From contig QVRM01005406.1 in the NCBI GenBank assembly GCA_003439945.1, positions 82,501 to 146,500 of the forward strand: a stretch of DNA of 64,000 nucleotides, given 5' to 3'. The position numbers and the translations under genes are program-made. Below the pieces are notes generated by a model, which saw only the letters and a program-made list of their open reading frames with translations, made no database searches and was not told the origin of the DNA. Shown here in pieces: positions 1 to 64,000 of the stretch; the first letter of the stretch is position 1, and each line of letters opens with the position of its first letter. This stretch comes from Dermanyssus gallinae. Taxonomy: Eukaryota; Arthropoda; Arachnida; Mesostigmata; Dermanyssidae.

Positions 1-1008
1 GGAGCCAAATTAATTCAGATCCGTTTGGCGCGCAGTCTCCGCGAGTTTTGGTACGCAACGGATAAGAGGATTCATAGAGGTTGAGCAAAATGTCCCAAAA
101 AGCCTCGAGGGCCGAATCGACGTACCTTGCGTCAAACACGGTGAGCCAGGATGCTTTGCGAACGCGGCTTAGAAAAAAGTCAATGTTAGCCTTGTCGTGC
201 GCCCGAAAAACCACAGGAGATTTAACTTGAGACGATTTGCTCTCTTGACCGTCCACGGAAATGGAAACAAAAACAGGAAGATGATCTGAAAAAAGCAAGG
301 TATCGAAAACCGCTGGTTAGACAATAAAAAAACTGGAGCAGTTACAAACTGCGATATGGTCGATACAAGTGCTGAATAGTGGACGTCTAACACGACCAAT
401 AAGATGGACCATATCCCTGCTAATAAAGAAAGAAATATAATCTGAGGGCGGCGGGTCAGCCAGAATATTTACATACATTAGAATCAGCAGAATATAGGCA
501 CGGAAGTAAGAAGCTTCTGGGCAATGTCGTCCAATATATTGAGCAGAGTTTCTTTGTGGATAACACTGCTTGAGTAGAAGCCTATATAGCCTTCGAAGTC
601 CATATGTTTTTTTAATATAAATACGTACAGCTTGCACGTTGCCATCGGGGCTACTCAGCGTAAAAGATGAAAGAACCCTGCAGGTAGAACGAACGAAAAT
701 TCCAACTCCGCCTCCGAGCTTGATAACATTTCGGTTTGACACGAATAAGTCAAAACCATTAATGAATAGGCCGGGATATCAACATCCTTTAGCCACGTCT
801 CGCTAACAACCGCAGCATGGATATGGGACCCCTCGTCACTGAGAAAACTACTCAAATGATCTAACTGACCCGATTTTTTTAAACCCATAGTGCCTGCATT
901 TAGGTGCATAACCACAAATTTGCTATTATTCAGGTGGAGATCGTGCCACTCTTCACAGACACGAATATTTATGTTTTTCAAAGAGTCACTGTAACTGTGC
1001 TTGAACAT
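1..1008 (-). pseudogene. Non-LTR retrotransposon endonuclease fragment, broken, runs off window edge
   Basis: Read on the minus strand, this is an apurinic-type endonuclease (exonuclease/endonuclease/phosphatase fold) of the kind that nicks target DNA for non-LTR retrotransposons. Visible landmarks in order are FVVMHLNAGTMGL (start of domain), VVSETWL (catalytic Glu), GGGVGIFVRS, TCIDHIAVCN, and at the end FSDHLPVFVS, the SDH catalytic signature. They fall in three different frames (655-1008, 317-742, and about 1-330), so at least two frameshifts separate them. The reverse transcriptase would lie beyond position 1 and is not in the window. Base composition is like the flanks. The family assignment rests on motifs; the clade cannot be decided from this part. 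Confidence 0.8.
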
Positions 1009-3339
1009 GCTACTAGTGAAGATAACATATAAAATTCCGAAGTTATGTAGGTGAACTATACCAATTAAAATTGTTTAAAAACTGATAAAAGTAGAAGGAT
1101 TGCGTCGAGTAGCTTCTTTAGGCAGGATGCGGCCTTCGGACATACAGCTTTACAAACTTGCAAAACGAGTTTCAGTGCAGAGAGAGCTAAATTCCGAGTT
1201 GAAGCAGTTCTTGACGAGGAACTTGGTAGTTTACGCTTTGTGAACGTCTTGGTTTTCGGGACTCTATTGAACGCTTCGTCGTAGATACTGTTGCTTTGTT
1301 AGGAATGGCAGAGACGCCCGGAACTGTTCTGGACCAACTGCAGCCTCGACGACTATCGAGCGAACTACCTACGAAGCTGTGGCAAGTGTTGATTGAGAGG
1401 CCTCGTGAGTGTCCAAGGAAGGTTTTGAATCAGCCGAGTCAATTAGCGTTTTGGCGTTGGAAATTTCCTGACTGATTTGTTGCATGAGTCGACATTCCAT
1501 CAGGGCTTTATGTTTCTCGATTTCACAAGCCCGGAGAGGGCATGCCGCGGATGACGAAGGATGGGAGTAAACTGACTATTGTATATATCTAGGTAACGGT
1601 TTGTAAAATGTAAATAATGTCCCCCTTTTGACAAAATAACGGTGCATTTGAATTTATCGCTTCGCGTCGGTAGCCCATCATATCCTCTGTACGTTTTGCA
1701 ATATCCCTTAAAGACTTCGCGATGACGACGCTTATATGGTCCAGTATCTCCAAGGCAAGAAGCATGAAGTGGTGACTCTCTTTGACAACTCAGAATACTG
1801 TCTTCGCTTTTCTGAATCTGCTTGTTATGCGAGCCATCCACATTCGACAGAGCTGTGCTGATGGTATGATACTGCTGCCGTGCATGAGACGGTTACATCT
1901 CAGACAGAGCTGTTACCGTGTGACAATAGAGGTATTGTAATCCCACCAGGTTGTAACTCATTCCTTCCACTCAGGTCTTTGAGTTCGAGTGTGGATGGTA
2001 TTCCTACTGTTCTCAGTGCCCTTTTCACCATTTAATTAAACTCCGCACGTCTTGCCAGTATCTTTTAAGCAGCTTCACGGGTGTAGACCGTCACAATCGA
2101 CCAGTCTACGACCAGAAGACGACATGAATAAGAGCGGCTCATAGACGGGGGCACCTATCATTGTAGCCGACGGTATGCGAGGAGTTAGGATCTAGCTTGA
2201 CGCCAAGCTGACGGAAGGGCAGGGCTTGGCTTGACTTGTAGCCACTTCCTTGAAAGGAATGCTGAGCAGCTAAAAAACGGCAGATTTCCTATTTTCACAA
2301 GCGTCGAAAAATGTTGGTTCACGTGTTCTTTCAGAAGTCCGGGGTCAAGTTGGCTCCCAGTGGACGCATCTGCCATATAGTTGTCACTTTAGTTCTATTT
2401 TTATATTCTCATAAACAAGCAATTCCGCTATGCAGTTAAATAATGGTGAACCAAGACCGTGATTCGTCTGATGAATAACCCGTAGAATTCCTTCATACAT
2501 AGTGGGAGCACTCAGAAAATCTAGGTCAATCTGTCTCGCGTGATTATTCCTGGAAGTGCTTGCATGGTCGTTTATGGGGGTTTCTCTGGCTCTTCTGGGT
2601 TGTCCTTCTTCGCGAACAACACTTAGAAGCGTTGAATATTAGTCCTCCCAGTTACTCGAACTGTACCAGAGCCTGTAAATACTCCACCACGATGTCCGCA
2701 GGACCACCCAGGATTGCATATATTCCTTGTTATCACGGCACGTTGTATAAGTAAATGCAAGTACAAATACAAGTATTCAGTCTTCAAATACCGGCCGTTT
2801 ACTTAATATAAATCGTTATTTATTTGCCCTATAACTTCATGTTTGCGATTTTTCGGGTTATTACAACATCTTTACAAAACTTATAATTAAAATGCAGGCA
2901 GCTGCCGGATGTCGTGTTCTATGCATTTTACGTCACCTCGCGTATTGATTTGCGCAAAAGGACAGTGGCACTTGACGCAATACCGTCGACCTTATACTGC
3001 GCCGTTAAAGTCCAAATATATCAGGAAAAGCATGAAGCATCAGGAAGCCGAATTCCAATTAAAAAGATTAAATTATAATTACAGGCGACATGACGACATC
3101 AAGCGAGGTCTCTGGGTCCATGTCGTGCATTTGTCGCGAGACTTATCGTATAAGAAAATTGTCTTATGACAACAACAGCTCAACACTGAGATACTTATAC
3201 GTTAGTTGGAAGCTGTACCTTTTTCTCTTTTTTATTACGTTAAAAACTAATTACCTAAATTCATTTTTGTTATTAGCAAACAATTATGGGGATTAAAAGC
3301 ATTTTATACGGAATCTCCAGAAGCCCTACGGCTGACGGA
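1009..3339. other. Unassigned intergenic DNA
   Basis: No gene recognised. Unrecognised minus-strand open frames at 1,500-1,841 (113 codons) and 2,185-2,376 lie upstream of the endonuclease fragment, where an ORF1 (gag-like) region of that retrotransposon would be expected. They show no zinc knuckle or other motif, so they are not called as genes. Confidence 0.5.
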
Positions 3340-3983
3340 AACGACTTTTCCACAGAACTTCGATTGATATGTGCTGCAACGGGTACTCACTAGCGCGGGA
3401 GTCCTGAGTTGCAGCAATGACTTTTCGGCCTAGTTCCTTGAAAAATGTCATAGACTTCGATCCGATCGGGCCAAAAGTCTCTATAGCGATCGGCTGAACT
3501 ATAAATTGCGACGCTAATTCCTGTTATTTCGTCCATTTTCGGTTCTCGATAAATCGGGCGCCCGCTCGTGTTTTGGACGTAGTTTCTGGCCAGTGTACGT
3601 GACACCCTAACATTTTAAAGAAGGCCACGAGCTTTAAAAATTAGAGTTTTTCCGTATGGCCTCAGCTGGTTATTCCGACTGTGACCGACAGGTTCTTTCA
3701 CTGCCGGAAGGTGGGCCGAGTGAAGACCGCGAAAGATCACATCGTTGATGGCGAAGTGACGTGAGTGGCGCCCAGCGCTATAGCGATACGACAAGGCGTG
3801 TGCACCCGTGCCGTTTACTGGAGCTCTGCACGGGTTGCATGGGTGGGGTGCGCAAACACTTCCCCCAATCGCAAGCCGGAAAGCCGATACGGAGTGTATT
3901 GTTGTCCAGCATCCTTGACTCCGTTTAATTATCGGCAAATGTCTTCTTTCTCGAATTGGCGATATTTGTCCAGTCCCAAGCAT
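3340..3983 (-). pseudogene. Decayed C-terminal domain of RLE-type non-LTR retrotransposon
   Basis: Three minus-strand frames together give the C-terminal module seen also at 48.5-49.1 kb and 54.0-54.6 kb in this window. It has a Cys/His motif (CAPHPCNPCRAPVNGTGAHAL), then SAGRHSRHFAINDVIFRGL, then a degenerate RPYGKTLI where the family has RPDG, so the acidic nuclease residue appears lost. It then continues with PIAIETFGPIG, FFKELGRKVIAA and a terminal QHISIEV. I interpret the module as a Cys-His finger plus PD-(D/E)XK restriction-like endonuclease (RLE), as found in the R2/CRE/NeSL/R4 groups; that assignment is inference. No reverse transcriptase is left at this copy. It is dead: frameshifts lie near 3,560 and 3,610. 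Confidence 0.65.
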
Positions 3984-4556
3984 GGAGACTGTTTTTCAAC
4001 TTTTATTGAAAATGTCAATAAAAATTTCACATTTTGGACGGAGATTTACTTTTTCCATCGCCGGCCGCTTACGCTAAATGGCCGGGTTTCTCTATACCAG
4101 CAGCGATATCTATCCATCTCTATCCGCTGGTATAGAGAAATGATTTCTGTCTTCAAGTTTGTTGTGACCGTTGCTCGAATATCCTTAACCCGTGCCTTCA
4201 TCGCACTGCGAATCTTAATTCTAGTTATGACAAAAGGTAGTTAAACTAAATAGCCTAGATCGTCGTTACGTTACTAATCCTAGGGCTGTAGATGGGTCAT
4301 CAACTGTGTGTTCTAACGCCAAACGGCCATGTAAGTAGACATAGAGCAACGAAAGTCATCTAACCAGTATTCGATTGTCTAACGTAATGGAATTCAGTCG
4401 TCGCTGAATCAAGTAAATGACGTATAGTAGTAGTAGCAGTCGTTTCCAACGACACGTCACGTCATGCCGGTGAGTGAGCATGGCAAGTCATCATCGTTAC
4501 ATCATTTCGGCCTTATAACTAGCTTGTGGTTTTACTAGTAAATTACGGTACCCAAC
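3984..4556. other. Unassigned DNA with a perfect 15-bp inverted repeat
   Basis: No gene recognised. TTTCTCTATACCAGC at 4,087-4,101 is followed after 24 bases by its exact reverse complement at 4,126-4,140, which would form a strong hairpin. Confidence 0.6.
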
Positions 4557-4915
4557 CAGCAACAACAACAACAACAGCAACAATAAGCACATTATTAGCA
4601 TCAACAACGATCGTGACAACGGCAACAATAAGCGCAACATTGGCAACAACAACGATCGTGACAACGGCAGCAATAAGCACAACTTTAGCAACAACAGCAG
4701 CAACAATAAGGACAACATTAGCAACAACAACGACCGTGACAATGGCAACAATAAGCACAACATTGACAACAACAACAGCACCAATAAAGACAACATTAGC
4801 AACAAGAACACCAACAGCGGCAATAAGGACAACATTAGCAACAACAGCAATAGCAACAGCAACAACAGCAATAGCAACAGCAACAACAACAACAACAATA
4901 ACCACGACTCTAGTA
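4557..4915. repeat. CAA-rich trinucleotide tract with nested longer repeat
   Basis: Imperfect (CAA)n is interrupted by GCA, AGC, CCG and GTG triplets. A longer unit built on 'aacaacgatcgtgacaacgg' followed by CAA/TAAGCACAACATTAGC recurs about five times, so this is a microsatellite that has expanded in blocks. Long open frames on both strands (poly-Thr one way, poly-Leu/Val the other) are translations of the repeat and are not genes. Confidence 0.85.
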
Positions 4916-5070
4916 ACGGCACCAGGAGTAGCTGTAACCACCAGCAGCAAACCAGTCAGTCTGATATCAAGTAGAACGATGCAACAAGAAACACCATTTA
5001 TCACGGGGCGACGACGCAAATGATGCGACGAACACGTGAACACACAGATAGACAGACAGGCGTACAGGCG

Positions 5071-5916
5071 TCACACATTTGCATACGTCCTACTACTACT
5101 ACTACTACCACTACGGAGACGACAACAACTGGCTATGAATGATGAAGGTGTTTGAAGTCGCAGCCATCTGCCTACAGGTGGTGCGTTTGCTGGTGTTGCT
5201 CCTGCGGCTGCTCCAGCTGCTGCTGCTGTTGTTGTTGATGATCTATCTATTTCTGTTAGCCTTCCCAAGCTCTTCAGTTGGCGGCTTCCTCGTGCTGCTG
5301 CCACGTCGGTAGCGCATCGGGACTCGGCTGAGTAACACGGCAACGTATAAACAACGATAGACCCCGGCGACCGTGTCGTGTCTCGGCGTTGGTTGACGCG
5401 TGCAGTTATCGCGTGCATAATGGTGGCTAAGATGATGATGAGGATGATGATGGTTAAGATGAAGATGATGACGATACGGTGATAGCCATGATGATGGTTA
5501 GGATGGTGACTAAAATGATGATAGTGATGGCCATGATGATGTTGATGGCCATGATGATGGTTAGGATGGTGACTAAAATGATTATGGTGATGGCCATGAT
5601 GATGGTTAGGATAGTGACTAAAATCCTGATGGTGATGGCCATGATGATGGTAAGGATGGTGACTAAAATGATGATGATCATTCTGATGGTGATTGTGGAT
5701 GACGAATTTATAGCCGTCTGACAGCGGCAATGGTTTAACGTTGCATGCATTCGTGCAAGCACGCGAGCACGCATAGGCTTGTGTAAGTGCCCATCTACCA
5801 TATGCCGTGCTAGAACTCAGACCAACGAAGGGGGTTCGGAGAAACACGAGGAGGAAGATGAGCAGGAGCAGGAGTACGACAATCAGCGCTGCCGAAACAG
5901 ACCCTCGGACCTGCAC
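5071..5916 (-). CDS. Hypothetical His-rich protein with N-terminal membrane segment (doubtful)
   Basis: An unbroken 281-codon minus-strand frame. It begins with a short basic stretch and a strongly hydrophobic run (about residues 10-26, rich in Leu/Val/Ile/Phe) that could be a signal anchor. A His-rich centre follows, built from PNHHHGHHH and HFSHH units, then a second hydrophobic Ile-rich stretch and an Ala/Ser-rich tail. The His region is simply the translation of the minisatellite at 5,455-5,690, and an 80-codon frame is also open on the other strand there, so the length may be an accident of the repeat. I do not recognise a family and see no supporting splice or polyadenylation context. 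Confidence 0.18.
   Translation of the reverse strand: MQVRGSVSAALIVVLLLLLIFLLVFLRTPFVGLSSSTAYGRWALTQAYACSRACTNACNVKPLPLSDGYKFVIHNHHQNDHHHFSHHPYHHHGHHHQDFSHYPNHHHGHHHNHFSHHPNHHHGHQHHHGHHYHHFSHHPNHHHGYHRIVIIFILTIIILIIILATIMHAITARVNQRRDTTRSPGSIVVYTLPCYSAESRCATDVAAARGSRQLKSLGRLTEIDRSSTTTAAAAGAAAGATPANAPPVGRWLRLQTPSSFIASCCRLRSGSSSSSRTYANV
5455..5690. repeat. Minisatellite, about 45-bp unit, ATG/GATG-rich
   Basis: The unit contains 'gatggccatgatgatggtta' followed by GGATGGTGACTAAAATGATG. It recurs four to five times with point changes and one short internal duplication (GATGGCCATGATGATG twice around 5,530-5,560). Confidence 0.8.
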
Positions 5917-5980
5917 GTGAAAACCACGTGCAGCTTAGTACGCTATGCATGTTCTGGCCCATATAATTAAACCTAGCAAA

Positions 5981-6022
5981 AAAAAAAAAAATATATATAT
6001 ATATATATACACATATATATAC
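5981..6022. repeat. A-run followed by (AT)n microsatellite
   Basis: About twelve A residues run into alternating AT with a few C interruptions. Confidence 0.9.
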
Positions 6023-6029
6023 ATGATGC

Positions 6030-8060
6030 CCATGCATACCTGGTTTGGTTGGCATATTTGGTTGGGCTCGTTAAAAAACAATGTTCTATGGAATGGTGTT
6101 GAAATGTTTTAATTAGAGGTGACAGTAAATTTACTAGCATGTGGCAACATTTTAAGGCATTGGACGTCAAAGCTGAACCATGTGGCTTACAGGATCTCGA
6201 TTTTTGCGAACTAGGCTTAATACGACAAGTTCGTATCTGCCTTCCAATGTTCAGAGTCCTTCAGAAATAGTAGAACTTTCTTTCGAACACACTGGTGAGT
6301 CCAGAATTCTCTGTCGGTCAGCCACATCGTTATAATCAATTTTAGCGATGTTGAGTTGCACCTTCACTTCTAAACAAAGTATTTCTGCCGCCCCCTCATG
6401 TTCTTGGAAAATGCTTTTTAATGAGTTAAACGATCCATGCTTGGTATGTATAAATTAATAAGCACGTATAGAAGTATTATCTATCCGCCAGAATCACCAG
6501 TCGGCAGGACGATAATGTTGGATTATATGTATAGCGTTATTTTACACCTCTTACATATTTGACACTAGTCTACAACATATATAGCGTTAACCAACGTGAT
6601 TATATCCATATTTGTTATTTACCACTTGTATGGCACTGAAAGGAAAACGCTATATTCATACTATGTGTCATACTATAAAGTTCGAGTTTGACAATAAATC
6701 AAAATTACATTGATATGAAAGTAGATAAGTTGAAGCATTCTGCGGTTCATACTATGTATATAGGGCTCTGATTCCAAGTTGAATTTAAAAGGGGACAGCT
6801 AATACATCGATGTGACAGATTATGCTTATTAGAGTGAAAACTATGCTACGGATTATGTTTATGTGTATTTATGGTGCAAACCAGCAAAGTGCCAAAGAAA
6901 TACTGGAGAGTCAAGCTCGAATAGCTGTTATGTAAGTGTAGGCGATTTACTTAATAAAAGTACAGGTACCGAGCACTTAATAGTAGTACAGCTAACGACG
7001 CCAATCATTACGAACGCAAATTTCATGTCGGCTGCAGTTGTAATAAGAGTTAAAACAATACTTCAACTACAATACAAATCTAATACGAACGACAAACCCG
7101 GCAGTATAAATAACGACTGTTGATTTAGCGAGAATCACAACAGCCAAAAATGCTACACCAGTAACAGCGACTGCAGAATCAAAATGAGCGCTCAAGTTTA
7201 CTGTTTAAATGACCATCAACTGTTTTCTAATAAATTATAACGCGGACGCTTATCGTGTGTACACCGTGTGTAAACGTACCGCTGGCGTCAGATTCATAGT
7301 AGTTGGCATGGAATAAACCCTTTTAGAACTTCTTGTGCATATGCACGCACGCGTCTTATGAATTGATGATGTGATTACGAAGTGGAAATTATGAAATGAA
7401 CGCACGAAACGCAAATAATAATGATATTTGTAATTTTAATAATAACAATCAATTTAAATTTGATAATAAAAAAAAACGCTGCAAAGACTCTAGGGTATAT
7501 CTTGTTTGGTGGGCGACGTCGGACGCCGATCACGATGGAAGGATCGGGACGCAGAGCTGCGTAGAACCTGACCACTCTGTAACAGCAGCAGCAGCAGCAG
7601 CGTCGAGACGGGTTGCATGGTGTTTGCCTTGCATTGAGAGCAGCTCTCTTCCTTTTTCACAAGCCGTCACTTCATTTGGAGCACGCCGAAAAATCATGTG
7701 GAACCGCCGCCACCTCCATTTTGGCAAATCAACCGCCGAGCTTTGGCGGCGTTCTGGCCGGACGACAACATCAGTGACGCTAAAATCAGCGTCAGCCGAA
7801 AGCGCTTAACGGTCGCTTCGCACGCTCAGTCCCACCCAAAAATCCCGCCCGCCATCGCGCTCGTCATTACCGATCAGTTAACAAACAGAAGAAAAGCAAC
7901 ACCTCGTCATGTTTCATACTCTTCTGATGTAATCACCAAAAAGTAGAAAACTAAAACACATGTACAGAAGCACGACGATTAGACATGACTAGCGCATGGT
8001 TTTACAAACTATAATTTACTGTTACATTATTCACATACAGTTGTAATATTTAATAGTGAA
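6030..8060. other. Unassigned intergenic DNA
   Basis: No recognisable gene. 7,500-7,900 is more GC-rich than its surroundings and has a short (CAG)n run near 7,580-7,600, with short overlapping frames that match no family I know. Confidence 0.5.
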
Positions 8061-8063
8061 TTA

Positions 8064-8072
8064 TACTTTATA

Positions 8073-8123
<51 letters not shown>

Positions 8124-8130
8124 TTTTTTT
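8064..8130. repeat. (TA)n followed by a 25-base T run
   Basis: Alternating TA to about 8,106, then an uninterrupted T tract to 8,130. A second (TA)n plus T run is at 8,218-8,240. Confidence 0.9.
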
Positions 8131-10707
8131 ACAGTTATGCACTTCAATACGATTATATGTTCGCAATATTGCGTAATAATTTTTTCAATGAATTATAGTT
8201 ACATTTTTAACGCTATGATATATATATATATATTTTTTTTATGAGTGTGTTATGTAAGCATTTAAAGAGAGTAATTATTTTTTTACCTATAATCTTCTCC
8301 TCATAAAATCTCCGAGAACATATAGAGAATGAGTCTCGTAACATGACTATTTAATTAGCCGCACATGGCTGTTGTTGTTGTTTTTTCTAACAAGCTGAGT
8401 GACAATTTTGTCGATGGCTGCGATTGACAGTGTTGTAGGCGGAGGCGAATGTCCAACCCGTCTTCGCGTTTCCCTTACCGAGCTGCCATACATTAACTTA
8501 GTTGTAGAATATGTACGAATCAAGCACATCATTTGGAAACGGATAGAAAGAAAAACGAAAAAAGAATGATAGATCAATCATAGAGAAACCAATACAATTA
8601 GTGGCGGCATTTAGGCACAGGTAATACCAAAAGTGGATCGCCGTGAAGGAAATTGTTGAATTGAATTTTTGCCAAACAAAATGAAACCACCTTGTCATAG
8701 TGTTGAAACGTTGTTCTGCCAACTGCTCTGCTTGATATTGGGCGAAGTGAAGCACGTGGCCAGCCTTTGGATGGTTGGCTGATGCAATAATTTCTGGTCT
8801 TACAGAAAGAGAGAGAAAGAGGGAGCACAGTACGTGGTCCGTGGGCATCAAGGGAAAACGGGGCTTGAAGAGACGAAGACGTGTACAAAATACCACGTCA
8901 CGTGTTTGTGTGCGCTCCTTTTCTGATAGATCATCTAGACACACATAGCATCTACCGGATTGCCACCAGACGCTATGCGGACGGGCGATACGTTGAATGA
9001 GCGGAAAACCGTTTAGTCAAATTAGAGCTCGCGTTTGTCGCCTACCGCTATCCTAACGATACCAAAGGGTTGTAATAATAGTTAACAAATGAAAATACTA
9101 TACTATAAATAATAAAGGTTGTAATAATAGTTAACAAATGAAAATACGATGGTTTCTTTCCTATGGCCCTGCCGCGGATGTCCTGGAGACTGCTGGGGGG
9201 GGGGAGGGGATACGTACACACAAATCAGATTATTTTATTTTGGAACACGAATCAGATTATGCCCAAGTTTACATCACATATTTCCGCCGTTATTTTTATA
9301 TTTGAAAAGAAAAAACTAGTCACGTTGTTGCGGCAATAGAACTGTTCTTCGCTAATACTGCAAGTACTGATACTGAATATGACAGTTAGTCAGGACACTC
9401 GTTTTTGACATGTCAGGCAATTAAAAATATCCCCATTTTCTGAGAAAAAGAGGTAAATTTTTGCTTGTTCTAACGTTTCTACTTTTCTCAATAAGCAGTG
9501 TGCATACACGTATCGAATGAAGTAATATGGGATTATAGGTCTACTTGTACCCCACTAATCCAAATGACAATGCAATACTACATAATGCAATTATACGCCA
9601 ACGTGTCCTTTGACTGCGTATACGTTAGTCGACAAAGTACTTTTGATCTTGTGATTCAAGCAAACTCCCTCGAAGGACAACATGTGTCCCAAATTAGTAG
9701 GAGAAATAGCGTATGTACAACCACGTTTCTATCGACTGATAAATATGGGTCGTGATTCAAGACATAGTCAAGTGGTCGGCAAATTAAGGTTAGACTGGGC
9801 GACACTCTGGGCAGACTTCTTCGAGTCGTGTCTAGTATGCTACAGATAGTATATTGCAGATAGAGCGGATGCGTTTTCTGCTTTATGCCATCTTGCCTTA
9901 GATTAAAACATGGACATGCACATCCAAGACCAACTATATTTAATATGCTAATAATCTAAGGTAATATCACTCAGTTTTTTCCCGGAGTCTCGTTTAATAA
10001 GTCGGTTGTCATAAAAGGTCGAAATGACACTTAATCCATATGGTATTATAGTAGCTGTGCTTCTTTAGATTCGCCTTAGACGCAGCCATAGCCCTGGCAC
10101 ACTTTGCACATTCCGGGGCACCGGGACTTCCTGACGGGGGCGTCGTCTAGGGGGGGCACTGTGCTTGTCAGGGTTGGTATATACCGGGGTGCCGCCGTTT
10201 ATGTTTGGTGTTCAAGTGCATTGTGTGACCTTCATGGCGTTCAGGATTATTAGCTTCGTTTAAGGATAGACGGTTAGCTGAACAGAAAGCCGGACTTGGA
10301 TATCGCTAGTCACCGTGCTGCAAAGAGCCTTCCACTTAGCTCACAATAGTTATACGCATATCAGGAACGTTCTAACGTGATCTGCGTATAACTTGCACTT
10401 GACTATTAGTCCGTCCAGTCTCAGCAAGGCGTTAACTATTTTAATTATAGCCTTTTCGCTGGAAGGTTAATCTACGAAGCTCTCCATTTCAGTGCAGAGA
10501 TTCCATTATTTTACTGTAGCATCTTTTAGCTTGAGTTACGACAGCGCTTAAACTGGCTAAATGAACTGACTAAATCCCATGCATGACAATCTGTGCATTT
10601 GTTTACACTCTCACTTCTGCTTCTGAGGGCTGCAGTAATTTCTTTAGTGAACGATCAAGTGCATGACTAGCACCCTTGCCATAAATTTTATGCGTGTTTG
10701 ACAATAG

Positions 10708-10708
<1 letters not shown>
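8131..10708. other. Unassigned intergenic DNA
   Basis: No gene recognised. It contains the 31-bp direct repeat listed separately and a G10 run near 9,195. The short frames at 8,498-8,944 (minus) and 9,498-9,755 (plus) show no known motif. Confidence 0.5.
9068..9147. repeat. 31-bp direct repeat
   Basis: The 31 bases at 9,068-9,098 (beginning GGTTGTAATAATAGTTAACA) recur exactly at 9,117-9,147, separated by 18 bases. This is a local tandem-type duplication. Confidence 0.9.

Positions 10709-10769
<61 letters not shown>
10709..10769. repeat. (TA)n microsatellite
   Basis: About 60 bases of uninterrupted TA. The Tyr/Ile frames on both strands are artefacts of it. Confidence 0.95.
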
Positions 10770-10771
<2 letters not shown>

Positions 10772-12279
10772 GCATCTTTGAGTTGTGGACGGGTGTTTGT
10801 ATGTCTTGCTTGGGTGGGTTTGCCTGCCAATCTTCAGACAGAATGTCACTATCGCAGTCCGTACGTATATGATGATCTGCCAATAAATATATTATATATA
10901 CATATTATATACGCAGTTTCTCTTTCGAGTAAACATAAACAGACACCGGAACGGATTCGTGTTGTGCGCCAACACTAGCTGATACGCTCGCCGGCGTTGG
11001 GACACAGGGAGCAGTCAAACGGGAGAGGGATATGACGGTGCCACATAGTGATTATGGTATCTGCACGCCTTGATTATCTATTGAATTACTTAAATGAACG
11101 CCAACTAAGTATGTGAGGTTTTCCAGGCTCAATCAATCTTTCTTTGTCTCCAGTCTTTTTAACTTATGTCTTTTGCATGCATTCTGCCAAATGTCCGTGT
11201 GTATACAAATATACACGCGTTGTCAATGGAATGGAGCAGAGGAGACGGCCGGTGACGCTGACACTAGGACTGGTTGGGTTGATCCCGGGCATACTTTTTC
11301 AAAGCAACGTTTTTTAAGATTTTCAGATTGAATATGATTTAATTACTATAAATAATTCAAAATAAATACATACAAAACATATATATACATATATAAGGTG
11401 AATTCAAATGAAAGGGCACGAAACGACATTGTGGGTAATCTGGGAATAAGAAATCTGCTAAAACCTCGCTGCTTCACAATCGTCGAATTTTTCAATCGGT
11501 GCCCTATTATGTCCTCAAATGCACTGCCGCCTTAATTGGACGTGACAGACAGTTGCCTGTTGATTTCCATTCGCGTCCCTAGACGTCTCACGACGTTCTC
11601 CCAAGGCCGCATTTTTACATTTAAACCGGCTTGGCCGTTGCGACGTTTTGCATTTAATATGTTTTTTTTAATATTTGATTTTGTATATTTGTATATATAA
11701 CTCCCAAGCCAGCTAGGACTAACATTGGTACAATTTAAAGCTCAAATCGCGCACCACGTATGATAACGGATTTTTGTTGCTTAGAAGTGCAATCAGCTAC
11801 GCACAGGCCAAATTTTGTTTACATGCGTGTATTGGTTGAGTTTAGTTTGAAAGCGTGAAGAAAACAAGGTTGGGCAATTTCTAAGGAGCCCAAAATAAAG
11901 AAAAGCATCTTGCGTCAAATTCTGTGTTAAAAAAAACTGGAAATGACCCTGGATTGCTTCAGAAAGTGACATCAAGAAGCATAAACCTCCCAATGGTGCT
12001 TCCAAGAGGAGAGTTCATTTCAGAACGAGCAGATTCAGCACCGAGTCTCTTTTGATTCTTTTTACTACAATGTAATCATCTTTCACGAAGGTTTGTCACC
12101 TGTTTTTTACGGTCAATTAGGAATACTATCGCGAAATTTTAAGAATATTGTGCGAGCACGTCCGACGCAACAGAACTGAACTCTAAGCAGACAACTCTTA
12201 GATTCTCCACTGCGACAACGCGTCGGCTCACACATCATCACTGGTTTCAGATAATTTGACGAACATTTTGACGTCTCGG
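10770..12279. other. Unassigned intergenic DNA
   Basis: No gene recognised. GTGAATTCAAATGAAAGGGC at about 11,398, next to a TA tract, resembles GTGAGTTCAAATGAGGTAGG at 56,146. Both could be the 5' end of one mariner-like family whose C-terminal remnant lies just downstream here (12,280-12,413). Confidence 0.4.
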
Positions 12280-12413
12280 TATTATAGGAAAGATAAAGAA
12301 AAATTCGCCGAAGTAGCTCGACTCGATTCCGAAAAACGCTTTTCAAAAACGTTGGGTGGAAAATAAGGTGCCATAAGTGCATTGCAGCGGTCGGGCATTG
12401 CAGCTATTTTTAA
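12280..12413 (+). pseudogene. Remnant of mariner-like transposase C-terminus
   Basis: Short plus-strand pieces in two frames read KIKKNSP, LDSIPKNAFQKRW and, after a frameshift, WKIRCHKCIAAVGHCSYF followed by a stop at 12,411. The pattern 'IPK-AFQK ... W-KCI---G-YF' is the usual ending of many mariner-type transposases. No catalytic region is preserved upstream. The call rests on about 35 residues and is tentative. Confidence 0.42.
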
Positions 12414-12492
12414 GGGAACAAAAACACTAGAAGATTAAATGAATATTTTATTTTTTATTTTCTATCAGATGCTTTCGATCCGCAGTCGTATA

Positions 12493-12494
<2 letters not shown>

Positions 12495-12527
<33 letters not shown>
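12495..12527. repeat. (AT)n microsatellite
   Basis: About 30 bases of alternating AT. Confidence 0.95.
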
Positions 12528-12530
<3 letters not shown>

Positions 12531-13063
12531 GCATCTGTCGGGGCACATTGTTAAACTGAACTAATCCTGTATAGGGAACTCGTGGCAACACATGCACACG
12601 GAGACAATTATCCACCCCAAAGTGCTAATATAGCACAGTAATATAAAAGCCGACATATAAAAAAAGCATATATATAATGCAACTCATGGACGCTAATGAT
12701 GTAAGGCACTGCTATGAACGCTGCGCCTTTTTCAACACTAAGCGAGAGCTACTGTCTCGGAACCTACGACTGGGGAACTCTCTGACATGCCAAGCCCTTG
12801 AGAAGATTCGCAGAAACTGTCTCCGAAGCAAAAATAACTGTCACGCAAGTTCGAGCAGCCTAAATGGCAAGAAAAAGGGCCAGGTGAAGTAATATTGAGA
12901 AGACAGCAGCGGCCAACCCCCGATAAGGGGCCAAGAGGACAACTGAATGTTAGACTGGGTGTAAGAGTGCCACACTACCGTGGCTTTAACAACGACGCTC
13001 GGTATACATCACGTATTTTACCAGTTACCTGTGTAGAAAAATGTTTATACATTTAATATTGCA
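12528..13063. other. Unassigned intergenic DNA
   Basis: A 71-codon plus frame at 12,677-12,892 is not recognised. Nothing else was seen. Confidence 0.5.
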
Positions 13064-13220
<157 letters not shown>

Positions 13221-13424
13221 GTTTGTTCCGAAGCTTGTTCCGAACAAGTGGAGCAAAGATGTGATCAGGCAATATTTGGGAGTGGTAAATTTCGCTGCTC
13301 GAATCTGGCCACCCAGATTTTCTGGGGGCGGCCCACCCCGCCCGTACTCTTATCCGCGTTGCGTGCATCGTCGTCCTCGTACGTGGTAACGGTTTCAACA
13401 CAATAAACACTCAGCGGCTAGGCA

Positions 13425-13545
13425 AAGAGAGAGAGAGCGCGCAGGAAAGCGGAAGATACAGAGAGAGAGAGCGCACAGGAGAGCGGAAGATACGGAGAGA
13501 GAGAGAGAGAGCGCGCAGGAAAGCGAAAAATACAGAGCGAGAGAA
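13425..13545. repeat. GA-rich minisatellite, about 40-bp unit, three copies
   Basis: The unit is (GA)n followed by GCGCGCAGGAAAGCGGAAGA and TAC. It is repeated three times with changes in GA length and a few substitutions, so it is a microsatellite nested in a longer tandem repeat. Confidence 0.85.
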
Positions 13546-13674
13546 ATCGGCTAGCAAAGATCAAATCCATTTTGCCGAACCCGCTGTATACCAGTATGGC
13601 TTGCACTGGACGGCCCTCAGAAGACCGAGTACCGCCAGATCCACCGTTGACACCGCTGCGACAATAATGACAAC

Positions 13675-13800
13675 CACAATAAAAAAAAAGAAACAACAAC
13701 CACAGCAACAACAACAATAAAAACAAAAACAACAATAAAAACAACAATCACAACAACAGCAATAAAAACAAGAACAACAATAACAACAACACCTCTGAGA
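13675..13800. repeat. CAA/AAC-rich trinucleotide tract
   Basis: Imperfect AACAACAATAA-type repeats. Leu/Val/Phe-rich minus frames over it are repeat translations. Confidence 0.85.
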
Positions 13801-16155
13801 AGACGTCCATAATGGGCCGACATTTCAACGGACATGCATGAAATTTCGCAATTTTGAATGAAGCAAGCAACCGGTCTGAGTCACAGCTCAAATGACTGAA
13901 CGGTAGTGGCCACAGTGGCCAAAGAAGCTCACAGATTTTGCGCTGTGTCGCCGTCGTTTCTCGGCAACATTCTACATGCCGGCTCGTGCAACAGCATTCT
14001 TGACCAATACCCAACAACTATTGCTAATTGGCTGGCTGGAATTAATTCAGTTGATTGATCCAGATTTGTGCAGTTCTTCCTGGAAGGCTCATTGGCGGAT
14101 CTCATCGCCGACACGATGCTTGGCGTGGTCGTTAGCACATACTCGTACAAACAAAACAAGAATACAAACAGCAACAACAAAAAATTTAAAGCGCCCAATT
14201 ATAGTCCACGTGCCAGCATCCAGTCGTTGTTTGGGGATGACCATCTACATATTTTACGTAATTGTTGTTATAATTATTTGTGGTTTTTGTTATTGTCGTT
14301 ATTTGTTTTATGTTGTTAGAAGGTTATACTAAGAAAAATACTGTAAACGACTATTTTGTCTTAATCGATCCAGTATTCCATACATTTGCTGACATAATTT
14401 ACCCTTTCAAGAGTAGTTTTTTAGAAAAGTATGGTCGACCGTGACAGGCAGGACAAACAGGAACCCTCCGGGAAAAAGGTGGGCTGGGAGATGCCTTTTT
14501 ATCTCTTGATCTGCGTTCGTTAGTTGCAGGTCAACTGGTCCCAGAAGCCAGTTGCCGCACTTCGCCCAAAATGAGATGGGTACATGCCAATAAGGTTTAC
14601 TGTGTTGTTTCTGCGGGATGGCAAATGCTATAAATTCATATACAGACCACAAACGCATGGTCGACGGCGAGCGCGACCAAAACCACATAGAAGCACAAAT
14701 AAAATCCTAAGTATGCAAATATTCAGACACAACTAGATAATCATGGAAATGTTGAGAACATTAGGACAGGATTTGTTTCACAGTTTCTTATGCTCAACGG
14801 GCCTATCACAATTATATTACTATTTAAACGTGACACATTTGCTCCTCATAATTATAAGACAATTTGCAATGTGCTTTCAAACAATATCTATTGTAGCTTC
14901 GTTGTGCCAGCTGAGCTTGGCAATACTTCATCTAGTCGGTTAAGTGCATGTCTAGAAGCCTACACATGCTCCTGCACACGGGGCCACCCTGCATCGGCAG
15001 TTAGGGTACCCTCTTCCTGATTACAGTCATGCCTGCTGCTGATCGTTCCTGTGCGGCAGGATCAGCACCACCAGCAGTTATTATTTTAATAATTATTTTC
15101 CTAATTATTACGACATCTGAATCGTCGAAACAGAACTGGTCGAGCTTCGATCACTGACATCACTGCTTCCGCTGTGCTATGCTGTGCGATGCCGCGACTT
15201 GGTCTGACACCCTCAGCTACAGAAGCTGACAGAACTACTGAACCACCGAAATGTTCTGTTGCCAATGACGTATGGGCTGACAGCCCGGATGGATGAGTGA
15301 CAGACACACGCGCTTTGACCAGGTTCATAATAATAAATTCATTATTGTGTTGCTTTTGTTTCTAGCGACAACCGTTATTACTACGTTTATTACAGCAGCA
15401 TTAAATTTGCGATTGCGGTTGTACTAGTTCTCGTGTCTGTCACTGCCGTCACGTGTCGTTACACATACCTCCTGATGGAGGCAAACTGTCATGTCTTTAA
15501 AATAAACACTTTGTATGTGGAATCCAACAAATTCTGCTCATTCATGGTTGCTTCCACGATACGATGAACACAGACGGTCCTCGTGCAAACACGGATAAAA
15601 AAAAACTGTACCCGTGTATGTAAGTGAGGTGCTTGTGTGGGCATATGCATTGATGTGTGCACTGGGCAAGTACAGTAAATTAAAGCTAAAACTAGATTTG
15701 ACGGTGTTCCGGCCAACAATCGCAGCAGACAAAAACGTCCTTCACTGTAACTCACTGTTATTGCTGTTTTCATATTTACCGAGATGACACAGAACAGTGT
15801 ACTTGACCGTCACAGACAAAATAAGATGCACTAGGTAAACCTTAAGTGGATTTAAATCAGATTCGTTCGATTTCCCCGAAGACAGTAGACCTATAGACAG
15901 TAGCAACAACAGCAAAAACCACAACAACAACATTATCTATAATCAGAATCATATGATTGTAAAGATCGTTCTTTGATAGCTGCACGTTTATGTCAGACGA
16001 ACTGGTATTTGCATGGTATTTCCGCTTTCTTCGTTTCTTGGATTCTTTTTTTGCTATAGGCTATACGTTGCACCAATTATTCGAAAAATATCTTGGACAA
16101 GTCCTAGTAACAAATTTGTTTGCATCATATTGTTTGTGTGTGTGTATGTATGTTG
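13801..16155. other. Unassigned intergenic DNA
   Basis: No gene recognised. Minus frames at 14,407-14,688 and 15,101-15,328 and plus frames at 14,743-15,020 have no motif I know. A short (TG)n run lies at about 16,131-16,150, beside the NusB-like insertion. Confidence 0.5.
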
Positions 16156-16419
16156 TAGTGTTGAGGTCGCCATCAAATTTACTCTGGAAAGAGGCCATGT
16201 TGATTTTAGATAAGGCTCTACCATTTTATCATATCGATTGCCATTTTCCATTATTCTGCTTGATAATTTACTGAACAAATCGTGATCAAATTTTTCACAT
16301 TCAAATATGTTCATCAAGAGAGCTACGTAATCATCCAGAGTAAAAATTCTCCTGGTTTTGCCATAACGAAGATCTTTAATGATACCGTTGTCTATCAATT
16401 GATCAGAACTATCACACAA
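16156..16419 (-). pseudogene. Fragment resembling C-terminal half of bacterial NusB (possible Wolbachia-type insertion)
   Basis: An 88-codon minus-strand frame with no ATG at its start and an in-frame stop just upstream. Its second half reads FDHDLFSKLSSRIMENG, NRYDKMVEPYLKSTWPLSR and VNLMATSTL. This matches, without gaps over about 44 residues, the pattern of NusB antitermination factors of Alphaproteobacteria: D--F at the start of one helix, a D--I/M position before the next, then the WPLSR signature followed by a helix. NusB binds boxA RNA with S10 in bacterial transcription. The last helix (AILRA-YEL in the family) is missing, and the sequence runs into a CA/GT repeat, so the fragment is truncated. 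Codon use is strongly AT-ending (GAT, AAA, ATA, TTA). Nuclear insertions of Wolbachia DNA are common in arthropods. Transfer is inferred from similarity; chance resemblance is not excluded. Confidence 0.6.
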
Positions 16420-16793
16420 GTTAAATTAATTAGCAAGCCTAGACGGACGCCTCACTAAGGTGTAAGACCGTGAGGACGTGCAAACCACTTAACTGTTAAT
16501 TAAGTACGGCGTACTACAGGAGTCGCCTTTTGCCGCCTCCCGCGTGGCTGAACATCGCTGCCGGATTTAGCATGCAGCGCCTCACCATACGCACGCTGCA
16601 TAACAGTGCCCCTACATAATCCGCTGAGCGGCACATGAGTGCAACACGTACAGTTGGCATATTCTGATACTTTTTCATTTCAATACAAAATAACCTTTGC
16701 TGGAGTTAAGACGGCAACGTACGCTTACTTAGCTAAATGTGGCCTTATAATAATGAGAGAGAAGAAAAAAGTAAGAGTGAACAAAAATAGAAA

Positions 16794-16796
<3 letters not shown>

Positions 16797-16862
<66 letters not shown>
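16797..16862. repeat. (TA)n microsatellite at mariner insertion site
   Basis: About 65 bases of TA directly abut the left end of the mariner copy, and TA-rich DNA also follows its right end (18,150-18,170). Confidence 0.95.
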
Positions 16863-16865
<3 letters not shown>

Positions 16866-18149
16866 GTAGTTCAATAAGTTCTTAGAATGAGCTTTTTAGA
16901 ATTCGAATTTTGGTGCGCTTCCACCGCTATTAGGAACTGCAACTTTTCGACTGCCAGCAGTCAAAATATTATGGTGATTGGCCATTGCGATTTCGTTTGA
17001 TCGCTTTTCCCGTGCAACGTATCGGCGTGATTTTAAAAAATGGAGAAAAAAGAGTTTCGAGTGGTTATCAAGCATTTGATTTCAAAGGTTGGAATGCGAC
17101 CCAAGTGAAAACTGAGTTAGACGAGGTGTACGGTGACTCTGCGCCATGTTTTGCCACTGTTTCCAACTGGATTAATGAGTTAAAAAGAGGTCGCAGGAGC
17201 ACCGGGATGAACTACGTTCAAAACGCCCAAAAACGGCAACTGATTAGGAAAACGTGGAAAAGGTGCGGAAAATCGTTGCCGCAGATAAGCGAGTGAACAT
17301 TAGGGAGATAGCGGAGGCCTTGGGGATCAGTTTGGGTAGTGTGCATTTTGTCCTGCACGAAAACTTGAAGATGAAAGAGCTCAGAGAAAAATGACTGCCG
17401 CATTTGCTCAACCAAGGCCAAAAAAACGCGCCTGTTTTCGCTTCACAGCGAAATTTGGCCAAGATGTCGAACAATCCGTCGGATTTTTGGCGCAGATTCA
17501 TGACCGTCGATGAAAGCTGGGTCCATCACTACACTCCCGAGACCCAAGAAGCATCTTGCCAATGGTGTGCACCTGATGAAGGACCTCCGAAGAGGGTGCG
17601 GACAACGGCATTGACCGGAAAGGTGATGGCTACAGTTTTTAAGACCAACGTAGAATAATGCTGGTCGACTACCTTGAGAGCGGTAAAACAATCACAGGAG
17701 AATATTAGGTAAGACAGTTAGACTGCCTTTAGCAAGAACTCATCGTGAAACGGCCCGCTTTGCAGAAGAAGGTTGTCCTGTTTCACCAGGCCAATGCTCC
17801 TGCACACAAGTCCCGGCAAGCATCGGCAAAACTGGCCCAACTGAGGTTCGAACTTATTGAACAACCTTCCTATTCTCCAGACCTGGCCCCCTCTGATTAT
17901 TTCCTCTTCGGACATTTGAAGAATAGTCTCGGTGGAAAGCGTTTTTCCAGCAATGAAGAGGTTAAGGCTGCTGTCAATGCCTATTTTCAGTCTAAAGACG
18001 CGGAATTCTACTTAAGAGGTATAAAATCTCTGAAATCTTGGTGGGAAAAGTGTATTGAGCATCTCGGGGAGTATATCGAATAAGATAAATTTAAAAACAT
18101 GATTTGAAAAATTCTTGATTTTCATTCTAAGAACTTATTGAACTACCTG
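16863..18149 (+). mobile_element. mariner (Tc1/mariner) DNA transposon, copy 1, full length but inactive
   Basis: The 1,287-bp element begins CAGGTAGTTCAATAAGTTCT and ends with the reverse complement of that sequence. The terminal inverted repeats of about 28 bp (16,863-16,890 and 18,122-18,149) appear perfect. TA dinucleotides flank both ends, as expected for TA target duplication, and the insertion is inside a (TA)n tract. Length and terminal structure are typical of mariner. A second, very similar copy is at 41,294-42,583. Confidence 0.93.
17040..18083 (+). pseudogene. mariner transposase, DD34D type, broken (copy 1)
   Basis: The ATG at 17,040 opens MEKKEFRVVIKH and the last residues before TAA at 18,081 are WEKCIEHLGEYIE. 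Recognisable parts in order are the N-terminal helix-turn-helix region (GWNATQVKTELDEVYGDSAP), IAEALGISLGSVHFVLHENL, VDESWVHHYTPE with the first catalytic Asp, NAPAHKS, and YSPDLAPSDYFLF with the third Asp. The spacing from the second to the third catalytic position is 34 residues. The frame is interrupted by a 1-base deletion near 17,075, a shift near 17,205, a TGA at about 17,392, a shift near 17,643, stops at about 17,706 and 17,730, and others. The second catalytic position reads FHQANAPAHKS where copy 2 has FHQDNAPAHKS, so an essential Asp is Ala. It cannot make active transposase. Confidence 0.93.
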
Positions 18150-18171
18150 TATATATTTATATATATATACG

Positions 18172-19111
18172 CGTTTAACAGTCTGCCGTGGAAAGGGATT
18201 TTAAGCACCCTAGTGAGAAAAGCGGTCCCTTCATTTCTCGTAAGAGCCGTTACGGGATACTTAGAGGACAGAACAGTTTTTAACGGCACAGTGGAGATAG
18301 ACATGACTGCAGGACTTATGTCTTGGGTTTTTTTTTTTTTATCTCAGGGTCAACCCTGGGACCCCTGGTCTGGAACATAACATATGACGACGTCCTGAGA
18401 CAAGAAATTCCACAGGGAGTAGAAATGATTGCGTTTGCGGATAACTTGGTCATAATTTATCAAGCAAAAACAGAAGAAGAATTAGAATTAAAGACAAACA
18501 TGGCTCTCTGGTCGACGAAGAGATGGATGGATAGCGCTGGGCTACAGCTTGCCCCCGAAAAGAGCGAGGGCATCCTTCTGACTGGCAGGAAAGGAGTAGA
18601 CAGCATGTGAGTGATGGTGGCGGGCCAGGCAATCAAGCAAGTAACAGAGGCCAAATATCTTAGTGTCCCACTAGACAAGGGTCTTAGGGGGACAAATCAC
18701 ATTAAGAAGTGTACGGGCAAGGCGGCTAACGCGATAGGCAAGATCCTGCCAAACTCACACGGGCCGCGGGAGTGCCGGCGACGATTACTGATGTCAGTTA
18801 CCGAGTCAATTGCACTTTTCGCGGCGCCAGTCTGGCTGCAGAACACCTTGAAAACGAGGACGGCAAGAACGGCCTTAAGAAGCACGCAGAGAACAGCGGC
18901 GCTTAGGATCCTGCAGGCCTACCGCACGGTTAGCACGGACGCAGCTCTGGTTCTGGCTGGTTCCCCATCTTGGGACTTGATAGTGAATGAAAGGAAAAGG
19001 ATGTGGGAAGGAGGGTCTAAGTCTACGAGGGTCTTAGCTAGAGCAGGAAATTTTGTGATACCAAGAAGAGTTAGCAAAATCATTTTATTGTATATGGAGT
19101 TTCTGCTCTAG
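18172..19111 (+). pseudogene. R1-like non-LTR reverse transcriptase fragment, 5' and 3' truncated
   Basis: Plus-strand frames read NAFNSLPWKGIL (motif A region), then a frame change at the T13 run near 18,330. They continue with STLGPLVWNI (motif B, 'PQGS-LGP-LWN'), MIAFADNLVII (motif C, FADN instead of F/YADD), LAPEKSEGILLTGRK, an in-frame TGA at 18,608, and then AKYLSVPLDKGL and AAPVWLQNTL typical of R1-clade C-terminal regions. It begins abruptly in TA-rich DNA right after the mariner copy and stops near 19,105 without a tail. The changed catalytic motif, the stop and the frameshift show it is dead. Confidence 0.85.
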
Positions 19112-19811
19112 CTAAGAGCATATTCCAGACGATGTAGAAATTTCTTTGAAAAGCGCCGGTGTGCTTGGTTTTCAATTGAGCAATGCGTTTTCTTACAATC
19201 GTGCATTTTATAAACTTATGTCGGACAGCCTACCTAAAAGCATAGCTTAGAAACATACTTATCTCACTCTGATACAAAACATTTCCTCTCCTCCTTTCTA
19301 TTGACATAAATAATTTTTTTTACCGAGCTTGACTTGACCTCAGAGCTTTAGATGAGATTTTCCGGACACCCTGTATATATATATATATACATTTGTCTTG
19401 TGAATAAAATTTGCGGAGTTGGGAAAACCCTCGAATAGAAAAAGAGACTGACAAGACCAAGGGGTTATTTTTAGTGCCTCTGGTGACGCTCGTCATGTGA
19501 TGGTAGAGATGCCTGTGGCGCGACAGCGTGTACATGCCACATCCTTCTCGCGCACCCGATTAGGTGTACATGAGCTCACTTCGGAAGAGAATGACAGCAA
19601 CAGCAGAGCAGCACAATGCTCAATCAGATTCGGCAGAACCGCGCTGTAAATAATGTTGTGTGTCGGTGACATGTCTTCATCATTGACTAAACATTGGTCT
19701 CATTGGTGTTTATAAGGATCGAGTTTTTGTTACTCTTTTGGTCGTCTCATTCGGATAGAACTGGAAGTGCTTTCTAGTTTCGATCATAATAATTAAGTAT
19801 ATATATATACA
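19112..19811. other. Unassigned intergenic DNA
   Basis: No gene. GGACACCCTG at 19,364-19,373 directly followed by (TA)n looks like one terminal repeat of a TA-targeting transposon (it reads CAGGGTGTCC on the minus strand), but no partner end was seen. Confidence 0.5.
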
Positions 19812-19849
19812 TCCCGGCTTGTTCTTAGACCGGTTTGTTCATTAAATCA
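19812..19849 (+). repeat. Left edge of the 17-bp satellite array, cut off by a retrotransposon
   Basis: CCCGGCTTGTTCTTAGACC and the next half unit are the same type as the big array starting at 24,941. The two parts become continuous if the element between them (19,850-24,940) and one target-site copy are removed. 19,836-19,849 (TGTTCATTAAATCA) is the left target-site duplication. Confidence 0.85.
19836..19849 (+). repeat. Target-site duplication, left copy
   Basis: TGTTCATTAAATCA, identical to 24,941-24,954 on the other side of the retrotransposon. Confidence 0.88.
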
Positions 19850-20467
19850 TGTTCATACTAAGTTGTCGTGTTTTCGTAACAGTGCGTAAAATTGTTGCTA
19901 TTTCAGTGGTTAGTAAGTGTTTCTAAAGTGAATCTATACCGTAACGAATAGTGTGCAGGTTAAGTCTCTCTAGACAATATCTACATCTTATACTACCTGG
20001 AAACCGGCGCTTTCACATTCATAATCGGACTTTCAATCATCATCATCAGCATCATCAGTGTGTATTATCTACCATCTACAACCCAACTACCGCCTTCAGC
20101 GCTCTCATCATTAGTGCACCGTTCACCAGTTAGTTGTTACTCATAGTCGGCATCATCACCACCACAGCCACCATCACTATCAACACCCAGTACTACAATA
20201 CCTCACCATCAAGTACCATCTTAAGCATTATCGTCACTAGCACATCTTCATCGTCATCATCACTCATTCCAGCTGATTAATCTTTTCGTGGCGTTTCGAA
20301 TTAACAACGTCACCGCCAGTGTCAGTTGTTTATTTACATTCCATAAAGGGTGGGCTGGTTAAGAAGGGATCGTTCCCGGTCACACAGGTGTCGTAGTCTA
20401 AGTGGCAACGCCGCTATCTACGCACTTGACGAACCGGGTTCAAATCCTTTTTTTTTTTTTTTTTGAA

Positions 20468-22000
20468 ATGCCGTTGAAACGCACTCCACCGCGTAAGCGC
20501 CATGATAGTGAGGCGCCGGATTTGCCGGCATCAGTGTCAACAGATCGCCGGTCAAATGAATCCATCGCTGGAATCATGGAGACAGACGATCGCGCAACTC
20601 GCGTTGCTGGAGGACGAGAAAAGCGCGCTGCATCGAGCCCCATCGAGGATGTGCGAGTGAAAGATTGCCGTGTATCGCATGAAGATTCCCCCCATTCAAG
20701 CGCAGACGTACAGAGCGAAGCAGAAAAAGAAGTACAGTGTGATAAGGAGGGTGAACCTGATGATACAGGGTTTATTACCGTGCACCGCCATAAAAGATCG
20801 CAGGCCCCAAAGGTGGTTGTGACCAGGCAAGAGGCAGTGATATTTTCTGCCGGCGGCGAAGAGCTACAGAATAATTTCAACAAGGTCTGTGACTATATTG
20901 TGGGCCATGTCAAGGGGAAAATCGAAGAACCCCGCTTTACGAAAACTGGAGAGCTTGTCATTGTTGTTGATGCTGAAGAGGATAGGGGCACCTTGCTGTC
21001 ACTGCAAGAGCTAGCGGGTGTTAAAGTATCTGCCAGAATAAGTGGAGGGCGCTCTTCTGTCAAAGGCAAAATATCCGGTGTGCACCCGTCAATCTCAGAA
21101 GCTACCATCCTATCTGCACTAAGATCATTAGGAGTAACCGAGGTAGCTCGAGTTAAAACCAAAAATCCGATGACCAACGTTGTATCAGCAACTGAACACG
21201 TAATCTTAACATTTACTGGCAATCACTTTCCATCGGAAATACGCTTGGGCCTAAAGAAGCATGGGGTTGTGTTATACTGCGATCCAATGCAGTGTTTTAG
21301 ATGCTACAGCATGGATCACTTTGCCGCAGATTGCAAGGTTTCGAAGCCAAAATGTAGAAGATGTGGCTCGCTAGAACATCTTAGGAGAGATTGCAAGGCT
21401 CAGGCCAAATGTTGCCTATGCAGCGGCGAGCATGAAGCCACGTGGGGTTCGTGCCCCGTACGATTGAGCCGTATAGAAATGTTGAAGCGGGGCTTTCGGA
21501 ATGTTATTCAGAGGCAACCTGACGCTCCAACTCTACCACTTTGCGCCCCCGTAGAGTACGTTCAACCGTCTGATAACTTTTCGAAGCGCAGCTGGTCATC
21601 TGTGGTAAAGAATGGTACGAAGGTGAACAACGACACAATGAACACTCGAGAAGTTGGACAGTCAAAGTCGAAACCTGTGGAAATAAGCGAAAAAGCGTTG
21701 CCTTCAATGGACATAGCTGCAGATCTTGTACAAGGTTTACTAGACAAGGTTGTCCCCTGTATCATCAAAGCGGTTCAAACAGCGGTAACCAGTGTATTTG
21801 AAAAGTTGTTTCCCTCTCTGCTCTGTAGGGCAACCGCAGAAGAGATGGGTGGTGACTTGAGCAAAGCCACTGGAGCTACTTCCCTTGAAAAAACCTTGCA
21901 ACACTCTATTGAAGCCTCCTTGCGCGATGCACTTTGCACGCTATCATGTAACCAAGGTGTAAAGACGAGCAAGCGCGACAGGCCTCCTGGAGGCTCCTGA
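20468..22000 (+). CDS. Retrotransposon ORF1: nucleic-acid-binding gag-like protein with three zinc knuckles
   Basis: Start chosen at ATG 20,468 (context GAAATGC), just after a T19 run; the frame is open further upstream but without ATG. The product is about 510 residues. The N-terminal 100 residues are charged and low complexity (rich in Arg, Glu, Ser). A middle region of about 200 residues (from about residue 120) may hold an RNA-binding fold. About residues 275-330 contain three Cys-His knuckles: CFRCYSMDHFAADC, CRRCGSLEHLRRDC and CCLCSGEHEATWGSC. Such proteins coat the element RNA in the cytoplasm and form the particle that carries the reverse transcriptase. It ends at TGA 21,998-22,000, and the downstream ORF2 is in exactly the same frame. 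No internal break was seen. Confidence 0.88.
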   Translation: MPLKRTPPRKRHDSEAPDLPASVSTDRRSNESIAGIMETDDRATRVAGGREKRAASSPIEDVRVKDCRVSHEDSPHSSADVQSEAEKEVQCDKEGEPDDTGFITVHRHKRSQAPKVVVTRQEAVIFSAGGEELQNNFNKVCDYIVGHVKGKIEEPRFTKTGELVIVVDAEEDRGTLLSLQELAGVKVSARISGGRSSVKGKISGVHPSISEATILSALRSLGVTEVARVKTKNPMTNVVSATEHVILTFTGNHFPSEIRLGLKKHGVVLYCDPMQCFRCYSMDHFAADCKVSKPKCRRCGSLEHLRRDCKAQAKCCLCSGEHEATWGSCPVRLSRIEMLKRGFRNVIQRQPDAPTLPLCAPVEYVQPSDNFSKRSWSSVVKNGTKVNNDTMNTREVGQSKSKPVEISEKALPSMDIAADLVQGLLDKVVPCIIKAVQTAVTSVFEKLFPSLLCRATAEEMGGDLSKATGATSLEKTLQHSIEASLRDALCTLSCNQGVKTSKRDRPPGGS

Positions 22001-24856
22001 CCGGCTTGCTCAGCAGTAACAAACGCACCAGTACAAAAACAACCGCAACGTACTCAAGACAAGAGATCGCTACTTAAATTCTTTCAATGGAACTGTGAAG
22101 GCATTAAATCAAGTTACCCACTTCTTCCTTTAGCTAAGCAGTATGACGTGTTGGTCCTTACTGAGACATGGGCCACCAAACCTACAGTCGTTCCAAGTTG
22201 GTGTATAGCGGAATGCCTGGGTGTACAAACAGAGGGACCGGGCAGAACAAGTGGTGGAGTTGCAGTGTTGTTTAACAGCAAGCTCGCTGGCGCAAAAACA
22301 TGCTACAAAGAGGATAACTGCGTAGTCCTAACAGGAACCGCCATTAACGTCATTGCAATATATTCAAGTCCTTCAGAAGCTATTTCAACACTGCTGGAGA
22401 AATTAGTACTATGTCTTGACATGGTGGACTTACACAAAGTGACTGTAGTATGCGGTGATCTCAACTGTCGGCTTGACAAACCAAGATGTATAAGAACGGT
22501 ATCACTACTCAACGCCTTGGCATCTCGCAGTATGTGGGTTATATCTACAGCTGAAGATTCGACATTCGTCGCGCCTCACGGACAATCTACGATTGACATT
22601 TTCGCCACAAATGCTAACCCATGTAATGTCAAGTACAGGGGGGTGCAGGAGAAGACTCTGGCGTTCGGTGCAAGGTGGCACCTACCCGTCGCAATGGAAA
22701 TATCAATTGAACCTCATTCTACAGATCACAAGCGGCCTTGTCTAAGTCGCAATCTGAATCTTAGCCTTTTGACGGTTACCTCGCGAAACATAGTCCCAGT
22801 GCCAACCGTGATCAACGTGGAATCCTATGCCACCAGCATTCGAAGTGCCATTACTGCTAGCGCTCGGCTAAAGCAACAAACGGAAAGCAAGCGAACAAAC
22901 AGAAAGCACGCTCCATGGTACAATCAGGAGTGCGCTTCTTGCAAACACTATATGATTCAAGCATACATTTTAGCAAAAATCCGCCCGGAGATGACTTATT
23001 TTTATACTAGATTAAGTCGTGACTATAAAAGAGTTGTAAAAAACGCCATTAAAGAATATGAAGAACGAAAACAATACAAGCTGCTCCTAGAAGCGCAACA
23101 ACGACCTCATAAGTGGCTGCAGACAGACAGGCGCGTTACTGCGTGTTCTATCCCACATGATATACTAAATGCTCATTTCCGGCAAATGTTTGCCAGTGCC
23201 ATTACCGTTCCGAGCTGCGCTCCTGTGATAATGTCAGTGTGGGACGAGCGCGTCACTGACGCCCGTCAAGCCCTGTCGCGGTCTTTTAGCAATTCTGAAG
23301 TTATCGACTCAATAATGAAAGCACCGTCCGGGAAGGCCCCGGGGCTCGATTTGGTCACAAATGAGCATCTTAAGCAAGCGATTCACCTTGCGCCTTGTTT
23401 TACCAGACTTTTTAACGAGGTGATGAAAACGGTCCAACTACCCTCGGAATGGAAAACCAGTCTTCTTAGCATTATCCCTAAAGGAAAAGGAGATCCGCTA
23501 GCACCGTCGTCTTACCGAGGTATCGCAAAGAAGAGCGCAATCTACAAACTTCTGTCGGCTATCCTAGCCCGTAGATTAGAACATTTTCTTGAGATTAACA
23601 GAAAGCTGCCGGAGCAACAACATGGCTTCAGAAGGGGCCGGTCAACAATGACAGCATGTGCTGTACTTCTAAATTCGATACAACGGGCACTTCGAACTAA
23701 GGGGCCTTATCTATTTGCTGTATTTGTAGATTTTAAAGCGGCCTTTGATACGGCCGCTCGAACAATTATACTTGACAAGCTGGCTTTTTGCGGGATCTCA
23801 TTGAATATATTGGAGCTCATTAAAGGTATTTTACAGGAAGGACAAGTTATTATAGATGACGGAGGCGCTAAACACATGGCGATCTTACAGACCACTGGTG
23901 TTGCCCAAGGTGATAATCTTAGCCCCCTGCTGTTTTCGGTGCTGGTGAGTGACCTTCCTGAAGAGATACGGAGTCGGCACTCGCAGGTAGACGTCCCTAT
24001 GTATGCAGACGACTTGGTGCTATATTCTCGCAGTCGATTCCATTTGCAACAATCCCTTGCGACCTTGCAGCATTACGTTCATCGAAACCAGTTGGAAATA
24101 AATTTAGATAAAACAAAGGCAATGAAGTTTAGACGCGGAGGGAAATTGGCTGGAATCGACAAACTACGGTTAGGTTCAAAATCTATAGAATTTGTCTCGC
24201 ACTTCTTATACCTAGGGGTTATGTTCTCGTCTCGAGGTACGAACTTCTCGAGACACATTGATGAACGAATTCGGAAAGGACTACAGTCCTTTCATAGCAT
24301 CCGAGACCCTCATAAACTATCAATGGACGTTGCCGTTCATCTCTTTAACCTGAAGATTGCGCCTACTGCTTCTTACGGTATACAGGTGATATGGCCGCAT
24401 CTGACGAAGTTAAACTTTAAGGCGCTTGACCAAATCAAGGCCGCTTTTCTAAAAAAGGCGCTAAGAGTCCACCGCACTAGTCTCAACAGATTAGTCTATT
24501 TACTGGCGTCGACTCCGCTATTTGTTGAGAATTTACAAAAAATCCACGTGTTACCGAAAACGGCAGCTTTCAACGAGTACATGTCTGAATGGGAGAATAA
24601 GATGGCAGACATTGACCCGCTCTTTTATGAAACCCAGGCAATGACGTGTACTTCATGGAAGCGCTGCAACTATGAAAATAGACACTTAATTGCACGATTT
24701 GCTGTACATGGCTTCCACATGAAGATCTGTATTCGAGATAAATTCCATGAAATTTCCTCGTTATGCTTGTGCAAACTTTGCGGGAGACAGTGTGATTTAT
24801 ATCACCTTCAACGATGCGATAGAACAGTTCCGTTGACTCGACTTTTAGAACCGTGA
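22001..24856 (+). CDS. Retrotransposon ORF2: endonuclease plus reverse transcriptase
   Basis: The frame is open from the codon after the ORF1 TGA to TGA 24,854-24,856 (951 codons). Endonuclease motifs are FFQWNCEGIK (catalytic Asn, about codon 27), TETWA (Glu), CGDLNC, STIDIFAT and GARWHLPV, where the usual SDH triad has Trp in place of Asp. Reverse transcriptase motifs are YRGIAKKSAIYKLL, EQQHGFRRGRST, AVFVDFKAAFDTA (motif A), VAQGDNLSPLLFSVL (B), MYADDLVLYS (C, intact catalytic pair) and LDKTKAMKFRRGG (D). A Cys-His cluster CKLCGRQCDLYHLQRC is at the end. The first in-frame ATG comes after the first catalytic motifs, so initiation at an ordinary ATG cannot give a working enzyme. Read-through or reinitiation from ORF1, or an ancestral fusion interrupted by a nonsense change, is needed. 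Confidence 0.9.
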   Translation, partial: PACSAVTNAPVQKQPQRTQDKRSLLKFFQWNCEGIKSSYPLLPLAKQYDVLVLTETWATKPTVVPSWCIAECLGVQTEGPGRTSGGVAVLFNSKLAGAKTCYKEDNCVVLTGTAINVIAIYSSPSEAISTLLEKLVLCLDMVDLHKVTVVCGDLNCRLDKPRCIRTVSLLNALASRSMWVISTAEDSTFVAPHGQSTIDIFATNANPCNVKYRGVQEKTLAFGARWHLPVAMEISIEPHSTDHKRPCLSRNLNLSLLTVTSRNIVPVPTVINVESYATSIRSAITASARLKQQTESKRTNRKHAPWYNQECASCKHYMIQAYILAKIRPEMTYFYTRLSRDYKRVVKNAIKEYEERKQYKLLLEAQQRPHKWLQTDRRVTACSIPHDILNAHFRQMFASAITVPSCAPVIMSVWDERVTDARQALSRSFSNSEVIDSIMKAPSGKAPGLDLVTNEHLKQAIHLAPCFTRLFNEVMKTVQLPSEWKTSLLSIIPKGKGDPLAPSSYRGIAKKSAIYKLLSAILARRLEHFLEINRKLPEQQHGFRRGRSTMTACAVLLNSIQRALRTKGPYLFAVFVDFKAAFDTAARTIILDKLAFCGISLNILELIKGILQEGQVIIDDGGAKHMAILQTTGVAQGDNLSPLLFSVLVSDLPEEIRSRHSQVDVPMYADDLVLYSRSRFHLQQSLATLQHYVHRNQLEINLDKTKAMKFRRGGKLAGIDKLRLGSKSIEFVSHFLYLGVMFSSRGTNFSRHIDERIRKGLQSFHSIRDPHKLSMDVAVHLFNLKIAPTASYGIQVIWPHLTKLNFKALDQIKAAFLKKALRVHRTSLNRLVYLLASTPLFVENLQKIHVLPKTAAFNEYMSEWENKMADIDPLFYETQAMTCTSWKRCNYENRHLIARFAVHGFHMKICIRDKFHEISSLCLCKLCGRQCDLYHLQRCDRTVPLTRLLEP

Positions 24857-24940
24857 TGAATATATGTATATGTGAATGTGTGCTTTCTCTGTACGCGCAA
24901 TATTGTAAACCAACCATCGGTTAATAAAGCTATTATGTTA

Positions 24941-24954
24941 TGTTCATTAAATCA
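24941..24954 (+). repeat. Target-site duplication, right copy
   Basis: TGTTCATTAAATCA, identical to 19,836-19,849. It is at once the end of the retrotransposon insertion and satellite-derived sequence. Confidence 0.88.
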
Positions 24955-27900
24955 GGTTGTTCTTAGAACCGGTTCGTTCTTAAAAACAGCCTGTTTTTAG
25001 AATCGGCTCGCTCTCAGAACCAGTAACTATCTGGTTCTTAGAACTAGTTTGTTTTTGCAACCGTTTTGTTCTTAGAACCAGCTCGTTATTTAGAACCGTC
25101 TTGTTCTTAGAACCATCTCGTTCTTAGACCCGGCTTGTCCTGAAAACCGGCTTGTTTTTAGAATCGGTTTGTTCTTAGAACCAGCTCGTTAATAGAACCA
25201 ACTCGTTTATAGAACCAGCTTGTTCTTAGAACCGGCTCGTTACTAGAATCGGCTTGTTCTTGGAACCAGCTCGTTCTTGGAACCAGCTCGTTCTTAGAAC
25301 CGGCTTGTCTTGAGAACCGGCTTGTTTTTAGAACCGGCTTGTTCTTAGAGCCAACTCATTTATAAAACCAACTCGTTTATAGAACCAGCTTGTTCTTAGA
25401 ACCGGCTCGTTACTAGAACCGGCTTGTTCTTGGAACCAGCTCGTTCTTAAAACCAGCTCGTTCTTGAAACCAGCTCGTTCTTGAAACCAGCTCGTTCTTA
25501 GAACCGGCTTGTTCTTAAAACCAGCTCGTTCTCAGAACCAGCTCGTTTTAAAAACCGGCTCGTTTTAAAAACCGGCTTGTTCCTAGAACCGGCTCGTTCT
25601 TAGAGCCAGCTTGTTTTTAGAACCGGGTCGTTCTTAGAACCAGCTCGTTCTTAGAACCGGTTTGTTCTTAGAACCAGCTTGTTCTTAGAACCAACTCGTT
25701 CTTAGAACCAGCTCGTTCTTACAACCGTCTTGTTCTTAGAACCATCTTGTTCTCAGAACCAGCTTGTTCTTAGAACCAGCTCGTTCATAGAACCGGCTCG
25801 TTCTTAGAACCGGCTTGTTCTTAGAACCAGCTCGTTCGTAGATCCGGCTCATTCTTAGAACCGGCTCGTTCTTAGAACCGGCTCGTTCTTAGAACCGGCT
25901 CGTTCTTAGAACCGGCTCGTTCTTAGAACCGGCTCGTTCTTAGAACCGGCTCGTTCTTAGAACCGGCTCGTTCTTAGAACCGGCTCGTTCATTGAACCGG
26001 CTCGTTCTTAGAACCGGCTTGTTCTTAGAACCAGCTCGTTCGTAGATCCGGCTCATTCTTAGAACCAGCTCGTTCTTAGAACCGGCTCGTTCTTAGAACC
26101 GGCTCGTTCTTAGAACCGGCTCGTTCTTAAAACCGGCTCGTTCTTAGAACCGGCTTGTCCTGAGAACCGGCTTGTCCTGAGAACCGGCTTGTTCTTAGAG
26201 CCAACTCATTTATAAAACCAACTCGTTTATAGAACCAGGTTGTTCTTAGAACCGGCTCGTTACTAAAACCGGCTTGTTCTTGGAACCAGCTCGTTCTTGA
26301 AGCCAGCTCGTTCTTGAAACCAGCTCGTTCTTGAAACCAGCTCGTTCTTGAAACCAGCTCGTTCTTAGAACCGGCTTGTTCTTAAAACCAGCTCGTTCTA
26401 AGAACCAGCTCGTTCTAAGAACCAGCTCGTTTTAAAAACCGGCTCGTTTTAAAAACCGGCTCGTTTTAAAAACCGGCTCGTTTTAAAAACCGGTATGTTT
26501 TAAAAACCGACTTGTTTTAAAAACCGGCTCGTTCTTAGAACCGGCTCGTTCTTAGAACCAGCTTGTTTTTAGAACCGGGTCGTTCTTAGAACCAGCTCGT
26601 TCTTAGAACCGGTTTGTTCTTAGAACCGGTTTGTTCTTAGAACCGGCTCGTTCTTAATACCGGTTTGTTCTTAGAACCGGTTTGTTCTTAGAACCGGCTG
26701 GTTCTTACACAGGTTCGTTCTTAGAACCGGCTGGTTCTTACACAGGTTCGTTCTTAGAACCGGTTCGTTTTTAGAACAGGTTCGTTCTTAGAACCATCTC
26801 GTTCTTAGACCCGGCTTGTCCTGAAAACCGGCTTGTTTTTAGAATCGGTTTGTTCTTAGAACCAGCTCGTTAATAGAACCAACTCGTTTATAGAACCAGC
26901 TTGTTCTTAGAACCGGCTCGTTACTAGAATCGGCTTGTTCTTGGAACCAGCTCGTTCTTGGAACCAGCTCGTTCTTAGAACCGGCTCGTTCTTAGAACCG
27001 GCGTGTCTTCAGAACCGGCTTGTTTTTAGAACCGGCTTGTTCTTAGAGCTAACTCATGTATAGAACCAACTCGTTTATAGAACCAGCTTGTTCTTAGAAC
27101 CGGCTCGTTGCTAGAACCGGCTTGTTCTTGGAACCGGCTTGTTCTTGGAACCAGCTCGTTCTTAGAACCAGCTCGTTCTTACAACCGTCTTGTTCTTAGA
27201 ACCGGCTTGTTCTTAGAACCATCTTGTTCTTAAACCGGCTTGTTTTTAGAACCATCTTGTTCTCAGAACCGGCTTGTTCTTAGAACCAGCTCGTTCTTAG
27301 AACCGGCTTGTTCTTAGAACCAGCTCGTTCGTAGATCCGGCTCATTCTTAGAACCGGCTCGTTCTTAGAACCGGCTTGTCCTGAGAACCGGCTCGTTCTT
27401 AAAACCGGCTCGTTCTTAGGACTGGTCCGTTCTTAGAACCGGCTCGTTCTTAGAACCGGCTCGTTCTTAGAACCGGCTCGTTCTTAGAACCGGCTCGTTC
27501 TTAGAACCGGCTCGTTCTTAGAACCGGCTCGTTCTTAAAACCGGCTCGTTCTTACAACCGGCTTGTCCTGAGAACCGGCTTGTTCTTAGAGCCAACTCAT
27601 TTATAGAACCAACTCGTTTATAGAACCAGGTTGTTCTTAGAACCGGCTCGTTACTAAAACCGGCTTGTTCTTGGAACCAGCTCGTTCTTGAAACCAGCTC
27701 GTTCTTGAAACCAGCTCGTTCTTGAAACCAGCTCGTTCTTGAAACCAGCTCGTTCTTGAAACCAGCTCGTTCTTGAAACCAGCTTGTTTTTAAAACCAGC
27801 TCGTTCTAATAACCAGCTCGTTTTAAAAACCGGCTCGTTTTAAAAAAACGTCTCGTTTTAAAAATCGGCTTGTTTTAAAAACCGGCTCGTTCTTAGAACC

Positions 27901-30900
27901 GGCTCGTTCTTAGAACCAGCTTGTTTTTAGAACCGGGTCGTTCTTAGAACCAGCTCGTTCTTAGAACCGGTTTGTTCTTAGAACCGGCTTGTTCTTTGAA
28001 CCAACTCGTTCTTACAACCAGCTCGTTCTTACAACCGTCTTGTTCTTAGAACCGGCTTGTTCTTAGAACCGTCTTGTTCTCAGAACCGGTTTGTTCTTAG
28101 AACCAGCTCGTTCATAGAACCGGCTCGTTCTTAGAACCGGCTCGTTCGTAGAACCAGCTTGTTTTTAGAACCAGCTCGTTTATAGAACCGGCTCGTTTTT
28201 AGAACCGGCTTGTTCTTAGAACCAGCTCGTTCATAGATCCGGCTCATTCTTAGAACCGGCTCGTTCTTACACAGGTTCGTTCTTAAAACCGGCTCGTTTT
28301 TAGAACAGGTTCGTCCTTAGAACCAGCTCGTTCCTAGAATCGGCTCGTTCTTAAAATCAGCTCGTTCTTAGAACCGGCTCGTTCTTAGAACCGGCTTGTT
28401 CTTAAAACCAGCTCGTTCATAGAACCGGCTCGTTCTTAGAACCGGCTGGTTCTTACACAGGTTCGTTCTTAGAACCGGCTCGTTTTTAGAACAGGTTCGT
28501 TCTTAGAACCATCTCGTTCTTAGACCCGGCTTGTCCTGAAAACCGGCTTGTTTTTAGAATCGGTTTGTTCTTAGAACCAGCTCGTTAATAGAACCAACTC
28601 GTTTATAGAACCAGCTTGTTCTTAGAACCGGCTCGTTACTAGAATCGGCTTGTTCTTGGAACCAGCTCGTTCTTGGAACCAGCTCGTTCTTAGAACCGGC
28701 TCGTTCTTAGAACCGGCTCGTTCTTAGAACCGGCGTGTCTTCAGAACCGGCTTGTTCTTAGAGCTAACTCATGTATAGAACCAACTCGTTTATAGAACCA
28801 GCTTGTTCTTAGAACCGGCTTGTTGCTAGAACCGGCTTGTTCTTGGAACCAGCTCGTTCTTAAAACCAGCTCGTTCTTGAAACCAGCTCGTTCTTGAAAC
28901 CAGCTCGTTCTTAGAACCGGCTTGTTCTTAAAACCAGCTCGTTCTAAGAACCAGCTCGTTCTAAAAACCAGCTCGTTTCAAAAACCGGCACGTTTTAAAA
29001 ACCGGCTCGTTCTTAGAACCGGCTCGTTCTTAGAGCCAGCTTGTTTTTAGAACCGGGTCGTTCTTAGAACCAGCTCGTTCTTAGAACCGGTTTGTTCTTA
29101 GAACCAGCTTGTTCTTAGAACCAACTCGTTCTTAGAACCAGCTCGTTCTTACAACCGTCTTGTTCTTAGAACCGGCTTGTTCTTAGAACCATCTTGTTCT
29201 CAAAACCGGCTTGTTCTTAGAACCATCTTGTTCTCAGAACCGGCTTGTTCTTAGAACCAGCTCGTTCTTAGAACCGGCTTGTTCTTAGAACCAGCTCGTT
29301 CGTAGATCCGGCTCATTCTTAGAACCAACTCGTTCTTAGAACCAGCTCGTTCTTAGAACCGGCTCGTTCTTAGAACCGGTTTGTCCTGAGAACCGGCTCG
29401 TTCTTAAAACCGGCTCGTTCTTAGAACCGGCTCGTTCTTAGAACCGGCTCGTTCTTAGAACCGGCTCGTTCTTAGAACCGGCTCGTTCTTAAAACCGGCT
29501 CGTTCTAAGAACCAGCTCGTTTTAAAAACCGGCTTGTTCTTAGAACCGGCTCGTTCTTAGAGCCAGCTTGTTTTTCGAACCGGGTCGTTCTTAGAACCAG
29601 CTCGTTCTTAGAACCGGTTTGTTCTTAGAACCAGCTTGTTCTTAGAACCAACTCGTTCTTAGAACCAGCTCGTTCTTACAACCGTCTTGTTCTTAGAACC
29701 ATCTTGTTCTCAGAACCAGCTCGTTCATAGAACCGGCTCGTTCTTAGAACCGGCTTGTTCTTAGAACCAGCTCGTTCGTAGATCCGGCTCATTCTTAGAA
29801 CCGGCTCGTTCTTAGAACCGGCTCGTTCTTAGAACCGGCTCGTTCTTAGAACCGGCTCGTTCTTAAAACCGGCTCGTTCTTAGAACCGGCTTGTCCTGAG
29901 AACCGGCTTGTTCTTAGAGCCAACTCATTTATAAAACCAACTCGTTTATAGAACCAGGTTGTTCTTAGAACCGGCTCGTTACTAAAACCGGCTTGTTCTT
30001 GGAACCAGCTCATTCTTGAAACCAGCTCGTTCTTAGAACCGGCTTGTTCTTAAAACCAGCTCGTTCTAAGAACCAGCTCGTTCTAAGAACCAGCTCGTTT
30101 TAAAAACCGGCTCGTTTTAAAAACCGGCTCGTTTTAAAAACCGGTATGTTTTAAAAACCGACTTGTTTTAAAAACCGGCTCGTTCTTAGAACCGGCTCGT
30201 TCTTAGAACCAGCTTGTTTTTAGAACCGGGTCGTTCTTAGAACCAGCTCGTTCTTAGAACCGGTTTGTTCTTAGAACCGGCTTGTTCTTAGAACCAACTC
30301 GTTCTTACAACCAGCTCGTTCTTACAACCGTCTTGTTCTTAGAATCGGCTTGTTCTTAGAACCGTCTTGTTCTCAGAACCGGCTTGTTCTTAGAACCAGC
30401 TCGTTCATAGAACCGGCTCGTTCTTAGAACCGGCTTGTTCTTAGAACCAGCTCGTTCATAAATCCGGCTCATTCTTAGAACAGGCTCGTTCTTAGAACCG
30501 GCTCCTTCTTAAAACCGGCTCGTTCTTAGAACCGGCTCATTCTTAGATTCGGCTCGTTCTTAAAATCGGCTCGTTCTTAGAACCGGCTTGTCCAGAGAAC
30601 CGGCTTGTTTTTAGAACCGGCTTGTTCTTAGAGCCAACTCATTTATAGAACCAACTCGTTTATAGAACCAGCTTGTTCTTAGAACCGGCTCGTTACTAGA
30701 ACCGGCTTGTTCTTGGAACCAGCTCGTTCTTGAAACCAGCTCGTTCTTGAAACCAGCTCGTTCTTGAAACCAGCTTGTTCTTAGAATCGGCTCGTTACTA
30801 GAACCGGCTTGTTCTTGGAACCAGCTCGTTCTTGAAACCAGCTCGTTCTTGAAACCAGCTCGTTACTAGAACCGGCTTGTTCTTGGAACCAGCTCGTTCT

Positions 30901-33900
30901 TGAAACCAGCTCGTTCTTGAAACCAGCTCGTTCTTGAAACCAGCTCGTTCTTAGAACCGGCTTGTTCTTAAAACCAGCTCGTTCTAAGAACCAGCTCGTT
31001 TTAAAAACCGGCTCGTTTTGAAAACCGGCTTGTTTTAAAAACTGGTTTGTTTTAAAAACCCGCTCGCTCTTAGAACCGGCTCGTTCTTAGAACCGGCTCG
31101 TTCGTAGAACCAGCTTGTTTTTAGAACCAGCTCGTTTATAGAACCGGCTCGTTTTTAGAACCGGCTTGTTCTTAGAACCAGCTCGTTCATAGATCCGGCT
31201 CATTCTTAGATCCGGCTCATTCTTAGAACCGGCTCGTTCTTACACAGGTTCGTTCTTAAAACCGGCTCGTTTTTAGAACAGGTTCGTCCTTAGAACCAGC
31301 TCGTTCCTAGAATCGGCTCGTTCTTAAAATCAGCTCGTTCTTAGAACCGGCTCGTTCTTAGAACCGGCTTGTTCTTAAAACCAGCTCGTTCATAGAACCG
31401 GTTCGTTCTTAGAACCGGCTGGTTCTTACACAGGTTCGTTCTTAGAACCGGCTGGTTCTTACACAGGTTCGTTCTTAGAACCGGCTCGTTTTTAGAACAG
31501 GTTCGTTCTTAGAACCATCTCGTTCTTAGACCCGGCTTGTCCTGAAAACCGGCTTGTTTTTAGAATCGGTTTGTTCTTAGAACCAACTCGTTAATAGAAC
31601 CAACTCGTTTATAGAACCAGCTCGTTCTTAGAACCGGCTCGTTCTTAGAACCGGCGTGTCTTCAGAACCGGCTTGTTTTTAGAACCGGCTTGTTCTTAGA
31701 GCTAACTCATGTATAGAACCAACTCGTTTATAGAACCAGCTTGTTCTTAGAACCGGCTCGTTGCTAGAACCGGCTTGTTCTTGAAACCAGCTCGTTCTTA
31801 AAACCAGCTCGTTCTTGAAACCAGCTCGTTCTTGAAACCAGCTCGTTCTTAGAACCGGCTTGTTCTTAAAACCAGCTCGTTCTAAGAACCAGCTCGTTCT
31901 AAAAACCAGCTCGTTTTAAAAACCGGCTCGTTTTAAAAACCGGCTCGTTCTTAGAACCGGCTCGTTCTTAGAGCCAGCTTGTTTTTAGAACCGGGTCGTT
32001 CTTAGAACCAGCTCGTTCTTAGAACCGGTTTGTTCTTAGAACCAGCTTGTTCTTAGAACCAACTCGTTCTTAGAACCAGCTCGTTCTTACAACCGTCTTG
32101 TTCTTAGAACCGGCTTGTTCTTAGAACCATCTTGTTCTCAAAACCGGCTTGTTCTTAGAACCATCTTGTTCTCAGAACCGGCTTGTTCTTAGAACCAGCT
32201 CGTTCTTAGAACCGGCTTGTTCTTAGAACCAGCTCGTTCGTAGATCCGGCTCATTCTTAGAACCGGCTCGTTCTTAGAACCGGCTCGTTCTTAGAACCGG
32301 CTCGTTCTTAGAACCGGCTTGTCCTGAGAACCGGCTCGTTCTTAAAACCGGCTCGTTCTTAGGACTGGTCCGTTCTTAGAACCGGCTCGTTCTTAGAACC
32401 GGCTCGTTCTTAGAACCGGCTCGTTCTTAAAACCGGCTCGTTCTTACAACCGGCTTGTCCTGAGAACCGGCTTGTTCTTAGAGCCAACTCATTTATAGAA
32501 CCAACTCGTTTATAGAACCAGGTTGTTCTTAGAACCGGCTCGTTACTAAAACCGGCTTGTTCTTGGTACCAGCTCGTTCTTGAAACCAGCTCGTTCTTGA
32601 AACCAGCTCGTTCTTGAAACCAGCTCGTTCTTAGAACCGGCTTGTTTTTAAAACCAGCTCGTTCTAATAACCAGCTCGTTTTAAAAACCGGCTCGTTTTA
32701 AAAAAAACGTCTCGTTTTAAAAACCGGCTTGTTTTAAAAACCGGCTCGTTCTTAGAACCGGCTCGTTCTTAGAACCAGCTTGTTTTTAGAACCGGGTCGT
32801 TCTTAGAACCAGCTCGTTCTTAGAACCGGTTTGTTCTTAGAACCGGCTTGTTCTTTGAACCAACTCGTTCTTACAACCAGCTCGTTCTTACAACCGTCTT
32901 GTTCTTAGAACCGGCTTGTTCTTAGAACCGTCTTGTTCTCAGAACCGGTTTGTTCTTAGAACCAGCTCGTTCATAAAACCGGCTCGTTCTTAGAACCGGC
33001 TTGTTCTTAGAACCAGCTCGTTCATAAATCCGGCTCATTCTTAGAACCGGCTCGTTCTCAGAACCGGCTCCTTCTTAAAACCGGCTCGTTCTTAGAACCG
33101 GCTCGTTCTTAGAACCGGCTCGTTCTTAAAACCGGCTCGTTCTTAGAACCGGCTCGTTCTTAGAACCGGCTCGTTCTTAGAACCGGCTTGTTCTTAGAGC
33201 CAACTCATTTATAGAACCAACTCGTTTATAGAACCAACTTGTTCTTAGAACCGGCTCGTTACTAGAACCGGCTTGTTCTTGGAACCAGCTCGTTCTTGAA
33301 ACCAGCTCGTTGTTAGAACCGGCTTGTTCTTAAAGCCAGCTCGTTCTAAGAACCAGCTCGTTTTAAAAACCGGCTCGTTTTGAAAACCGGCTCGTTTTGA
33401 AAACCGGCTTGTTTTAAAAACTGGCTTGTTTTAAAAACCGGCTCGTTCTTATAACCGGCTCGTTCTTAGAACCGGCTCGTTCTTAGAACCGGCTCGTTCT
33501 TAGAACCGGCTCGTTCGTAGAACCAGTTTGTTTTTAGAACCAGCTCGTTCATAGAACCGGCTCGTTTTTAGAACCGGCATATTCTTAGAACCAGCTCGTT
33601 CATAGATCCGGCTCATTCTTAGAACCGGCTCGTTCTTACACAGGTTCGTTCTTAAAACCGGCTCGTTTTTAAAACAGGTTCGTTCTTAGAACCAGCTCGT
33701 TCCTAGAATCGGCTCGTTCTTAAAATCAGCTCGTTCTTAGAACCGGCTCGTTCTTAGAACCGGCTCGTTCTTAGAACCGGCTTGTTCTTAAAACCAGCTC
33801 GTTCATAGAACCGGCTCGTTCTTAGAACCGGCTGGTTCTTACACAGGTTCGTTCTTAGAACCGGCTCGTTTTTAGAACAGGATCGTTCTTAGAACCAGCT

Positions 33901-35433
33901 CGTTCCTAGAATCGGCTCGTTCTTAAAATCAGCTCGTTCTTAAAACCAGCTCGTTCTTAAAACCAGCTCGTTTTTAGAACAGGTTCGTTCTTAGAACCGG
34001 CTCGTTCTTAGAACCGAGTTGTTCTTAGAACCGACTTGTTCTTGAGACCGGCTTGTTCTTAAAACCGGCTTGTTCTTAGAACTGGCTTATTCTTAGAACC
34101 GGCTTGTTCTTAGAACCGGCTTGTTCTTAGAACCGGCTAGTTCTTAGAACCGGCTTGTTCTTAGAACCGGCTTGTTCTTAGAACCGGCTTTTTCTTAGAA
34201 CAAGGTCGTTCTGAGAACCAGCTCGTTCTTAAAACCGGCTTGTTCTTAGAACCGGCTTTTTCTTAGAACCAGCTTGTTTATAGAACCAAATGGTTCTTAA
34301 TACTGTCTTGTTCTCAGAACCAGCTCGTTCATAGAACCGGCTCGTCCTAAAAACCGGCTTGTTCTTACAACCGGCTCGTTCTTAGAACCGGCTCGTTCTA
34401 AGAACCGGATCGTTTTTAGAAGCAGCTTGTTCTTAGAACCGGCTCGTTCTTAGAACCAGCTTGTTCTTAAAACTGGTTTGTTCTTAGAACCGGTTTGTTT
34501 TTAGAACCGGTTTGTTCTTAGAACGGGCTCGTTCTTAAAACCGGCTCGTTCTTAGAACCGGCTCGTTCTTAAAACCGACTTGTTCTTAAAACCAGCTCGT
34601 TCTTAAAATCGGTTTGTTCTTAGAACCGGTTTGTTCTTAGAACCGGCTTGTTCTTAAAACCGGCTTATTCTTAAAACCGGCTTATTCTTAAAACCGGCTT
34701 ATTCTTAGAACCAGCCTGTTTATAAAACCAGCTCGTTTTTAGAACCGGCTCGTTCTTAGGACTGGCCCGTACTTAAAACCAGCTCGTTCTTAGAACCGGC
34801 TTCTTCTTAGAACCAGCTTGTTCTTAGAACCAGCTCGTTCTTAGAACCAGCTCGTTCTTAGAACCGGCTTGTGCTCAGAAGCAGCTCGTTCTTCAAACCG
34901 GCTGATTCTTAAAACCGGCTCGTTCTTAGGACTGGCCCGTTCTTAGAACCGGCTCGTTCTTAGAACCGGCTCGTTCTTAGGACTGGCCCGTTCTTAGAAC
35001 CGGCTCGTTCTTAGAACCGGCTCCTTCTTAGAACCAGCTTGTTCTTAGAACCAGCTCGTTCTTAGAACCAGCTCGTTCTTAGAACCAGCTCGTTCTTAGA
35101 ACCGGCTTGTGCTCAGAAACGGCTCGTTCTTAAAACCGGCTCGTTCTTAAAACCGGCTCGTTCTTAGGACTGGTCCGTTCTTAGAACCGGCTCGTTCTTA
35201 GAACCGGCTCGTTCTTAGAACCGGCTCATTCTTAGAACTGGCTTGTTCTTAGAACCGGCTCGTTCTTAGAACCGGCTCGTTCTTAGAACCGGCTTGCTCT
35301 TAGAACCGGCTTGTTCTTAGAACCGGCTTGTTCTTAGAACCGGCTTGTTCTCAGAACCGGCTTGTTCTAAGAGCCGGCTTGTTCTAAGAGCCGGCTTGTT
35401 CTTAGAGCCGGCTTGTTCTTAGAACCGGCTTGT
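24941..35433 (+). repeat. Satellite array, 17-bp monomer, about 10.5 kb (roughly 600 units)
   Basis: The dominant monomer is CCGGCTCGTTCTTAGAA, repeated head to tail in one orientation, with variants at the CT/CAG position (CCGGCTTG, CCAGCTCG, CCGGTTTG), at the A-rich end (TTTTAAAAA, TTCTTGAAA, TTATAGAA) and 16-bp forms (ACAGGTTCGTTCTTAG). Identical units occur in runs (for example 25,850-25,990). Marked variant blocks recur across the array, so it grew both unit by unit and by duplication of longer blocks. No open frame of 60 codons exists in it because each unit carries TAG/TTAG. It is too long and regular for a gene, and no unique spacers separate the units. The right end dissolves at CTTGTTGTTTAAACATATAT near 35,433. 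A role in heterochromatin is possible but not shown by the sequence. Confidence 0.95.
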
Positions 35434-36268
35434 TGTTTAAACATATATAGACTCCCTGTAGAATTTTTTAGAGTTCTGCAACACACAAGATGAACCAGAA
35501 AGGGCCAGAGTATCACCTTGAGCAACTCTGGTTGTCAGCCTAAGTTCTCGTCGATGCAATGTGCTTAATTACAAATCGTAATGATATTAGAATGTTTGGA
35601 TAATATGCTTTTTATTAGATTACACATAGATCTTCGTATAGTAAATCATCCCACGTATTTGTCAAGGCGGTTTGTGGTTTCCTTTCCTTTTGTGGATCAG
35701 TTGGGGAAGGCTTTGGTGTACGGCGTTGTTTTAGACAGTGCTGTTAACACTGGGGTCACAACCATGCCCACGTCCGGTCCGGATGACCCCCCGATCTTCT
35801 TACAATGTATTGCTTAATAGATGTCCTCTTCAACAAAGTTGTGCCTAGTTGGGCCGACGTGATTGGTGGAGTTGTTTCGTTTAGACAGGGCAACCTGCAT
35901 TATCGGAGTTTGCGCTTGCCAACTGCTCCACCGCCGACATTGTAACTCACATGATGGAGACATGGGTGGTCCCGGGGAGTAGCGTAACCTGAATGCTCTC
36001 ATGAAAGAGAAGACACGACTAGAACAAAATCAAAGAGCTCGAATTGAAAGTCGAGAGAAGTGGCCGAGGGGGCTTCACAAAGGGCCAGCATACAACCAGG
36101 TCTTCCGCAGGGTCACCACGCACCCCCGGTTCCTGAAACAATTCAATTATATTTATTTTGTTGATTCATCATATAATTAATCACTCAGATTAATTATAAT
36201 ATACAGTTCAAGATGTTTCTTCATAATACTCTATCTTCTTCACGCTTTCGGCGAGAGAAGTAGTGCAA
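35434..36268. other. Unassigned DNA right of the satellite
   Basis: A 78-codon plus frame at 35,581-35,817 and a minus frame at 35,814-36,002 are not recognised. No repeat or RNA gene was seen. Confidence 0.5.
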
Positions 36269-36478
36269 TTATGTTTTTTCCAGCGCTGTGTATTCCATTG
36301 CATGGTACTTGGCACACCTCTGCAGGCAGAACCGGCAAGTGCACAACTCGTACTCCTCGTGAAAGGCTGCGTTTGAACATACTAGATAGTGATAACCATG
36401 CACTATGTACCTGGTGTATACGTGGCGACTGTCACATGCAGGGCCAGACCAAAGGTGCACGGCATTGAAAACGTTCAA
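36269..36478 (-). pseudogene. C-terminal fragment of a non-LTR ORF2 related to the 19.8-24.9 kb element
   Basis: The minus frame reads HVYTRYIVHGYHYLVCSNA, then FHEEYELCTCRFCLQRCAKYH. It lines up with RHLIARFAVHGFHMKIC and LCLCKLCGRQCDLYHLQRC at the end of the intact ORF2. Only about 60 residues remain, and the start is interrupted. It lies 1.5 kb from the larger related fragment at 38.0-39.1 kb, so the two may be pieces of one insertion split later or two separate copies. Confidence 0.65.
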
Positions 36479-38006
36479 ACCACCGACCTCCCGTCTGGCC
36501 TGTTCGACTTTAGCTTCTCATTCAGAAATGAAACATTCGTATGGTACTGTACGCGGCATCTTCCTGAAACAAACCTACCGAGAGATCCATGAGAGCTCGA
36601 AGTAACAGACTTCTTCCTCATGGCCTTGAAGTAGTGCCACATAAATTCGAGTCTTGAGGGGGTGGGGAGGAAGACGGGTTTTAGTGGGTATAAGTCTCAC
36701 ACTAGAAGCTGAAGATTGCTAGTCTCTGCTTGTGCATAGTGCATTTCCCAAAAACCTTTGAAAAACAGAGTGGTCTGCTGCTGCAGTAGGCTGGATAAGT
36801 GACGTAACTAATTTCTGTCAGCTATAATAGGATTTGGCGGTCGTTTTAGAAAGAGAACCCACGGCTTTGGTACACTGTCTCTTACTGTTTGTTCTCTTTG
36901 TTTTATTTCAAATTCAAGCATTTCGGCCTCCGTGTGATAATGCGGCTCATAGGGAAATAAGACCCAAAGCTCTAAGACACGTCTATCTCTGCAAAACGAC
37001 GGGGCTTTTCACAGTTGCGAAGGCACCACGCGCGACGCAGTTGCCTTGCATAGGTGAATCACCGAATCTCTGCAGAGAGAACTGCCAAACGCGTGACTAG
37101 TTGACGCTCACCCCATCTCACCAAGGCTGCGTCGTATTAGCATAGGAACAAGGAGAACTTTGCTGCGTTTACGAGTCGTAAGAATAAAAATTAAATGTTT
37201 CCGGGTTTGTGGCAAACAAATATGTTTTTAATGTGATATTCCCATGCAAAATCACCCGTCCAGCTGCATAGAAGGTCAGTGTAAATAGTCAAAGTGAACA
37301 TTATCCTTACGTAAAGTATACTAATGGTAATATGCATGTATAAATGGATTTATTGGTGGCATCTAACCTAAGTACGCTGCGCTTAGGGTGGCAAAATAAG
37401 CGGACATATGAAGATATCTAGGGTTTCCCCAATAGTCCTTGTTATAGCATGGTCGCTGAGAGAAAAATTCGTCACCCATTACATTTCACTTTAGGAGTAT
37501 TTTGTACTCACACTAGCAGCGCGATAATTAATATGTATGCAAGCAACTAAACGACAATTCAATTTGTTTTAGACCACTTTTGTGTGCTAAATGTTTGGCG
37601 AAATTGATGATTTACTGCTACCCCGTTAAGCCAACGCTCTGAAAAGGCTACATAAGATGAATGTTAGGATATACAAGTCCGCTGTAAGCCCTGATCACAG
37701 CCTACTGCCCACGCAAACAGAGAAGTCGCCGGTCTGCGCCATGATAAATCGGACCGTTGACTAATTTTTATTAATTATTACATCACCTTTTGGTATTGTT
37801 GGTTACATTACATTACACTTATTCATTAAATCTCGGAAACGGCATTCGTTTCCGTTAATCCTGGACATATATAGAATATGTTGTATATGCATCTCCGAAA
37901 GATGTCAGCGACCTAACGCCCAGATAGCTGGCGCTGACCGACATGTTTTATGATGATATTTGGTGCAGACAAGGCCGCAAAATTTGCATCAACACTCATC
38001 GGAGGG
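36479..38006. other. Unassigned intergenic DNA
   Basis: No gene recognised; an 88-codon plus frame at 36,834-37,100 matches nothing I know. Confidence 0.5.
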
Positions 38007-39060
38007 TTATGGAACCCAGTGCGGTGGCACAGTTTGTGGTGGAGCCCATGCACGGAAGTAGCGGGTGAGAACGTGTCGTTGCTCGAAGAGAGGTTCCATC
38101 CATGTATTGTCCAACATTGCCGGTGTTTTGTAGAACGCTTCTGGTACTTTCCTTATCTTCTGCTCGAAGTGCCTACGGAACTCTCGCAGTGACGCGGTGG
38201 TCGGAAGTTGGAAGCGATTTACCAGATCCTCGATGAACGGCGTGGTCCTAGACAGACTATAAGTTAGCCTGTTTTGTGCATTTCTAGGGAGGCCCAAAAC
38301 TCTCTTAAGGAACGTTGCCTTCACCGTGTCGAGAGCTTTAAGCGCTGAGCGGGCAGGTGTTCCCAAATTAATGTGATACCATAAGATGCCACCGAGGCCA
38401 CCTTCAGGTTAAACAGTATTAGAGCTGTTTTTACTGAGAGCTTCTGTGGAGCCGAGATTGAGGTCATGGCGACGACGCTGCTATTAATTCGCTGAGATAT
38501 GTGGGCCGCGAAGGATGTGCCACTTGGCCTTAGTGTAACACCCAGGTAAGTAAACTCCGAGACAAATTCTACAAAGAAGCTGAGCCTATCACTTCTCTAC
38601 AGGGGTCCCCCGGATCTGAATTTCATAGCTTTTGTCTTCGATACGTTAATCGTTAAACCATTTTGCTTGCTGTATGTCTCCAGCATCCTCAGGGACCTTT
38701 TTAAATCCATGAACACTCTACTGTATACCACTAGGTCATCGGCATACGGAGTTATGCGGACACAGGGGTAGTGGTCATTGATAAGGCCCGGAATATCACT
38801 GAGTAAAACTGAGAATAAGAGCGGGCTAAGATTATCGCTCTGGGGATAGCCGGTGGTTTGTAGGAAAGGTTGGTATTCCTGAATGCCGTCATCTAGAACG
38901 ACCGGGTTTACTTTCAGGACAGCTGCCAGTATCCCTAAAACTCGTGGGCCCACGCCCGCGGCGGCTAGCTTCTCCATGACAATATCCCTGGGGGCAGTGT
39001 CAAACGCCGCCTTGTAGTCTACAAATACAGCGTACAGTGCTTGGTGCTTGACGGTGACCG
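38007..39060 (-). pseudogene. Non-LTR reverse transcriptase, C-terminal half, broken
   Basis: The minus strand carries YAVFVDYKAAFDTAPRDIV (motif A), LQTTGYPQSDNLSPLLFSVL (motif B, with QSDN where QGDN is usual), ITPYADDLVVYSR (motif C intact) and VSKTKAMKFRSGG (D). It then continues in other frames with FTYLGVTLRPSGTSF, LFNLKVASVASYG, and KATFLKRVLGLPRNAQNRLTYSL. The order and many residues match the ORF2 of the 19.8-24.9 kb element, so this is an older relative. At least two frame changes (near 38,590 and 38,365) and a missing N-terminal part make it inactive. The region upstream of motif A is found on the opposite strand next door (39,130-39,300). Confidence 0.85.
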
Positions 39061-39129
39061 AGCGCTTCAGGTGAATTCCAGCAACCTGGTCGGCATGCTT
39101 GCTAAAGGTCACCCCCAAAAACCCGCTTT

Positions 39130-39300
39130 GTCCATCCTCTTGGCAAGGCATTGCAAAGAAAAGCTCCATCTACAAAATAATGTCATAGCTTAGCTTCTAT
39201 CTCGAAGCAAGAGGAATGATCCCTCCGGAACAACATGGATTTCGCGCGAGACATTCGACAATGACCGCATCCCAGGAGCTTTTAGACGAGGTTGACTAAT
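39130..39300 (+). pseudogene. Reverse transcriptase fragment in inverted orientation
   Basis: The plus strand encodes GIAKKSSIYKIMS, a stop, then YLEARGMIPPEQHGFRARHS and TMTASQELLDEVD before TAA at about 39,297. These correspond to the fingers region (YRGIAKKSAIYKLL, EQQHGFRRGRST) that should sit just upstream of motif A in the minus-strand fragment at 38,007-39,060. The segment therefore looks inverted relative to its neighbour. Confidence 0.7.
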
Positions 39301-39584
39301 GACAGGGCGTTCTATTCTCGAGTGAGACCGGCGCAAATTTTTACGGTACAGGTAGACGGGGTACCGGCAACGGGGAGAGCGGTTTGCGTATTTTCGCATT
39401 TCGTGCCGTGCCAGTTACAGCAGCGCGCCAACCATTATTTGAAATAGCAATATCCTGAAACAGAAGAAGGACAACCAGTCCTATAAGTCACCCATGAGGT
39501 CCCTCATCTCAACGATTATCATAGTAGAAAAGGTTCTCCGAACGCAACTATTCCACGGCACGTTGACGAAATTCAGACACCCTA

Positions 39585-39795
39585 GGTCGTGCCTCATGCA
39601 AGGGCTCTTGGTGACAACTTTATTACTTGCTTACTAGAGTGACCAGTATGTTCTGCTGGCCTGAATCCCATCGAACATATGTGGGAGACGCTGAAGTGAC
39701 AAGTTTGAGCCAGGACTCCAGCTTCAACAACACTTTCGGAATGCTATGCACAAGGAGTAGAATACAATTTCTGAGCAATCTATTGATCAGTTAAT
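39585..39795 (+). pseudogene. Tc1-like transposase C-terminal remnant
   Basis: The plus frame reads PHARALGDNFITCLLE, a stop, then GLNPIEHMWETLK, a stop, QV, a stop, ARTPASTTLSECYAQG. 'LNPIEH-W--L' is the signature around the last catalytic Asp/Glu of Tc1 transposases, though the Asp of PDLNPIE is not visible here. There are several nonsense codons and no inverted repeats. Confidence 0.7.
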
Positions 39796-41293
39796 TAGGT
39801 TGCATTAGTTAAGTTACAGTAGGCAGTTCAATCATACATTTCTTATCTTCTTAGAGCAAAACTGTCTAACTTACGATGTAGTTATTGTTCTACATATTTC
39901 ACTAATTATTTCAAAAAACAAATTTGAACGCAATATTCCGGTCGTAAATTAAGGTTGTGGGTGCGATCGCTTTTGTGGTACGACAATTGTGGATATAACA
40001 TTTCCCTAACGTCAAAATGTTGTCCCGACACTGTGACTCACACCCGTTGATGGTGTGTTAGATAGTAACGCACCATCTCTTTTTATTGAGACATCTGTGC
40101 TCCCAGATTTTGTTGTCCGATGATGGTCGATTATAATCGACTCCGGCATTCACCTTGTCTAAAATGGTAACCATGAAAACCAATTTTAGGGTGGCCGGAT
40201 TAGGTCTTGAACCCAGGACCTCCTGAATGCAAAGCAATGGCCAATTTGCCACTAAGCCACATTGCACGAAGAAACCCGTTGTTTATTGGATACATCGCTT
40301 GGGTGCTGCATAGTGCGCTGAACTACATGCAATTATGTTGACGATTGATGATCGTCAATTGATTGATTTATACCCTGTGAATGACGTTCATGAGTGATAC
40401 ATACGTGCAACAAAGACACACCTTGCTGTTGCTACAGTCATTTTACGTAAACAGTAAAATGCTCTGTCAAATACCGTCAGCGGACAACCACCGACGTGCA
40501 CACCTAACAATGAATCGCATAACAGCGAAACCAACCGTCGTTCGCTGTTTATCGTCGGCACCAGCGGCCATCCGGACCAGAGCAGTGGGCACTTCTGAAT
40601 GAATGAAAGAACGCATTTTTTTCTGTGCTGCTTTTTCTGTGTAAAATGTGTCTGAAAAGTGTACCTACGTGCTGTCGCCTCTTGCATGGTCTAATCGGAT
40701 TGGGCCGGGTAGAGCGATAGGTTAGTGAAATCGTCGCTAAATTTCACATTTGCATAGAGGCTTCGCGGTGGGAAGGTGAAAGTGCTACGACGGTAGACAA
40801 GCTGTAAACCAAGTCTGGCACTGCCAGGGCCGAAACTCTACTGCACCGGTGCTGCTATCGGCTATGTATTATCGACCGCAAACACACAATGCGTGCGTAG
40901 ACACTAAAGTCGATATTAAATCGGCTCCCCACTTACCGTTAAATCACATTTACTTTTATTATAATGATGAATTTTTATTATTATAAAGGGGTGTGTGCTT
41001 CAATTGATTCTGGTCGCATACGTATTGTTTGTAATGCACGTACGTTCGCCTGCAAGTAGAACGTTACTAAGCAAAAACAAAAACGTTACTTGTCCAATTG
41101 AATCGGTGTATTTTTGATCAGTCGAAAAAGTCAGTCGGAGTTGTTTGCCAACAAGAAGAATCGATGATGAGGTGCAAGCTATCTATCCTCATATAAACCA
41201 CCAGTAACGCACAGATCACTCACTTGCATAGCAGAAACAAACGCTCGAAGAGGCATCGCCGTGTGAGAGATTCCAAACGTCACAATATATATA
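39796..41293. other. Intergenic DNA containing a tRNA-derived SINE
   Basis: Apart from the tRNA-like segment at 40,195-40,266 and possible SINE body down to about 40,060, no feature was recognised. Confidence 0.5.
40195..40266 (-). repeat. tRNA-derived SINE head with A and B boxes
   Basis: On the minus strand TGGCTTAGTGG (A box, 40,249-40,259) is followed, at tRNA-like spacing, by GGTTCAAGACC (B box, 40,203-40,213). Between them lies CATTCAGGAGGTCCTG, the usual look of tRNA-derived SINEs. The acceptor stem does not pair, so it is not a working tRNA gene. The internal promoter could still attract RNA polymerase III. Confidence 0.6.
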
Positions 41294-42583
41294 CAGGTAG
41301 TTCAATAAGTTCTTAGAATGAACTTTTTAGAATTCGAATTTTGGCGCGCTTCCACCGCTATTAGGAACTGCAACTTTTCGACTGCTAGCACTCAAAATAT
41401 TATGGTGATTGGCCGTTGCGATTTCGTTTGATAGCTTTTCCCGTGCAACGTATCGGCGTGATTTTTAAAAATGAAGAAAAAAGAGTTTCGAGTGGTTATT
41501 AAGCATTTTTATTTCAAAGGTTGGAATGCGACCCAAGTAAAAATTGGGTTGGACGAGACGTACGGTGACTCTGCGCCATGTTTTGCCATTGTTTCCAACT
41601 GGATTAATGTGTTAAAAAGAGGTCGCAGGAGCACCGAGAATGAACTACGTCCAGGAGGCCAAAAACGGCAACTGATGAGGAAAACATAGAGAAAGTGCGA
41701 AACATCGTTGGCACAGATAAGCGAATGAACACTGAGGAGATAGCGGAGGCATTCGGGATTAGTTTAGGTAGTGTGCATTTTATCCTATACGAAAACTTGA
41801 AGATGAAAGAGCTCAGAGAAAAATGGCTGCCGCATTTGCTCAACCAAGGCCAAAAAACGCGCCTGTTTTCGCTTCACAGCGAAATTTGGCCAAGATGTCG
41901 AACAATCCGTCGGATTTTTGGCGCAGATTCATGGCCGTCGATGAAAGCTGGGTCCATCACTACACTCCCGAGACCCAAGAAGCATCTTGCACAATGGTGT
42001 GCACCTGATGAAGGACCTCCGAAGAGGGTGCGGACAACGGCATTGACCGGAAAGGTGTTGGCTACAGTTTTTCAAGACCAACGTAGAATAATGCTGGTCG
42101 ACTACCTTGAGAGCGGTAAAACGATCACAGGAGAATATTATGCAAGACTGTTGGACTGCCTTTAGCAAGAACTCATCGTGAAACGGCCCGCTTTGCAGAA
42201 GAAGGTTGTCCTGTTTCACCAGGACAATGCTCCTGCACACAAGTCCCGGCAAGCATCGGCAAAACTGGCCCAACTGAGGTTCGAACTTATTGAACAACCT
42301 TCCTATTCTCCAGACCTGGCCCCCTCTGATTATTTCCTCTTCGAACATTTGAAGAATAGTCTCGGTGGAAAGCGTTTTTTCCAGCAATGAAGAGGTTAAG
42401 GCTGCTGTCAATGCCTATTTTCAGTCTAAAGACGCGGAATTCTACTTAAGAGGTATGAAAGCTCTGAAATCTTGGTGGGAAAAGTGTATTGAGCATCTCG
42501 GGGAGTATATCGAATAAGATAAATTTAAAAACATGATTTGGAAAATTCTTGGTTTTCATTCTAAGAACTTATTGAACTACCTG
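41294..42583 (+). mobile_element. mariner DNA transposon, copy 2, full length but inactive
   Basis: The 1,290-bp element has the same terminal repeats as copy 1 (CAGGTAGTTCAATAAGTTCT and its complement) and TA duplications at 41,292-41,293 and 42,584-42,585, again in TA-rich DNA. Most of its length is nearly identical to copy 1, which points to recent activity of the family. Confidence 0.93.
41471..42517 (+). pseudogene. mariner transposase, DD34D type, broken (copy 2)
   Basis: The ATG at 41,471 gives MKKKEFRVVIKHFYFKGWN; the TAA is at 42,515. This copy keeps all three catalytic positions: VDESWVHHYTPE, LFHQDNAPAHKS and SPDLAPSDYF, with 34 residues between the second and third. Breaks are a 1-base loss near 41,655, compensating shifts near 41,860 and 41,990, a TAG at about 42,163, and one extra T in a run near 42,376. 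The TAG (DCL, stop, QELIVKRP) is also present in copy 1, so it was inherited by both. It cannot give a full transposase as it stands. Confidence 0.93.
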
Positions 42584-42599
42584 TATATATATATAAAGC

Positions 42600-45330
42600 A
42601 TATGTTTATTAAGAATACAAATGGAGCGACAATTGTCTCCTGGATATATATATATATACAGGGACAAAGAAAGAACATTCAGGAAGTTTGGCGCCAGTTA
42701 TAAGCTCTAAATCCCACAAAGATATTTCTAGTCGAAGCGCGCACGCAATTCTTAAAGTCAATACCCGCCAAACATACACTCTGGAATAATTATGCTGTGT
42801 TGCTGCTGACATACCCGAGACATTGTTCCATTTTAACTTCTGGAGATGATTAATACGGGCCTTTGCTGTCAACGGTTTCAGTGATTTCAATAAATATTGG
42901 CCCAAACGCATCAGCAAGAAGCAGCTAGCGAACAGTTGTCATCTCCAAGGGCAATGTGCTACCCTGTAAGTGAGTTGCCCTGTCCGTCAAAGAGCTAATG
43001 ACCAGAAACTTTCCGGGCGCTCGCCAAATTTTCCGAATCCTGCCCTTTCAGACTATCACACATTCCGGTCGCCCAGTTTGTTCTGCCGCGAGCAAACTCA
43101 TCTGAGTTCGCTCACACATAGAGATAATACACAATAAGCAGCAAGTATTTGATTTCAGAAAGACTTACCTCATAAAAAATATATAGTTTCTCACATATGA
43201 AGTGAAATTATGGCCAGTCTAACACGAGTCAAAGTGCAGTCCTCAGTACAATAAAAACCATCTACTAACGAAGGAAGACGGCGATACTGTCTATGCTTAG
43301 TCTCCCTGGATCGTCCCATTGATGATAATGCAGCGTAAGCTCAACCTGACTCTAAAAAAAATCCAAGATATCATCCAACACGGATTAATAATATGTCCGT
43401 TATGTTGTGCACGCATCGAAATGGCATGACGTCTGTCTCGGAAAGAAGATGGCCAACAGGGGTCAAAAAGACAATACTACGACAGGAGATCGGTCTTGAA
43501 ATCTCCGGTCCTGCTGTACCTCATTGATAAACCTCTACGTGACTACTCAAGGAAAGACAAAGATGAAAATAACATAAATGGTGTGGTTTAGATATATTTA
43601 TGATTGAAACTTAAATGAATAGGGTTTTTCTTATTAAATAAAATTCAGTATTTTGGACCCTGTTTCTCAAAATATGTGCTTTGGTCCAAAGAGTGCAATC
43701 TCTCCGCATCTATTCGATGTACTCTTTCTCGATATTGCCAGCGCATGATCTGGAGCAATCTGCATGAACACCTCCAGCCTCTGCAACCAAGACGTACATG
43801 AGTTAGCTTTGAGACCATGTTATCATAACAGGTGCACTGTTGTTTGAATGTAGACTCATGAAGACATCAGTTTGAGGTGGTTGTTTATTGTTCAATGTGT
43901 GCCGCGACGGATACAAACGCACATAAGCATACCACTGTTCTACGAATGGATAGATTTCGTAGGCAATACTGTGGCGGTTTTTTAAACCCTGTCGGTGCCG
44001 GACGCGTCCACTGGGGTTAAAAGAGGAAGCGAAGCAGGGTCAAAGAAAGACAAAGAGCAAAGTTTGTTTGGCTGCCTCTTCTACATCTTGATCTCGTTGA
44101 GCAGTCCACCTGAATGATTGGATGATTTCTAGACTTTAACTATTCACTAGAGCTTAAGCTGAGCAAGAAAGCAAACGCGTTTACTTTTTGAGCATGCTAA
44201 ACGTAATGCCAGCTGTTGCTGCTGCTGCTACTATAATTTGTGACGTGGTACAGTGCAACATCTCATCCCTCCCCCCGACCGCTCAATGCCTCGTCTCATC
44301 AGTACAAGCTTGACAGCGAATGGTTCGACTTCATCATCGCGTCGGCCACTTCAGCGACTGCCGCGTATAGATCAGCGACTCTGACTCATCCAGCCAACAA
44401 CGCATGTCAACTATTACACTTACCGACGGGGGGGGTTAATCTGCGATTTAGATGAGCCCCCTGTGCAGCTACCGGTGGGTGTTGCGGTGCCCCATTGAAG
44501 GTGCTGCAAGAGACTATCGGCTTGATTTAACTGAAGCTGAGTACTTTGGTCGTGCGTACCCGCGTGCGTAAGTTTTGCTTGAACACATAAATATGTAGAT
44601 AGATGCACATTGACGAGAAGTTGAAGGGGAAAAGACGCCTTGCCTATCGACGTGGATGCGGTGGTCAGCGTCAACAAACAACCGAGGAACTGGCGAGTTC
44701 TCAGCGATGACGACGACGACAACATTTGCTTACCGACATGTTCGGCTACGGTTTCGAATCGATGAAGTTTGTCGAAGCGGTCTCGCCAAAGCGCTGTTGC
44801 CTTTGTCAATTTGGGTGACTGACACACCAATGATTTCGGTCATCGGTTATTGCGCAACCGTAGTCGGGTCGTTTCGCAGTCTCAGCTAAGCCCTTTGAAT
44901 GGGTTCTCTACACAGGAGCCCAATAAGATCGACTGTCTATACACTTGTATTTTACTGCTTGTCTGGAAGATCGAACCCCTACTGTCATACCTTATTTATT
45001 TAAAAAATTTATTGCTTTCCAGAATGAATTGTAAAGTTATCCTAGGAGCACCAGAGAGCTAATTATCATCAAGGCTACGCGCGCCCTACGGATGTGCTCT
45101 ATCCTAGCTTCTGAAAATTTAACATTGAGCTGAAACTAACTGGGAATCCATTATACTTTCGGGAACCTACAGTTTTCAGCCGTTCAAAAATGTCCGTTCA
45201 AAAGGAAGCAGGGGTAAGTAAGAAAAGTGTAAGTAAGAAAAATACATGTATTTGAAAGATTTCTTTAATAAAAATGCAGCATTTTCTTTTCTTTAAGAAC
45301 CAAGCCTTCTACAAGCAAGTAACACTCTTA

Positions 45331-45374
<44 letters not shown>

Positions 45375-45946
45375 GCATTTTCTTTTCGTTTGTTTATACG
45401 GTAATTCCCTAATTTTTTCGCACCGCTGTTTGTTAAACTTCTCTTTTCTTTTCAAATATGCAGAATGGTAGCCGCGGGATGCCGCTATATGTTTAAACAC
45501 ATAACGTTCTCCCTAAAACGCGAAGGTCGTCGTCGTCGTGGTCTGGGCTTATCCTTCAGGATAAAAAATTCCATTACGACACTTTCTGAAACACTTTCGA
45601 CAGATCCGTTAATCGGCGGAATGTCTTCCTACTGCTGTTGGGGGCGTTTTAACAAGCTTCAGCACGAGTGGCAGTTTCTAAACGAAATTTGACATTTATT
45701 CAAGCAATGGTTTATCAAACGATCGGTACTGCTCCGTCGTCAATTACGTACACGTTTATGCGTACTTGTTTTTATATTCTTTTTTTTGTATATAGTGGGC
45801 ATATATATATAGTGCATATAGTGGGTAGACGTATGCGTTCTACTGCGACGTGGTTTTATCGCTCCCATTCTTCTGTTGCAGTAGTTCATGACGTAGTTCT
45901 GGAACACTGTTCGAGTATTTGAATTGTAAATGTTTCAGCTTTACGC

Positions 45947-45980
<34 letters not shown>

Positions 45981-46159
45981 TGATAGCAGCATTAATGGCA
46001 AGCGGTGGTTCGCACGCTCTCACGTCGAACGTAAACAAGGGCAAATCGGATCAGGGCGGCACGGGGACCAACGTCATATTGTGACCACTGAAGACAATAC
46101 TGCGGCGAAAAAAGAAGAAAAGTCTATGAAATTTCCACCGTCCGGCCAGTTGGCGAGTT
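42600..46159. other. Intergenic DNA with several (AT)n tracts
   Basis: No gene recognised in 3.5 kb. (AT)n lies at 42,645-42,660, 45,333-45,371 and 45,947-45,977, and a short GCT run at about 44,215-44,232. Short frames at 44,240-44,890 match no known family. Confidence 0.5.
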
Positions 46160-46232
46160 AGTTGTGTCGTCGTTGTTGTTGTCGTCGTCGTCGTCGGTGT
46201 CGTTGTTGTTGTTGTCGTCGTCGTCGTCGTCG

Positions 46233-46318
<86 letters not shown>

Positions 46319-46340
46319 CTGGTTGTTGTTATTGTTGTCG
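46160..46340. repeat. (GTC)n/(GTT)n trinucleotide tract
   Basis: GTC blocks alternate with GTT and then give way to about 90 bases of uninterrupted GTT. Poly-Cys, poly-Leu and, on the other strand, poly-Asn frames are repeat translations. Confidence 0.95.
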
Positions 46341-46754
46341 TTTATTATTTTTGCTATTGTTGTTAGTGATGGTGAAGTGCTAGAGCTGATGTCTAGTCGC
46401 AGCAGTGGTGGAAGTGCGAGTGTTATGCTGCTACTGTCGTTTGAAAATCCAGAAGAGCCGGCGCTGGTAGCCGGCTGCCACCTAACGGTAGCAGAGGGAG
46501 GAAGGAAGCGAAAGCGATTCGCGTTGCGTAAATCTACCAGCAAAATCACTTAATGATTTTAATGTTAGCTAAAGAAGAAGAAAAAGACAAACATTTTTTG
46601 TCATGTCACTGAAAATGCAGAGGCTATCATCAGCCAACTGAAGCGTCAACACTGCAAAATCGTCCCGCAACTCCTCAAACGAATTCACTGTGCACTTTGC
46701 GACAACGTGTTAGCAGCACTCTAATTGCAGAAATATAATAATAATAATAATAGG

Positions 46755-49071
46755 GAGATATCCGTTCGGCGGCTCACACGCTCCTGTCCGTTGACACCTT
46801 TGCACCACCAGATGACCATACCTATCAGGAGCTCATAAACAAGCACCCCGCCCCGCCGACCAGTGCAAGTATCGATAATCTTCCAGCACCGAATCCTCAG
46901 GAAACATGTGTTGCGCAGGAGAAACTAATAGCCGACGCTGTACGATTTTTTGCGCTGGCATCCGGCCCTGGACTTGACGGACTCCGGCCTCGTCACCTAC
47001 GCGACATGCTGGATTGTATGGTGCCCTCTTCCGAGAGATTATTGACGGAATTGTGTTCCCTGGTTAATTTGGCTTTGAACGGTAAACTACCATCTTTTTG
47101 CCTTCCGATTTTTTACGGAGCCGAACTGACAGCACTAAAAAAGAAAGACGGCACCATTAGGCCCATAGCATGCGGCCTCACCTTGCGGAGACTGGCTGCA
47201 AAAGTTGCAATCGTGGTAAATCGAAGAGCAATTAGTAGTGCCGTTACGCCAAAGCAAGTTAGTGTTTCAGTAAAAGGTGGGGCCGAGGCTGCAGCACACG
47301 CGGTTCGAGGATTCATAGAGGCGGACGGTCCCCCACGTGTGGTGGTAAAGCTCGATTTTCGAAATGCCTTTAACACCATCCGACGCGACGTAATTCTCAA
47401 TGAAGTGAAATCGAAAGTGCCCCAGCTTTTCCCATTTACATTGCAGAGCTACAGCAAGCCATCGCTACTATCTTGGGCCGATAAGGAACCTCTCCTTTCA
47501 TCCAACGGTGTACAACAGGGCGATCCGCTCGGCCCCGCTCTGTTCAGTATTGGAATCTCTGAGATAGTGGCCCGTATGGACAGTCCATTAAACGTTTGGT
47601 ATCTGGACGACGCCACCTTGGGAGGCCCAATAAACTCAGTTGTCGGTGACATTCTCAATGTTTTAAGGTCCGCAGACGAAGGAGGACTGGAACTAAATCC
47701 TTCTAAATGCGAAATCATCGCCGTAGGCGGAGATTCCCACGAGCAGGGCGAAATGTTCAGAACCATCGAAAACATCTTGCCCGGATCGAAGAGAGTTGAT
47801 CAGGCGGACCTGGAAATTCTAGGTGCCCCGATTGGAGCTCGAAGAATTCTTGAGACGATTACAGTTAAGCGCAACGCGCTTTTGCGGATTAAACCCCGCC
47901 TCATCGCAATGCACCCGCAGGCAGCTCTTTGCCTCTGGAGATATAGCTTAGGCTCGCCAAGGTTGAATTACATCCTGCGGACCTCCCCTGCGAGCAACGA
48001 GCTGGCCGGCCTGCAGGACTTCGACGACACCGCAAGGGAAATTCTAGGTGAAGTTCTTAACGTCACTCTGACTGACCATACCTGGCAAAGGGCAAGTCTT
48101 CCCCTTAGGGAAGGGGGGCTTGGCATCAGGTCCGTGACGGAGCTTGCGCCCGTATGTTATGCGGCTTCGCTACTAGAATTTGCACAACTCGCTGGGACCC
48201 TCGTCGAGCCTAATATTCGTCATGTAATACAAGTGACGAAAGACAAGGCCGAGCTAGCTGCAAGAAACGTCATAGGCCCTGGTCCCTGGGAGGAGCGCCC
48301 TACACAGCATACGCTTGACGGTTATAGGTGCAACATTGTGGGTCGAATCTTCTCGATAGCATGCAATCCCCCACGGAGAGAGCGGTTTTTATAGCCGCCC
48401 GAGACACCTCTAGTAGCGGATACCTAAGGGCTCTACCCTCGCCGCAGCTGGGCACCATGCTGGACAATACCTCCTTCCGCATGGTGACAGCGCTCCGAAT
48501 TGGAGCTCCCATATGCGAGCCATACACCTGCTCAGCCTGTGGGACGCCTGTAGAGAGTAACGGCCTTCACCCCCTGAGCTGCATCAAAAGCCAAGGAAGA
48601 GCCGCTAGGCACGCGGAACTTAACTCGATCATAAGGAGAGCCCTGCGTCGTGCAGGCATACCGAGTACGCTGGAGCCCAGACTCGATACAAGCAGTGACA
48701 GGAGGCCCGACGGAGTCACTATTCCATTGTGGTCTTGCGGTAAGTGTCTGGCATGGGATACAACAGTATCCTGCACTGTTGCCTCGTCCTACCTGCGACA
48801 CAGTGCCCTTGAGGCCGGCTGGGTCGCCGAACATGCAGATCGAGAAAAAAGACGAAAGTACAGGGACTTAGAGCCCAGATACCACGTCGTGCCTATCGCT
48901 ATGGAAACACTAGGTCCCGCTAGTAAAGGCACAAGGAGATTCATTAAAGAGCTTGGCGAGCGGATACAGGAGAACACAGGCGACCGACGAGAGAGCGAGT
49001 TTCTGCGGCAGTTGCTCTCGCTGGCGGTATGCAGAGGTAACGCTGCCTGTATAATCGGGTCAATGTTTTGA
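46755..49071 (+). pseudogene. Reverse transcriptase with C-terminal Cys-His and PD-(D/E)XK-like nuclease, one frameshift
   Basis: The frame is open from 46,751; the first ATG is 47,006. The 5' part reads ASGPGLDGLRPRHLRDM, then RPIACGLTLRRLAAKVA, KLDFRNAFNTIRRD (motif A), NGVQQGDPLGPALFSIGI (B) and VWYLDDATLGG (C, YLDD, intact). A single frameshift near 48,345-48,360 moves to the second frame. That frame carries CSACGTPVESNGLHPLSC (Cys-His finger), RRPDGVTIPLWSCGKCLAWD (PD...WD, nuclease-like core), PIAMETLGPASKG and FIKELGERI, with the stop at 49,069-49,071. RT followed by such a nuclease is the architecture of site-specific R2/CRE/NeSL/R4-type elements; calling the nuclease is inference from the PD...WD pattern. 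If the frameshift is an assembly error, this copy would be nearly intact 3' of its truncation. Confidence 0.8.
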
Positions 49072-49155
49072 GAGGAAGAGACTGCTACCGAGATATTTAA
49101 TTATATATTAATACATGTTCAGACCTCACAATTGTATGATCAGCAATAAACAATA

Positions 49156-49270
<115 letters not shown>

Positions 49271-49280
49271 TTATATTGCA

Positions 49281-49414
49281 GCTTGAAAATACCGTCGCCA
49301 GCAATCGTAATTTTATGTATAACTTCATCAAAGTCAGCCCACCAAATCGGAACCAATATACCAGTTTTTAATATATTGCAAATGAAATAAAACCAATCGC
49401 ACAGTAAGGCATCA

Positions 49415-49452
<38 letters not shown>

Positions 49453-50185
49453 GACGAAATGATTGCCGAGTAATGCTACGTCTCAACTGCTCCATCTCTC
49501 AGCAACCTCTTAAAGTATTTCTTATTCTAGGGGTTTCTTTCCCTCCCTGCGTCTATAATAAGGCTTTCCACGCATAGCATCGGGCCGCAATAAATCGACA
49601 TTTTGGGAAACGCTCATTTATTTCATGATATTCAACGGTCTTGTCGTTCATTCGTGCGTGTACTCTAGCCACGCATCTCAAATAAGCATAAGTTGCAACA
49701 GGTGCATCAGTACCATTTCAAGACTATTAAGAGCACATCATCGCCGTCATCAAGATCAATATCCCCCATCATGATGGTGACATGCTGTTTGCTCAGTCCC
49801 ATGCAGCACTGAAGACAACAACAACACGGCCGCCGACAAATTCGATCTCAGTCGAATCCGTCGTCAGCGCCGAACCAGGGCACGTATCGCGTGCGTATCT
49901 GCGGATATACATGTATGCTAGGAGTATGCTGCTGGTGGAGTATCATAACGCGACATCATGCGACCGACTCTGACAAGACACACTTCTTGCATGTCATGCC
50001 AACGCCAAACGATCCGCCACCGAAATCTGCCGACCATCGGAAGATCCAATAACAATATTCGCTATGAGGCGTTCTTGCGCACATCGCTTTGCCGTCATAC
50101 TGTCGTATGGCCAAAAGCCGCCTTTCTTACATAACGAGACAGCATAACGGTCGCTGTTCGCCTCGCTGTTGATTGACGCCAACGG
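49281..50185. other. Unassigned intergenic DNA
   Basis: (AT)n at 49,420-49,449; otherwise nothing recognised. Confidence 0.5.
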
Positions 50186-50465
50186 CAGCAGCAGCAGCAG
50201 CAACAACAAAAATAACAGCATCAGCAACAACGACAACAAGGACAACAATAACAACAACAACAAAAAACAACAACAACAACAACAACAACAAAAAACAACA
50301 ACAACAACAACAGCAACAACAACAACAAAAAACAACGACAACGAAACAACAACAACAACAACAACAACAACATCATCAACATTATCAACAACATCATCAA
50401 CAACAACAACAACAACAACAACAGCAAAAACGACAACAACGACAGCAACAACAACAACAACAACA

Positions 50466-50500
<35 letters not shown>

Positions 50501-50501
50501 A
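50186..50501. repeat. CAA-rich tract ending in (CTA)n
   Basis: About 270 bases of CAA with GCA, GAC and AAA interruptions are followed by about 36 bases of CTA. Long Asn/Gln/Thr frames on plus and Val/Leu frames on minus are its translations. Confidence 0.95.
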
Positions 50502-51358
50502 TCATGGGTACCATCAGTAGATGCGACTAGACCAGTGTAATGTGTCATGAGGCGGACTGGGCCAGAATCCGTCAGAATCCACGTCGCATCCGGACGGGAA
50601 TGTCCAGAATCGATCCGAACGGATCCAGCTTCGCACCGCTTTGCGTTGATCGGGAACCCCGCCCTAATGCGGTGGCGGGAACAGCAGTTCTGACTAGTCG
50701 AGCCAATTGCCCGTACGTCCGACCTGTCCGCATTATACGAATAATGCGGCTGAGACGCCACCTGTAGGGGCCGATGATAACGGCCTTGCTCCTCACGGTG
50801 ACGGCGGCGGCGGCTTCTTGTTGACGTCGCAATGGCGGTCGTCGGCTTTTTTTCGTTTATTTTTGTTGTTGTTGTTGTTGCAAGAAGGCCGTCTAGACGC
50901 CCTCGCCAATGAGGATGATAGTGGATCGTGTTGGTGACGATCCTGATGAACGAAAATTGTTATGCTGATGATAGCGCCGATGATGATGCTGATTATGGTG
51001 GTGGCGATGATTATGATGATGATGATGGTGAAACGACACGCCTGTGTCGAAGTCCATCAGAAACATTTGGGCACAAGGGAAAGCGCTAGATGGTGCAGAA
51101 GCTGTTGTTGTTGCTGTTGTTGCTGTAGTTGTTGTTGTTTTTGTTGTTGTTGCTGTTATTGTTGTTGCTGTTGTTCGTTTGCGCGCAAAGTTTATGCTTC
51201 TAATGCCATAAGATTTGCCCTTTCCCCACTAGGAGCAGCAACTGCAGTGGCAACCGCAGCAGCAGCAGTAGCAGAACGGGCGCCGACACCACCCAAACAC
51301 TTTTGGCCCAAGCCAGTTTCGGCTTGGTGCCGGCCGCACGAGCTGTACGTTATGTTCG
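50502..51358. other. Upstream region of cuticle gene 1, with GTT/GCT and GAT repeats
   Basis: (GTT)n lies at about 50,862-50,881, GATGAT-type repeats at 50,955-51,030, and GTT/GCT at 51,100-51,177. No gene; it may contain distal promoter sequence of the cuticle gene at 51,497. Confidence 0.5.
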
Positions 51359-51366
51359 TATAAATA
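51359..51366 (+). promoter_or_regulatory. TATA box of cuticle gene 1
   Basis: TATAAATA lies 131 bases upstream of the ATG and predicts a transcription start near 51,390. The same octamer precedes the two other cuticle genes. Confidence 0.75.
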
Positions 51367-51496
51367 CGAAGCGGCGTTACAGCTGGGGAACAGAAAGAAT
51401 TCCTTTCGAAGCACGCCAACAGGAGCAGTTCGGCAAGTCGATCACTCGTTCACTCACTCCTCATTCGTCAACTCAAGCCGCCCTCGTCGAGTAGCC

Positions 51497-52145
51497 ATGA
51501 AGATGTTTGTCTGTGTCGTCGCCACCGCCCTACTGGCGGCGGCCAATGTCCACGCCGGAGTCGTTGGTGTGCTGTCGACGGGCGCGTCAAGCCAGCACCG
51601 CTCGGAGGACGGCCTGGGCAACTACGCGTTCGGCTACGACGAGGGTCACGCGACCGGCGGCAGCTTTCGCAAGGAGTCGGGCAACGCGCTCGGCGTCAAG
51701 GTCGGCTCGTATGGCCTCCGGGACGCCGATGGTCGCGTGCGCACGGTGAACTACGTCGCCGACGCGGCCGGATTCCGCGCCTCGGTCTCGACCAACGAGC
51801 CCGGAACCGCGCCGTCGCTGCCCGCGGCCGCCTCGTACAACGCTGCGCCCGTTGTCGCTAAGGTCGTCGCCGCCCCCCATTGTGGCAGCTGCGCCCTCGT
51901 ACGCCGCCCCCGTTGCCGTGGCCGCCCCGGTGCACCATGTGTACGCCCACCACCATGTTGCGGCGCCCCTAGCTGCGGTGCCGGCGCACCATGCATACGC
52001 CCATCATGTTGCGGCGCCCCTGGCTGCGGTGCCGGCGCCCCGCGTGTACGCCCACCATATTGCTGCGCCCCTGGCTGCCATCCCGGCCCCCGCCCAGTAC
52101 GCTGCCAACGTGTTCGCTCCTTCCGGCACTCCGTACGCGTGGTAG
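51497..52145 (+). pseudogene. RR-like cuticle protein gene 1, with 1-base frameshift
   Basis: Secreted chitin-binding structural protein of the exoskeleton. The start ATG gives MKMFVCVVATALLAAANVHA, a clear signal peptide, then a mature chain with SSQHRSEDGLGNYAFGYDEG and the chitin-binding core GSYGLRDADGRVRTVNYVAD followed by AAGFRASVSTNEPGTAPSL. The Ala/Pro/Val-rich tail should follow, but the six Cs at 51,873-51,878 contain one base too many. The original frame then runs on as Cys/Arg/Pro-rich nonsense to 52,279. The other frame gives PIVAAAAPSYAAPVAVAAP, repeated HHVAAPLAAVPA units and the family ending AANVFAPSGTPYAW, with stop TAG 52,143-52,145. The conserved ending shows that the downstream frame is the true one, so this is either a recent pseudogene or a sequencing error in a C run. 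GC-rich third positions contrast with the AT-rich surroundings. Confidence 0.88.
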
Positions 52146-52729
52146 TAGACCATCGTCGTCATGATCGTCATCATCATCGTCATTATACGGATGCCAAAGG
52201 CGGCAAAGGTGGCGATGACATTGTTGTGTTGCCCGCTGTTGTTTTTACCACTGTCGTCAAGCCCCTGTCGACGTGGTAGCTAGCTATTCACTGTGATCCC
52301 TTCTTCTCCAATGACGGACTGCTTTGCCGTTCTACGGACGCTCTCCCGTTCGATTTGTTCTTGCTTCTTTGTTCCTTCGGCGATTCGATTCGGCGATCGT
52401 GCCCCGACTTCCGAGGGTCCGGAACTCTTCATTGTTCCTCATCATCACCATTATCATGTCACTTCCATCATCATTGTCGTTCTCTAGTCTCTTGTTTCTC
52501 CTGTTCAAGCGTAATGTTGGACTTTCTCTTTCCCTTCCTTACCCCGTTTTTCTGTTCCCCGGGACAACTTTTCATTTCTTCCACCTTGTTTGTTTTCTAC
52601 TTTTCTGCTGCGCTACTTGGACGACGACAAGGAATCTTGTCTTGTTGATTGTCGTTCGTCAGTTTCCCTTTTCACCAGCCCGAAGCCATCGGTCTACGAA
52701 CGCGATTTGTAATCGAAACGTAGAATAAA
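52146..52729 (+). terminator. 3' UTR and polyadenylation signal of cuticle gene 1
   Basis: The AATAAA at 52,724-52,729 is the first good signal after the stop. The region between has CAT/CGT repeats (52,150-52,185) and pyrimidine-rich DNA (52,290-52,680) with open but unrecognised frames. Confidence 0.6.
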
Positions 52730-53999
52730 TTATTACATGTGTTAACCAAATCAAGCTTCTTTAATGAGGTCACGTCTATGTAGTTTATGTACGTCTATAT
52801 AGCTAGTATACCGTAAGGAGTTGCAATGTAATTTATAAATAGACAGAAGTGCTGTTGTTGGGAAAAATATTTCGTTTCTCTTTAAAATGGCAATGGAATA
52901 TATGGCAAACAGCATTCTGTGAAGCATCTTAACGCTAGCCGCTGAGTTATAAGAGATTATATTTATATATATATATATATATATATATACAAGTTAGGAT
53001 AGTAATATGAATAAGCGTAAACATTTTATATAGCATAATCACTATATAATGGTATAGCAAAATCACTTCCTAAAGTACATGCGAAAATAAAGAAGAGCAA
53101 TTTTGATAAATCAATTTTCACGTGTATGGCAGTACGTATGTCAGATATACTTCTCCGTTTTTTTATAAATTGATTTTGCACATCTATGCCAGGTATTTTT
53201 CTATGAGCTCTCATACGGGGAAGCAGTACAACTGATTATTGGTTACAATTGCCTGATGTGTACATCCAACCCTGTTATACGAAGGTACCTGAAGCTCATG
53301 TTTATCACAATTAAGCGAGTTTAGCAACGTGCATAATATGCAGACCGCTGAGCTATTACCGGCTGTAAATTAGACCCCCAAACCGCGGACCGCGGTAATA
53401 AAGAGGCGTATCTACAAAGTGAAGAAGTGGACTTGTTCCAGTTTCTGAAGAGATTGCTAGAATAACGTTAAAAACATATTGGAGTGCGCTTCACCTCAAA
53501 ATGCGCTTTATGCATTATACGCAAATAAAATAATTACGCATAAATATCAGGACGCTAAGCAACCGGGTGTCGTGCACACGTCAGCACATCACAAATGTAA
53601 CTTTAACTACATCTATATAAATAATGTTTTATACATGCATGTGCATATATACAATTACGTTAAAACGTGTAAGCGACTAAATATCGCGTTAGTGAAAATA
53701 CTCGCGGATTTAGCTGGTTAGAATTTGGCAAAAGAAGTCATGTTCAAAGGATGCAAACATGCCAAAGCCTTTCGCACACCGCTGATGATATGCGTCAACC
53801 ATCCAAATAATAATCTTTTTGCGTTTCGTCTTACCTAATATATAAACATTTCGTCGAGCCTCGATATATGTATATCTTCTTCTCCTTTAATGTTTACTTT
53901 AGTTTATTTGCAGATATATAAGAGGTAACAATTGTCTCCTTATGAACGTATACACCGGATCAAATAAATAAACATTTCACATATGCGTCAGGTTCGGGC
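52730..53999. other. Unassigned AT-rich intergenic DNA
   Basis: (TA)n at 52,966-52,989; no gene recognised. Confidence 0.5.
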
Positions 54000-55994
54000 G
54001 TGCCCAGTCCAGCAAAGTTCCACGCACAGAGGCGGGGTTACCCCACAGAATGTCCAGAGATAGTGTCTGGTGTAGCTCTAGTGTTCCCTGTCGAACGCTT
54101 GAGAATGAAAAGTTGTGAGAATAGGTAATACTGGCATACTTTCTGCACTTGATGGCCTCTGCCAACCAACATAGACGCGTGACTAGTATGTTTTGCTCCC
54201 GCACTGATCTTTGAAGGGGCTAATGCGTCAGTAACGGTTGCATCCCATACCAGCATGAGACATATCTCAAAGAACGTTAGTGTTAATCCGTCTGGTCTCT
54301 CGCTATCATCCCTGCAGAGGCCAGGTGGCTCGATAATGCAAGGTATAAAAAACAGATCTCAAGACTCGGCTAAATGTCCCCTTAAGTGCTGCGTATCGGA
54401 CTCGACGCCCTGAGCTTAAAGCACAAGAGGGGTCATAGTGTGCCTGTGGACCCAATTCATCACCGCATCTACATTGATTGACTGTGTCGTCATTTAGTAG
54501 AGTGCCCAAGTGAGCACTGGGAGAGTCTGTAACCAGGCTTTTCCTGTAATCCGGGGCCTTATGCAGAGACCTCCCGCTACCTAGCCTTGTCAATCGTAGT
54601 GGAGGTTTGCTCGAGGAGATGCGCAAATGTCTTCCCCTGGAGCGTGGTCAGCCAATATTCCTGGGAACGGGTGTATGTGGGTATGACATCGAACAGGGGG
54701 GCAACTTTTTCGGATAGGGCTGCCGAAGTTAGATTGTAAACTTGTGTCGTTCAGCAATCGTTTGGCCTTTTTGAACGCCTGGGACATAGATGAGACTATG
54801 GCAGTATCAGCCAACAATACAGCGTCAGGCATTCCCAGTCCTTCTAAGGATATGAGAACCAGACCTTGCAAGCCTGCATCGGGTTGTTATGTTGAGAAGA
54901 ACCTGCAGTGTCTTTAAGGTCCACTCATTAAAGGCTCGAAGGTCCTCAGTCAAGTTGAAGCAACCCCCCCCCCCCCTAAGCAAGCGAGTTATCCGGAATA
55001 TCGGAAACCACGATCTCAATAAGCAGATGCGGTCCCAGTGGTAAGACGGCTAGCAGTTACCTCAAGCATTTTTCTCCAAGCGCCTAAGGCCCAAAGTAAC
55101 CCCCTAGGAAGAGAGCTCAATGTCATTTTCAGGACGACCTTTCAGCCGGCAAGGAGATGGTATAGCTTCGACATATCCGGCGAAACTATACCCTCGGGGC
55201 CCGTGACGTAGACTTCGCGTCTCCCAGAGTAAGGGATAGCCCACTCACTTTCTCGAAGTTCTGGACTCTGTGAATATAACCGATTACCGTGGTTAGGTCA
55301 CCCCTACGAACACCGTCGTCCAGATACTACGCATTTAAAGGATATTGTAAGGAGTCGATCAAGTCCTTTACGCAGACCAAGCAAGAACGGACCTAAAAGG
55401 TTTCCTTGTTGAAGGCCGGACTGCGAAGGTATAGTGGCGAGTGGTAAGACCAAGTGCCGCATGGACCTGATGAAGCATTTGGGGGCAACGTATATTGTGG
55501 TCTTTTCTGACACTGTTTAAATGCATTTCTAAAATCTAGCTTAACCAGAACGTTCGGGCCACTGCAAGAGTTTTTAAAGGCGCGGGAAGTGTGAATTTCG
55601 ATCTCCGTAACGTCAGTAGTTGCAATACTTAACTGATGAGGTCAACTTGCCGATAATAGTTTAGCTTTGTTGGCAGCGCACCCTATTTTTGAAGCCAATT
55701 TTCAAAGTGTAGACAAGCATGCTATCGGGCGGAGAGAACCGCCTTTCTTCGTAAGAGCAATAATCGTGCTCCGAATATAATAGGTTAAAGGGCTACGGGG
55801 GGAAACCCCTACCGAAGAATGTCTACAATCTTTGCGAGTGCATCTGCCAGTCCGTCGGCGATGAATCCTAAGACCGCGGACAGCAGGTCCTGACGAAGTC
55901 GAGGCCTAAGGAAGTCAAGATCAGCTGCAGAGCTTTTGGGGAAGGATCTCACGACCAGCCGCACTCTATCACTGAATATAGTGAATAGCAGCAT
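54000..55994 (-). pseudogene. RLE-type non-LTR retrotransposon, heavily decayed
   Basis: The minus strand shows, in family order but many frames: RSFPKSSAADLDFLRPRLRQ (5' end of the reverse transcriptase, near 55,940), GLQQGNLLGPFLLGL (motif B, near 55,400), LRAFNEWTLKTLQVLLNI, LEGLGMPDAVLLADTAIVSS, CRCGDELGPQAHYDPSC (Cys-His finger, near 54,450), SSGRRVRYAALKGTFSRVLR, and MLVWDATVTDALAPS (the WD-T of the nuclease core, near 54,240). The YxDD motif is not visible. The element is related to the copies at 3.3 and 46.7 kb and is far more degenerate than the latter. Numerous stops and shifts rule out function. A C13 run at about 54,965 lies within it. Confidence 0.75.
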
Positions 55995-56121
55995 AGTCCG
56001 GGGGACAAGATGCTAAGCAGTGGTCCGAGGGGGCCTGTGGGTGTGTCACCGGCGCGAAAGAAAACAGGTGAGTGGTTGCGATGGATGCCCTAGCCACCTT
56101 GGACAACACCCAGACCAGCCT

Positions 56122-56145
56122 ATATATATATATATATATATATAT
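56122..56145. repeat. (TA)n microsatellite
   Basis: A short TA tract next to the mariner-like fragment. Others of the kind are at 57,042-57,067, 57,236-57,259, 61,837-61,861 and 62,015-62,032. Confidence 0.9.
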
Positions 56146-56356
56146 GTGAGTTCAAATGAGGTAGGAAACGTTTTAGTAATTAAACTGGTTATATTTTAAA
56201 TTTGCCGCGCTGGGATAACGTAGTGAAACATCTAGAGACGCGAATAGAGTGTTCGGCATGGATGTGCGCACCTGCGAGCGCCTACGCATGACGGAGTAGA
56301 AAAGCGAGTAATTGTGTGTCCCGTCTAATTGACGCGGCAGTGCTTGTGAGGACACC

Positions 56357-56506
56357 ATGACGTTCCCATTACAAAATTCGGCGACTAAGGAGCATCGAGA
56401 TGTTATCAGATTTCTGACTGCGGAAGGTCTTCAATCGGCCGATATTCATCGCCGAATGGTAACCCTATATGGGAAAACTGTGGGTTGTGCATGTACGACA
56501 TGGTAG
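56357..56506 (+). pseudogene. Mariner-like transposase N-terminal (HTH) fragment, 49 codons
   Basis: The ATG at 56,357 gives MTFPLQNSATKEHRDVIRFL, then TAEGLQSADIHRRMVTLYGK and TVGCACTTW before TAG 56,504. 'R-VI-FL-AEG----IHRRM---YG' is the first helix-turn-helix of a mariner-like transposase family. The frame ends where the second HTH would begin. The fragment follows GTGAGTTCAAATGAGGTAGG next to a TA tract, which could be the 5' terminus. No catalytic domain is present in the next kilobase. Confidence 0.6.
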
Positions 56507-57307
56507 GACGGTAATGATAGGCACTAAATTTGCTATTGTCTGAGAATAACCTTTTGGGCGTACATGTTTTGGTCATAATGGCAAAAGTTCACGGTTTTTA
56601 ACGTGAAAGCTTCAACGTACGGCATAACGACATAATGCCTTTTTTTTTTATGATTTTCCTTAATCCCGCAATTTCCAAGCCAGGTACTTTTATAAATTTT
56701 ATCCTCACTCCTAAACAAGACGTTTCTGCCCTATCATTCATTAAGAACATTTTTTTTTCGCCGAGTTCTACCAAACCTTAAAGTAAGTACACACGGGTAT
56801 GGAAGACCCTGTATACATATATATGTATATATATATACATGCGAGGAAATCCGTAAGTTTTAGTATTTACTTTTTTGCAGACCGAAACCACCAAGGTCTT
56901 CCGGTTTGTTTTGCTTAAAAATGCCACTCATAAGCACAGGGGTACATACAGAGCATTTTTTCCGGCTTTAATCTTTGAGATTGGTTTAAAGTAGAAAGTG
57001 AAAAAACAAGTGTAGAAACAAATAAAGAAATGAACTCCACCTATATATATATATATATATATATATAATACAGAGTGTCACACGCTTTCCAAAAATACAT
57101 CTGGTAATTTAAAACAAAATTAAAAATAGCTCTAAAGTTTAGTACACAACTGCATCGTATATCCTTATACAATTTTACTGTTTATGTATCGTAAGAATAA
57201 AATTAATATCTGAATCATAAAAATATTTTTCCAGTGTATATATATATATATATATATATGCAAAAATATTGTACATTGTGCTACAAGGCCAATAGTCTAA
57301 CTATATA

Positions 57308-57587
57308 AACTAATACGTGTGTCTCAATTCCGTATAAAAAAGCGACACGGTCTCGGCTTATAAAAGGAACCTAGTAAATTGTGCTGACTTATTGTTTTAA
57401 ATAAATTGTAATAAATGATTGAACACTGTGAGAGCACGCTTCTTTGTAATCAATCATATTCTGGCCGTTAGGTTATTTCTTACAATAACTAGGCTCATAT
57501 AACTATATCCCTTCATTAAATCTTGCTTAGACCGGCTAGCACAATTATCATTATCTCCTCTATTTTACACTTTGAGTGTGCTTAATT
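57308..57587. repeat. 280-bp indel between duplicate copies, bounded by AACTAATA
   Basis: AACTAATA occurs at 57,308-57,315 and 57,588-57,595 but only once at the matching place in the right copy (62,080-62,087). Either an element inserted here making an 8-bp duplication, or the right copy lost the segment between short repeats. The segment contains TTCATTAAATCTTGCTTAG followed by ACCGGCT, similar to the edge of the satellite array. Confidence 0.7.
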
Positions 57588-57890
57588 AACTAATAATATA
57601 TTTTTATATAACTTTTATGCTAGCAATATCGGCATAACTTTCGATTTAGATTAAGACTCCTTCGTCACGACAATGGTACCCAGAACATCTATCTGTAGGA
57701 GCTAACCCGGCACACTGTTGTGCCTTTAGCACTCTCACCGAATGCAATGAATGAAGCGGCGTAATGTGGAAAGGTAGTTTATTTAGCGAGAAGGAGAGGG
57801 CTTCTTGAAAGAGGGCCAACTGTATGGCAGATACCTTCTGGTCAGATTGCCAACATGGTGAAGAAACAACTGGATTATTTTGTCGACCAC

Positions 57891-57898
57891 TATAAATA
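57891..57898 (+). promoter_or_regulatory. TATA box of cuticle gene 2
   Basis: TATAAATA, 61 bases before the ATG; the predicted start is near 57,922. The 250 bases upstream are conserved with the promoter of gene 3. Confidence 0.8.
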
Positions 57899-57951
57899 CG
57901 CGCTCTGTGCTATTTTAATAAGCAGAGTTCGTTTCAGTGTGAACTGTGAAA

Positions 57952-58635
57952 ATGAAGGCTTTTATCTGCGTCGCCGCCTTGATGGCGGCCACCGCCCACG
58001 CCGGAGTGGTCGGAGTGGTTTCTACGGGGGCATCGAGCCAGCACCGATCGGAGGATGGCCTAGGCAACTACGCGTTTGGATACGATGAGGGTCACTTGAG
58101 CGGGGGCAGTTTCCGTCGGGAGTCCGGCAACGCGCTCGGAGTGAAGGTTGGCTCTTACGGCCTCCGTGACGCTGATGGACGCGTCCGCACGGTGAACTAC
58201 GTCGCCGATGCCGCCGGATTCCGCGCCTCGGTCTCGACCAACGAGCCCGGAACAGCGCCTTCACTGCCCGCTGCCGCCTCCTACAACGCTGCCGCCGCGC
58301 CCGTGGTCGCTAAGGTTGCTGCCCCTGTTGTCGCCGCTGCTGCTTCATACGCGGCTCCCGTTGCCGTGGCCGCACCTTACACTTACGCGACGGCCCCAGT
58401 GGTTGCACCTCACGCCTACGCAACAGCCCCAGTGATCGCACCTCACGCTTACGCAACAGCCCCAGTGATCGCACCTCACGCCTACGCAACGGCCCCAGTG
58501 GTCGCTGCTGCCGCCCCGGCTCTGTCGTATGCGGCTCCCGTCGTGGCGCACGCCGCCCTTACCGCCCACTCTGTGCCTGCCCGGTACGCCGCCAATGTCT
58601 TTGCTCCCTCCGGAAACCCCTACGCAGCCTGGTAA
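57952..58635 (+). CDS. RR-like cuticle protein 2, secreted chitin-binding structural protein
   Basis: Start ATG 57,952 (an upstream in-frame GTG at 57,946 is not used as start); 227 residues. The signal peptide is MKAFICVAALMAATAHA with likely cleavage before GVVGVVSTGASS. The mature N-terminus is SSQHRSEDGLGNYAFGYDEG. The extended RR-like chitin-binding core follows at about residues 35-85: GSFRRESGNALGVKVGSYGL, DADGRVRTVNYVADAAGF. After EPGTAPSLPAAASYNAA comes an Ala-rich region with four 11-residue units of the type PHAYATAPVIA, and a conserved ending RYAANVFAPSGNPYAAW. The tail without charged residues suits packing and cross-linking in cuticle. It appears to be a single exon with a TATA promoter and AATAAA; expression during moulting is likely from the family, not shown here. 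Confidence 0.95.
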   Translation: MKAFICVAALMAATAHAGVVGVVSTGASSQHRSEDGLGNYAFGYDEGHLSGGSFRRESGNALGVKVGSYGLRDADGRVRTVNYVADAAGFRASVSTNEPGTAPSLPAAASYNAAAAPVVAKVAAPVVAAAASYAAPVAVAAPYTYATAPVVAPHAYATAPVIAPHAYATAPVIAPHAYATAPVVAAAAPALSYAAPVVAHAALTAHSVPARYAANVFAPSGNPYAAW

Positions 58636-58974
58636 ACGAAGTGATCGGGTGTAGGTCAAGAGATGCGTGTCTCGTCGACAGTTTCAACTATTGCGTCATG
58701 GACTCATCTGCAACGGAATTTAGTTTTATCTGATTAGCCTCACCTTGTTATTACTACCGACGATTTCTTGCAACCTATTGTCAAAAAAAACGTTTTACCG
58801 CAAAAGTCTATTATTCACTAGCCCACTACTATTTTCACAGGTTATATTTTTTCCATCGTTCTTGCTTTATGCGTTATGCGAATTATCGAATGCAAGCTGT
58901 TAAAGCTCGTTTCTCCTAATGGTTTTGCATTTATCTGACAGGTATTTTAGGTGGTGTATTCCAAGCATTGTGTA

Positions 58975-58980
58975 AATAAA
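58975..58980 (+). terminator. Polyadenylation signal of cuticle gene 2
   Basis: AATAAA 340 bases after the stop, in a context (TGTGTAAATAAAATACTGA) shared with gene 3. Confidence 0.7.
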
Positions 58981-59073
58981 ATACTGATCTTGTCGAGCAA
59001 TATCAAAGATGCCTTTTGTCGTCTCCTATTGAAGTACGGATAGCACTACTGTAAGCTTAGATTCGTTGAGTCC

Positions 59074-59245
59074 GGTGGCATGGTGTAGTCGCCTGCGCCT
59101 TGCTACCGGAGAAGACACATAGGTACGCGGGTTCGAGCCCCACCGTTGCATATTTGTATTTATAGGGGTACGTCTATGATGCAATGCAAAAAGCCGTCCC
59201 GTAGACGTTAAATTTTAGCTGAGGGTCAGCCCGAAAAGCCTAAAC
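59074..59245 (+). repeat. tRNA-derived SINE-like element (left duplicate)
   Basis: TGGTGTAGTCG (A box fit, 59,081-59,091) and GGTTCGAGCCC (B box, about 59,130-59,140) lie at tRNA-like distance. The acceptor ends do not pair, so it is not a functional tRNA gene. A further 100 bases, including AAAAGCCGTCCCGTAGACGT, are shared with the right duplicate. Confidence 0.6.
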
Positions 59246-59996
59246 AGTATGGAGCTGAGGTTCATGAGAGCACATGCACTTGTTATTGGAAAAAACATAA
59301 ACAGGCTATATGCTAGTTGCGCAACTAACGTATTACTAGTTGTGCAAAATGTCAAAGAAGAGAATCCTTTTTTAGGAGCATGCTTTAGCACGCTGACAAA
59401 ATTTCCATTTAACTTTAATTATGGGAGCACAATGATCTAAATCTCTTTTATAATAAACAAATAAAGAGGACCGAAAGGTGCTTCGAAGGCAAATTGCTAA
59501 AGAAGTTGTATTTAGCGAAGTTCGAAAGGTTACTACAAGACGGTAGTTTTGTGTTCAGCTGGTAGAAGGTTTGCGCGTTTCACTACCGCATTTGGGCACA
59601 TTACCGTTAGCGCTAGGCTAAACTAGCTTACATGTGACCTCCGGACGTCCTCGGGGCGCCACGGTAGATCATAAAAAACGATTTGGCGTAATCGTACAAT
59701 TGCTGAGTAAGGCTCCCGCCGCAGAATTGTGTGAGCGTGCACGCGCGTTCTTACTGCAGCTTATTCGGAAAAAGTGATTCACATCGTTTGAACAAGGTAA
59801 TACAATCTAAAAGTGCGCGCTTTTACTTCACATATGTGTTAAAGAATATGCCAAATAATATTTACGTTGTTTACGTCGATACATGCAAGGTTTAACAAAA
59901 TTTCTTAAATCATCGTGGGAATAATATCGTACAGCAAATTATAAAACCTCGTGAGGTTCGCTGCCTCAAAAAGAGCCGGATCAGGGTAGCAAGTAA
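59246..59996. other. Unassigned intergenic DNA
   Basis: The first 270 bases are still part of the duplicated segment; the rest is unique and shows no gene. Confidence 0.5.
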
Positions 59997-60775
59997 GTCC
60001 CCAATTCTACGGACACGGCCACCCAGGGGTGCACGGAGGCGGACCCCCAAGGGTCTAGTCAAGCGGAGGCAGCGGAATTTTTAGCGAAGGTAGAAACACT
60101 CACCGGCAAGCCATTCCGCGACCCTTCCCGCCAAAGGAATATGGACGTCGCAGTGATGACCTTTGCGGATAAACTCAGGGCTGCCGTACACCCTGCGAAG
60201 AGGAAACGCGCGGAACTTGCCGGCGGCGGCACGCAAACAGAAGAAAGCGGGCCCGCCGAACCAGCTCTTGACACCAGGAGGCAAGGGTGTCAATGCTCTC
60301 CCGAAGCCACTGCTCAGAGGCAGGCGGAAATGACCAGCGTAATAATCCGGGAGTGTAAGACCGAGGAAGACCTTCAATGGCTTCTCTCGCGGGAATGGGC
60401 CGCCTACACTAAAGGAAGGACCCTTGCGATTAGCATCCTGGTTGTGAGTCTTCTACGGAGTCTGGTCGCCAGTAAAGGCAACCGAGCTGATAAAGAAACA
60501 CAGTAGAAGATGGTTTGCCATTTCCAGGACGCCGGGAAGACGACGGGTTGGTTTTCTCCCGCCTCATCCGTGGGACAGGAGATGACGGCGAGACAACCAC
60601 CAGGGCTCTGGTCAAGTTGCGCCTCCCCACGAGTGCTACTCTAGTGGACGATAAAGAGCTCCTGAACCAGGCGCTAACAAAGGCCAAGACGTCCGTGAAT
60701 CCAAGTGCACTTGGACCTATCCCCTGTCACATGACAAGTCAGGGGGAGAAGAGGGGAAGTTGTATGCTTCTATAG
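59997..60775 (+). pseudogene. Gag-like ORF fragment of unidentified retroelement
   Basis: The plus frame is open from 59,997 to TAG 60,504-60,506 (169 codons, first ATG 60,141). After a frame change it continues at about 60,545-60,775. It is rich in Ala, Glu and Arg and contains KRKRAELAGGGTQTEESGPA, CQCSPEATAQRQAEMTSVII, RECKTEEDLQWLLSREW and, in the second frame, GETTTRALVKLRLPTSATLV. The hydrophilic N-terminus with a basic patch followed by a globular region resembles ORF1 of R1-like retrotransposons. I cannot name the family, and no zinc knuckle remains. It is more GC-rich than its neighbours. Confidence 0.4.
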
Positions 60776-61120
60776 TGGCTTGTCCGAGAACGGATCCTAG
60801 GCGTCGCCGTCACTCCCACAGCACACAGGAGCTCCTACAGGGCACCCCAAAGCCAGGTGCAGAAAAGCAGAGCCACCACAACCTTCCTCCGAGAAACCAC
60901 TGAGCCGCCACCTGAGTAACGTTTTGACTCTCGGCCTTGCGGACATCGTGCAAATAATAGTTAAATCGATCCGGTTTATTAAATTTAAACTTTTTTCATT
61001 CGAAAAGAGCACTCTGTATCACTCAGTAGTCTATGACATCGTATCGTGGGCACTCAGTGGTTCATGACATCGTATTGTGGGCGAAGTCAAGACGAGCTTT
61101 CATCGGCCAGCGGTCAATCG
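60776..61120. other. Unassigned DNA
   Basis: Nothing recognised. GTATCACTCAGTAGT/GGGCACTCAGTGGTTCATGA repeats briefly around 61,015-61,080 (a short imperfect duplication of 'ATGACATCGTAT-GTGGGC'). Confidence 0.4.
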
Positions 61121-61384
61121 TTATTTTTCTTGTGTTTTTTTTCTCGTAAGCCAATGTGTCATCCTGAGGAAGTTTTGCATATTTCGCACTTCCGTTTCCA
61201 CGTCGGCTGCCGTCGCAATTGCTCTCGCCGAGGGCGCAGAGTTCGACGCTTTCTTCAGAATTGCATTGTTCCGTTTTGTTCTGCTTTGTTCCGAAATGGC
61301 ATTTGGACGCCCGGGACTCCTTTTTACGGCGTAATTTTTACCTAAATTAATAAAATTATTCACTACTTGGGGACAACGCCCCAA
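61121..61384 (-). pseudogene. Tc1-like transposase N-terminal remnant (DNA-binding region)
   Basis: The minus frame reads KRSPGRPNAISEQSRTKRNN, then AILKKASNSAPSARAIATAA and DVETEVRNMQNFLR. The 'GRP--IS----R----A-----S-SAR-IA-------V---TV---L' pattern is that of the paired-like DNA-binding domain of Tc1 transposases, with the GRPR-type AT hook at its start. The rest of the protein is absent. Confidence 0.5.
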
Positions 61385-61631
61385 TCAAAGGTTCACTCGT
61401 TAAGGCATGTATATTGCTAGTGGCATTATACATTTTTCGCGGTGTAGCTGTGCCAAATGTGGAAATCTCGTGATTCAAAGTAATCCGAGACCCGAATGTC
61501 AATGGAAGTCTTCGCTGTGACCCTGTGAGCATGCATCACTATGATCTTTACACGATTGGTTATAAATAAGAAAAATAAAAAATGCGTGAAATGTGGCAAA
61601 AATGGGTGGCCCTATATATTTTTTCAGGGAG
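61385..61631. other. Unassigned DNA between the duplicates
   Basis: Nothing recognised. Confidence 0.4.
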
Positions 61632-62391
61632 GCAAGGAAATCGGTAAGTCCTAGTATTTTAATTTTTGCCGCAGACCGAAACCACCAAAGTCTTCCGGTT
61701 TGCTTTGCTTAAAAATGCCACTCATCAACACAGGGGTACATACAGAGCATTCTTTTCTGGCTTTTAATCTTTGAGATTGACTTAAAAAGAAAGTTAAAAA
61801 AGAAGTGTAGAAACAAATGTAGAGACGAACTCCAACTATATATATATATATATATATATATGTCACACGCTTTCCGAAAATACATCTGGTAATTTAAAAA
61901 CAATGAAAAATAGCTTCAAAGTTTAGTGCACAACTGTATGTCTTTATACAATTTTACTGTTTGTGTATAGTAAGATCGAACTTAATATCTGAATTATAAA
62001 AATATCTTTCCAATGTATATATATATATATATAGGCAAAAATCATGTGCATTGTGCTACAAGCCAATAGTCTAACTATTAACTAATAATATATTATATAT
62101 ATCTTTATGCTAGCAATATCGGCATAACTTTCGATTTAGATTAAGAGTTCTTCGTCGCGTCAACGGTACCTAGAACATCTATCTGTAGGAGCTAACCCGG
62201 CACACTGTTGTGCCATTAGCACTCGCACTGAATGCAATGAATGAAGCGGCGTAATGTGGAAAGGCAGTTTATTTAGCAAGAAGGAGAGGGCTTCTTGAAA
62301 GAGGGCCAACTGGATGGCAAATACCTTCTGGTCAGATTGCCAACATTGGTGGGGATTGGTGGCGAAAAAACAGGCTCATTTTGTCGACCAC

Positions 62392-62399
62392 TATAAATA
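62392..62399 (+). promoter_or_regulatory. TATA box of cuticle gene 3
   Basis: TATAAATA, 61 bases before the ATG, in the conserved context TTGTCGACCACTATAAATA. Confidence 0.8.
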
Positions 62400-62452
62400 A
62401 GCGCTCTGTGCGACTTTAATAAACAGAGTTCGTTTCAGTTTAAACCGTGAAA

Positions 62453-63106
62453 ATGAAGGCTTTCGTCTGCATCGCCGCCTTGATGGCGGCCACAGCCCAC
62501 GCCGGAGTGGTCGGAGTGGTTTCTACGGGGGCATCGAGCCAGCACCGATCGGAGGATGGCCTGGGCAACTACGCGTTTGGATACGATGAGGGTCACTTGA
62601 GCGGGGGCAGTTTCCGTCGTGAGTCCGGCAACGCGCTCGGAGTGAAGGTTGGCTCTTACGGCCTCCGTGACGCTGATGGACGCGTCCGCACGGTGAACTA
62701 CGTCGCCGATGCCGCCGGATTCCGCGCCTCGGTCTCGACCAACGAGCCCGGAACAGCGCCTTCACTGCCCGCGGCCGCATCCTACAACGCTGCCGCCGCG
62801 CCCGTGGTCGCTAAGGTTGCTGCCCCTGTTGTCGCCGCTGCTGCTTCATACGCGGCTCCTGTCGCTGTGGCCGCACCTTACGCCTACGCAGCGGCCCCAG
62901 TGGTCGCACCTCACGCCTACGCAACGGCCCCAGTGGTCGCACCTCACGCCTTCGCAACAGCCCCAGTGATCGCTGCTGCTGCCGCCCCGGCTCTGTCGTA
63001 TGCGGCGCCCGTCGTGGCGCACGCCCCCCTTACCGCCCACTCTGTGCCTGCCCGGTACGCCGCCAACGTCTTTGCTCCGTCCGGAAACCCCTACGCCGCC
63101 TGGTAG
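62453..63106 (+). CDS. RR-like cuticle protein 3, secreted chitin-binding structural protein
   Basis: Start ATG 62,453; 217 residues; TAG stop. The signal peptide is MKAFVCIAALMAATAHA. The mature chain is identical to protein 2 through the chitin-binding core (GSYGLRDADGRVRTVNYVAD) and up to the Ala-rich tail. The tail has one PHAYATAPVVA-type unit fewer than protein 2 and one extra Ala, and a Tyr-to-Phe change (PHAFATAP). The ending RYAANVFAPSGNPYAAW is conserved. It is the tandem duplicate of the gene at 57,952, with the same promoter and 3' region, so co-expression in the same cuticle-forming epidermis is likely. No intron signals are needed. Confidence 0.95.
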   Translation: MKAFVCIAALMAATAHAGVVGVVSTGASSQHRSEDGLGNYAFGYDEGHLSGGSFRRESGNALGVKVGSYGLRDADGRVRTVNYVADAAGFRASVSTNEPGTAPSLPAAASYNAAAAPVVAKVAAPVVAAAASYAAPVAVAAPYAYAAAPVVAPHAYATAPVVAPHAFATAPVIAAAAAPALSYAAPVVAHAPLTAHSVPARYAANVFAPSGNPYAAW

Positions 63107-63441
63107 ACGAAATGATCGGGTGTACGTGCGTGTCTCGTCGACAGTTTCAACTATTGCGTTATCGACTCATCTGCAACGGAATTTAGTTTCATCTGATTAG
63201 CCTCATCTTGTTTTTACTACCAGCAATTTCTTGCAACCTTTGTCAAAAAAAACTTTTTTTTACTGCAAAAGTCTATTATTCACAAGTCCACTACTATTTT
63301 TACAGGTTATATATTTTTTACCGTTCTTGCCCTATGCATTATGCAAAACTATCGAATGTAAAGCTGTTAAAGCTTGTTTCTCCCAATGGTTTTGCATTTA
63401 TCTGACAGGCATTAAAGGTGATGCACTCTAAGCATTGTGTA

Positions 63442-63447
63442 AATAAA
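63442..63447 (+). terminator. Polyadenylation signal of cuticle gene 3
   Basis: AATAAA 335 bases after the stop, same context as in gene 2. Confidence 0.7.
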
Positions 63448-63540
63448 ATACTGATCTTGTCGAGAAATATCAAAGATGCCTTTTGTCGTCTCCTATTGAA
63501 GTACAGATAGCACTACTGTAAGCTGAGATTCGTTGAGTCC

Positions 63541-63720
63541 GGTGGCGTGGTGTATTCGCCTGCGCCTTGCTACCGGAGAAGACACATAGGTACGCAGGTT
63601 CGAGCCCCACCGTTGCACATTTGTATTTATAGGGGTACGTCTATGAAGCAATGCAAAAAGCCGTCCCGTAGACGTTAAATTTTAGCTGAGGGTCAGCCCG
63701 AAAAGCCTAAACAGTATGGA
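63541..63720 (+). repeat. tRNA-derived SINE-like element (right duplicate)
   Basis: A box TGGTGTATTCG (63,548-63,558) differs by one base from the left copy; the B box GGTTCGAGCCC (63,597-63,607) is identical. It was copied with the cuticle gene. Confidence 0.6.
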
Positions 63721-64000
63721 GCTGGTCGAGAGGGAGAGGTTCATGAGAGCACATGCACTTGTTATTGGAAAAAACATAAACAAGCTATATGCTAGTTACG
63801 CAACTAACGTATAGCTAGTTGTGCAATATGTCAATGAATAGAACCTTTTTCAGGACCATGCTTTAGCACGCTGACAAAATGTCCATTTAACTTCAATTAT
63901 GGGAGCACAACGGTCTAAATCTGTTGTATGGTGAACAAATAAGGAGGGCCGGAAGGTGCTTCGTAGGCAAGTCGCTAAAGAAGTTGTATTTAGCGAAGGT

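Follow-up and report, generated by a model that had tools for sequence, protein, structure and literature searches.

A LINE family of Dermanyssus gallinae with ORF1 and ORF2 in one frame around a conserved UGA, a candidate for stop-codon readthrough

Results

The window (the whole stretch analysed here, 64,000 nucleotides of Dermanyssus gallinae contig QVRM01005406.1) carries at 20468-24856 the two open reading frames of a non-LTR retrotransposon, the parts of which are as follows.

19864..20467, plus strand: 5' untranslated region as present in the window; the alignment of long copies begins at 19864, with common sequence further out
20468..22000, plus strand: ORF1, 510 aa, with a CCHC zinc knuckle (PF00098), ending in TGA; homologues P0032 and P0033
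21967..22011, plus strand: hairpin surrounding the TGA; no other 50-nt window in the coding part of family A is more stable
21998..22003, plus strand: in-frame stop with its context, UGA-CCG, the proposed readthrough site; TGA-CCG in 39/39 other copies
22001..22084, plus strand: ATG-free linker in the same frame; disorder predicted for its first 21 residues
22001..24856, plus strand: ORF2 frame with APE-type endonuclease and reverse transcriptase (PF03372, PF14529, PF00078; endonuclease fold; selection)
24857..24944, plus strand: second TGA and 3' untranslated tail, the end of which is TTATGTTATGTT

ORF1 starts with the ATG at 20468 and stops with the TGA at 21998-22000, and ORF2 follows directly as 951 open codons in the same phase, an arrangement that an earlier note on this DNA had pointed out and that coordinates and translation confirm. 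The ORF1 product matches P0032, an ORF1 from a public assembly (510 aa, 99% identity, 6 residues differing), and is homologous to P0033 (503 aa, 52% identity). Pfam finds PF03372 and PF00078 in ORF2, with PF14529 slightly under its cut-off, and gives no RNase H match in the element. An APE-fold endonuclease and a reverse transcriptase are combined in one ORF, as is characteristic of APE-type LINEs, and the 5' truncation, target-site repeats and many copies expected of a LINE were all found. The window copy is itself 5'-truncated, other copies extending upstream with common sequence. Scans of viral, bacterial and phage collections found no relatives, a plasmid collection gave one reverse transcriptase match at 26.5% identity, and bacterial matches to a query with 18 fixed bases numbered 12, against about 7 expected by our own estimate.

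A tRNA-like stretch occupies 20348-20467 of the 5' untranslated part, with GGTTCAAATCC, which we take to be a tRNA-like B-box motif, and a T-run directly before the ORF1 ATG. ARAGORN found no tRNA at this place; because long copies align through it, the stretch is part of the element and not a neighbouring SINE. Where the element ends, on its 3' side, an array begins (24959-35434) in which a 17-bp unit (GTTCTTAGAACCGGCTC) occurs about 616 times. Further along the window lie broken and rearranged reverse transcriptase fragments of a related family (36302-39293, up to 49% identical to ORF2), another retroelement, whose reverse transcriptase-like frame of 546 codons continues in a second frame (46754-49071), and, within 51272-63106, three cuticle-protein-like frames of, in our impression, tick-like character (51272-52279, 57943-58635 and 62444-63106), the last two closely similar.

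Other copies of the family of the window element, termed family A, were sought with positions 21800-22200 as query against the 959 Mb assembly, in which 40 places of 475 candidates were scored; one of these is the window and the other 39 were read. All 39 have TGA at the position of 21998, followed by CCG, and none has a sense codon there, the outcome of a comparison that the earlier note had proposed; a private nonsense mutation is therefore rejected. Three of the 39 copies (L042, L055 and L038) have flanks in common with another copy, and at least 12 are 5'-truncated and carry, at or close to their two ends, repeats of 7-16 bp, which fits independent insertion events. The median difference between family-A copies and the window is 1.4%, and because 521 of the 951 ORF2 codons show no variation in these young copies either, invariance of the TGA within family A alone is weak evidence. 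Since a common frame has a chance of about 1 in 3, one copy alone likewise proves little, and it is the further copies and families that carry the argument.

The layout of ORF1, TGA and ORF2 in one frame was also found in three further families, B, C and E. P0033 belongs to family B of this genome (99% match), family C matches P0033 at about 80%, and family E was found using P0001. The B and C junctions were read in 28 of 85 matching rows, mostly the best-scoring ones, and have TGA at 24/24 B loci (L060-L062, L067, L071, L077-L095) and at 4/4 C loci (L063-L066). L097, the only family E copy read at length, has an A-like ORF1 end (SIEASLREAL) followed by TGA-CCA and by ORF2 in the same frame, and two further E copies (31 bases each) agree with it, bringing the total for E to 3/3. 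The base at +4 is C in 23/24 B loci (the exception being L088), 4/4 C loci and 3/3 E copies. For all four families together, the window included, TGA is present at 71/71 of the junctions read and TGA-C, the leaky context that the earlier note had recognized in the window, at 70/71. This context is peculiar to the junction, because ORF2 itself ends in a single TAG (TAG-A) in the B and C copies read and in a tandem TGATGA in A (24854-24859 in the window; 32/34 family-A copies reaching that point). Behind the junction, ORF2 is open for 952 codons in two of four B copies and for 957 codons in three of four C copies, the remaining three of those eight having an in-frame stop after 111, 808 and 99 codons. 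Between A and B, ORF2 is identical at 38% of residues, with synonymous sites saturated.

A frame offset between ORF1 and ORF2, which the earlier note had named as speaking against its reading, is thus absent from A, B, C and E, but it does occur in a relative. In family D, the family nearest to P0001, ORF1 and ORF2 lie in different frames and overlap; in the D copy L096, 57 codons were read, which are part of a 436-aa open frame present there and in 12 other rows, and ORF2 opens in another phase behind a TAA. ORF2 expression in family D must therefore work differently, and the clade does not have one expression mode throughout.

For a wider tally, queries were read through the TGA and stops were counted inside each match, whatever their position within it. 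With queries for A and E-like copies, 147 of 150 matches lie over the junction, and of these 141 have at least one TGA, three only TAA and three no stop. With queries for B and C, among the 150 matches listed of 151, at least one TGA is present in 147, no stop in two (C5671 and C6958) and only TAG in C568, the alignment of which is probably shifted in frame; read by letter, C568 (the same as L089) has the junction TGA. A long frame with a single TGA in the match was found in 9 B rows and 11 C rows, 20 together (1,457-1,470 codons), in four A rows, the window among them (1,462-1,488 codons), and in one E-like row (1,453 codons). Stop-less matches amount to 5/297 over the junction, one of them at 97% identity, and the 297 matches include neither a stop-less row with a frame above 987 codons nor any sizeable group of young, full-length copies that lack the stop.

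Selection was examined in family A from codon differences, with the window as reference and an assumed transition weight of 3. Variants found in a single copy are near neutral, with 51 synonymous, 127 nonsynonymous and 7 nonsense changes in ORF1 and 108, 219 and 24, respectively, in the ORF2 core. The corresponding numbers for variants in 2-4 copies are 11, 17 and 0 in ORF1 and 44, 46 and 5 in ORF2, and those for variants common to five or more copies, which arose in source elements, are 6, 10 and 0 in ORF1 (ratio 0.67) and 35, 23 and 0 in ORF2 (ratio 0.26). This last set indicates that the ORF2 behind the TGA is used, and constraint on ORF1 is weaker. Between and within the other families, the dN/dS of ORF2 is 0.13 for B-C (at a dS of 0.69), 0.26 for B-B and 0.17 for C-C. 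As judged from these substitution patterns, ORF2 behind the TGA is under purifying selection. The stop is kept both among copies and between diverged families, with selection acting on either side of it, the pattern by which the earlier note proposed to recognize programmed readthrough; its ORF2 part is clear, and its ORF1 part is the weaker one (6 synonymous to 10 nonsynonymous).

The first in-frame ATG of ORF2 lies at 22421, within the endonuclease, and QWNCEGIK has its Q at position 29 counted from the stop, which bears out the claim that this motif is upstream of any in-frame ATG. A structure model of the first 233 residues after the TGA (9-row alignment, mean pLDDT 85) predicts disorder for residues 1-21 and a strand at 27-31 (FFQWN), and the best PDB match of the model by E-value is the L1 endonuclease (2.1e-11). 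Translation begun at 22421, inside the modelled endonuclease fold, would therefore give a protein that lacks the catalytic Asn and several strands. The distance from TGA to WN is 29 codons in A, 31 in B and 36 in C, so that the linkers differ in length by whole codons, and they are stop-free except in the broken B copy L067; the B copy L084 has a frameshift there. Constraint on the linker is weak (B-C dN/dS of 0.54-0.56 over 31 codons), the family A linker variants (4 synonymous and 9 nonsynonymous in total) being too few to judge. A likeness between P0001 and the residues that directly follow the TGA (PA.SA) was not significant (p 0.46), and a likeness between the C-terminus of P0033 and the N-terminus of P0001 (p 0.022) was taken as chance in low-complexity sequence, the two belonging to different families.

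The hairpin around the TGA ranks first of 868 50-nt windows in A, with 27/1000 shuffles as stable; it is not claimed as a signal because no hairpin like it was found in B or C. In family A, the sequence 3' of the TGA belongs to the least structured parts of that family (ranks 800-858 of 858-868). No stimulating RNA structure 3' of the stop was found: in A, B and C alike, the sequence that follows the TGA is no more stable in secondary structure, pseudoknots apart, than shuffles; a long stem suggested by the fold of B was rejected because its stability was no better than that of shuffles. Such 3' structures are present in a minority of readthrough cases. The strong UGA-CUA context is absent from A, B and E. 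The UGA-C found here is in agreement with the preference for TGA and C at +4 among readthrough candidates in Drosophila and Anopheles (PMC5100048).

Discussion

The common frame in four families, linkers of whole codons, the fixed TGA-C and the lack of an early AUG in A together point to readthrough. On the strength of these sequence comparisons, we regard it as quite probable that programmed readthrough of UGA-C yields an ORF1-ORF2 fusion from a two-ORF APE-type LINE, and of the three explanations offered by the earlier note (readthrough, reinitiation and a nonsense change) readthrough is the one best supported. Most ribosomes would terminate at the UGA and release the ORF1 protein, which has zinc knuckles and is presumably RNA-binding, whereas in a minority a near-cognate tRNA would insert an amino acid at the UGA, and these ribosomes would continue across a short, flexible linker and translate the endonuclease and reverse transcriptase, the outcome being small amounts of an ORF1p-ORF2p fusion. 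We infer the decoding of the UGA, the ratio of the products and the fusion as the working form from this arrangement. Beyond the single element, it seems likely, if with somewhat less assurance, that a long-lived LINE clade produces its polymerase by readthrough as a fusion of the Gag-Pol-like form ORF1-UGA-ORF2, retained even as ORF2 identity between families dropped to about 38%, and that LINEs too set the structural-to-enzyme ratio by a leaky stop.

The alternative that survives best, although we consider it unlikely, is that a ribosome ending at the TGA restarts a few codons on, at CUG, at AUG or at some further non-AUG codon, in the manner of SART1 except that no AUG overlaps the stop. 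This mode is described for SART1 and proposed for L1 (PMC2881922, PMC5972666), and families B and C offer possible starts, with CUG as the second codon after the TGA (UUG in L060, and AUG in the two B copies L078 and L082) and an AUG directly before WN; for these two families, reinitiation therefore stays a rival. On the other hand, near-cognate codons are few, with a single AAG between the TGA and WN in family A, in which no AUG precedes 22421, excluding a restart at a nearby AUG there, and with AAG and ACG but no AUG in the 15 codons read after the TGA in E. Were the AUG preceding WN used in B and C, the protein would start within the first endonuclease strand (FFQWN, residues 27-31 of the family A model). 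An overlapping stop and AUG of the SART1 type is absent at the junctions read, including those of L078 and L082. Reinitiation, moreover, requires no common frame of ORF1 and ORF2, yet all four families have one. Splicing of the element RNA that would remove the TGA and join the frames is scarcely credible, because, although a raw count gives 16 frame-keeping GT/AG pairs around the TGA in family A, spliced RNA could not transmit a TGA that is present in 71/71 junctions read. Equally improbable is a fused ancestral ORF with one nonsense change, in which TGA copies would be dead and moved in trans: stop-less matches do exist (3/147 for A and E-like, including the one at 97% identity, and 2/150 for B and C), but their frames do not exceed 987 codons, ORF2 is under purifying selection in TGA-bearing lineages, and the TGA at every junction read in four families refutes this part of the earlier proposal.

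Gammaretroviruses use readthrough of a gag-UAG-pol arrangement with a downstream pseudoknot. The readthrough proposed here would resemble theirs in the single in-frame stop between an RNA-binding protein and a polymerase, but the element is a LINE, the stop is UGA-C, and no structure was found. Another way of joining two functions in one frame is 2A StopGo, the hallmark of which is an NPGP motif. No such motif was found at the junction in the translations read. L1Tc and the sea-urchin LINEs with 2A StopGo (PMC5972666) are alike in having ORF1 and ORF2 functions in one frame, whereas a real stop codon stands at the junction here. With SART1 of the silkworm and L1 (PMC2881922, PMC5972666), the element would have in common that ORF2 translation depends on ribosomes reading ORF1; unlike them, it has no stop-start overlap, one frame, and in A no AUG near the stop. 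By features rather than by a tree, the element is most readily compared with Jockey-superfamily type LINEs (PMC4120745, PMC3905857), which likewise have an ORF1 with zinc knuckles, an ORF2 with APE endonuclease and reverse transcriptase, no RNase H match, 5' truncation and target-site repeats; the difference is that here ORF2 lies in frame behind a single UGA with no early AUG. In the open-licence literature, Repbase entries apart, we found no description of a LINE with a conserved in-frame stop and readthrough, in keeping with the remark of the earlier note that this expression mode would be unusual for a two-ORF non-LTR element.

The mode of ORF2 translation in two-ORF LINEs is known for few elements, such as SART1 and L1. 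If readthrough holds, the ORF1 protein and the polymerase would be joined in a single polypeptide and produced in a fixed ratio, with consequences for cis preference and RNP assembly, and LINEs would share the gag-stop-pol plan with retroviruses. The families described here also represent natural sequence variation for testing what makes a UGA leaky in this host.

A separate observation concerns the relation of families A and B, in which ORF1 is 52% identical (82% in aa 151-200) and ORF2 38%, the reverse of expectation. Judging from these identities, the element at 20468-24856 may combine, as a mosaic, a B-like ORF1 with a different ORF2, and exchange of ORF1 is discussed for the Jockey superfamily (PMC4120745).
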